Positions 1 to 34,486 of a stretch of DNA of 34,486 nucleotides are shown here, piece by piece. The notes under the pieces were generated by a model. The model ran no database searches. It saw only the letters and a list, made by a program, of their open reading frames with translations, and had not been told where the DNA came from. The stretch comes from [Eubacterium] yurii subsp. margaretiae ATCC 43715 (GTDB lineage: Bacteria > Bacillota > Clostridia > Peptostreptococcales > Filifactoraceae), in NCBI GenBank assembly GCA_000146855.1, contig GL405246.1:581244-615729 (forward strand). The letters run 5' to 3'. The position numbers were made by a program, and so were the translations under genes. The first letter of the stretch is position 1, and every line of letters starts with the position of its first letter.

Positions 1-83
1 CCATTGCTTGCGTATGATATATTGCTTAAGAGCATCATTGCTGTGAGCATAAGTGAGAGTCTTTTTTTGCTTTGTTTTTTCAT
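1..83 (-). CDS. N-terminus of a secreted protein, cut by the window edge
   Basis: Reading leftwards from an ATG at 83, the frame stays open to the window edge and gives MKKQSKKRLSLMLTAM followed by MLLSNISYASNG. This is a textbook Sec signal peptide: a KKQSKKR n-region, a hydrophobic LMLTAMMLL core, and a probable SPase I site after SYA. An AAAGGA ribosome binding site lies about 8 nt upstream. Only 27 codons are visible, so the mature function is unknown. It follows the FMN-binding lipoprotein gene on the same strand after a 107-nt gap, so it may be the next gene of that flavin/haem operon. I see no convincing promoter of its own. Confidence 0.6.
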   Translation of the reverse strand, partial: MKKQSKKRLSLMLTAMMLLSNISYASN

Positions 84-190
84 TTAGTAAATTTCCTTTA
101 TCTCTATATTTTAAAATATTGTATAATATTATAAAAAGTAGGGGTATTAATTGTGATACTGATATAATAAAATATGCTTAGAAGTATATT

Positions 191-1018
191 CTAATTTTTT
201 GCTTGGCTGATAGCATTTTTTGCTGCGCCTATTATGCCGTTGCTACTGAATGTTGCACCTGCTACTGTAGCTACGTCAGCACTTTGATTTGACACAATTG
301 TAGAAGTAAGTGCCTTTGCTGTCGAGAAATATGGCTCATCATCACTTCCGCTTACGACATTAACAGCTGTAATCTTATCGCCTGATATTGTGACGCTTAC
401 AGTGATGTCACCGTTGTATCCCTTTGCACTTCCTGTAAATGTGCCGTCTTTATATTTAGACTTTGGAGCCTCAGTCTTAGGTTCTTGTTTCTTAGGTTCT
501 TCTTTTTTTGTTTCAGTTTTTGGAGCTTCAGCCTTAGGTTTTTCTTGAGTCTTGGCTTCAACTTTTTTTGTTTCTGGTTTGGCAGGCTCTACCTTATTTT
601 CTTCCTTCATGGACTCTTGCTTCTTGGGCTCTTCCTTTTTTACTTCCTGCTTTTGTGTACTTTCGTTGCTTGTAGTTTGTGAAGATGAAGAAGACGATGA
701 AGTTGATGATTGCTTGTCATCTGTCTTATCCTTTTTTTCACTTTTATTTTCATCTGTTTTTGATTTGTCATCAGCATTTGACATTTCATCTTTCTTAGTG
801 CCTTTATCTGAGCTTTCTTCTGATGACTTTGCATCTTTTTGGCTATTAGCGTCACTTTGCGTGTTTTCAGCTTTTTTATCTGATTCGCTTGTAGAACTTG
901 CAGTTTGATTTTGTTGAGTAGTGCTTGATGTTTGATTTGTATCATTAGAGCTTGAGCAACCTACTACAAAGACTGTAGATATAAATGCTGTCAAGATTAG
1001 TTTTGATATTCTTTTCAT
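191..1018 (-). CDS. FMN-binding-domain lipoprotein (PplA-like electron carrier)
   Basis: This 275-residue surface lipoprotein is probably covalently flavinylated. The start at 1018 gives a lipoprotein signal MKRISKLILTAFISTVFVVGC with the lipid-accepting Cys at 21; a longer frame back to 1075 would bury that signal. Residues about 22-190 are a low-complexity Lys/Glu/Ser/Thr/Pro-rich tether. Residues about 190-275 form an FMN-binding domain beginning YKDGTFTGSAKGYNG and containing AGATFSS, whose Thr256 matches the FMN-phosphoester acceptor threonine of ApbE substrates. It starts 4 nt after the ferric-reductase-like gene ends, with its AAAGG site inside that gene, so the two are co-translated. 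The ApbE gene across the divergent promoter region is the likely modifying enzyme. Role inferred: extracytoplasmic electron transfer, as for Listeria PplA. The electron acceptor is unknown. Confidence 0.85.
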   Translation of the reverse strand: MKRISKLILTAFISTVFVVGCSSSNDTNQTSSTTQQNQTASSTSESDKKAENTQSDANSQKDAKSSEESSDKGTKKDEMSNADDKSKTDENKSEKKDKTDDKQSSTSSSSSSSQTTSNESTQKQEVKKEEPKKQESMKEENKVEPAKPETKKVEAKTQEKPKAEAPKTETKKEEPKKQEPKTEAPKSKYKDGTFTGSAKGYNGDITVSVTISGDKITAVNVVSGSDDEPYFSTAKALTSTIVSNQSADVATVAGATFSSNGIIGAAKNAISQAKN

Positions 1019-1022
1019 TGGA

Positions 1023-1745
1023 TTACCTTTCTGAATTGATAGAATTAAAGTTTTTGCGTTTTTCTTTTTGTGCAATATTTTTTCTTATTTTTAAGATGAA
1101 ATAAATTCCAAAAAATAAGCTGTATATCACAAATTTGTCATACTGTTTTCTTCCCATGCCAAGGAACAAAAAGCTTATATGTGCATAAATCAAAAGATAG
1201 ACACAATATGCAAATTTCTGCAGTTTTTTCCAAGTCTTTGCATTCATCTTTTTTCTGATATTCTTATATGAAGTTATCCAAAGCGGAATGATTATTACAA
1301 GACAAATTATCGCTGTAAGAGATAGAAATAAATATATTATTGACGATAATTGACTCATATCCATCTTGGAGATATTTTTGAAAAAAGTGACGCAGTATGG
1401 AATAGTATGTGATAAGAATAGTATGCTGGCAATTATTGACAGCTCGGCTCTTATCGACATCAGTTTCTTCGTATATGACTTTTTGTTATCAAGAGCACCG
1501 GCATACATGACTATTGCAAAAATAGCTGCGGTAAAGGCACCCATTGCTATAACTCTTTCTATTTGAGAAATAACTACAGGTAACTTGACTGTCTGAATAA
1601 AGAAAAGTCTGTATACTATGATGAGAAGTCCTATGAAATAGGCAACAAAATAGAGTACCTTTGCATTTTTAGAAATAAATTTCGTGAATTGCAAAGATAC
1701 AATTAATACTAAAATGATAGAAATTAGAAATTCTATAAGTTTCAC
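1023..1745 (-). CDS. ferric-reductase-like (MsrQ-like) haem membrane protein
   Basis: This 240-residue polytopic membrane protein has about six hydrophobic segments (roughly residues 3-20, 32-50, 64-84, 104-122, 134-158, 178-196, with a further one near 206-220). His113 in LFLSHTIPYC and His189 in YLLIYAHISF lie in separate helices. Together with the WKKLQKFAY turn before the second, they resemble the haem-ligand pattern of the ferric reductase-like transmembrane domain and MsrQ. The Lys/Arg-rich tail is probably cytoplasmic. It is first in an operon with the FMN-binding lipoprotein and has a GGAGGTG ribosome binding site. Expected job, by inference: carry electrons across the membrane to the flavinylated lipoprotein. 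It lacks any FAD/NADH-binding domain, so an electron donor (quinol or another protein) must be separate. Confidence 0.7.
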   Translation of the reverse strand: MKLIEFLISIILVLIVSLQFTKFISKNAKVLYFVAYFIGLLIIVYRLFFIQTVKLPVVISQIERVIAMGAFTAAIFAIVMYAGALDNKKSYTKKLMSIRAELSIIASILFLSHTIPYCVTFFKNISKMDMSQLSSIIYLFLSLTAIICLVIIIPLWITSYKNIRKKMNAKTWKKLQKFAYCVYLLIYAHISFLFLGMGRKQYDKFVIYSLFFGIYFILKIRKNIAQKEKRKNFNSINSER

Positions 1746-1782
1746 CTCCTATTTTAAATTATAGTTATCAACTGACTTAAAA

Positions 1783-1811
1783 ATTATAACACAAGTGTTT
1801 ATTGTTTTCAA
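1783..1811 (-). promoter_or_regulatory. SigA-type promoter of the ferric-reductase/FMN-lipoprotein operon
   Basis: On the minus strand: -35 TTGAAA (1806-1811), 17-bp spacer, perfect -10 TATAAT (1783-1788), about 40 nt upstream of the start codon at 1745. Confidence 0.75.
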
Positions 1812-1900
1812 CTAATAAAAAATAAAAATATTATTTTTATTGTAATAGTTGAATTTTAGGGAAGAATTTAATTTTTTTATTGAAAGTTCAATAATATTAC

Positions 1901-1930
1901 TTGTATTCTTACACTCTTTTATGTTATAAT
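1901..1930 (+). promoter_or_regulatory. SigA-type promoter of the ApbE gene
   Basis: -35 TTGTAT (1901-1906), 18-bp spacer, perfect -10 TATAAT (1925-1930). It gives an approximately 105-nt 5' leader before the ATG at 2041. No riboswitch-like fold was recognised in that leader. Confidence 0.65.
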
Positions 1931-2040
1931 TTTCTTCGTGTAATTTGTTAGTTGAAATTAATTTTTGGAGTCAGCTTATATTATTAAAGAGATTAGAGTT
2001 TTACAACTGCGAGAAATTTATAAGGTGAAAGGGTATAAAA

Positions 2041-3171
2041 ATGTTTAATAAAAAGAGTTTTCTAAAGGTTTTGTCCGTTTTTTTATGTTTCCTATGTCTT
2101 GTGGCATGTTCTACAAATAGCGGACAGATATCTCAAGGAGAAAATGGAAGTAATGGAGCTAATACCTCAGGCTCGAATGACAAGGAAGTTGAAAAGGAGA
2201 TTGAAGATAAGATAAAAAGTATGGGCGGACAATTTTTCTTCTTAAATTCCATACTAACACTTGACATATTTGATGAGGGGCTTGATAAGGCGAAGATAAA
2301 TCAGGAAGTAGAAGACAGGGTGCGTGAATTGGAAAATAAGATGTCAACTAAGATTGCTACAAGTGAAGTATCAAAGATAAATGAAAGTGCAGGGATAGAT
2401 AAGGTGACGGTGTCTGACGATACTTTTACAGTAATCAAGGAAGCACTAAAATATGGCAAAATATCTCAGGGAAAATTTGACATCACTGTTGGAAACCTTG
2501 TTGATTTGTGGGGTATAGGCACTGAAAATGAGAGGGTACCAAGCAAGGAGGAGATACAAAAATCTCTTGCTACAGTTGATTATAACAAGGTGGAGATAGA
2601 TGAGGATAAGAAGAGTGTCTTTCTCAAAGACAAGGGGATGAAAATAGATCTTGGTGCCATAGCTAAGGGGTATGTTGCTGATGAGATAGTTAAGATTCTT
2701 GAGAAAAATGGAGTAAAGTCGGCTATTATCAACCTTGGTGGCAATGTATATGTATACGGAAGTAAGGGTGGAAAAAATTTCAAGATAGGAATAAGAAATC
2801 CTCTTGCACCCGATCCTAACGACTATCTGGGAATATATCAATCTCAAAATGAAAGTGTAGTAACATCGGGAGTATATGAGAGGTTTTTTGAGAAAGACGG
2901 CAAGAGATATCACCACATACTGTCTACTTCAGATGGATATCCCATAGATAACAATCTCATCTCAACTTCTATAATTACAAAAAACTCAATGGATGCAGAC
3001 GCTCTGTCAACGACTACCTTTGCTCTTGGGCTTGAAGAGGGGCTTAAACTTATAGAAAATACTCCAAATACAGAGGCGATGTTCATCACTTCCGATAAGA
3101 AGATATATATGACATCAGGTCTAAAGGATAAGTTTGAACTTAAAAATAAGGAATTTACTATAGAAAAGTAG
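2041..3171 (+). CDS. apbE: ApbE family FAD:protein FMN transferase, lipoprotein
   Basis: This enzyme is expected to transfer FMN from FAD to a threonine of a target protein outside the membrane (ApbE/FmnB family; Mg2+-dependent). The 376-residue product has a lipoprotein signal ending LVAC with Cys23 as anchor, a short Gly/Asn/Ser linker, then the ApbE domain. Visible family landmarks are DLGAIAKGYVADEI, INLGGNVYVYG, IGIRNP, VVTSGVYERFF, HHILSTSDGYP and the metal-binding SMDADALSTTTFALG. Length and order are normal for a complete enzyme. It diverges from the FMN-binding lipoprotein operon, which offers an obvious substrate (Thr in AGATFSS). A strong terminator follows. The family assignment is firm; the partner assignment is inference from context. 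Confidence 0.95.
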   Translation: MFNKKSFLKVLSVFLCFLCLVACSTNSGQISQGENGSNGANTSGSNDKEVEKEIEDKIKSMGGQFFFLNSILTLDIFDEGLDKAKINQEVEDRVRELENKMSTKIATSEVSKINESAGIDKVTVSDDTFTVIKEALKYGKISQGKFDITVGNLVDLWGIGTENERVPSKEEIQKSLATVDYNKVEIDEDKKSVFLKDKGMKIDLGAIAKGYVADEIVKILEKNGVKSAIINLGGNVYVYGSKGGKNFKIGIRNPLAPDPNDYLGIYQSQNESVVTSGVYERFFEKDGKRYHHILSTSDGYPIDNNLISTSIITKNSMDADALSTTTFALGLEEGLKLIENTPNTEAMFITSDKKIYMTSGLKDKFELKNKEFTIEK

Positions 3172-3207
3172 ATTTTGCATTAGAAAAATAAATTATCTTA
3201 ATAAAGT

Positions 3208-3246
3208 AAAAGCTCTTGGTCGCTTAATTTGACTCAAGAGCTTTTT
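3208..3246 (+). terminator. intrinsic terminator after apbE, probably bidirectional
   Basis: A 10-bp stem AAAGCTCTTG/CAAGAGCTTT encloses a 16-nt loop and ends in TTTTT on the plus strand. The other strand also has a T-rich tail, so it may also stop leftward transcription from leuB. Confidence 0.8.
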
Positions 3247-3288
3247 GTAATACTAATATTTAACAAGATGAATATTACTATAAATATA

Positions 3289-4374
3289 TTAATTGTTTGA
3301 TAATATCTTTTCAGCAACCAAATCGCCTATTACATCAGTACCTACATATTTCAGGCTGGAATTAGATGACTTGCTCTGATTACCGGCTCTGTAGCCGTCT
3401 GCAAGCACAGAATATACGGCTTCATCAATATCACTTGCTTCTTTCTCAAGACCAAAACCATATCTTAACATCATGGAAGCAGAAAGTATACTTGCCATAG
3501 GGTTTACTATATTTTTGCCGGCTATATCATTGGCAGAACCGTGAGTAGGCCCACACATACAGTTGTTTTCACCTATGCTTGCATATGGTATCATACCGAC
3601 AAAGCCTGAAAGTATACCGGCCTCATCTGATATTATGTCTCCAAACATATTTTCAGACAAGATGACGTCAAACTCCTCAGCACGTCTTATCAGCTGCATA
3701 GTTGCAGTGTCTATATACATCTTCTCGACTGTTATATCCGTATTTTTTTCCGCATAGTCATTAAATATCAGCCGCCAGAGTTTTGACGTAGCAAGTACAT
3801 TCGCCTTGTCCACCAGAGTTACTTTCTTTTTTCTATTTCTTGCTATTTCGAAAGCTCTTGAGACTATTCTGTCAATTTGCTTGAAATTATAGTACATTAA
3901 ATCTGTAGCATATCTGTCCTCACCTTCACCTTCAATGATATGATCTCCAAAGTACAGACCTGCTGTAAGCTCTCTTACCACCAGTATATCTACTCCGTTT
4001 TGGATGTATTCCTCTTTGAGTAGGGCTTGATGAGATAACCTCTTATCTATCCTTATAGGTCTTAAATCAGTGAATAAATCAAGTTCTTTTCTAAGTCCAA
4101 AAAGTGCTTTGACAGGTTTTTTCTCTTCATCAAGGTCTAAAGTTGGACTTCCAACCACGCCGAAAAGTATGTTTTTACACTTTTTACAGGCGGATAGGGT
4201 GTCATCAGGCAGAGTCTTTTTGTACTGATTATAAGCACTTTCTCCCATGAGATATTCATTTAGATAAAACTTGTGAGAATACTTTTGTTCTATAGATTTC
4301 AATGACTTTATAGCCTGATTGACTATTTCTACTCCAACACCGTCACCTTTTATCAAAACAACATCACCGTTCAT
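3289..4374 (-). CDS. leuB: 3-isopropylmalate dehydrogenase-like enzyme
   Basis: This 361-residue member of the isocitrate/isopropylmalate dehydrogenase family is expected to oxidise and decarboxylate 3-isopropylmalate with NAD+ in leucine synthesis. Landmarks are the GDGVGVEIV start, the substrate-loop helix ALFGLRKELDLFTDLRP (LeuB-type rather than isocitrate dehydrogenase-type), VVRELTAGLYFG, the VDKANVLATSKLWR lysine region, the metal-site stretch ENMFGDIISDEAGIL, and the NAD-binding loop THGSANDIAGKN. The last differs from the common HGSAPDIAG by Pro to Asn. An AGGAGG site precedes the ATG. No leuA, leuC or leuD is adjacent, so the pathway is either elsewhere or partial. A homoisocitrate- or other malate-type substrate cannot be excluded. 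Confidence 0.88.
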   Translation of the reverse strand: MNGDVVLIKGDGVGVEIVNQAIKSLKSIEQKYSHKFYLNEYLMGESAYNQYKKTLPDDTLSACKKCKNILFGVVGSPTLDLDEEKKPVKALFGLRKELDLFTDLRPIRIDKRLSHQALLKEEYIQNGVDILVVRELTAGLYFGDHIIEGEGEDRYATDLMYYNFKQIDRIVSRAFEIARNRKKKVTLVDKANVLATSKLWRLIFNDYAEKNTDITVEKMYIDTATMQLIRRAEEFDVILSENMFGDIISDEAGILSGFVGMIPYASIGENNCMCGPTHGSANDIAGKNIVNPMASILSASMMLRYGFGLEKEASDIDEAVYSVLADGYRAGNQSKSSNSSLKYVGTDVIGDLVAEKILSNN

Positions 4375-4589
4375 AAAAACCTCCTTTGCACCAAAAATTT
4401 TGTAATTGTATTTTATACCATGAAAAAACTAGCTATAATTTTTATTTACAGTTGTTTAAAGCTATCACATTCTAAGTCATATAGTTTATGCAAAGTAAGT
4501 AAATAACATCAACTACAATAAGCAATAAAATTAATGAAAGTGTATCTTTGAACACCAAAACCTTAGTAATTAACTGCAATTATTCATAA

Positions 4590-4649
4590 CTTAGATTTTT
4601 AATAGCTTTTTTAGCATAAATAAAGCAGAAATGAAATATAAAATCTAAG
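4590..4649 (-). repeat. inverted repeat at the 3' end of galE
   Basis: A 10-bp inverted repeat CTTAGATTTT/AAAATCTAAG (4590-4599 and 4640-4649) spans the galE stop codon with a 40-nt loop. It could form a 3' stem but has no T-run, so it is weak as a terminator. Nothing else was recognised between 4375 and 4644. Confidence 0.3.
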
Positions 4650-5628
4650 CCTTATTTGAATAATACTTACTATAGAAATTCCAAGCATGCTCTATCATAG
4701 TCTCAATACTTGGATATTCCAAGTTAAAACCTAGTTCCTTACTTATCTTTTGGAATGAAGCCACCAAGTTAGGCGGATCGCCGGCACGTCTTTTTACAAA
4801 ATTGATGTTGATTTTACGTCCTGTGACCTTTCTTGTAGCTTCTATCACTTCAAGTACGGAATATCCTTTACCGCTTCCAAGGTTATAAACTTCTGATTTT
4901 CCACCATTTAAGAGATAATTTGCTACAAGATAATGTGCATGAGCCAAATCAACTACATGTATATAATCTCTGATGCAAGTGCCGTCATCTGTAGGATAGT
5001 CATTGCCAAAAACATCTATAGAGTTCTTGCCATCTATCAGGTTACGAAGTATGATAGGAATAATATGGGTTTCAACTTCTCTGACTTCACCGATTATTCC
5101 ATTTACATCACTACCTGCAGCATTGAAATATCTAAGTGCTACACTTTTGATGCCGTATGCAGTCTCAAAATCTCTCATCATATTTTCTATGTCAAGCTTA
5201 GTCCTTGCATAAGTATTGCTAGGTATGGTCGCCATATCTTCTGTGATTGGAACTTTATCTACATCTCCATATACAGATGCAGTGGAAGAAAATACTATCT
5301 TGTCAACATTATTTTTTCCCATAGTCTCCAATAGACAGGCAGTAGCATAAAGGTTGTTATCATAATATTTGAATGGATTGGCGACACTTTCTCCAACCAA
5401 TGACGATGCCGCAAGGTGTATCACCACATCAATTTTATTTTCTTTGAAAATATTGCCAAGCTCATCCATATTCTTGATATTTATATTGTAAAACTTATCA
5501 GTTAATACAAACTCTCTATTTCCTGTACTAAGATTATCTGCTACTATCACATCCTCATTTTTTTCAAGTAGATATTGCACGAGATGAGAGCCTAAGTATC
5601 CGGCACCACCAGTTATTAGTATTGACAT
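4645..5628 (-). CDS. galE: UDP-glucose 4-epimerase
   Basis: This 327-residue extended short-chain dehydrogenase is predicted to interconvert UDP-glucose and UDP-galactose (and possibly the N-acetyl forms) with bound NAD+. The N-terminal Rossmann motif is ITGGAGYLGSHL (GxxGxxG at 7-13), then ADNLSTGN. The active site shows SSTASVYG and the Tyr140-x-x-x-Lys144 pair in NTYARTK. Further GalE hallmarks are ALRYFNAAGSDVNG, RDYIHVVDLAHAH, YNLGSGKGYSVLEV and RRAGDPPNLVAS. Full length, with an AGGAG site. It starts 16 nt after the DMT transporter gene ends, suggesting one transcript. It probably supplies galactosyl donors for envelope polysaccharide or enables galactose use; no Leloir partners are nearby. 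Confidence 0.93.
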   Translation of the reverse strand: MSILITGGAGYLGSHLVQYLLEKNEDVIVADNLSTGNREFVLTDKFYNINIKNMDELGNIFKENKIDVVIHLAASSLVGESVANPFKYYDNNLYATACLLETMGKNNVDKIVFSSTASVYGDVDKVPITEDMATIPSNTYARTKLDIENMMRDFETAYGIKSVALRYFNAAGSDVNGIIGEVREVETHIIPIILRNLIDGKNSIDVFGNDYPTDDGTCIRDYIHVVDLAHAHYLVANYLLNGGKSEVYNLGSGKGYSVLEVIEATRKVTGRKININFVKRRAGDPPNLVASFQKISKELGFNLEYPSIETMIEHAWNFYSKYYSNKA

Positions 5629-5637
5629 AAGATTCTC

Positions 5638-6573
5638 CTAATTTTTTTTCAAACTATTAATATACAATATACAAGAGCCTATAACGATAAGCAACAATCC
5701 TATGATATTTTTTTGCAGTATAACCTCTCCAAGTGCAATAAAGGCAAATATAGGAGCAAGCACAGGCTTAATAAAAAATACTAAGGATACCGTAGACATT
5801 GGTAGGACATCTATTGCTGAAAAGTATGTTGCAAAGCCCAAACCGGTTACACCAACACATATATAAATCAAAGGTAAGATAGTATCCAAACTTATTCCTG
5901 AAAGTATAGGTATGTCGGCTAATACTTTGAGGTTATTTGCGTTTAAAAATTCAGATATAAAACCTATTCTTGATAGCATAATTAATATGAAAAGTTCAAG
6001 TACTCCAAATAAAAATCCGTATGATGTAACTACAACTCCACCTATAGGCAAGCCTTTGGTAAAGTATTTGCTAAGCACCCCATAAAGTGAAAATGAAATT
6101 GCCGCTAGCAAACAAAGTATAACTCCTGTCATCTTCACATCGAGATTACCAATATCTGCTATTATTGCCATTCCAGAAAAAGAAAAGCAAAGAGCGACTA
6201 TGGTAAACAAATGAATTTTTTCTCTAAGTATTATAAAGGCAAATACTATAGAAAAAAAGGTGTTACAGGAAAAGATTATCGCAGCAATATGAGCGTGTAT
6301 ATAAAGTATGGATACTGTGTAAAAACTCATACCTACAACTATTTGTAAACCACCCAAAAAAGCAAATTTTATATAGTCAGATTTTGTCAGCTTATAGTCA
6401 AGTTTCTTCAGTTTTTTTATGGCAAAGGGCATCAGTATTATTCCACCTACCAAAAATCTGACAAAATTCAGCTGAATAGGATTAAAAACTCCATTGGTAT
6501 ATTTGATTGCGACTTCCATTGATGAAAAAAGGATGGTGGCAATCAAGATATTAAAATATGCTCTTGTTTTCAT
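5638..6573 (-). CDS. EamA/DMT-superfamily transporter
   Basis: This 311-residue integral membrane protein has about ten predicted transmembrane helices and the internal two-fold repeat typical of the drug/metabolite transporter superfamily (EamA domains at about 6-140 and 152-305). Visible features are an early charged helix with SSMEVAIKY, the FVRFLVGGIILMPFA segment typical of EamA repeat 1, and the second-repeat end VLPMSTVSLVFFIKPVLAP followed by ALGEVIL. It usually exports or imports amino acids or other small metabolites, but the substrate cannot be read from sequence. It has an AGGAG site and leads a two-gene unit with galE, although no functional link is obvious. Confidence 0.85.
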   Translation of the reverse strand: MKTRAYFNILIATILFSSMEVAIKYTNGVFNPIQLNFVRFLVGGIILMPFAIKKLKKLDYKLTKSDYIKFAFLGGLQIVVGMSFYTVSILYIHAHIAAIIFSCNTFFSIVFAFIILREKIHLFTIVALCFSFSGMAIIADIGNLDVKMTGVILCLLAAISFSLYGVLSKYFTKGLPIGGVVVTSYGFLFGVLELFILIMLSRIGFISEFLNANNLKVLADIPILSGISLDTILPLIYICVGVTGLGFATYFSAIDVLPMSTVSLVFFIKPVLAPIFAFIALGEVILQKNIIGLLLIVIGSCILYINSLKKN

Positions 6574-6835
6574 AACAAAACTCCTATGCTTTTAAAAAAC
6601 AAATAAATTCTTATACAATATTTGAATAAACAAAAAATAATAATTACATATAAACTAAAAATTAAGTTGATTATATCAGAAAAGGTATTAAAATTAAACA
6701 TTAAAATACAATTAATATCTGTTTGCCTAAAAATTGTTTAAAAGTTGTAATTAAAGGTCTTGAAATCTTAAATAAAGAGTAATATTTCTATGTATTAATT
6801 ATAAAAATCATATATTTTCCACAAAAAAAATATAT

Positions 6836-6869
6836 TTTTTATAAAAAACACTGGATTTTTATAAAAAAC
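6836..6869 (+). repeat. paired direct repeat upstream of the CAP-protein promoter
   Basis: TTTTTATAAAAAAC occurs at 6836-6849 and again at 6856-6869, exactly 20 bp apart (two helical turns) and just upstream of the -10 element at 6875. Each copy is itself nearly palindromic. It is a candidate site for an activator or repressor, but could also be an AT-rich UP-like element. Confidence 0.4.
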
Positions 6870-6871
6870 TA

Positions 6872-6880
6872 TGATATAAT
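6872..6880 (+). promoter_or_regulatory. extended -10 promoter of the CAP-domain gene
   Basis: TGATATAAT is a TGn-extended perfect -10 hexamer (TATAAT at 6875-6880). The -35 region is poor, which fits an extended -10 promoter. The leader to the ATG at 6986 is about 100 nt. Confidence 0.55.
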
Positions 6881-6985
6881 ACCAATAATATATGAGAAAA
6901 TAATGTGTGACTAATAGACAAAATAAGAATTACAGGACTTTATATAATTGAAGATGAGATTTTTAGATTAATAGAAGGGATACAG

Positions 6986-7546
6986 ATGTTTACAAAGAGA
7001 TTAATAATATTGCTTTGCATCACATCGCTTTTTGTAAATACATTTTGGAACGATGGTGTATATGCGGTCCCAAACAATAAGAAAAAAATAGATGTAGCAA
7101 AGGTAGAGGATAAAAAGAAGGTAAGGATTAAAGTCAACGGTAAGATAAAAGAAGTAGTTGTTACTTTCGACAAAGATATGGCAAAGGAAATGTTTGATGA
7201 TATAAATGACTATAGAAAGCAAAACGGAGTCGAACCCTTGGCTTGGAATTACGGTCTTTCAAAAGGTGCTCAGCTTAGAGCAGTGGAAATAGCATATAAG
7301 TTTGACCACAAAAGACCTAATGGAAAAGAGTGGTATACAGCTGACGAAAAGAATATGTTTGCTGAAAATGTAGGTAAGAAATTCAAAGATGCGGATGGAA
7401 TGGTAGACTCTTGGCTTGGCTCTGCTTCACACAAGGCTAATATCCTTAACAAAGATATGAAGAGTGCTAATATAGTCGTGTATAACTGCGATGGAGTAAA
7501 CTATGCTGTCAATTCATTTTCGATTTATGAAAAATACAAAAAATAG
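6986..7546 (+). CDS. secreted CAP (SCP/PR1)-domain protein
   Basis: This 186-residue secreted protein has a Sec signal peptide in the first about 28 residues (MFTKRLIILLCITSLFV core, with a likely cut after VYA). A short basic region follows, then a CAP domain at about 65-183. CAP landmarks are NDYRKQNGVEPLAWN, the FDHKRPNGK histidine segment, FAENVGK, and DSWLGSASHKANILN with the second histidine. The C-terminal strand SANIVVYNCDGVNYAVNSF is slightly shorter than usual. CAP proteins in Firmicutes are extracellular and mostly of unknown activity; some bind lipids or cell-wall components. It is a single-gene unit with an AAGGGA site, its own promoter and a terminator. Confidence 0.88.
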   Translation: MFTKRLIILLCITSLFVNTFWNDGVYAVPNNKKKIDVAKVEDKKKVRIKVNGKIKEVVVTFDKDMAKEMFDDINDYRKQNGVEPLAWNYGLSKGAQLRAVEIAYKFDHKRPNGKEWYTADEKNMFAENVGKKFKDADGMVDSWLGSASHKANILNKDMKSANIVVYNCDGVNYAVNSFSIYEKYKK

Positions 7547-7592
7547 ATAATTTTCTTTAATAATACGATTCCTTAATATACTAAACTGCAAG

Positions 7593-7628
7593 AATAGCTG
7601 TCTTTAAAGATTTTAGACAGCTATTTTT
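7593..7628 (+). terminator. intrinsic terminator after the CAP-domain gene
   Basis: An 11-bp perfect stem AATAGCTGTCT/AGACAGCTATT is followed by TTTT on the plus strand, 46 nt after the stop codon. Confidence 0.88.
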
Positions 7629-7652
7629 GTGCTTAAATATTAAATTTAATTT

Positions 7653-7687
7653 AGTACCTTGCATTAAACAGTACCTTGTGGTATAAT
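7653..7687 (+). promoter_or_regulatory. promoter and candidate PadR operator
   Basis: -35 TTGCAT (7659-7664), 17-bp spacer, perfect -10 TATAAT (7682-7687). The nonamer AGTACCTTG occurs twice (7653-7661 and 7670-7678), overlapping the -35 and the spacer. That is where a PadR-type repressor commonly binds its own promoter, so this is probably an autoregulatory operator (inference). The leader from here to the PadR start is about 215 nt, AT-rich, with only a small AAAGCT/AGCTTT hairpin near 7850. Confidence 0.65.
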
Positions 7688-7910
7688 GTAATCGTAAATA
7701 AAAATATGTTAATAAAGTAATGGAAAGCATAACTTTAATTTATCCATAATATAACTATAATTGTAAGAAAATTGAAGAAAAAAATTCTATTAATCAAATA
7801 TTAGTAGATATTAACGAAAAAATTTAGTTAATATAAAAAGCAAATAAAAAGCTTTATAGCTTTAGTAATAAACACAAACTTAGCATTAGTTTTACTGAAA
7901 GGAGGCATAA

Positions 7911-8261
7911 ATGAATATACAATTCAAAAAGGGCGTGTTGGAATTGCTCGTGTTGTCTCTGCTCATCGACAAGGATAGGTACGGATATGAGCTGGTGGAA
8001 GAGATATCAGGTCATATAGATATCTCTGAAGGCACAATATATCCTCTGCTTAGACGACTCAAAAATGACGGATATGTTGATACATATCTGCAAGAGTCTC
8101 AGACAGGTCCACCGAGAAAATACTACAAACTTACAGATGTGGGCAAGAGCTCACAAGATTTGCAGTATAAAGAGTGGGTGGATTTTACAGAGTCGGTGAA
8201 CAATATATTGAGGACAACAGGAGAAGATAGTATAATTCAAAGTAACGAAATAGCAACCTAA
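7911..8261 (+). CDS. PadR family transcriptional regulator
   Basis: This 116-residue winged-helix DNA-binding protein begins [18 protein letters not shown]. The PadR core includes [11 protein letters not shown], the recognition helix stretch [19 protein letters not shown] and the wing [14 protein letters not shown], with a short C-terminal helix for dimerisation. It is therefore a short (subfamily-2-like) PadR. A strong AAAGGAGG site precedes the ATG. It leads an operon with a DUF1700 and a DUF4097 protein, the standard arrangement in Firmicutes, where PadR represses the operon and is relieved by envelope-active compounds. The repeated AGTACCTTG over its promoter is the likely target. The inducer is unknown. 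Confidence 0.93.
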
Positions 8262-8310
8262 AAAGGATATATAATAAGATATTTTAAAAAAGTAATAAAA
8301 GGAGGATAGC

Positions 8311-9117
8311 ATGAAAAAGAGAGAGTTTTTAGACTTACTCAGATTTTACCTCAAAGACATGCCAAAGACTGTGACGGAGGATATAATCTCGGACTATGAA
8401 GAGCATTTTTCCATTGCAACGGAAAAAGGAAAAAGCGAAGAAGAGATATGCAGAGAGTTAGGTTCTCCTGAGGCAATAGCAAAAGAATATATAAGCGGAG
8501 AAAAGATTCACCTTGTGCCTGTAGACATAGATGAAAATATGAGAGACAATAATAGCGCTAATACAGGAGATGACTCAAACTACAAATCAAATTATGAGAG
8601 GAGTAGAGCTAAGAAGTCTTCATCTAAGGATGAGGATAATAAGAAAACACTTAATATTCTGTTAATAGTTTTGGTAATTATCGGAATATTTTCTATTTTA
8701 CCTCCGATATTTGGATTTGGATTTGGTTTAATCGGTTTAGTGATAGGTATTGTAACCTTGATACTTAGTATTATATTTGCTATATTTTGGGGAGTAATAA
8801 GTCTGATTTTAGGCATATTTAAATTTGGCATAGGACTTATTATGAGCGTCTTGGGTGCAATTTTTTCCTTCCTGCCTTTTAGTTTTCATCATGGCTGGGG
8901 TTCTAATATATTTATGGATGTCAATCCCTTTACAGGTATATTTGCCGGCTTTACAACCATTGTATTCGGATTAGTTATGATACTTATAGGTATATTAGTT
9001 GTAAAATTTTTATTTAAGACAGTTAAAGATATTTTCATAACTATAAAATGGAAGAAAAGGAGGAGCAGTGATGAAAAAGGCCCTACAAATTCTGATAATA
9101 CTGATGTTGATAGGTAG
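8311..9117 (+). CDS. DUF1700 (HAAS) membrane protein
   Basis: This 268-residue protein starts MKKREFLDLLRFYLKDMP and has the N-terminal helical HAAS/DUF1700 domain (about 1-65) with ISDYEEHF and ICRELGSPEAIAKEYI. A polar linker (about 70-108) follows, then four long hydrophobic segments (about 108-128, 132-152, 155-182, 205-238) rich in Gly, Ile and Phe, and a basic cytoplasmic tail. The family is the membrane partner in PadR-linked envelope-stress operons and is thought to pass a membrane signal or bind the downstream DUF4097 protein. GGAGG site, 49 nt after padR. Its last codons overlap the start of the next gene, indicating translational coupling. Confidence 0.9.
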   Translation: MKKREFLDLLRFYLKDMPKTVTEDIISDYEEHFSIATEKGKSEEEICRELGSPEAIAKEYISGEKIHLVPVDIDENMRDNNSANTGDDSNYKSNYERSRAKKSSSKDEDNKKTLNILLIVLVIIGIFSILPPIFGFGFGLIGLVIGIVTLILSIIFAIFWGVISLILGIFKFGIGLIMSVLGAIFSFLPFSFHHGWGSNIFMDVNPFTGIFAGFTTIVFGLVMILIGILVVKFLFKTVKDIFITIKWKKRRSSDEKGPTNSDNTDVDR

Positions 9118-9985
9118 TATATGTACTGCAATTTCATTTTTCGTATTTGATTCTAGGAAAGCAAAAAATTTCTTAAATAAGTATAGTAATTCAGTTACAA
9201 CACATTCACATAAGGAGAATTTAAAAAAAGACAGCGTAAACTCTAAAAAATATTATGATGATGACTTTTCAGATTTTGTAAATAAAAAAGCAAATGAGTT
9301 TGCAGATGGCTTGACTGAGTCGATACTTGAAGGGGTATCAGATGGTTTGACGGGTGATTTTGCCGATGAGCTATTGATGGATAAGGATTTTTCTGATGGC
9401 AAGATATTTGGGAAATACAAAAAGTTGTTAAAAACTGAAAAGTTAGGGGAGTTTAATCAGCTACATATTAAATCTCCATACTTATTCTCAAAGGTTGTAA
9501 AATCAGATGAATACAAGATAGAATTTTATTCACAAAATGATAATAAGGACATAGTCAATCATATTGATATTAGAGAAGATGGACAAAAATGCGAAATTTC
9601 ATGTTCTGAAAGATTTAACAAGGACATACCTTGTATGATTATACACACACCGAATCCGCAAAATTTGAAGCTTGATTTGGATATTAAGGACGGTTTTTTC
9701 TCTTCTCAAGAGACTTTTAAGTCAGCAAAGATAGAGATGGATAACGGAGTATTGAGTCTTGTCGGAAAAGAGTCATACAACATGGATATAGAGATGGATG
9801 ACGGTATAATCAAGATGAAGTTTGATAACTGCGATGCAAGGGTGCAGGTGGAAGGGAATAGTGGTTTTACAGATATTTTAGGGAAAAAACATGTATTGGA
9901 AGATACAAAATTTGAAGAGAAGATTAAAAATGCGAGGGATAGTATCATAGTTAAGATAGATTCAGGAATTTTAAGTGTTAAGTAA
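9071..9985 (+). CDS. DUF4097 (toastrack) membrane-anchored protein
   Basis: This 304-residue protein has one N-terminal transmembrane helix (ALQILIILMLIGSICTAI) and an extracytoplasmic region. A charged segment (about 35-130) leads to repeated short beta strands such as LKLDLDIKDG, KIEMDNGVLSLVG and DIEMDDGIIKMKF, the beta-helical pattern of DUF4097/toastrack domains. ATG at 9071 is preferred to the in-frame GTG at 9068 because AGGAG sits 5-6 nt upstream. It overlaps the DUF1700 gene by 47 nt in another frame. The family role is as the surface sensor or effector of the PadR-HAAS-toastrack system; the precise function is unknown. The Lys/Asp-rich insert (35-130) is unusual in length but not clearly a separate domain. 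Confidence 0.82.
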   Translation: MKKALQILIILMLIGSICTAISFFVFDSRKAKNFLNKYSNSVTTHSHKENLKKDSVNSKKYYDDDFSDFVNKKANEFADGLTESILEGVSDGLTGDFADELLMDKDFSDGKIFGKYKKLLKTEKLGEFNQLHIKSPYLFSKVVKSDEYKIEFYSQNDNKDIVNHIDIREDGQKCEISCSERFNKDIPCMIIHTPNPQNLKLDLDIKDGFFSSQETFKSAKIEMDNGVLSLVGKESYNMDIEMDDGIIKMKFDNCDARVQVEGNSGFTDILGKKHVLEDTKFEEKIKNARDSIIVKIDSGILSVK

Positions 9986-10133
9986 TACTAAAAACCTTTT
10001 AAGTTAACATGTAAATATTTTGATTATAAAGTCTATACAATTTAAAAGTAATAGCAATATCAAATATTATATATGTCTTTTTAAACTGAGATTAGTATAA
10101 GATTTGAAATTTTATGTTAATATTATAAAAATT

Positions 10134-10179
10134 AAACTGCAGCTCCAAGCTTATATTTAAGTTTAGAGCTGCAGTTTTT
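10134..10179. terminator. bidirectional terminator between the DUF4097 and fixX genes
   Basis: A perfect 12-bp stem AAACTGCAGCTC/GAGCTGCAGTTT carries T-rich tails on both sides (TTTTTATTT rightwards, TTTAATTTTT leftwards). It stops both the PadR operon and the leftward lut-fix operon, ending 3 bp from the fixX stop codon. Confidence 0.85.
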
Positions 10180-10181
10180 AT

Positions 10182-10466
10182 TTAGCCTTGTTTAAAAGTA
10201 ACGCCTACTTCTCCTATAGGATGCTTCCAAGATTTAACTATCTTTCCATGTGAAATCACTCTACAGGTTCCACATTCCAAACATCCCAAGTGACTGAAGC
10301 TTAATTTTCCGTCAATAAACTTATAACATTCTGCCGGACAGGCCAATAATAGTTTTCTGATTTCTGTTTCATCAGTATAGTCAGTATCTACATCTATATG
10401 AGGATTTTCCTCATCAACGTGAAAAACATCTAAAGCGAGCTTATCTTCTATTTTCATCTTCTTCAT
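10182..10466 (-). CDS. fixX: FixX-type ferredoxin-like protein
   Basis: This 94-residue iron-sulfur protein is the usual electron partner of FixC. The Cys pattern is CPAECYKF (Cys43, Cys47) and HLGCLECGTCRV (Cys62, 65, 68), the FixX form of a ferredoxin with enough ligands for one [4Fe-4S] cluster. The ending KHPIGEVGVTFKQG is also typical (compare the PxxGFGVxYRFG tails of FixX). It begins 2 nt after fixC with a GGAGG site. It is last in the seven-gene operon, right before the terminator. Expected role: relay electrons between FixC flavin and the quinone pool. No fixA/fixB (electron-transfer flavoprotein) genes are in the operon, so the donor must be encoded elsewhere. Confidence 0.92.
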   Translation of the reverse strand: MKKMKIEDKLALDVFHVDEENPHIDVDTDYTDETEIRKLLLACPAECYKFIDGKLSFSHLGCLECGTCRVISHGKIVKSWKHPIGEVGVTFKQG

Positions 10467-10468
10467 AA

Positions 10469-11764
10469 TTAAAACGCCTCCAATACTGTAGTAACAAATT
10501 CTACAAGTTTTGCTGCTGTTGTATGTTCTGCCACAGATTGCATAACATAGCCAATAAAACTTTGTCCTTGCTTTCCATCTACTGTAAATGCTTTTGTAGC
10601 AATGTCATCAACCATTGCAGGAAGACCTTCAAAAATTTCCCTTCTTCCAAGCAAAGTAGGGAAGCCCTTGTATTGAGTTAAGTCTTTCATGATAAAGCTG
10701 TTATCTATTAGTTTTTTATAGTAAGATAGGGTATCAGCACTAAAATCTCCAATTTCACGAGCTCTGATGACTGTTTCTGCAGCAAGTCTCCCGGATTCAA
10801 TAGCAAAATCCATTCCCCTAACTGTAAAGCCTAAGTTAATACAAAAACCTGCAGCATCTCCTGTTACCAAGACTCCATCCCTGTATAATTCAGGAACCAT
10901 ATGAAGTCCTTCTTCAGGAACTAAGTGACCTGAATATTCTATAGAAGTTCCTCCCTCTAAATAAGGAGCAATTGAAGGATGTTCTTTAAATCTATCTAAT
11001 AATTGATTGATTGATAAGTCACTATGCCCTATATCACTTAAAGTAGCAACAACTCCGACAGAAACACTATCTTTGTTTGTATAGATTAATCCGCCGCCGA
11101 ATCCTCCTACTGTAGGATCTCCACATGAAAGCCAAGCTACTCCCTCTCCGTTATTTACAGCAAAACGTTGATTAATTACATCTTCGCCTAATTTTATAAC
11201 TTCCTTTGCTCCAACGGCTACTTGATGAGGTTCCAATTCCTTTTTCATACCTATGCCTTGCGCCAAAAGAGAGTTTACTCCATCTGCAAGAATTACTACA
11301 TCTGCATATAATTCTTCACCTGTTGCAGATATTCCTATTACTTTACCATCTTCTACTATGAGTTCATCCACCAAAATCCCGGGGATGATTTCTGCGCCTG
11401 CTTCTTCCGCCTTTGAAGCCAACCATCTGTCAAATGTAGAACGAAGCACTGTATAAGAAGCATTTTCATTATTTGAACTTAACTTTTTAGAGCCAAAGCC
11501 TACATCAAAAGCGCTATCTTCACCCATTAAAGAAATTTTTTCTCTTGTTATCTTTCTTTCTATTGGAGCTTCCTGCGCAAAGTTTGGAATAATTTTTTCA
11601 AGACTGTGTCCATAAAGGCGTCCACCAGTCATATTTTTTGCTCCACAAAAATCTCCTCTTTCTACTAAAAGAACTTCAAGTCCGGCATTTGCAAGAACGA
11701 TAGCTGCAGAGCAACCTGCCAAACCGCCACCAACGATAATGGCATCAAATTTTTCTTCGCTCAT
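10469..11764 (-). CDS. fixC: FixC-type FAD-dependent quinone oxidoreductase
   Basis: This 431-residue flavoprotein of the FixC / electron-transfer-flavoprotein:quinone oxidoreductase group has the Rossmann motif DAIIVGGGLAGCSAA (residues 7-21) and FixC hallmarks AKNMTGGRLYGHSLE, YTVLRSTFDRWLASKAEEA, VILADGVNSLLA, and GVLVTGDAAGFCINLGFTV followed by RGMD. The start at 11764 has AGGAG 8 nt upstream; the frame opens earlier, but that extension overlaps the preceding methyltransferase and lacks homology. It sits 23 nt after ubiE and 2 nt before fixX. Known family role: pass electrons from ETF to a quinone. Because FixC is related to geranylgeranyl reductases and here follows prenyl-quinone genes, an alternative is reduction of the isoprenoid side chain using FixX, but overall similarity favours FixC proper. 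Confidence 0.92.
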   Translation of the reverse strand: MSEEKFDAIIVGGGLAGCSAAIVLANAGLEVLLVERGDFCGAKNMTGGRLYGHSLEKIIPNFAQEAPIERKITREKISLMGEDSAFDVGFGSKKLSSNNENASYTVLRSTFDRWLASKAEEAGAEIIPGILVDELIVEDGKVIGISATGEELYADVVILADGVNSLLAQGIGMKKELEPHQVAVGAKEVIKLGEDVINQRFAVNNGEGVAWLSCGDPTVGGFGGGLIYTNKDSVSVGVVATLSDIGHSDLSINQLLDRFKEHPSIAPYLEGGTSIEYSGHLVPEEGLHMVPELYRDGVLVTGDAAGFCINLGFTVRGMDFAIESGRLAAETVIRAREIGDFSADTLSYYKKLIDNSFIMKDLTQYKGFPTLLGRREIFEGLPAMVDDIATKAFTVDGKQGQSFIGYVMQSVAEHTTAAKLVEFVTTVLEAF

Positions 11765-11787
11765 ATCATTTTCTCCTATATTTTCAT

Positions 11788-12483
11788 CTACTTTTTCCCT
11801 TGAATCATAACACAAACTCCGTACATTTTGCTAAAATGTTTAATTTCTTTCAACCCGAGTTTCTCATACAATAAAACTAATTCTTTCTTTTTAAGAAATT
11901 CTTGTGTTGATTCATATAACCAAACATATTCTTTATAATACTTTTTTCCGCCACCAAACAGTGGCATAATATACTTAAAGTATATCTTATAAAAAGGTTG
12001 AATCCATAAACAATCCGGAACAAAAGAATCTAAGCAATATATACAGCCATCTTTTTTAACCACTCTTATCATTTCTTTTAGGACTTTTTCATAATCTACC
12101 GTATTTCTCAAGCCAAAAGAAATAGCAACAGCTGAAAAACTACAATCTTCAAATGGCAAACATAATGCGTCTGCTTCTTTCCAGACAATATTTAAATCTT
12201 TACTTTTTTTTATAGCTTCATTTAGCATTGCAGAAGAAAAATCCACTCCGCTAATATTTAAGTCCTTTCTTTTCTCTGCCAACCAAATAGAAATATCCCC
12301 TGTACCACAGCATACATCTAAAAAACTACTGTCTTTAGGAATTTCTTCAGCGATTTTGTCTACTAAATCCTGTTTCCAGCTTTTTTGCAATCCAAGACTA
12401 ATCCTGTTATTTGCCTTATCATATTGAGTATGTATATTTTCAAATACCTCATGGACAAATTCTGATTTTTGCTCCTTATTCAT
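11788..12483 (-). CDS. ubiE: UbiE/MenG-type quinone C-methyltransferase
   Basis: This 231-residue SAM-dependent methyltransferase is expected to convert demethylmenaquinone to menaquinone (or an equivalent step). Motif I is SFLDVCCGTGDIS (about 53-65). Motif II is VDFSSAMLNEA. SFGLRNTVDYEKVLKEM is the UbiE signature region, and EYVWLYESTQEFLKKKEL corresponds to the second UbiE signature; the family's usual FP in that stretch is changed to FL. Length is normal. It lies 2 nt after the prenyltransferase gene and shortly before fixC. Lying behind the polyprenyl synthase and the MenA-like gene, it completes the last three steps of menaquinone assembly, while the genes making the naphthoate head group are not in the window. 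Confidence 0.88.
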   Translation of the reverse strand: MNKEQKSEFVHEVFENIHTQYDKANNRISLGLQKSWKQDLVDKIAEEIPKDSSFLDVCCGTGDISIWLAEKRKDLNISGVDFSSAMLNEAIKKSKDLNIVWKEADALCLPFEDCSFSAVAISFGLRNTVDYEKVLKEMIRVVKKDGCIYCLDSFVPDCLWIQPFYKIYFKYIMPLFGGGKKYYKEYVWLYESTQEFLKKKELVLLYEKLGLKEIKHFSKMYGVCVMIQGKK

Positions 12484-12485
12484 AC

Positions 12486-13406
12486 TTACACCATTTCCGC
12501 AATTATTTTTGTTAAGATAGCTATAAAATAAGCTATATTTACAATTATATTTGCTTTTACAATATTTTTCATCTGCTCTATTCTTTTTGAAGCTAATAAT
12601 TCAGATTGCATAAGTAATTTGAAACATTTATATCCCAATACTATAAGTGCAGGAGTGATACATCCAACCATTCCCAATAGGTAAACAGATAGTCCGCTTA
12701 TTATTAATAACCATAGTACAACTAAGATGTGATAGAGATTTTTTATATTTTTTCTTCCAAGAATAACTGCTAAGGTCTGTCTATTAGCATGTGTATCTTT
12801 TTCAATATCACATCCGTTATTAGTCATCATAATCAGTGAAATTCCCATCATTAACGGAAATGCGTACAACAAAATTTCACTATGGAATTTCCCATCAGAA
12901 ACTGCTGCCACTCCAAGAGGAATTAGAATCCCCATTACAAAACCTGAAACAATCTCTCCTATAGGAAGATAGGAAATCGGAAGAGGTCCTCCCGAATACA
13001 AGAGGATAACCATCCCTCCTATACATCCTATTCCTAAGGGTAAAAATCCACTATCTTTACAGGCAATTATTCCCAGTACAGCCCCTAAGATTAGATAGAT
13101 GATACCAAGAAGAAGAACATCTTTGGGATTAATGGAATTATAGATTAAAACTGCGTCACTTTCTTCCACATTATCTTCTTTTTTGTCGTTACCCTTGATA
13201 AAATCTACATAATCGTTTAAAGTGTTGACAGAGGATTGCATAAATATACAAGTTAAAACTAATAATATACTTTTCCAAAAACTTAAGGGATAATTTTCCA
13301 ATTTACAAAACAGTATTCCAAAAAGAACCGGTCCAATTGATGCAATCCAAGTATGTGGAGCCGCTAACTGGAGAGCTAATTTTGCTGTTAGATGATTATT
13401 TTTCAT
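12486..13406 (-). CDS. menA: MenA-like UbiA-family prenyltransferase
   Basis: This 306-residue membrane enzyme is predicted to attach a polyprenyl chain to 1,4-dihydroxy-2-naphthoate. It has about eight to nine transmembrane helices and both aspartate-rich sites: NTLNDYVDFIKGNDKKED (Asp65, Asp68, Asp74) and NGCDIEKDTHANRQTLAV (Asp200, Asp204). The segments PLPISYLPIGEIVSGF and MGILIPLG resemble MenA rather than UbiA or haem O synthase. It overlaps the upstream polyprenyl synthase by 4 nt. Compared with Listeria, it corresponds to either MenA or the extracellular-electron-transfer paralogue DmkA. The naphthoate precursor must come from genes elsewhere or from scavenging. The substrate assignment is inference; the family is clear. 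Confidence 0.85.
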   Translation of the reverse strand: MKNNHLTAKLALQLAAPHTWIASIGPVLFGILFCKLENYPLSFWKSILLVLTCIFMQSSVNTLNDYVDFIKGNDKKEDNVEESDAVLIYNSINPKDVLLLGIIYLILGAVLGIIACKDSGFLPLGIGCIGGMVILLYSGGPLPISYLPIGEIVSGFVMGILIPLGVAAVSDGKFHSEILLYAFPLMMGISLIMMTNNGCDIEKDTHANRQTLAVILGRKNIKNLYHILVVLWLLIISGLSVYLLGMVGCITPALIVLGYKCFKLLMQSELLASKRIEQMKNIVKANIIVNIAYFIAILTKIIAEMV

Positions 13407-14383
13407 TTCTTTACTTCCAAATCATGCAACATTTTTTCTAAATAAATAGTTATTTTTGAATTTTGCTCCAAGTCTTTTATCAACTGTCTGTTAATATCAG
13501 AAAGATATTTAATCTTTTCATAACTTGCTTCTATTCCGCCAAATTGAACTATAACACTTTGTAATTGGCGTATTTCTTCAAGTGATAGATTTTCTTCCCT
13601 ATTTTTCTTCATTATAGGCAGTAAAGCCTCTCTGCCCCTTGAATTTTTTAATGTCATAATCACCGGAAAAGTATAGATTCCATTTTGAAAATCCTTATGC
13701 GTTTCCTTCCCTAAGTCCTTTGAGTTGGAAGTGAAATCCAAAATGTCATCCTTTAATTGAAACATCAAACCTAAGTTTTTTACAAATAATTCTAATTTTT
13801 TAATATTTTCTTCTGAACAACCGGCCTCTTTGGCACCTATATGACAGGCTACCTGAAAAAGTGCTGCTGTCTTATTTTCAATAATCTCAAAATATTTTTT
13901 TTCACTTATATCTTCTCTATAACGATTAAGATCTTGCTCTATCTCACCTATGCACATATATTCCACAGTCTTTGATAAAACTGAAACAGCTTCATTCAAA
14001 TTCTCTTCAGTCCCATAGTGAAAGATTCGAGATATTAGGAAATCTCCGGCAAATACCGCCGCATCTTTCCCATATTTCCCTTGTAGAGATGTCTTTCCTC
14101 TCCTGTAAGGAGAATTATCTACTATGTCGTCGTGTATCAGAGAAGCAAGGTGTGTCAGCTCCACCATAGCAGCTAATTTACAAATTTTTTCTCTATTATT
14201 TTTCCAATTTGAACCTAAAAATGCACATAACAGCAAAAGTTTCGGGCGAAGCATCTTTCCTGATAAATTAAGTGCATCATCTAAAACTACACCAACTTGA
14301 CTTTCTTTAATCGGATAGTCCGCAATTAAGTGGATGTAATATTTTACCTGTTCCATGCACTCTTTCAGTGATATTTCTATCAA
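13403..14383 (-). CDS. long-chain polyprenyl diphosphate synthase
   Basis: This 326-residue trans-isoprenyl diphosphate synthase has the first Asp-rich motif in LASLIHDDIVDNSPYRRG (Asp85, 86, 89) and the second in LKDDILDF (Asp212, 213, 216); GKMLRPKLLLL and KTAALFQVACHIGA are also typical. Small residues sit 4-5 positions before the first motif (Ala80, Ser81) where short-chain enzymes carry aromatics, so a long product such as hepta- or octaprenyl diphosphate is likely. The start is a TTG at 14383, directly after the lut stop codon, with AGGGG about 9 nt upstream; an ATG at 14356 is the alternative. It overlaps the next gene by 4 nt. The role is to supply the tail for MenA. It resembles HepT/DmkB. 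Confidence 0.86.
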   Translation of the reverse strand: MIEISLKECMEQVKYYIHLIADYPIKESQVGVVLDDALNLSGKMLRPKLLLLCAFLGSNWKNNREKICKLAAMVELTHLASLIHDDIVDNSPYRRGKTSLQGKYGKDAAVFAGDFLISRIFHYGTEENLNEAVSVLSKTVEYMCIGEIEQDLNRYREDISEKKYFEIIENKTAALFQVACHIGAKEAGCSEENIKKLELFVKNLGLMFQLKDDILDFTSNSKDLGKETHKDFQNGIYTFPVIMTLKNSRGREALLPIMKKNREENLSLEEIRQLQSVIVQFGGIEASYEKIKYLSDINRQLIKDLEQNSKITIYLEKMLHDLEVKK

Positions 14384-16543
14384 TTAAATTAGTCCCCTTT
14401 TCTCTGCAATTATTTCCGCAGTATGTTTTACTTTTATGTCATCAAGTCCTCTGGCATCCAATCCACCTTTGATTTGCATCAAACATCCGGGACAGTCTAA
14501 AGCAACTACATCTGCTCCTGATTCTTTGATATTTTGGATTTTGTTTTCCAAAATATGAGAAGAAATATCAGGACATAGTAAACTGTAAGAACCACCAAAA
14601 CCACAGCAGTTATCACATTCGTTCATTTCTACAAATTCAACACCTTTGGTATTTTTCAATAGCTCTCTTTGTTCTTGTGATACTCCCAAGCTTCTCTTCA
14701 AGTGGCAAGAATCGTGGTAAGTAACTTTTACAGCTTTTCCGTCGCCTTCTTGAGATACTCCTTCAAGATCATAGAACAATTTACAAAAGTCAAAAGCCTT
14801 GTCTGCTAATTCTTTTGCTCTCTTGTACATCGGTGTTCCTTCTTCAAAGAAAGTCGGATACAGACGCAATTGATGTGTACAAGAAGGACAGGCACTTACG
14901 ATGTAATCGTATTTTTCAGCTTCCATTCCTTCGATATTAATTTCAGCTTCTTTTCTGGCATTTTCCACATCACCTATATTTGATGCAGGACATCCGCAAC
15001 AAGCTTGTCCAAGTGGCATTTCCACCTTATATCCTATAGAGTTCATATCTGCAACTACTGCTCTTGCAAGATCAGTATAAACAAAGTCTAATAGACAGCC
15101 TGCAAAGATAGCTACTGTTCCCTTAGGATCTTTAACATCTTGTTTTATAGTATGGAAGAAATCCCTCAAAGGCACTTGCGCTATTGCAGGGAAACTCTTA
15201 CCCTTTGTCATTCCTGATAAGAACATCGGTAGATGTCGAATCATAGGTTCACCCTTTGTAAACACTCCTTGTGCAACAGAAGCAATACGAAGCATAGAGT
15301 GGAATAGTTTACGATCTGAAACAGCGTCTAATGCAAATTTCTTCAAAGCATCCGGCTTTTCTTGCATATTTTTTTCACGCAGTCTCATAATCATGTCAGA
15401 GATATGTAATCCCCCACCACAGACTTCATTACATCTTCCACATTGTAGACAGATATTTTGAATTTCTGAAGCTCTTTCTTCATCTACCAAGAAGTGAGTT
15501 AGCATTGTTCCTATTCCGCCTGTGTAAACATTAGAACCATAAACGTGTCCGCCTACCAAAGCAAACGCAGGACAGACGTCAAGACAGGCTCCGCATCTGA
15601 TACAATTAAAGATTTCACGGAAATCAGGTTCTGCTAATATTTCTCTTCTACCAGGATCATCTAAGATAACACAGTAGAAATCTTTTTTACACTTTTCATC
15701 AGTTTCTTTGTCCTTTGTTACTTCACATGCTCCTGTGTACATAGAAAGATAGGTTGTAATTCTTTGGGCAGTTCCGTTTCTTGGTAAGGCTTTAAAGATA
15801 TGTCGGGCGTCGGACAAAGATTTTACAAATTTTTCAATTCCAAAGACATATAGGTGAATTGGAGGTAGAGTTCCAACCATACGTCCATTTCCTTCATTTG
15901 TCATTGTAAATACTGTTCCTGTTTCTGCAACAGCTATATTTGCTCCTGAAACACCCATATCAGCATGAGTAAATTTATCTCTCATTACTCTTCTGGCAGT
16001 TCTTACTTCTTCCAATATAACCGGATTATTTTTTTCTTTTGTATAATCAGTAAAAAGGTCAGCAACTTGTTCCTTATTTAAGTGCAGTGCAGGCATAACC
16101 ATATGCACAGGAGTATTTCCTTCCAAAGAGATTATAAATTCTCCAAGGTCTGTTTCTTGAACCAAAACGCCGTCATCTCCAAGCACATGATTCATCTTAA
16201 TTTCTTCTGATGCCATAGACTTAGATTTTACAATAGTCTTAACGCCTTTTTCCTTTACCAGTTGACGAATCCATTCCATTGCATCTTCTGTACTTTTAGC
16301 ATGATATACATGTCCGCCTCTTGCTTCACAATTAGTTGTGAACTCAGCTATCATTTCATCTATATGCTCTGCTGCATAAGTCTTCACTTCTGCAATCTTT
16401 TCTCTTGTATTTTGAAAATCCACGCCTTCATAAGATTTTTCTCTTCTGGCAGGGTATGTCTTACAAAAATTACCAAGTGTTCTTCCAAGAGTAGCATTCT
16501 CTAACGCAGAGCTTATCTCTTTTTTTAAATCTTCACTAGCCAT
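14384..16543 (-). CDS. LutB-LutA fusion: lactate-utilisation iron-sulfur protein
   Basis: This 719-residue fusion covers two subunits of the LutABC (LldEFG) L-lactate oxidation complex. Residues about 45-270 form the LUD domain of LutB with AETGTVFTMTNEGNGRM. Two ferredoxin-type Cys clusters follow: CIRCGACLDVCP (Cys314, 317, 320, 324) and CLQCGRCNEVC (Cys365, 368, 371, 375). The C-terminal half is LutA/HdrD-like, with two CCG domains: Cys483 plus CCGCPAS (515-516) and CPSC, then Cys613 plus CDNCCGFGG (643-647) and CPGC. Similar fusions of about 717 residues are known in Desulfovibrio lactate operons. It oxidises lactate to pyruvate and passes electrons to an undetermined acceptor, probably the quinone made by the next genes (inference). 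AGGAGG site, 56 nt after lutC. Confidence 0.9.
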   Translation of the reverse strand: MASEDLKKEISSALENATLGRTLGNFCKTYPARREKSYEGVDFQNTREKIAEVKTYAAEHIDEMIAEFTTNCEARGGHVYHAKSTEDAMEWIRQLVKEKGVKTIVKSKSMASEEIKMNHVLGDDGVLVQETDLGEFIISLEGNTPVHMVMPALHLNKEQVADLFTDYTKEKNNPVILEEVRTARRVMRDKFTHADMGVSGANIAVAETGTVFTMTNEGNGRMVGTLPPIHLYVFGIEKFVKSLSDARHIFKALPRNGTAQRITTYLSMYTGACEVTKDKETDEKCKKDFYCVILDDPGRREILAEPDFREIFNCIRCGACLDVCPAFALVGGHVYGSNVYTGGIGTMLTHFLVDEERASEIQNICLQCGRCNEVCGGGLHISDMIMRLREKNMQEKPDALKKFALDAVSDRKLFHSMLRIASVAQGVFTKGEPMIRHLPMFLSGMTKGKSFPAIAQVPLRDFFHTIKQDVKDPKGTVAIFAGCLLDFVYTDLARAVVADMNSIGYKVEMPLGQACCGCPASNIGDVENARKEAEINIEGMEAEKYDYIVSACPSCTHQLRLYPTFFEEGTPMYKRAKELADKAFDFCKLFYDLEGVSQEGDGKAVKVTYHDSCHLKRSLGVSQEQRELLKNTKGVEFVEMNECDNCCGFGGSYSLLCPDISSHILENKIQNIKESGADVVALDCPGCLMQIKGGLDARGLDDIKVKHTAEIIAEKRGLI

Positions 16544-16599
16544 CTTTCCTCCTATTATCCTTAAATTCTAAAATTAAAATTCTAAAATTTTAATTATGC

Positions 16600-17151
16600 C
16601 TATTCATCATCTACAACTATCGTAGATACTTCAAGCGGTCCATGAACACCTACAGTTCCTACGCATTCGATATCAGCTGTACGGCTTGGGCCTGTAATGA
16701 AACCGACATAGTTGGGAATTGTTTTCATTTCACATAGAATATCAAACATATCATCGTAAGTTGGAACAATAGTAGAACCTTTTACTACGCCAATATAATA
16801 TTCAGACATGGTAGCTACCATTCTTCCATCTGCATCATCTTGTTCCTGCACAATAGTACCAAGCTCAGCAATACCATGTTGAGCCTCTGATAATCCGCCC
16901 TTATCAGTCTCTGCATGAAGGCGAATATGGTCTGTATGTACAGTAATTCCGTTTTGTTGAAGAGTAGAAACAACTCCTGCTTCCTTTAACAAAGGAGATT
17001 CAAACAAAGATATTGATTCAATCTCATGCTCTTTAAATAATTGAGTAACTGCGTTTGCAAGTTCTGCTTTTGAAGCACGAAAACAGGTTCCATTAACGCT
17101 TTCCAAGTTCTTTTTGAAGCTTTCAAACATCTCATCTGAAATACTTTTCAT
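16600..17151 (-). CDS. lutC: LutC/LldG-type LUD-domain protein
   Basis: This 183-residue protein consists of a single LUD domain (formerly DUF162), the third component of the LutABC lactate oxidation complex. Recognisable segments are ISLFESPLLKEAGVVSTL, AQHGIAELGTIVQEQ, the Ser-less DDADGRMVATMSEYYIGV, and the C-terminal GPSRTADIECVGTVGVHGP, which closely matches LutC's GPSRTADIE motif. It has an AAGGAGATG site and is first in the seven-gene operon, 63 nt downstream of the consensus promoter. It pairs with the fused LutB-LutA protein encoded just after it. Catalytic details of the complex are unsettled in the family. Confidence 0.92.
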   Translation of the reverse strand: MKSISDEMFESFKKNLESVNGTCFRASKAELANAVTQLFKEHEIESISLFESPLLKEAGVVSTLQQNGITVHTDHIRLHAETDKGGLSEAQHGIAELGTIVQEQDDADGRMVATMSEYYIGVVKGSTIVPTYDDMFDILCEMKTIPNYVGFITGPSRTADIECVGTVGVHGPLEVSTIVVDDE

Positions 17152-17213
17152 TTAATCATCTCCTTACATATAGTTAAAAAAATAATTTAATACTCAATTT
17201 ACTACCGAATATA

Positions 17214-17242
17214 ATTATAGAATAATTGTTATTTGTTGTCAA
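17214..17242 (-). promoter_or_regulatory. perfect consensus promoter of the lut-quinone-fix operon
   Basis: On the minus strand: -35 TTGACA (17237-17242), 17-bp spacer, -10 TATAAT (17214-17219). Both hexamers are perfect. Such a strong promoter usually implies a repressor, and a palindrome overlaps the -35 (next entry). Confidence 0.85.
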
Positions 17243-17245
17243 CAA
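17233..17245. promoter_or_regulatory. candidate operator palindrome over the -35 element
   Basis: TTGTTG-T-CAACAA on the plus strand is a perfect 6+1+6 inverted repeat centred at 17239, and it covers the -35 of the leftward promoter. The position is ideal for repression by a dimeric regulator. Lactate operons are often controlled by GntR-family repressors, but no regulator gene is adjacent, so the binding protein is unknown. Confidence 0.45.
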
Positions 17246-17303
17246 AAAAACATATATATCATAATTATTTATAAAAAATTTTAAAAATCATAGATATTGC
17301 TTA

Positions 17304-17332
17304 TTGTTTTGGGATATGCTACAATTTATAAT
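17304..17332 (+). promoter_or_regulatory. promoter of the arsA-like pair
   Basis: -35 TTGTTT (17304-17309), 17 bp, -10 TATAAT (17327-17332). An overlapping alternative is TTGCTT (17297-17302), 17 bp, TACAAT (17320-17325). Either gives a very short leader to the AAAGGAG site at 17342. Confidence 0.6.
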
Positions 17333-17356
17333 GATTTTTATAAAGGAGCTAAGTCT

Positions 17357-18547
17357 ATGAATAGAATCATTATTTTTACAGGAAAAGGTGGAGTCGGCAA
17401 ATCAAGTGTTGCAGCAGCTCATGCCCTATCTTCTGCAAAAAAAGGTAATAAAACACTATTGGTCAGTGCAGATACTGCACATAATTTAGGGGATATTTTT
17501 AAGGTGCAAATCGGTTCAAAAATTACAAAAATCCTTGAAAACTTAGATGCCTTAGAGTTAGATTCAGATGTAGTAAAGAAGGAAATGTTTCCAGATGTAA
17601 AAAATACCATGTTAAATCTGATGGGAAAAAGTGGAATCAGTCTAAATAATATAAATGAAAATTTTTCTTTACCCGGTTTTGAAAATCTTTTTTCACTTTT
17701 AAAAATCAAAGAAATCTATGAAACTAAGCAATATGACCATATTATTGTGGATTGTGCGCCAACAGGAGAAACTCTATCCCTCTTGAAACTTCCAGAGCTT
17801 CTCGGATGGTATATGGAAAATTTTTTCCCGGTTGGGAAAAAAATAGTCCGTGTTCTTTCTCCTGTTTCAAAATTAGCATATAAGGTCACCCTTCCAAGTG
17901 CTAAGACTATGGATACAATAGAGCTTATCCACCAAAATCTTGTGCAGTTGCAGGAACTTTTAAAAAATAATGAAGTTTGCAGTGTAAGATTAGTATGTAT
18001 ACCTGAAAAAATGATAGTGGAAGAAACAAAGAGAAACTTTATGTACTTAAACTTATATAAATATCAACTTGATGCAGTTTTTATCAATCGTATTATAACA
18101 GATGAAGTGAAGAATCCCTTTATGCAAAATTGGAAAAAAATTCAATCGAAGTATATCAAGGAATTGGAGGAAGTTTTTTATGACATACCTATTGTAAGAA
18201 TTCCTTGGTACCAAAAAGAGATTATTGGAGAAGCATCTTTGGACTTAGTCTGTAATACAATAGAAAATCTTCCGGAATTATTTTCTGTAAAAAAAGTCAC
18301 TCAAAATGAAGAGTATCTTCCTTGTGAAGATGGCTATATACTAAAAATCCAACTGCCTTTTGTTAAAGAAGATGGATTGAATATTCATCATAATGAAATG
18401 GATATAAATATTAAAATAAATAATGTGAATCGTTGTATTCCTCTTCCGAATATTTTGAGAAAAAGTCAAATTATTGACACAAAGTTAGAAAATGGAAGTT
18501 TATGTATTCATTTTCAAGTGGAAAAAAATAAGGAGGAAATGTCTTGA
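17357..18547 (+). CDS. ArsA-family ATPase with HSP20-like C-terminal domain (first of pair)
   Basis: This 396-residue deviant-Walker P-loop ATPase belongs to the ArsA/Get3 family. The ATP site is FTGKGGVGKSSVAAA (residues 7-21, signature Lys10). Switch I is SADTAHNLGDIF; switch II is VDCAPTGETLSLLKLPE. The C-terminal about 80 residues (GYILKIQLPFVKEDGL through CIPLPNIL) are the HSP20-like beta domain found in many bacterial ArsA homologues. The start at 17357 has AAAGGAG nearby; the frame extends upstream to 17297 without support. It overlaps the second arsA-like gene by 4 nt and diverges from the lut-quinone operon. No arsB, arsD, arsR or arsC is present, so arsenite pumping is unlikely. A role in membrane-protein targeting or complex assembly is a guess. 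Confidence 0.88.
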   Translation: MNRIIIFTGKGGVGKSSVAAAHALSSAKKGNKTLLVSADTAHNLGDIFKVQIGSKITKILENLDALELDSDVVKKEMFPDVKNTMLNLMGKSGISLNNINENFSLPGFENLFSLLKIKEIYETKQYDHIIVDCAPTGETLSLLKLPELLGWYMENFFPVGKKIVRVLSPVSKLAYKVTLPSAKTMDTIELIHQNLVQLQELLKNNEVCSVRLVCIPEKMIVEETKRNFMYLNLYKYQLDAVFINRIITDEVKNPFMQNWKKIQSKYIKELEEVFYDIPIVRIPWYQKEIIGEASLDLVCNTIENLPELFSVKKVTQNEEYLPCEDGYILKIQLPFVKEDGLNIHHNEMDINIKINNVNRCIPLPNILRKSQIIDTKLENGSLCIHFQVEKNKEEMS

Positions 18548-19710
18548 GAATTTTGATTTATACAGGAAAAGGCGGAGTTGGAAAGACAAGTATAGCAACG
18601 GCAACAGCACTTTTTTTAGCAAATTCAGGTCAAAAGGTAATACTTTTGAGTACAGATCAGGCTCATAGCTTAGGAGATGTCTTAGATAAAAAATTAAACG
18701 GTGAAATAACTCAGGTATCTCAAAACTTAGATGTCTTAGAAATAGATGCAATAGTGGAAAGTCAAAGAGTATGGAAAAATTTGCAAGATTACTTAAAGCA
18801 AATCATTTCTGAAAAATCAAACAATGGAATAGAAATAGAGGAAGCATTATTATTTCCCGGATTGGAAGAAGTATTCTCCTTGCTTAAGATTTTGGATGTA
18901 TATGAGAATGATAAATATGATGTTATGATTATAGATTGTGCGCCAACCGGTCAATCTCTTTCAATGCTTACATATTCTGAAAAGTTAAATATGTTGGCAG
19001 ATACTGTCTTACCGATGGTTCAAAGTATAAATTCTATTTTCGGCTCTGCAATATCGAAAAAAACTTCTGTTCCAAAGCCAAGAGATGTAGTCTTTGAAGA
19101 GTTTAAAAATTTAGCAAAAAGACTAAGCTCACTCTATGATATATTTCATAATAGGAACACTACCAGTATTAGAATAGTTACAACTCCTGAGCAAATTGTC
19201 TTGGAAGAAGCCCGCCGAAACTATACTTGGCTACAGCTTTATGATTTCAATGTGGATGCTGTCTATATGAACAGACTGTATCCGAAGGAAGTCATGGAAG
19301 GTTATTTTGAAGGTTGGGAAGATATTCAAAATGATAATATTCATCTTGCAGAAGAAAGTTTTTATCAACAGAAACTTTTTAAGTTGGAATTGCAGTCTGA
19401 AGAAATTCATGGAAAAGATAGTCTTGAAAAAATAGGGAAGCTTCTCTATAAGGATGTAAATCCGGCAGAAATCTTCTGTCAGACAGAGGCTTTTAAAATG
19501 GAAGATATCAATGGAACTCGTATACTTATCATTAATCTACCCTTTGCACAAGTTGAAAATATTTCCGTTACTAAGGAAAAATATGATATTATAATTTCTC
19601 TAATAAATGAAACAAGGCGTTTTCACCTACCGGATAAACTACGAACAAGAAATATCAGTAGCTATTCCTTTGAAAATGGAGAATTAAGAATAAGTATGGA
19701 TTACGAATAA
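18544..19710 (+). CDS. ArsA-family ATPase with HSP20-like C-terminal domain (second of pair)
   Basis: This 388-residue ArsA/Get3-family ATPase starts with TTG at 18544, overlapping the previous stop codon, with AAGGAGG 8 nt upstream. The ATP site is YTGKGGVGKTSIATA (residues 6-20), switch I STDQAHSLGDVL, and switch II IIDCAPTGQSLSML. The C-terminal HSP20-like domain contains RILIINLPFAQVENIS and FHLPDKLRTRNIS. It is clearly homologous to its neighbour along the whole length but well diverged, so the two probably form an obligate heterodimer, as the A1 and A2 halves do in fused ArsA (inference). No Get3-type CxxC zinc site is evident. Function unknown; context suggests a link with the divergent quinone/lactate operon. 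Confidence 0.87.
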   Translation: MRILIYTGKGGVGKTSIATATALFLANSGQKVILLSTDQAHSLGDVLDKKLNGEITQVSQNLDVLEIDAIVESQRVWKNLQDYLKQIISEKSNNGIEIEEALLFPGLEEVFSLLKILDVYENDKYDVMIIDCAPTGQSLSMLTYSEKLNMLADTVLPMVQSINSIFGSAISKKTSVPKPRDVVFEEFKNLAKRLSSLYDIFHNRNTTSIRIVTTPEQIVLEEARRNYTWLQLYDFNVDAVYMNRLYPKEVMEGYFEGWEDIQNDNIHLAEESFYQQKLFKLELQSEEIHGKDSLEKIGKLLYKDVNPAEIFCQTEAFKMEDINGTRILIINLPFAQVENISVTKEKYDIIISLINETRRFHLPDKLRTRNISSYSFENGELRISMDYE

Positions 19711-19836
19711 AAAGTTATAAGTATTGATTTTTAAACATATATTGAAGAATTTAATACAGGTCATTATATGGATTTCTTAATATTTTCATCAAAAATGGAC
19801 AAACATAAATAAACAATGTAGAATTTTATGCCATTT

Positions 19837-19853
19837 TTGGTATTAAATACCAA
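19837..19853. repeat. 17-bp palindrome between convergent genes
   Basis: TTGGTATTAAATACCAA is a perfect 8+1+8 inverted repeat. A longer AAAAATGG/CCATTTTT stem (19792-19838) ends right beside it. Together they could act as transcription-end structures for the arsA pair and the convergent yhhQ gene, though no strong T-run follows. Confidence 0.35.
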
Positions 19854-19916
19854 TATATGTTTAAATTTCAATTAAAATCAAGAATATTTAACTATGATAA
19901 TTTAGTCATAAGAGAT

Positions 19917-20618
19917 TTAAATTTTTTCAACCATGCCTTTTTCATATAAGAATCTTGCAAAATACATAAAGCAGGTATCGACTAAAGCCAAGATTAAAAA
20001 TATAGCATAGCTTGAAATCAAGATGTTCATAAGAGTAGGCATATCATACATTCCAAGGAAAGAACCAAAGGTAAACAAAGTAGTGTTTACAAGCTGTGAT
20101 AGCATAGTAGAGCCGTTGTTTCTAAGCCAAAGGTATTTTTTCCTATTTGCTATTTTTTCAGTCTTACTCCATATCAGGTGATACATCCAAACATCAAACT
20201 TTTGGCAAATTGCGTATACGACAAGACCTACAATCATCAGTCTTGGAGTATTGGAAAAAATCGCCTTGATATGTGGAAAGACAAAGTCACTCTGTGCAGG
20301 AGTGTAAAACAGCCAAGATTGAGTGAGTATTACAAAAAATAGACTCGTAAAAATTCCGAGTTTTACTATCTTATTTGCTGTATCCTTACCATAGATTTCA
20401 CTGGCTATATCCGTACATAAGAAAGTGGATGCAAAAAGCACATTTCCTAGAGTCTGATCCATGCCAAAGGCATTGACTAGTATAAGCACCTCAATATTTG
20501 CAGTAATGGTAGAAAAAACAGTAATGGCAAACAGTCCGTAAGAACCGAAGAATTTGAAAAATATGATGGTGCTTGAAAAGATAAGCACCACACTGAAAAT
20601 CAGTAAAAGTTCGTTCAA
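19917..20618 (-). CDS. yhhQ: queuosine precursor transporter (YhhQ/VUT family)
   Basis: This 233-residue membrane protein has six predicted helices of the vitamin-uptake-like VUT family. Typical stretches are the early TVFSTITANIEVLILVNAFG, STFLCTDIASEIYGKDTANK (the DxxSExYG-type motif of the family) and WLRNNGSTMLSQLVNTTLF. E. coli YhhQ imports preQ0/preQ1, and relatives in salvage loci import queuine. Its start overlaps the end of the queL-like gene by 4 nt, so the two are translated together under the preQ1 riboswitch. Context favours uptake of queuine or queuosine-type precursors. No tgt gene is present in the window. Confidence 0.88.
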   Translation of the reverse strand: MNELLLIFSVVLIFSSTIIFFKFFGSYGLFAITVFSTITANIEVLILVNAFGMDQTLGNVLFASTFLCTDIASEIYGKDTANKIVKLGIFTSLFFVILTQSWLFYTPAQSDFVFPHIKAIFSNTPRLMIVGLVVYAICQKFDVWMYHLIWSKTEKIANRKKYLWLRNNGSTMLSQLVNTTLFTFGSFLGMYDMPTLMNILISSYAIFLILALVDTCFMYFARFLYEKGMVEKI

Positions 20619-21343
20619 GTTGTGACTCCTCCTACGCCAAAGGCGGTATTTTCAAGTAAGATATCAATCCTATAATCATCTTTTATTTCAGGTAATATCT
20701 TTTCGACAAAAATTTTTATAGTATTCTCATCAGGCTTTACTTCACAGCCGTTTTCCTGCATTATGTTGATGCAGATTCTATCAAAATATTCAAGACCTGT
20801 CCTTATGTCATTTCGCATAGACTCTTCGCTCTGATTTTTAAGACCGAAGAGCAGGCAGACTTCGTCAAAATATTCAGCTACATCCTTTGGAGTAGCATTT
20901 TTCATACCCTTTGCCAAAATCTCTTCTCTATATGCTATGTCAAATGTCTCCACTCCGCATTTTATCTTGAGATTTATGTTGTTTTTTTGAAATCTCTCCC
21001 TCATTTCAGGGATGTTTTTCCTAAATAGATAGTGACATTCAAAATGTACTTCGCTTATATTTTTTTCTATTGCTATCTTCTCTATGAGATTGATGGTATT
21101 TTTATCAAGTTCAGTAAAACTACCTGAATTTATAACTTCAAGTTTTTTGTGTATTCCCGTTACATTTTCAAGTACGGACTTATTAAGAGCAAAACATACA
21201 TCTTCAGACTCATCACAGTCGAAGTGGTAATCGCAAAATTTGCATTTTTGCCACTTACAGCCGGAGCCGATAAGCATTACAATTTCTCTCTTATTTTTCT
21301 CGTTTATCACAGAGTATCTGTTGGGGTTAAAATCTTTTAGCAT
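20615..21343 (-). CDS. QueL-like radical SAM queuine lyase
   Basis: This 242-residue radical SAM protein has an unusual Cys spacing, SGCKWQKCKFCDYH (Cys29-x4-Cys34-x2-Cys37), followed by FDCDESEDVC. The start at 21343 (MLKDFNPNRYS) follows a GGAG site; an upstream in-frame ATG at 21388 lies inside the riboswitch terminator and is rejected. It is coupled to a YhhQ-family transporter and preceded by a preQ1-I riboswitch. Clostridioides difficile has a radical SAM enzyme, QueL, that releases queuine from queuosine 5'-phosphate, genetically associated with YhhQ; size and context match. Assignment to QueL is therefore by family and context, not by a diagnostic residue. Expected action: cytoplasmic release of the queuine base for tRNA modification. 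Confidence 0.75.
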   Translation of the reverse strand: MLKDFNPNRYSVINEKNKREIVMLIGSGCKWQKCKFCDYHFDCDESEDVCFALNKSVLENVTGIHKKLEVINSGSFTELDKNTINLIEKIAIEKNISEVHFECHYLFRKNIPEMRERFQKNNINLKIKCGVETFDIAYREEILAKGMKNATPKDVAEYFDEVCLLFGLKNQSEESMRNDIRTGLEYFDRICINIMQENGCEVKPDENTIKIFVEKILPEIKDDYRIDILLENTAFGVGGVTT

Positions 21344-21360
21344 TTTTTCTCCAAAAATAA

Positions 21361-21379
21361 AAAAAGGGCATGACTGCCC
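21361..21379 (-). terminator. riboswitch-controlled terminator
   Basis: On the minus strand GGGCA-GTCA-TGCCC is followed by TTTTTTTATTTTT, just before the queL ribosome binding site. An upstream copy of the 5' arm, AGGGCAT (21411-21417), can pair with ATGCCCT (21365-21371) as an antiterminator. Confidence 0.8.
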
Positions 21380-21412
21380 ACAAAACAAACATATTTTAAA
21401 AAATATGCCTAT

Positions 21413-21457
21413 GCCCTATAGTTTTGTTTTAAGACAGGATGGTTACGAACTGTCTGT
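21413..21457 (-). ncRNA. preQ1-I riboswitch aptamer
   Basis: On the minus strand a hairpin AGACAG/CTGTCT (21450-21455 and 21432-21437) encloses the loop TTCGTAACCATC. An A-rich tail TTAAAACAAAACTA follows. Both loop (GUAACC) and tail (AAAACAAAAC) match the preQ1-I pseudoknot consensus, including the loop cytosine that pairs with the ligand. The downstream AGGG abuts the tail and could join the pseudoknot, blocking the antiterminator when ligand is bound (inference): an OFF switch for queL-yhhQ. Confidence 0.85.
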
Positions 21458-21483
21458 ATTAAATTGAAATAAAAAACTTCAGT

Positions 21484-21512
21484 AGTTTATCACAGATTGA
21501 AAAAAAATACAA
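21484..21512 (-). promoter_or_regulatory. promoter of the preQ1-regulated queL-yhhQ operon
   Basis: -35 TTGTAT (21507-21512), 17-bp spacer, -10 TAAACT (21484-21489). It would place the transcript start about 20 nt before the aptamer. Confidence 0.5.
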
Positions 21513-21671
21513 GATTATGATAGAATTAACAAACATTATAATATGCTTTTTGTTATAGTATTTTACATTTTCTCTAAAATCTTTATTGTAAATTCCTCTG
21601 TAGTGCACATTTAGAGATTTATTTAACTATATGAATAAAATTTAGAAAAAAGAATTATAAATAAATATATA

Positions 21672-21700
21672 TTGAAAAATTTAACTATATATTTTATAAT
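21672..21700 (+). promoter_or_regulatory. promoter of the AIM24-family gene
   Basis: -35 TTGAAA (21672-21677), 17-bp spacer, perfect -10 TATAAT (21695-21700). Leader of about 110 nt. A GGAGG at 21722-21726 precedes only a five-codon frame and is not called as a gene. Confidence 0.65.
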
Positions 21701-21819
21701 TGAATAGTTATTGAAAGTAGATGGAGGTTGATATTGAGTAAAAATGAATAAGAGATGAACATATCAACTGCATTTGCTTAAATTCATAGTGTAAACTAAG
21801 TTTGGTATTAGGAGGAAGT

Positions 21820-22500
21820 ATGGAGTATAGGATTTTATATCAGGACACTTTTCCTATGATAGAGTGCTACTTGTCATCAGGGGAGTCTATAAAGGCTGAG
21901 TCAGGAGCAATGGTGGGAATGGACAACACCCTAGATATTGATGGGAAACTTGAAAAAGGTCTGATGGGCGGACTTACAAGGATGCTTGCCGGAGAAAAGA
22001 TATTTTTTCAAAATATAAAGGCTTCAAGAGGAGCTGGTAAGGTCTTACTTGCACCAACTACACTTGGTTCTGTACTTGACTATCAACTTGACGGAATGAA
22101 TGATTTGATAGTACAAAAAGACGGTTACCTCGCATCTGAACATAGCGTAGACGTATCTACTAAGACACAAAATTTAGCTCAAGGTCTTTTTTCAGGGGAA
22201 GGATTTTTCATACTCAAGGTTTCTGGAAGAGGAACGGTATTTCTAAACTCTTACGGAAGCATCCACGAAATAGACCTGCAAGCAGGTCAGGAATATATCG
22301 TGGATAATCAACATCTTGTAGCATGGTCTAGCAGTACGGACTATAAGATAGAAAAGGCGTCTTCATCAGGCTGGATAAGCTCACTTACATCAGGTGAAGG
22401 CTTGGTTTGCCGATTCAGAGGACCAGGAAAGGTATTTATCCAAACTAGAAATCCAAGCAGTTTTGCAAGATGGGTTAACTCTCTTGTAATTACAAAATAG
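21820..22500 (+). CDS. AIM24/TIGR00266 family protein
   Basis: This 226-residue protein is a single AIM24-type beta-sandwich domain. Family landmarks are SIKAESGAMVGMD near the N-terminus, GGLTRMLAGEKIFFQN, GKVLLAPTTLGSV, FSGEGFFILKVSGRGTVFL, and the final PGKVFIQTRNPSSFARWV. The start at 21820 is chosen because TTAGGAGG lies 5 nt upstream; the frame opens 18 nt earlier. The family is widespread in bacteria and in mitochondria (AIM24), with no agreed biochemical role; no signal peptide or transmembrane segment is present. Single gene with its own promoter and terminator. Confidence 0.9.
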   Translation: MEYRILYQDTFPMIECYLSSGESIKAESGAMVGMDNTLDIDGKLEKGLMGGLTRMLAGEKIFFQNIKASRGAGKVLLAPTTLGSVLDYQLDGMNDLIVQKDGYLASEHSVDVSTKTQNLAQGLFSGEGFFILKVSGRGTVFLNSYGSIHEIDLQAGQEYIVDNQHLVAWSSSTDYKIEKASSSGWISSLTSGEGLVCRFRGPGKVFIQTRNPSSFARWVNSLVITK

Positions 22501-22508
22501 AGGGTATC

Positions 22509-22573
22509 AAAGTCGTTATCTACTTAATGATAAATGTCAAATGACATAAATCAAGTACATAACGGCTTTTTTT
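22509..22573 (+). terminator. terminator of the AIM24 gene, embedded in the opposing gene
   Basis: AAAGTCGTTAT (22509-22519) plus ACTT pairs with AAGT plus ATAACGGCTTT (22553-22569), followed by TTTT. The stem covers the last 17 codons of the convergent radical SAM-HAD gene. Confidence 0.7.
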
Positions 22574-24142
22574 ATGGAGTTCTTCCTGATAAATAGGGCT
22601 TACACTATGTTTTATATTTTCAAAAAGCTCCTCATCTTGAATATTATCGCTGATTATAAGTATTTTATCATACTTGATATTATTTACTTCGCAAATATAT
22701 TTAATGCCGGAAAGTTTTGAAGATTCTTGATTTTGAAAAAGCGTAGTATAATTGTAAACTCTCTTTTTAATATTTGGGAGGTCAATATTTTTTGCAATCT
22801 TGGAAGGAAGAGCAATTCTTAATAGCTTTTCTCCAAGTATATCTTTTCTTAGCTTGTATAATAGATTTATATTTTTACCTTTATCTATATCATGACTTAT
22901 ATATTTAATATTTTCATTGATTTCAGCATTGCTATTTAGTTTTAAATTGTCTTGATAAATATTTAAAATATCATCTTTTTTATTTGTATTATTAATAATT
23001 TCAGAAAGTTTTTGTTCAAAGTATTTTATATTTGTACTATCATCCAAGGCTATGATTTTTTCGGTATTTTTTTCAAAATCTACCGTATAACATCCGTCAG
23101 AAAATACTCCGCCTTTGAAAAAGTAAAAATTTTTGCCAAGCAGTTTTTTAGCAGAGTCTATATTCCTTGAACTTGCAATGTATAAGTCTGTCTTTTTTGA
23201 AAGATTTTGAAGTATCTTTGAAAGATTATTTATCAACTTGCCGTCTTTTCCTGTCATAACACCATCTATATCAACAAATATTGCATCAAATTTTCTCTTT
23301 TGTGCTATGCGAAAAATTATATTTTCTCCAAAAAATCTATCCAAAATATTATTTCCAAAGTTGGAATAGCCGAGGTAACAGTCACATATTTTATGATTGT
23401 TACAAAGGGAGTCTATGGCTCTTTTTTTCTTGAAAAAACAGGAAGACGAATATTTTTGAACATCTACATATATTTTATCGTAAGATTGACAGGTAGAAAA
23501 ATTGTCACCTCTAACTTGTGTGTAATCTACTCTCTTTGTGTAAAACTCATAGGCAAACATAGGATCTATCTTTGAAAGAGAGGCTATTTCATCGTTGCTG
23601 AATCTATTTTTTATTTTATCCATTGCATTTATCCAAAGATAGATGTCTGCATTTAGATTTTCTCTCAACTTTCTTATTTCTTCATAGTTTTTTTTGTTTG
23701 CCACTATACCGCAGGATATGGAAATAAGTTCTGATAAGCTATTTGCCTTGTTACAAAAATTTTCTATGTCAGCATATTCACTATGGAAGGTAGCCCAGAG
23801 CATTATCTTTGAATAATCAGCATGATTTTTAGAAAGTGTATTAATTAATTTATCTGTATCTACTGAGAGATTGCTTTGAATTCCAATTTTGCGTACATTT
23901 TCAAGAGTAGATATCCTTGCCATAAATTCCTGATATAGAGGGTGAATCAGAGCCTCTCCGTAAGGAGTTATCATTATATTTACATTTTCATCCAAATTTT
24001 TCACATAGACAAAGAGTTTTTCCAGATTTTCACTTTCTTTTTGTATTTTCTCTTTGCTTAGACTCTTTTTGGCAAAGGGACAGTAGGAGCAGGAATAGTT
24101 GCAAAAGTCAATTTCTCCTCTAAAAAAGATATTCTTAGTCAT
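22520..24142 (-). CDS. STM4011-like radical SAM protein fused to a HAD phosphatase domain
   Basis: This 540-residue fusion begins with a radical SAM domain: FFRGEIDFCNYSCSYCPFAK has the CxxxCxxC motif (Cys14, 18, 21). A second Cys group (Cys218, 235, 247, 253, 255, ending KICDCYLGYSNFG) looks like an auxiliary cluster and matches the C..CYIGY feature I associate with STM4011-family proteins. From about 284 a HAD hydrolase domain follows: FDAIFVDIDGVMTG (Asp291, Asp293), YIASSR (motif II) and ILIISDNIQDEELF (acidic motif IV), Cof-like in order. STM4011 itself is only about 290 residues, so the HAD part is an addition. Its start overlaps the STM4012-like gene by 8 nt. The substrate is unknown; the fusion implies a phosphorylated intermediate. 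Low-GC, Asn/Lys-rich codons. Confidence 0.78.
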   Translation of the reverse strand: MTKNIFFRGEIDFCNYSCSYCPFAKKSLSKEKIQKESENLEKLFVYVKNLDENVNIMITPYGEALIHPLYQEFMARISTLENVRKIGIQSNLSVDTDKLINTLSKNHADYSKIMLWATFHSEYADIENFCNKANSLSELISISCGIVANKKNYEEIRKLRENLNADIYLWINAMDKIKNRFSNDEIASLSKIDPMFAYEFYTKRVDYTQVRGDNFSTCQSYDKIYVDVQKYSSSCFFKKKRAIDSLCNNHKICDCYLGYSNFGNNILDRFFGENIIFRIAQKRKFDAIFVDIDGVMTGKDGKLINNLSKILQNLSKKTDLYIASSRNIDSAKKLLGKNFYFFKGGVFSDGCYTVDFEKNTEKIIALDDSTNIKYFEQKLSEIINNTNKKDDILNIYQDNLKLNSNAEINENIKYISHDIDKGKNINLLYKLRKDILGEKLLRIALPSKIAKNIDLPNIKKRVYNYTTLFQNQESSKLSGIKYICEVNNIKYDKILIISDNIQDEELFENIKHSVSPIYQEELHKKSRYVLDLCHLTFIIK

Positions 24143-25409
24143 AGTTATTCATCCTCTTTTGTATAGTTTGCGACATAAACATAGGACCTATCATATCGGA
24201 AAGACTCATGCCCAGAGGAGTAAGACTTATTATGTCATCATGTCTTTGTGCATAGCCTTCTTTTAGAAGATTAGCTATTATGGAAAAATCACTTTCCAAA
24301 TCAGAGGCAAAGTGTCTGTAATAGTCGGATATTGACAGTCCGCTTATATAGAGCAGATTTTTTATGACATAGCGTCTTTTCATCTCGTCATCGTCCAAAA
24401 TATAGTAGGAAATGTCGCTTGTAAAGTCATCTTTTTTCAGATACTTCTCATATTCGCTCTCACAAGATTTTTTCTCAGAGACGTATTTTTCACAAAAGTG
24501 AAGATTTTCAAAATAAGACCTGCCACCACATCCAAGTGAAAGTACATCTTCAAAACCGCAGTTTGCATTTATCTTACTGTTTTTTGAGAAGCTTCTCATG
24601 GAAAGTTGTTCATAGCCCTTTGATAAGAGATAGTCTCGCCCAATTTGATAGAGCTTATACTGTTTTTGAACATCTATGTCAAACTTATCATAAAGTCTGG
24701 CATTTACCTGTTTATAAAGTGGATATAGGAATATCTCGCTTGGATTATATTTTAATGCCTCATCTATAGAAAAAATGAGAGTTTCTTCATTTTGCTTAGG
24801 TATGCCGTAGATGAGGTCAATATTTGTATCAAAGTCGTAAGTTTTTATAATCTCAAGTGCCTTGTATACATCAGCTGATTTTTCAGCACGTTGAATTGTC
24901 AGAAGCTCACTGTCAATAAAAGACTGGACTCCTATGCTAAGCCTCTTAAGGGAAAAATCCTTAAGTAAGTTCAGTTTTTCTACGCTTATTTGTCTTGGTG
25001 AGCCTTCTATTATGGAATATGCCTTTTGCAAGTCCATGTTAAAGTCATCTCTTGCAAGCTCAAATAAGGATGATAAGTCCTTTGGACTAAGTATCATCGG
25101 AGTACCCCCACCAAGGGTAAAAGAGTTGAAATTCGTATGTTCAAAGTTTATAAGACTTCTCATTTGTTTGGAATGTCTTTTGACAGCCTTAATATATTCT
25201 CCGTAGTCGTCACTTCTTACATTAGTGATGGAAAAAAGGTTGCAATATCCGCATTTTGATTTGCAAAATGGCACATGGATATATAAGGACATTTCCTTGC
25301 CTATAAATCTATCTTTAAAGCTTGAAAGCTCGAGTTTTTCTGTAAAGTGATAAGCCCTCTTATGAGGGTAACTGTACATATATTGTGTATAAATCTTATC
25401 GTAATCCAT
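24135..25409 (-). CDS. STM4012-like (HemN/HemW-type) radical SAM protein
   Basis: This 424-residue radical SAM protein of the coproporphyrinogen-oxidase-like group has SLYIHVPFCKSKCGYCNLFS carrying CxxxCxxC (Cys49, 53, 56) and the extra Cys/Asn-Leu-Phe of this group. The SAM-binding LGGGTPMIL is at 99-107, then EGSPRQIS, LSIGVQSF and NIDLIYGIP. The N-terminal YMYSYPHKRAYH is characteristic of the STM4012 family rather than HemW. A C-terminal winged-helix-like HemN domain (about 335-415) ends in GYAQRHDDIISLTPLG. It is first in a two-gene operon with the STM4011-like fusion, as in Salmonella STM4011-STM4015, a cluster of unknown function. No STM4013-STM4015 homologue follows here. HemW (haem chaperone) is the alternative call. 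Confidence 0.82.
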   Translation of the reverse strand: MDYDKIYTQYMYSYPHKRAYHFTEKLELSSFKDRFIGKEMSLYIHVPFCKSKCGYCNLFSITNVRSDDYGEYIKAVKRHSKQMRSLINFEHTNFNSFTLGGGTPMILSPKDLSSLFELARDDFNMDLQKAYSIIEGSPRQISVEKLNLLKDFSLKRLSIGVQSFIDSELLTIQRAEKSADVYKALEIIKTYDFDTNIDLIYGIPKQNEETLIFSIDEALKYNPSEIFLYPLYKQVNARLYDKFDIDVQKQYKLYQIGRDYLLSKGYEQLSMRSFSKNSKINANCGFEDVLSLGCGGRSYFENLHFCEKYVSEKKSCESEYEKYLKKDDFTSDISYYILDDDEMKRRYVIKNLLYISGLSISDYYRHFASDLESDFSIIANLLKEGYAQRHDDIISLTPLGMSLSDMIGPMFMSQTIQKRMNNYD

Positions 25410-25444
25410 AAATTCTCCGTTTGTAAATAAAAATTAGTACTTAG

Positions 25445-25453
25445 ATTATATCA
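25445..25453 (-). promoter_or_regulatory. extended -10 promoter of the radical SAM pair
   Basis: On the minus strand TGATATAAT is a TGn-extended perfect -10 (TATAAT at 25445-25450), about 35 nt before the start codon. No good -35. Confidence 0.5.
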
Positions 25454-25600
25454 TATAAAAGTTGAATTTTTTATAAAGCCTGATAAATTTTTCAAATTTG
25501 ATAAAATATTATGAATTTTATAGCAATAATTGATAAAATTAAGAGAAAATTCAATGTAAATGTCCCTTATTCTATAAGATGGCAGTATTATATAAAAATC

Positions 25601-25629
25601 TTGAAAAATTCGCATAAATTCGATATAAT
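25601..25629 (+). promoter_or_regulatory. promoter of the tandem acetyltransferase gene
   Basis: -35 TTGAAA (25601-25606), 17-bp spacer, perfect -10 TATAAT (25624-25629), about 40 nt before the ATG. Confidence 0.75.
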
Positions 25630-25669
25630 ACCTAAATTAAATTAGAATACTAAAGAGACGGAGAAGATT

Positions 25670-26767
25670 ATGATATTGGAAACTACAAGATTGATAATGC
25701 GTCCATGGGATGTGGCGGATGCCAATGATTTATATGAATATGCAAGGGATGAAAGAGTCGGACCTATTTGCGGATGGCAGGCACATAAGTCTGTAGATGA
25801 AAGCAAGGAAATTATAAGGAATATATTGTCAAAGCCTGAAAGTTTTGCCATAGTGCTCAAGGAGCAAGATATAGTGATAGGAAGTATAAGCATAATGACA
25901 GGCAAGGATGCCAATATTGAAATAGCCAATGATGAGGGAGAAATAGGCTTTTGGCTTGGAGTTCCTTTTTGGGGTAGGGGTCTGATGCCTGAGGCTGTCA
26001 ATGAGATAGCAAACTATGCTTTCAACAGATTAAAATTCAAAAAACTATGGTGTGGATATTTCGACGGTAATGATAAGTCAAAGAGAGTACAGGAAAAGTG
26101 TGGATTCATCTACAATAGAGTTATAGAAAATTTTGACTGTAAGAAGATGAACGAACTTAGAACTATGCATGTTACCTGCCTACTCAAAGAAACTGCAAAC
26201 AAGAGAATAAGCGTGAGAAGGGCAAGTCTACAAGATGTTGACAAAATTCTTGAGATTTACTCTTATTATGTTGAAAATACAGCTATCACCTTTGAATATG
26301 AGACGCCTTCAAGGGAAGAAATGCTTGACAGGATGGAGAAATTCTCATCCAAATATCCATTTTTAGTAATAGAATGTGACAAAAAAGTCTGCGGATATTC
26401 CTATGCCAATGTTTTTAAGTCAAGACCAGCTTATAATTGGACTTGTGAGATGAGTATCTATATTTCTAATGATATGAGAAAATACGGTCTTGGCAGAAAA
26501 CTGTATGAAGAGATGGAAAAGGCTTTAAAATCAATGGGTATAGTCACATTATACGCCTGCGTTACAAGCATTGAAAAGGATGATGAGTATCTTACGAAAA
26601 ACTCGGTAAAATTCCATGAACATCTTGGATACAGACTTATAGGCAAGTTTGAAAAATGCGGATATAAGTTTGACAGATGGTATGATATGATTTTTATGGA
26701 AAAGATAATTGGCGAGCATACAAATAATCAAAGTGAAGTTATAAATTACAACGATATAGCGAAGTAG
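25670..26767 (+). CDS. tandem GNAT acetyltransferase (RimJ-like + phosphinothricin-acetyltransferase-like)
   Basis: This 365-residue protein contains two complete GNAT folds. Residues about 1-178 are RimJ/RimL-type: ETTRLIMRPWDVADAND, EIGFWLGVPFWGRGLMPEA (acetyl-CoA loop) and RVQEKCGFIYNRV. Residues about 182-355 are PAT/Bar-like: ISVRRASLQDVDKILEIY, AITFEYETPSREEM, and the acetyl-CoA-binding MRKYGLGRKLYEEM followed by HEHLGYRLIGKFEKCGYK. The substrates are unknown; the second half resembles enzymes acetylating methionine sulfone or phosphinothricin-type amino acids, the first N-terminal or free amino groups. CGGAG site and own promoter. Both halves keep their acetyl-CoA loops (Q/R-x-x-G-x-G/A-like), so both may be active. 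A read-through of two genes is excluded by the single continuous frame. Confidence 0.88.
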   Translation: MILETTRLIMRPWDVADANDLYEYARDERVGPICGWQAHKSVDESKEIIRNILSKPESFAIVLKEQDIVIGSISIMTGKDANIEIANDEGEIGFWLGVPFWGRGLMPEAVNEIANYAFNRLKFKKLWCGYFDGNDKSKRVQEKCGFIYNRVIENFDCKKMNELRTMHVTCLLKETANKRISVRRASLQDVDKILEIYSYYVENTAITFEYETPSREEMLDRMEKFSSKYPFLVIECDKKVCGYSYANVFKSRPAYNWTCEMSIYISNDMRKYGLGRKLYEEMEKALKSMGIVTLYACVTSIEKDDEYLTKNSVKFHEHLGYRLIGKFEKCGYKFDRWYDMIFMEKIIGEHTNNQSEVINYNDIAK

Positions 26768-27093
26768 GATATTTTTTATTGTAAATATATGTCTAGGCTG
26801 ATATAATGTATGCAAAAGAGAGCTTGATCTATTATTTTAGACTAAAATCTAATAAAATAGTGGATTAATTTTTTTCACTATATTTGCAATAATGTTCTAA
26901 ATTATAGACTATTCCTTCAAAAACTAATGAGCTTATATCAATAGTTTAATTATATAATATTATATAAGCTATTTACAAGTCTTATAAAGATAGAACCTTG
27001 GCTAAATTCTTATCCTAAATCTAATATATAAGAAAGTTATAGTTGTAAAGTAAGTATAATTAAACAAGGCTTATTGAAAAAGAGGTGTTTGTT
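26768..27093. other. 326-bp intergenic region
   Basis: This AT-rich gap holds an imperfect stem around CTATTATTTTAGA/TCTAATAAAATAG (26828-26859) followed by TTAATTTTTTT (26866-26876), a weak terminator candidate for the acetyltransferase gene. A TATAAT at 27055-27060 lacks a good -35. No ORF with a ribosome binding site was seen. Confidence 0.4.
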
Positions 27094-27297
27094 ATGATTT
27101 GTCCATACTGTGGTAAAGAAATGACATTAGGCTATATATATGGTGATAGAAGTCGAATAAAGTGGATAAGTAAAGAAGATGATCAAGGAATAGTTCTTAT
27201 ATGGTTTTCTAAGGGAATAATTTTGACAGACTTTGTTGAAAATAAGTTGGAAGTTCATTATTGTAAAGATGATGAGGTATTTATAATAAAAAGATAG
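27094..27297 (+). CDS. small zinc-ribbon protein, DUF6487-like
   Basis: This 67-residue protein starts MICPYCGKEMTLGYIYGD, with the CPYCGKEM knuckle and the following GYI/GDRSRIKW pattern typical of DUF6487-like small zinc-ribbon proteins. The usual second CxxC near the C-terminus is degraded to HYCKDDEVFIIKR (one Cys), so metal binding may be incomplete. The start at 27094 sits 6 nt after AGAGGTG; a GTG at 27085 in the same frame overlaps that site and is rejected. Function unknown for the family. It stands alone with a strong terminator behind it. Confidence 0.78.
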   Translation: MICPYCGKEMTLGYIYGDRSRIKWISKEDDQGIVLIWFSKGIILTDFVENKLEVHYCKDDEVFIIKR

Positions 27298-27302
27298 TTG
27301 TA

Positions 27303-27341
27303 AAAAAGATAGTGTATTTGATTTCAAATGCACTATCTTTT
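27303..27341. terminator. intrinsic terminator after the zinc-ribbon gene
   Basis: A stem of about 15 bp, AAAAGATAGTGTATTTG paired with CAAATGCACTATCTTTT with one mismatch, followed by T residues. The symmetrical A/T flanks make it usable from both sides. Confidence 0.85.
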
Positions 27342-27557
27342 CATAAATTCTAAGAGATTTTAATTGAGAATAACTATTTTAAGATTTGATAGCATTTAGA
27401 AAGTCATAGCGTATTTTACTAAAACGCAGATATACTTTTAAACATATTTTTGTAATATGTTTGTATAGATAGCTAATTTACTTTTAGTATAAAATAAGTT
27501 GCTCTAAGATTTTTTAACATAGCTTATCAAATAAATTTATTACATATCACTTTAATA

Positions 27558-27583
27558 ACAGTCAATTTATTCCTATAGACTGT
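27558..27583 (-). repeat. small stem across the stop codon of the lyase gene
   Basis: ACAGTC/GACTGT (27558-27563 and 27578-27583) spans the stop codon at 27573. It could be a weak 3' structure; it has no clear T-run. The region 27342-27557 holds nothing else recognisable. Confidence 0.3.
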
Positions 27584-29021
27584 CACCAAAATCTTCTTTG
27601 AACTTTTTAAGGAGTTTTTGTGGCCAGTCCCCCTTAGCTTTGAGTCTACCAAAGAAAAATCTCAAGATATCCGGCTCATCTACCCACTGTAGTCCACCTA
27701 TGAGCTCTCTGTTTTTATGGAGCCATTCCAACCTATCTACTACAAACATAACATGAGATACTGTAAATACTCTCCTTGGTAGAGCCAATCTCAATAGCTC
27801 CATATCAGCAAGAGGTTCAACACCATTTTCATCCCTTTGCTCTGATAAGGTGCCACGTTCCATTCCACGAGCTCCGCTGACGATGTAGAGAGCTGCAGCC
27901 AAAGCACCTGCAGGGTATTCTTCCTGAGGAATGTGTTCAAGAAACTTCATTGCATTTATATGACAACCCAAGCCACCGGCAGGAGTAACTACCGGAATAT
28001 CTCTTTTTAGTAGTTCCTTGACCATAAATTCTATAAATATAGGGCCTTGAGAGATTACATCTTCATCCATTGTCTCTTCCAGACCTACTGCCATAGCTTC
28101 CATTTCACGTACAGATATACCGCCGTATGTCAAGAAACCTTCAAAGAGCGGGATAAGTCCCTGCATTTTTTTAAATTGTGCCTCATCTGAAGTACAGATA
28201 CCTCCTCCTCTGGCACAGCCAAGTTTTCTTGCAGAGAAGTAGATTATGTCAGAAAACTCTGCTATTTTTAGGCAGATATCATTGATGCTCATAGGCTCGC
28301 AGTCTTTTTCTCTCGTCTTCATAAAATGTAGATTGTCTGATAAAAGGCTGGCATCCACAACTAAGATAATCTTGTTTGCTTTGCAGACCTTACTTACTTC
28401 TTCCAGATTCTTCAAGGAGAAGGGTTGACCGCCTATTAGGTTTGTTCCTGCCTCCATTCTAACGAAGGCTACATTTTCGCTTCCGAGTGCTTCTATTCTT
28501 TCTTTTAGAAGTTCAACATCCATATTTCCCTTAAACGGGAAGTCTGAATTGAGTATACGTCCTTCTTTGCCTACAAGCTCCTCTACATACCCTCCGGCTA
28601 GTACAACATGTGCCTTAGACGTAGTGAAGTGGTAGTTCATAAGGACAGTTTGTTTTTCTTTTACAAGGCTACGAGAAATGATGTGCTCGCAGGCTCTACC
28701 CTGATGGACAGGTAGGAAGAATTTTGTGCCAAACATCTTTTGGACAGCTGCCTCCAAACGGAAGAAGGTCTCAGAACCGGCGTAGCTGTCATCCGCTTGC
28801 AACATAACAGCCTGTTGTTTGTCAGACATGGCATTGACACCGCTGTCAGTAAGCATATCGAGAAATACATCCCTATTTTTGAGTAGGAAGGTGTTAAATC
28901 CGGCTTCTTCCATTGCTTCTAATCTTTTTGGAGCTTCGAGAAGGTTCAATTTTTGAACTACTCTTGCTTTGTGCATTTCCAGTGGAAAACTTTCATTTGA
29001 CATCCATTTTATTTTTTTCAT
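27573..29021 (-). CDS. tryptophanase/tyrosine phenol-lyase family enzyme
   Basis: This 482-residue PLP enzyme of the beta-eliminating lyase family splits an aromatic (or related) amino acid into the ring compound, pyruvate and ammonia. Landmarks are LTDSGVNAMSDKQQAVM, YAGSETFFRLE, VHQGRACEHI, AGTNLIGGQPFSL, the PLP-pyridine Asp223 in LVVDASLL, and the Schiff-base Lys266 in FSARKLGCARGGG. The tail ELLRLALPRRVFTVSHVMFV is typical. Two departures from E. coli TnaA: the DSAR stretch reads DASL, losing its Arg, and KDAMVPMGG reads KLGCARGGG. The substrate is therefore uncertain; tryptophan is the default. An approximately 600-nt leader region contains a structured RNA, a small ORF and an unusual ribosome-binding-site hairpin. 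Confidence 0.87.
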   Translation of the reverse strand: MKKIKWMSNESFPLEMHKARVVQKLNLLEAPKRLEAMEEAGFNTFLLKNRDVFLDMLTDSGVNAMSDKQQAVMLQADDSYAGSETFFRLEAAVQKMFGTKFFLPVHQGRACEHIISRSLVKEKQTVLMNYHFTTSKAHVVLAGGYVEELVGKEGRILNSDFPFKGNMDVELLKERIEALGSENVAFVRMEAGTNLIGGQPFSLKNLEEVSKVCKANKIILVVDASLLSDNLHFMKTREKDCEPMSINDICLKIAEFSDIIYFSARKLGCARGGGICTSDEAQFKKMQGLIPLFEGFLTYGGISVREMEAMAVGLEETMDEDVISQGPIFIEFMVKELLKRDIPVVTPAGGLGCHINAMKFLEHIPQEEYPAGALAAALYIVSGARGMERGTLSEQRDENGVEPLADMELLRLALPRRVFTVSHVMFVVDRLEWLHKNRELIGGLQWVDEPDILRFFFGRLKAKGDWPQKLLKKFKEDFGDSL

Positions 29022-29030
29022 TTTCTCTTA

Positions 29031-29053
29031 CACACGACTTCGTGTGCCCTCCT
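29031..29053 (-). promoter_or_regulatory. Shine-Dalgarno separated from the start codon by a hairpin
   Basis: On the minus strand AGGAGGG (29047-29053) is followed directly by CACACG-AAGT-CGTGTG (29031-29046), then 9 nt to the ATG. The linear spacing is 25 nt, too long, but folding the perfect 6-bp hairpin brings it to 9 nt. The only alternative site is a weak AAGAGA. Confidence 0.6.
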
Positions 29054-29356
29054 ATTTTTATATATCTAAGAAATATGTTATTAGAGCCTTAATTTAATCA
29101 AATATTCAATGATTAATAGTCTAAGTAAATAGTAAGATAATTAAAGCCTTGATATATTCATTTATCAAAATTTGCTAATAGCATTATTATTAATATTTCA
29201 CTTATATGGCTTAGGTCTACAATTATTTTGGCAGTTTTAGACTATTTGAATTACTGAAATCTAATATTATTAATAAGATTATATTGTTGAAATGAAAAGT
29301 TTATAGAATACTTACAAAAGTCAAAATACTTTTTAATTTGTAGAGAAGAGCTATAT
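29054..29356 (-). other. untranslated leader of the lyase gene
   Basis: About 300 nt without a credible ORF. It contains a degenerate direct repeat, TTAGAGCCTTAAT (29080-29092) and TTAAAGCCTTGAT (29141-29153) on the plus strand, and a 10-bp inverted repeat AATAGTCTAA/TTAGACTATT (29115-29124, 29238-29247). No good promoter was found; a TATAAT near 29280 lacks a -35. Confidence 0.35.
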
Positions 29357-29413
29357 TTATTGCTGTTTAAAAAGAGAAAGTTTTAAACTGTAAGCAATGA
29401 GGAAGCACCTCAT
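29357..29413 (-). CDS. possible 18-residue leader peptide
   Basis: ATG at 29413 lies 7 nt after a very strong GGAGGTGA site and opens a frame encoding MRCFLIAYSLKLSLFKQQ, then TAA. The first codons form an ATGAGG/CCTCAT hairpin. It lies between the small-RNA terminator and the lyase gene. No Trp codon is present, unlike tnaC of E. coli, and it has only one Tyr. Translation is plausible from the ribosome binding site alone; function unknown. Confidence 0.4.
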   Translation of the reverse strand: MRCFLIAYSLKLSLFKQQ

Positions 29414-29439
29414 GTCTATCACCTCCAAATTATGGGTAC

Positions 29440-29475
29440 AAAAAAACCACTATCTGTAAAATCCCGATAGTGGTT
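29440..29475 (-). terminator. terminator of the structured RNA upstream of the lyase gene
   Basis: Minus-strand stem AACCACTATC (29466-29475) pairs with GATAGTGGTT (29445-29454) around an 11-nt loop, followed by a T-run (29440-29446). Confidence 0.85.
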
Positions 29476-29643
29476 GATATCTTAATCATTTAGACTACTA
29501 CTCACTTACGGGCGCATGCAAAACTTTGCTCGCCCATAAACAGTTATAGTTTTATGAGACAGAGCATTCCGTATAGTAGTAATAATATTTTGTTGTTTTA
29601 AAAGTAGTGCTAAGCATCTTATACTCCTTCTCCAAAAAATATT
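29440..29643 (-). ncRNA. unidentified structured RNA of about 200 nt
   Basis: A near-consensus promoter upstream and a strong terminator downstream delimit a transcript of about 204 nt with no long ORF. Its core is closed by ACTACTA/TAGTAGT (29574-29580 with 29494-29500) and contains three hairpins in a row: a two-step GGGCG/CGCCC plus GCAAA/TTTGC stem (29510-29535), ATAAA/TTTAT (29536-29555), and an ACAGA/TCCGT hairpin (29559-29572). A second ACTACT copy (29603-29608) could compete for the same partner, so two folds are possible. It lies upstream of the lyase gene on the same strand, so it may be a cis-acting attenuator or riboswitch, or an independent sRNA. I could not match it to T-box, SAM, lysine, cyclic-di-GMP, 6S or cobalamin RNA consensus. 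Confidence 0.65.
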
Positions 29644-29649
29644 TTACCT

Positions 29650-29678
29650 ATATTACCACTTTCATAATTAAAAGTCAA
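29650..29678 (-). promoter_or_regulatory. promoter of the structured RNA
   Basis: -35 TTGACT (29673-29678), 17-bp spacer, -10 TAATAT (29650-29655) on the minus strand. Confidence 0.75.
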
Positions 29679-29895
29679 GGACTTTTTATAAAAATTAAAA
29701 ATCTCCAAAATTTTATTATTATGTACTTAATTAGTATATGATATCCAATTAATAAATGCTTTATCTATGCTGTATTTCTAAAAAATAATTTGGAATTTTG
29801 CAAAATTATTCATTTGGCAGATTATCAATAATTAAAATTAAATAGCTTTTTGATAGCTTTTTAGTATAAGAAAATAAGCCTTTTATAATAAAAAT

Positions 29896-29931
29896 GGGGC
29901 TGTAAAAAATATATTCCATTTTTCACAACCC
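29896..29931 (-). terminator. terminator after the C39-like peptidase gene
   Basis: GGGTTGTGAAAAA/TTTTTTACAGCCC stem (with G-T and one mismatch), then CATTTTTATT on the minus strand, 12 nt after the stop codon. Confidence 0.75.
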
Positions 29932-29942
29932 GCTTTTTAAAT

Positions 29943-30992
29943 TTATTTTACTTTTTTCTCACTTACTTTTTCAACTACTTCTTTATTTACGATTACGTCA
30001 TTAGTATTTTTATTTACTTTATCAACTATTATATATGGTTGTAGTTGAAGAGGCTTTTTAGCTACCTTTCTGTCATTCCATTCATAGAAGAATCTTTCAA
30101 GTCCATAGTATGAATATCCGTCTTGGAAATGGTCGAAAGTATCGTAAGAATCTGCAAATATCAATGTGTCATCACCTATAGAAGGAGTGCCGTTATTGTC
30201 ATAGCCTATTATAGATACCCAGTGACCGTCCCATTGGCTCCATTCCACCATTATAGGGCGACCTGCTTTTAGATGTCCGGTAAGCCATTTTACAAAGTAC
30301 GAATCTTTTGCATCACTTACATATTTTGTAGAGCCTGCCTTATTTTCTGAAGTATAAAGACTTTCACTTACAAAGACAGGTTTAATATTGCCAACATCAG
30401 CATCACTTATACCGTCTGATTTTTTAGTCAAATCCTCTGCCTTTGCATTTGGCTTGTAGTTAGTTTCAACTACTTTTACATCTTTTAAATTGCTGAAAAA
30501 ATTATATAGTTGCTCAACATCTGTGCCGTATTCAAAAAAGTTGTTTGCTGAACCGGGCTTAGCACCTTTTACATCCAAATCAACAGACGTACCCATAGCC
30601 TCGGCAAGACTCATTTCAGTATGACCTTTTATTCCGAAATGCTCCAAAACCATAAGCGCCATTGCGTTACCACAAGACCATTCAGTAGTTTGTTGCATAG
30701 TTTTGTATTTCGGTATTACTATTGTTTGATTGTCAGATACCATATTGTAGATATCAGGTGCCTTATAAAACTTTGAATTAGCGTTGTCTCCACCATTGGC
30801 ATATGCGTCAGCTCCTGAATTTTCATCATAATCCTTACCATCAATTTTAGGAGTCTTAATGTTAAAATTCAAAGTATTTGAAGTTTTAACATCCTTTGCG
30901 GAAACATTAGTGTTATCTGCAAAAGCTCCCACTGTTGAAAGAGAAAATGCAAGTCCCAAAATCAAAGCAATGTACAATTTTTTCAATCCCAT
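29943..30992 (-). CDS. secreted C39-like cysteine peptidase-domain protein
   Basis: This 349-residue secreted protein has a Sec signal MGLKKLYIALILGLAFSLS, cut near AFA. A linker follows, then a C39-like papain-fold domain (about 95-300): the catalytic Cys107 in TEWSCGNAMALMVLEHFG, His257 in DGHWVSIIGYDNNG and Asp281 in IFADSYDTFD form a plausible triad, preceded by an IPKYKTMQQTTE strand carrying the oxyanion Gln. It is not fused to an ABC transporter and has no export motif of bacteriocin systems, so it is probably an extracellular peptidase or peptidase-like hydrolase of unknown target. Start: ATG 30992 next to GGAGG is chosen, although its spacing is only 2 nt; ATG 31001 and GTG 31010 are in frame. 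Lys/Val/Glu-rich C-terminal tail. Confidence 0.8.
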   Translation of the reverse strand: MGLKKLYIALILGLAFSLSTVGAFADNTNVSAKDVKTSNTLNFNIKTPKIDGKDYDENSGADAYANGGDNANSKFYKAPDIYNMVSDNQTIVIPKYKTMQQTTEWSCGNAMALMVLEHFGIKGHTEMSLAEAMGTSVDLDVKGAKPGSANNFFEYGTDVEQLYNFFSNLKDVKVVETNYKPNAKAEDLTKKSDGISDADVGNIKPVFVSESLYTSENKAGSTKYVSDAKDSYFVKWLTGHLKAGRPIMVEWSQWDGHWVSIIGYDNNGTPSIGDDTLIFADSYDTFDHFQDGYSYYGLERFFYEWNDRKVAKKPLQLQPYIIVDKVNKNTNDVIVNKEVVEKVSEKKVK

Positions 30993-31041
30993 AACCTCCA
31001 TTAAAAGCACGAAAAATTTTGTGCAAAAATAAAATTAATTT

Positions 31042-31057
31042 TTATGCAAATGCATAA
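31042..31057. promoter_or_regulatory. 16-bp palindrome at the start of the C39-gene transcript
   Basis: TTATGCA-AA-TGCATAA is a perfect 7+2+7 inverted repeat located just downstream of the predicted -10 and overlapping the expected transcription start. Candidate operator; binding protein unknown. Confidence 0.4.
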
Positions 31058-31063
31058 TTTCAA

Positions 31064-31091
31064 ATTTTAACATAAATAATTTTTTTTACAA
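31064..31091 (-). promoter_or_regulatory. probable promoter of the C39-like gene
   Basis: Minus strand: -35 TTGTAA (31086-31091), 16-bp spacer, -10 TAAAAT (31064-31069). Moderate match. Confidence 0.45.
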
Positions 31092-31414
31092 CAAAATCTT
31101 GAAATTATTTGCAATTTTGCGAATATTAGATGGATTTTAAAATAGTATTATACTTAAATTTTAGAAAGTAATAAGTATATAAGCACTGATTTTAAAATCC
31201 ATGCAGGACTTTATTGTATAAATGTCGGGAATATATAATTGATATTTTAAAATTGTTGTTTTTATGGTAGAATTATCTTCAAATTTTAATATTTAAATTG
31301 AAAATATTGTTATAAATAATTATATTAGGAGAAGTTTGATTTTTCAGAAAATATGAAAATTTTTGATTGAGGAATTAAGCAATATTTTTTAAATAAAGCA
31401 AAATAGGAGATATA
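31092..31414. other. intergenic region before the cobalamin genes
   Basis: About 320 bp, AT-rich. No cobalamin riboswitch is recognisable (no B12-box-like GCCACTG element), although the genes downstream would be natural targets. A TAGAAT at 31268-31273 lacks a well-placed -35. No ORF. Confidence 0.45.
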
Positions 31415-32116
31415 ATGTCAAAAATATATGTAATAGGTGTGGGTACAGGCTCTAAGGACTACCTTACCCTAAGAGCGGTTGAGATTTTACAAAAATTGGA
31501 TGTGCTTTACTGTCCGACATCCAAGTCTGATAATGAAAGCATAGCATTTTCTATAGCCAAGGACTTCTTAAAATCAGATGTTGAAGTGAAAAATAGACAC
31601 TTTCCTATGATAAGAGACAGGGAGAAAATCAAGGGTATATTTGGGGAAATGGCAGAGGAGATGAAAAATGACGCCTTATCCGGAAAAAATGTAGGCTTTG
31701 TTACTATCGGCGATCCTATGATATATTCAACCTTCATTTATGTGCTTGAGAACTTGAAAAATAACATCGAAGTACAGACGATATCAGGCATACCGTCATT
31801 TGTAGATGTGGCTTCCAAGATGAATTTTCCACTTGCCTTTGATGACATGCCCTTTGTCGTAATACCTTCCATTGCAAATATGGAAAAGATAGAGAAGTAT
31901 ATAGCGGAGTTTGAGGCTATAGTGTTGATGAAGGCATATAAAAACTACGGTGAGTTGATTGAGCTTATAAAAAAATACAAGCTTGAAAATCATACTTTGA
32001 TAGTGAGCAATTCGTCAAGGGAAAATGAAAAAATAATAGTGGGGAAAGATATATTTACTCAGGATAATGAAGAATATCTAACTACGATAATAATTAATAA
32101 ACGTTGGGAATTATAG
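31415..32116 (+). CDS. cbiL: precorrin-2/cobalt-precorrin-2 C20-methyltransferase
   Basis: This 233-residue SAM-dependent tetrapyrrole methylase adds the C-20 methyl in the anaerobic cobalamin pathway. N-terminal VIGVGTGSKDYLTLRAVEIL corresponds to the family's GxGPGDPELLTLKA loop (with Pro changed to Thr-Gly-Ser), then DVLYCPTSKSDNESIA. The central VTIGDPMIYSTFIYV (about 96-110) is the CbiL-type catalytic stretch, and ISGIPSFVDVASKMNFPLA is the SAM-site helix. Length is normal. AGGAG site 6 nt before the ATG. It heads a cbiL-cbiF-cbiG unit. Cobalt-first (CbiL) rather than oxygen-dependent CobI is inferred from the cbiG neighbour. Confidence 0.92.
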   Translation: MSKIYVIGVGTGSKDYLTLRAVEILQKLDVLYCPTSKSDNESIAFSIAKDFLKSDVEVKNRHFPMIRDREKIKGIFGEMAEEMKNDALSGKNVGFVTIGDPMIYSTFIYVLENLKNNIEVQTISGIPSFVDVASKMNFPLAFDDMPFVVIPSIANMEKIEKYIAEFEAIVLMKAYKNYGELIELIKKYKLENHTLIVSNSSRENEKIIVGKDIFTQDNEEYLTTIIINKRWEL

Positions 32117-32125
32117 GGGTGCAAG

Positions 32126-32902
32126 ATGAAAACATACCTTTCCTTTGTGGGTGCAGGTAGCGGAGATGTCGAGCTGATTACGGTAAAGGGATTAAAAAGA
32201 CTGCAAAAAGCTGATACGGTAATATATACAGGTTCATTGATAAATCTTGAGCTGCTTGATTACTGCAAAGAAGACTGCAAAAAATACAATTCTGCAAAGA
32301 TGGATTTGCAGGAGATAATAGATGTTATAAAAAGAGATGTAAGCGAAGAAAAGTACGTTGTAAGACTTCAAACAGGGGATTTTTCCATTTACGGCTCGAT
32401 AAGGGAGCAGATTGAGGAGCTTAACAAATTAAATATAGACTATGAATTAATCCCTGGGGTAAGCTCATTTTTGGGAGCGGCAAGCTCTCTCAAGGTGGAA
32501 TATACAGTGCCGGAAGTATCACAAAGCCTTATCATAACAAGACGTACAGGCAGAACTCCGGTACCTGAAAAAGAAAGTCTGTCATCATTTGCAAAACATA
32601 ATACATCGATGGTGATATTCTTGTCGGTGGACAAGATAGAAGATGTGGTAAGAGAGCTTACTGTAGATGGCGGATATGACTATGATACGCCTTGCACCGT
32701 CATATACAAAGCTACATGGGATGATGAGAAGATTGTAGCAGGGACACTTGCAGATATTGCAAAGAAGACTAAGGAAGCAAATATCACCAAGACTGCATTA
32801 ATATTGGTGGGAGGATTTTTGGGAAATGACTACTATAATTCAAAACTTTATGACAAAAAATTCAAGCATGAGTTCAGAGACAGCGATAATAAGTCTGACT
32901 GA
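32126..32902 (+). CDS. cbiF: cobalt-precorrin-4 C11-methyltransferase
   Basis: This 258-residue tetrapyrrole methylase has the SAM-loop SFVGAGSGDVELITVKG (6-22) and the CbiF signatures ADTVIYTGSLIN (29-40), VVRLQTGDFSIYGSIREQI (78-96), LIPGVSSFLGAASSL and SLIITRRTGRTPVPE. It methylates C-11 of cobalt-precorrin-4. It starts 9 nt after cbiL with a GGGGTG site, and its end overlaps cbiG, so the three genes are co-translated. Normal length, all motifs intact. Confidence 0.94.
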   Translation: MKTYLSFVGAGSGDVELITVKGLKRLQKADTVIYTGSLINLELLDYCKEDCKKYNSAKMDLQEIIDVIKRDVSEEKYVVRLQTGDFSIYGSIREQIEELNKLNIDYELIPGVSSFLGAASSLKVEYTVPEVSQSLIITRRTGRTPVPEKESLSSFAKHNTSMVIFLSVDKIEDVVRELTVDGGYDYDTPCTVIYKATWDDEKIVAGTLADIAKKTKEANITKTALILVGGFLGNDYYNSKLYDKKFKHEFRDSDNKSD

Positions 32903-33962
32903 AAATTCAATATATGTTGCTGAGAAAATAGAGAAGATATTTGATAATTCCTGCGTTTTTGTGATGAAAAAGCATGAAAAATTAGCGAAAAATCTTAAAA
33001 ATGTAAGCTATTATGAAAGTCTTTCGGGTTTACTGTCTACGATTTTTTCAAAGTATGAAAGTCTGATATTCATAATGGCAACAGGCATAGTAGTGAGACA
33101 TATTTCAAAGTATGTGATGGACAAGATGAGTGATCCGGCGGTAATAGTCTGCGATGAGAAACTGCAATTTGCCATATCCCTTCTCAGCGGTCATATAGGA
33201 GGAGCAAATAAGATTTGCGAATATATGGCGGAAAAATTAGCTGTCACTCCTGTCATTACTACATCTACAGATGTAAATAAAAAGTCTGCCCTTGATACTC
33301 TTGCTTTGCGACTAAATGCAGTAGACGAGCAAGACAGAGGCCTATATAAAAAAATCAACTATAAATTGGCAAATAATGAAAAGGTCTATCTGATTAGTGA
33401 TATTGACTTGGATGAGAGCTATGACCTAAGGGGCTTTAATTTGATAAATTACAATGTAGATGATGATAAACTTGGAGTAATTGATATTGATGGACTTAAA
33501 ACTGAAGAATATATAATACATCTTACTTATAAGGATGTAACAGGTCTTGAAAATTTGCAAAACTATAGCAAGATTTATCTTAAAAACATTGTGCTTGGTA
33601 TAGGATGTAGGAAAAATACATCTCCAAGCCTATTGCTTGAAAATGTACTTAATTTTCTTAAAAAAAATAATATAAGTCCAAAATCAGTATCGACAATTGG
33701 AAGCATAGCCTTAAAAAAAGATGAAGAAGCCATAATAAAACTGGCCAATCATCTAAAAGCGAATTTTGTAGTTTTTGAGGCTGATGAGATAAAATCATCT
33801 CTATATTATGAAAGTCTGCCCAAGAACGAATTTGTGGAAAACATCACCGGTGTTTCGTCAGTATCCTTGTCTACTGCAATGATAATGTCTGATGACAATA
33901 TAATAGGTGAGACATTTAAGAATGACGGAATGACAATAAGTATAGGAAGGATGTCACAATAA
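32868..33962 (+). CDS. cbiG: cobalt-precorrin-5A hydrolase
   Basis: This 364-residue CbiG opens the delta-lactone of cobalt-precorrin-5A, releasing acetaldehyde. The N-terminal domain has ETAIISLTENSIYVAEKI and FIMATGIVVRHIS, with the conserved KMSDPAVIVCDEKLQFAIS and LLSGHIGGANK. The C-terminal domain begins at VLGIGCRKNTSPSLLLENV and ends with the STAMIM region. The ATG at 32868 (MSSETAIISL) best matches family N-termini and overlaps cbiF by 35 nt; upstream in-frame ATGs at 32850 and 32826 are possible, the last being 11 nt from a GGGAGG. It is the last gene in the window; the other corrin-ring genes (cbiH, cbiJ, cbiC, cbiD, cbiE/T) are not here. Confidence 0.92.
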   Translation: MSSETAIISLTENSIYVAEKIEKIFDNSCVFVMKKHEKLAKNLKNVSYYESLSGLLSTIFSKYESLIFIMATGIVVRHISKYVMDKMSDPAVIVCDEKLQFAISLLSGHIGGANKICEYMAEKLAVTPVITTSTDVNKKSALDTLALRLNAVDEQDRGLYKKINYKLANNEKVYLISDIDLDESYDLRGFNLINYNVDDDKLGVIDIDGLKTEEYIIHLTYKDVTGLENLQNYSKIYLKNIVLGIGCRKNTSPSLLLENVLNFLKKNNISPKSVSTIGSIALKKDEEAIIKLANHLKANFVVFEADEIKSSLYYESLPKNEFVENITGVSSVSLSTAMIMSDDNIIGETFKNDGMTISIGRMSQ

Positions 33963-34486
33963 TTCTTAAAAAAAGCTACAATAAAGTATCCTAAGCTTAA
34001 ACAGATAGTGGTATTGTAAAATATTTTTTTATTTTATTCTATAACTCAAATTTCCCACATGAAAAATACATCAAAATATTGAAATTTGATCATATTTAAA
34101 AAATACAATATTATACTTGACATAGTTTTTTGTGTTTTCATTTTTTTGATAAATATGCAAATTTCAATAAATGTTATTGAGAAAATGGTGTGTCAAGTAG
34201 TGTATAAAAAAATCAATTTATCTTTAAATTTCAACTAAAATTTTGATAGTTTCAGTGTGGGGGTTGAGTATATAAAAAACAATCATAAATAAAATATTCT
34301 TCATAAGCAATAATATATTAAATAAAAAATTAATAAATGGTATTGTAATTCTTAAGCTAATATAATATAATTGTTTACAAGCTATGTAACTATAGTTCTT
34401 TTAAAATTACAATAAATATTAAGAAAAATTTTAATTATGTTGTATCAAAAACAGAACTTAGTGAAAAATATTATTTTAAAGTATAT
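33963..34486. other. 524-bp gene-free right end
   Basis: No ORF with a ribosome binding site was seen on either strand. The stretch is very AT-rich, with a nested inverted repeat (next entry). The cbiG transcript has no obvious terminator here. Confidence 0.5.
34111..34206. repeat. nested inverted repeat
   Basis: TTATACTTGACA (34111-34122) is mirrored by TGTCAAGTA-gtg-TATAA (34191-34206), a 9-bp perfect core extended by 5 bp after a 3-nt bulge. Inside lies a second hairpin TCAATAA-ATG-TTATTGA (34164-34180). It could be a structured RNA element or a decayed mobile-element end; no transposase fragment is visible. Confidence 0.4.

Follow-up and report, generated by a model that had tools for sequence, protein, structure and literature searches.

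A conserved operon joins genes for L-lactate oxidation, late quinone synthesis and FixCX, and may connect lactate with ETF

Genes for a candidate L-lactate:quinone oxidoreductase, for the last steps of quinone synthesis and for an ETF-linked FixCX module lie in one operon that is common to an oral anaerobe and distantly related fermenting bacteria. Our preferred reading, which we favour with some reserve, is a self-contained L-lactate:quinone:ETF module, probably mobile, with an imported head group and with electrons passing from quinol through FixCX to ETF. In the window (the whole 34,486-nucleotide stretch of DNA that was analysed), the seven ORFs of the block, all on the minus strand within 10182-17151, run in the order lutC, ldhH, polyprenyl synthase, menA, ubiE, fixC and fixX, bounded by a consensus promoter and a strong terminator:

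17214..17242, minus strand: sigma-70 type consensus promoter TTGACA-17-TATAAT, the sole 12/12 match
16600..17151, minus strand: lutC, LutC/LdhG-like LUD-domain small subunit of the lactate oxidation complex (LUD_dom PF02589, 94.4 bits, cut-off 22.6)
14384..16543, minus strand: ldhH, L-lactate dehydrogenase (quinone) large subunit (NF045670, 1008.8 bits, cut-off 800)
13403..14383, minus strand: polyprenyl diphosphate synthase for the quinone tail, TTG start (PF00348, 214.6 bits, cut-off 27)
12486..13406, minus strand: menA-like UbiA-family polyprenyltransferase (PF01040, 102.9 bits, cut-off 34.2)
11788..12483, minus strand: ubiE/menG methyltransferase (TIGR01934, 255 bits, cut-off 158)
10469..11764, minus strand: fixC, ETF:quinone oxidoreductase-like flavoprotein (PRK10015, 509 bits, cut-off 466)
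10182..10466, minus strand: fixX, ferredoxin-like protein (PRK15449, 75.5 bits, below the cut-off of 166, over residues 4-94 of 94)
10134..10177, either strand: hairpin terminator, 12-bp perfect stem (about -26 kcal/mol on both strands)

Spacings along the block from lutC to fixX are 56, 0, -4, 2, 23 and 2 nt. Among 39 promoter-like sites in 9900-17500, only that at 17242-17214 matches the consensus at 12/12 positions, against a mean of 0.06 such matches over 100 first-order Markov windows. The 12-bp perfect inverted repeat at the other end falls between fixX and a convergent gene (9068-9985), and the hairpin is probably bidirectional; a terminator scan restricted to loops of 3-8 does not list it. 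The original prediction of a compact operon behind a perfect consensus promoter, with a lactate module, an ETF-linked module and the last quinone steps in one block, is borne out by these elements, by gaps of -4 to 56 nt and by the family profile matches.

LdhH combines LUD and 4Fe-4S domains with two CCG stretches. It had been described as a lutB-lutA fusion; its NF045670 score places it in the already catalogued LdhH type. With LdhH above the curated cut-off and the LUD small subunit adjoining it, as lutC does ldhH in all 16 loci (window included), family assignment makes LutC-LdhH a candidate L-lactate:quinone oxidoreductase. The polyprenyl synthase passes no NCBIfam model, the best being heptaprenyl diphosphate synthase component II (180.7 bits, cut-off 456.6). 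The MenA-like protein retains the Asp-containing motifs NDYVDFIKGND and NNGCDIEKD, and UBIAD1 was the sole solved-structure relative found for it; since the NCBIfam MenA models all fall short of their cut-offs (NF004749, 147.8 versus 277; TIGR00751, 67 versus 102), another aromatic head group is possible. For fixC, the listed ORF begins at TTG 11815, and an ATG at 11764 is preceded by AGGAG. The protein scores 464.6 bits with PRK10157, the model named FixC (cut-off 610), and 28.9 bits with the ETFQO_UQ-bd domain PF21162 (cut-off 27.7); its nearest solved chain is the FixC 7koe_C, which we take to be part of a bifurcating complex. FixX gave no match in a Pfam search, and no fixAB pair of its own stands beside fixCX in the window.

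Order and strand of the seven genes are the same in all 15 other loci, as far as the contigs extend. Counting the window, 13 of 16 loci show the complete set, and contig ends truncate the other three. These 15 loci, under different record names, comprise 13 from an LdhH search, which covers close relatives only, and two from a MenA search. The latter, across 397 Frisingicoccus-family genomes, returned three with MenA at at least 53% identity (one of them the query's own genome), all of which carry the operon and the ArsA pair described below, and is a partly independent test of block conservation. The co-occurrence search proposed with the original prediction speaks for it. Raw identity correlations are 0.80-0.95 among lutC, ldhH, fixC and fixX and 0.77-0.86 among pps, menA and ubiE, but only 0.43-0.77 between the two groups, a point against the preferred reading. 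So are the 12 of 16 loci that yielded neither an etf nor an acyl-CoA dehydrogenase gene next to the operon (L007 shows less than 1 kb upstream). Independent housekeeping genes brought together by accident, or just for regulation, would fit both observations. We give this explanation hardly any weight, the order being identical in 15 of 15 other loci and recovered again from the MenA query, and MenA and UbiE having no visible housekeeping pathway because head-group genes were not found. A literature search aimed at the gene combination yielded no description of it.

The conserved neighbourhood also includes a pair of ATPase genes that the original prediction did not mention:

17297..18547, plus strand: Get3/ArsA-family ATPase 1 with C-terminal HSP20-like domain, likely ATG start at 17357 (PF02374, 272.5 bits; PF17886, 72.3 bits)
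18544..19710, plus strand: Get3/ArsA-family ATPase 2 with C-terminal HSP20-like domain (PF02374, 246.9 bits; PF17886, 59.8 bits)

This pair adjoins the operon in 10 of the 10 non-Megasphaera loci that extend past fixX. The solved chains listed for it include no Get3d entry.

MenD, MenB and MqnA/D exceeded their cut-offs in none of 13 related operon-bearing genomes, several of them MAGs, compared with 7, 7 and 4 of 14 controls, respectively; sub-threshold matches occurred for MenD in 13 and for MenB in 10 of the 13. The gap in head-group genes noted for the window is matched, at these cut-offs, in its relatives. Because these genes were not found, the quinone ring is probably imported, most likely as DHNA from neighbouring bacteria. 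Of a DHNA salvage set, the window holds UbiE/MenG (255 versus 158) and the MenA-like protein, which passes with PF01040 and stays below the NCBIfam MenA cut-offs. The oral Porphyromonas pasteri has only the two genes leading from DHNA to menaquinone (excerpt of PMC9704088). Separately, a second pps-menA-ubiE set, with no head-group genes nearby, lies within a cluster of Hdr/molybdoenzyme type (L181, L182); tail-plus-methylation genes occur in more than one setting.

A search for etf genes, suggested with the original prediction, found EtfA in all 13 operon-bearing genomes. An acyl-CoA dehydrogenase gene stands directly upstream of lutC in four of the 16 loci (L004, L005, L006, L008), joined in three (L005, L006, L008) by the lactate permease gene lctP and etfB-etfA, and in two (L006, L008) also by lctD for D-lactate dehydrogenase. 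The lct set (D-iLDH, EtfAB, acyl-CoA dehydrogenase, lactate permease) is absent from the window, while L006 and L008 have all four members ahead of the operon; E. yurii has lctP-lctD-acyl-CoA dehydrogenase-etfB-etfA at a separate locus (L188), and both Frisingicoccus genomes carry lctD-acyl-CoA dehydrogenase-etfB-etfA. FixCX had been proposed as an electron input: its assignment to an ETF-linked module is supported, and input is one of two possible directions. Given the acyl-CoA dehydrogenase gene upstream in four loci and etfBA in three, quinol feeding ETF fits at least as well.

In the mechanism that we propose from family assignments, LutC-LdhH would oxidise L-lactate to pyruvate and reduce a (demethyl)menaquinone pool, for which the polyprenyl diphosphate synthase would build the tail, MenA attach it to a DHNA-type ring and UbiE methylate the ring. 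FixCX would connect this pool with EtfAB, most likely passing electrons from quinol to ETF and on to an enoyl-CoA (acryloyl- or crotonyl-CoA) reductase. L-lactate would thereby feed the ETF pool to which D-lactate has direct access via LctD, the quinone acting as a fermentation shuttle; the pool could also drain through flavin-based, fumarate-reductase-like or molybdoenzyme-like candidates where the host has one. The lactate/pyruvate couple has a potential of about -190 mV. With menaquinone at -70, crotonyl-CoA at -10 and acrylyl-CoA at +70 mV (excerpt of PMC5861303), flow from L-lactate through menaquinone to enoyl-CoA would be downhill. The characterised FixABCX of the same excerpt reduces quinone, opposite to the direction proposed here. 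More tentatively, the quinone may be purely such a shuttle, with a neighbour's head group and no shared respiratory chain, carrying electrons from L-lactate via quinol, FixCX and ETF to acryloyl- or crotonyl-CoA, with the Get3d-like pair as a dedicated targeting or lipid-handling factor. If so, the quinone route replaces the lactate racemase of the lct scheme, and lactate disproportionation depends on cross-fed DHNA.

The ETFs beside the operon are of mixed type: the DGDT stretch of five listed solved chains is kept in L005 EtfB and missing in L006 and L008. The former retains a motif of solved bifurcating-type chains, as would suit FixCX and a bifurcating-type EtfAB running backwards to form NADH from lactate-derived quinol and reduced ferredoxin; an acetogen lactate dehydrogenase-EtfAB likewise reduces NAD by confurcation of electrons from lactate and ferredoxin (excerpt of PMC5861303). 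We consider this improbable, since the other two ETFs lack the motif and, with quinol at about -70 mV, NAD reduction would by our estimate be slightly uphill even with ferredoxin.

The dedicated lactate- and ETF-driven quinone pool originally predicted is largely supported by the operon content and the 13-genome surveys, but not the accompanying view that an obvious respiratory chain is lacking here, since three genes resemble a flavin-based electron outlet:

191..1075, minus strand: FMN_bind lipoprotein-like protein with a Ser/Lys/Glu-rich linker, candidate extracytosolic electron carrier (PF04205, 48.3 bits)
1023..1745, minus strand: ferric-reductase-like transmembrane protein (PF01794, 34.2 bits)
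2041..3171, plus strand: ApbE flavinyltransferase (PF02424, 310.7 bits)

Domain types of ApbE, an FMN_bind carrier and a candidate membrane electron donor are co-located there, and the same set recurs in E. yurii (G001:C40), with homologues of ApbE (89%), the ferric-reductase-like protein (92%) and FMN_bind proteins, besides an SLH protein of 1526 aa in which FMN_bind domains occur several times. These candidates bear on a respiratory role, in which LutC-LdhH and EtfAB-FixCX (with NADH or acyl-CoA as donor and perhaps with bifurcation to ferredoxin) would both reduce quinone and quinol would pass electrons to an external or respiratory acceptor: the flavin-based set in AS15/E. yurii, and fumarate-reductase-like or molybdoenzyme complexes elsewhere. 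Azotobacter FixABCX does reduce ubiquinone (excerpt of PMC5861303), and the window FixC is nearest to 7koe_C. Candidate quinol outlets occur in at least five of the 13 operon-bearing genomes: G001; G002, with more distant counterparts, where an FMN_bind domain adjoins a relative, at 29%, of the ferric-reductase-like protein (L192); G006 and G010, the two in which FrdB passes its cut-off (a FrdB-like match in G004 reaches 68 bits, cut-off 88); and G008, with a molybdoenzyme-FeS-DsrP-like set beside etfBA. We nevertheless regard a respiratory role as possible rather than probable. None of the outlets sought is shared by all 13 genomes, cytochrome bd being found in none (controls 10 of 14) and FrdB above cut-off in two, and in some loci the operon adjoins genes for ETF and acyl-CoA dehydrogenase rather than for reductases. 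FMN_bind matches number nine in E. yurii, none in G009 and one or two in each of the other 11 genomes, where seven of 14 lie in frames of 189-222 aa, an RnfG-like size, and may be RnfG; longer frames with FMN_bind occur in G007 (597 aa) and G008 (1514 aa).

Anaerobes that form butyrate or propionate are, to our knowledge, generally considered to do without quinones. For the reduction of crotonyl-CoA, a coupling of menaquinone type has been entertained in the past, and Clostridium kluyveri lacks genes both for ETF:quinone oxidoreductase and for quinone biosynthesis (excerpt of PMC5861303). The operon provides ETF:quinone oxidoreductase-like and quinone-making genes in bacteria that have ETF and, some of them, lct genes. 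This suggests a possible use of quinones in fermenters that have no normal respiratory chain. If our preferred reading of an L-lactate:quinone:ETF module is right, it offers a pathway, open to testing, by which L-lactate could lead towards short-chain fatty acids; the L-lactate trait should then depend on DHNA from other microbes.

Several known systems resemble parts of this one. The Listeria-type flavin-based extracellular electron transfer locus includes a polyprenyl synthase, a MenA-like enzyme, ApbE and an FMN_bind lipoprotein, all with candidate counterparts in the window, where, in contrast, operon and flavin parts are 7-9 kb apart and Ndh2, another Listeria-type part, was absent among 30 ORFs scanned. 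Homologues of the flavin parts are missing from the 15 further operon loci that were retrieved. The ATPase pair resembles Get3d in its Get3/ArsA fold, C-terminal alpha-crystallin-type domain and absence of CXXC from either ATPase, but Get3d is linked to photosynthesis (excerpt of PMC10248533), and here a tandem pair stands beside a quinone operon in anaerobic fermenters. As in DHNA-dependent quinone salvage by gut and oral auxotrophs, menA and ubiE are present and head-group genes missing (excerpts of PMC5738691 and PMC9704088); the gut auxotrophs have anaerobic terminal reductases (PMC5738691), whereas here a lactate/FixCX operon incorporates the quinone genes.

The lct clusters of Anaerobutyricum and Coprococcus catus, and Ldh/ETF/Bcd of Fusobacterium nucleatum, likewise tie lactate oxidation to EtfAB and acyl-CoA dehydrogenase, and in L006 and L008 such genes directly precede the operon. 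The known clusters use D-lactate dehydrogenase with ETF, often with a lactate racemase (excerpts of PMC8914356 and PMC12630350), and in F. nucleatum D-lactate electrons reach butyryl-CoA dehydrogenase through a canonical ETF (PMC12630350); the excerpt of PMC8914356 mentions neither quinone, FixC, LUD, lutC, ubiE nor prenyl. Here, by contrast, L-lactate would enter via LutC-LdhH and, as we infer, quinone and FixCX. FixC and FixX resemble the FixABCX/EtfABCX type, with 7koe_C nearest to FixC, but the operon has no fixAB, and etfBA precedes lutC only in L005, L006 and L008 of 16 loci; in Fusibacter paucivorans, fixC-fixX lies downstream of etfBA (excerpt of PMC9751042). LutC-LdhH matches the LdhH/LutABC systems in an LdhH above the NCBIfam cut-off with an adjoining LUD small subunit. 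Known systems of this kind feed an existing respiratory quinone pool, whereas here the last quinone-making genes sit inside the operon itself.

The seven genes lutC-ldhH-pps-menA-ubiE-fixC-fixX (pps encoding polyprenyl diphosphate synthase) occupy 17151-10182 on the minus strand of the window, separated by 56, 0, -4, 2, 23 and 2 nt, behind a perfect TTGACA-17-TATAAT promoter and with a 12-bp perfect hairpin at the end. The second gene, read in the original prediction as a lutB-lutA fusion, instead encodes LdhH, the catalogued large subunit of quinone-linked L-lactate dehydrogenase (1008.8 bits versus a cut-off of 800). It is 98% identical to LdhH of E. yurii ATCC 43714, the closest of 13 related genomes, and the window MenA is identical to a protein labelled Peptostreptococcaceae bacterium AS15. 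Elsewhere in the window, two neighbouring radical-SAM proteins, one with a fused HAD-type hydrolase domain, are encoded at 22520-25409; in the E. yurii locus of the comparison (L001) an ISL3-family transposase (16604-17773) directly follows fixX, where the window has no such ORF.

An LdhH genome scan gave 13 loci, from records named Eubacterium yurii, Frisingicoccus, Clostridium, Clostridiaceae, Lachnospiraceae, Oscillospiraceae, Lachnoclostridium and Megasphaera; weaker overlapping matches were discarded in annotating loci. When 397 genomes of the Frisingicoccus family were searched with MenA, three proteins had at least 53% identity, one of them the query's own, and both new loci (L179 and L180) hold the complete operon. 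In 13 of the 16 loci, window included, all seven genes are present with order and strand unchanged, and the other three (L004, L008 and L013), whose contigs end inside the operon, agree with this order as far as their sequence goes. The fetched stretches around four weaker MenA matches (33-42%) contain no ldhH or fixCX, one of them (L183) beginning at a contig end. Two genomes of the Frisingicoccus family have a second pps/menA/ubiE set (L181 1-11372 and L182 9253-19901, similar to each other in sequence), with no ldhH or fixCX within these stretches; its neighbours in L181 are CCG (HdrB-like), FAD/FeS (HdrA-like), FlpD/MvhD-like, DHODB-like, molybdopterin-binding and 4Fe-4S proteins. Within the E. 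yurii class, 391 sampled genomes gave 50 MenA matches at E 1e-15, and since only that of E. yurii exceeded 34% identity (the other 49 being at 24-34%), the operon is rare in this class. Fusobacterium is the label of MenA homologues at 79% and 57% identity, and the polyprenyl synthase search returned one named organism, Treponema sp., at 51%. Patchy occurrence together with constant gene order suggests that the operon may move as a unit.

Identities correlate among lutC, ldhH, fixC and fixX (r 0.80-0.95) and among pps, menA and ubiE (0.77-0.86), both without a shuffle control, and at r 0.43-0.77 across the two groups, so that, judged from these values, pps, menA and ubiE appear to evolve faster or partly apart from the rest. 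Gene copies covered to less than 80% were omitted (fixX and fixC were used from 13 of 16 loci, ubiE from 14, arsA1 and arsA2 from 10), and the arsA2 values are unreliable, L006 being cut in arsA2 and probably matched to its paralogue.

We looked for missing quinone pathways in the 13 related operon-bearing genomes, of which E. yurii is the closest. MenD (best 73 of 244 bits) and MenB (best 172 of 343 bits) exceeded their cut-offs in none of them and each in 7 of 14 controls; MqnA/D had no match at any score, and were over cut-off in 4 of 14 controls. Sub-threshold matches, found for MenD in all 13 and for MenB in 10, are probably other thiamine-diphosphate enzymes and enoyl-CoA hydratases, respectively. 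With no known ring route found (MenD, MenB, MqnA/D), the operon supplies the tail, attachment and methylation steps only. Gut bacteria that retain just the final steps and respond to DHNA are described in PMC5738691, and oral bacteria of the same kind in PMC9704088. Both Asp-containing motifs are intact in the operon MenA, and UBIAD1 is the sole relative of it found among solved structures. An unusual head group is possible because every NCBIfam MenA model falls below its cut-off for the window protein. We dropped altered head-group specificity as judged from the residue preceding the second Asp motif: operon MenAs have Cys or Ser there, yet Cys occurs in distant clostridial relatives as well (25 of 49 compared over four motif stretches, leaving out matches shorter than 150 residues).

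From gene content, we somewhat favour a route in which LutC-LdhH would pass electrons from L-lactate to a quinone with an imported head group, FixCX would join quinone and ETF, and ETF would drive enoyl-CoA reduction, being also tied to D-lactate where LctD is present. The potential of lactate is about -190 mV. With those of menaquinone, crotonyl-CoA and acrylyl-CoA given as -70, -10 and +70 mV in PMC5861303, flow from lactate through menaquinone to either acyl-CoA is downhill. We infer that FixCX runs from quinol to ETF, whereas the characterised FixABCX described there runs the other way, reducing quinone.

Consistent with an ETF link, EtfA occurs in all 13 operon genomes, and in L005 an acyl-CoA dehydrogenase gene lies immediately 5' of lutC on the same strand, with copies 74-75% identical at the same position in L004, L006 and L008. 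The best NCBIfam model for the L005 protein is acryloyl-CoA reductase (531 bits, below the cut-off of 640); its substrate may be another one, as the protein shares 68% identity with a butyryl-CoA-dehydrogenase-like protein from Frisingicoccus. Preceding the dehydrogenase in L005, L006 and L008 are etfB-etfA and a lactate permease (the L004 stretch begins within its contig, at the dehydrogenase), and L006 and L008 also have lctD upstream, which shares 64-65% identity with a lactate dehydrogenase homologue of Frisingicoccus adjoining its own acyl-CoA dehydrogenase and etfBA. These upstream genes in L006 and L008 correspond to the lct cluster of lactate-using gut bacteria described in PMC8914356. 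E. yurii has a separate lctP-lctD-acyl-CoA dehydrogenase-etfB-etfA cluster (L188, G001:C24 ~218.9-225.1 kb). LctD at 65% identity or more occurs in five of the 13 genomes, counting that of the query; four Megasphaera have relatives at 36-40% only, and four genomes gave no match at E 1e-60. Two kinds of EtfB adjoin the operon: that of L005 contains a DGDTAQVG stretch, which L006 and L008 lack, as do the EtfB proteins of the lct clusters in Frisingicoccus and E. yurii. The DGDT part of this stretch is present in all five solved chains compared, on which the reading as canonical or bifurcating ETF rests with no canonical chain as control, and we assume the stretch to be the glycine criterion given in PMC12630350. 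In ORFs of 646 and 634 aa from E. yurii and Megasphaera (L148 6749-8689 and L149 7135-9039), the N-terminal part matches acyl-CoA dehydrogenase and EtfA follows downstream in the same frame.

Alternatively, LutC-LdhH and EtfAB-FixCX could both reduce quinone, the quinol being drained to an external or respiratory acceptor, which we consider possible without being probable. Cytochrome bd was found in none of the 13 operon genomes (10 of 14 controls), and the candidate outlets differ among genomes. FrdB scores above its cut-off in two genomes, G006 and G010, where neighbouring ORFs (L189/L190) by eye resemble a flavoprotein and a membrane subunit; the G004 match has 68 bits against a cut-off of 88. 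Two further sets are:

L146 1305-9140 (G008), same strand: DMSO-reductase-like molybdoenzyme, FeS subunit and DsrP-like membrane protein, then etfB, etfA and acyl-CoA dehydrogenase
L150 489-8200 (E. yurii): FMN_bind lipoprotein-like, ferric-reductase-like and ApbE proteins, then a 1526-aa SLH protein with several FMN_bind domains

The first three E. yurii proteins are close homologues of those at 191-3171 in the window, and these window and E. yurii proteins look like a flavin-based extracellular electron outlet. Such transfer as a common outlet was rejected, not being general among operon genomes, though a related pair also occurs in G002 (a Frisingicoccus MAG), where a 29% ferric-reductase-like relative is directly 5' of an FMN_bind domain (L192 4082-5020), which makes the ETF route slightly less likely; FMN_bind also occurs in frames of 597 aa (G007) and 1514 aa (G008). 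Because no outlet sought is common to the 13 genomes, we prefer ETF as the shared link, with respiration kept as a possibility. A bolder reading, in which the quinone would work for fermentation and not for respiration, is possible but less than likely.

A pair of Get3/ArsA ATPases, each with an HSP20-like C-terminus and lacking CXXC, adjoins the operon in all 10 loci outside Megasphaera whose sequence extends beyond fixX. The pair follows fixX directly and on its strand in L002, L003, L005, L006 (second gene cut by the contig end), L007, L009 and L179; it lies divergently upstream of lutC in the window (17297-19710) and L001, whereas in L180 it precedes lutC in the operon's own orientation. 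The pair was not found in the 5.5 kb downstream in Megasphaera L010 and L012; L011 ends 0.5 kb past fixX and L013 inside the operon. Its architecture is that of Get3d, which is reported in PMC10248533 to bind tail-anchored proteins, to have a hydrophobic chamber holding lipid-like density and to be tied to photosynthesis, whereas here a tandem pair occurs in anaerobic fermenters; we speculate that it may act in quinone or membrane-protein handling.

The combination is real and conserved, and searches of the open literature, outside which most subscription papers fall, turned up no account of it; the operon's parts belong to known families. A direct path from D-lactate dehydrogenase through canonical ETF to butyryl-CoA dehydrogenase has been measured in F. 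nucleatum, according to PMC12630350. Among bacteria without L-iLDHs, PMC8914356 states, those without a racemase were unable to use L-lactate, and the operon would represent an alternative answer to the need for L-lactate use that is met elsewhere by the racemase.
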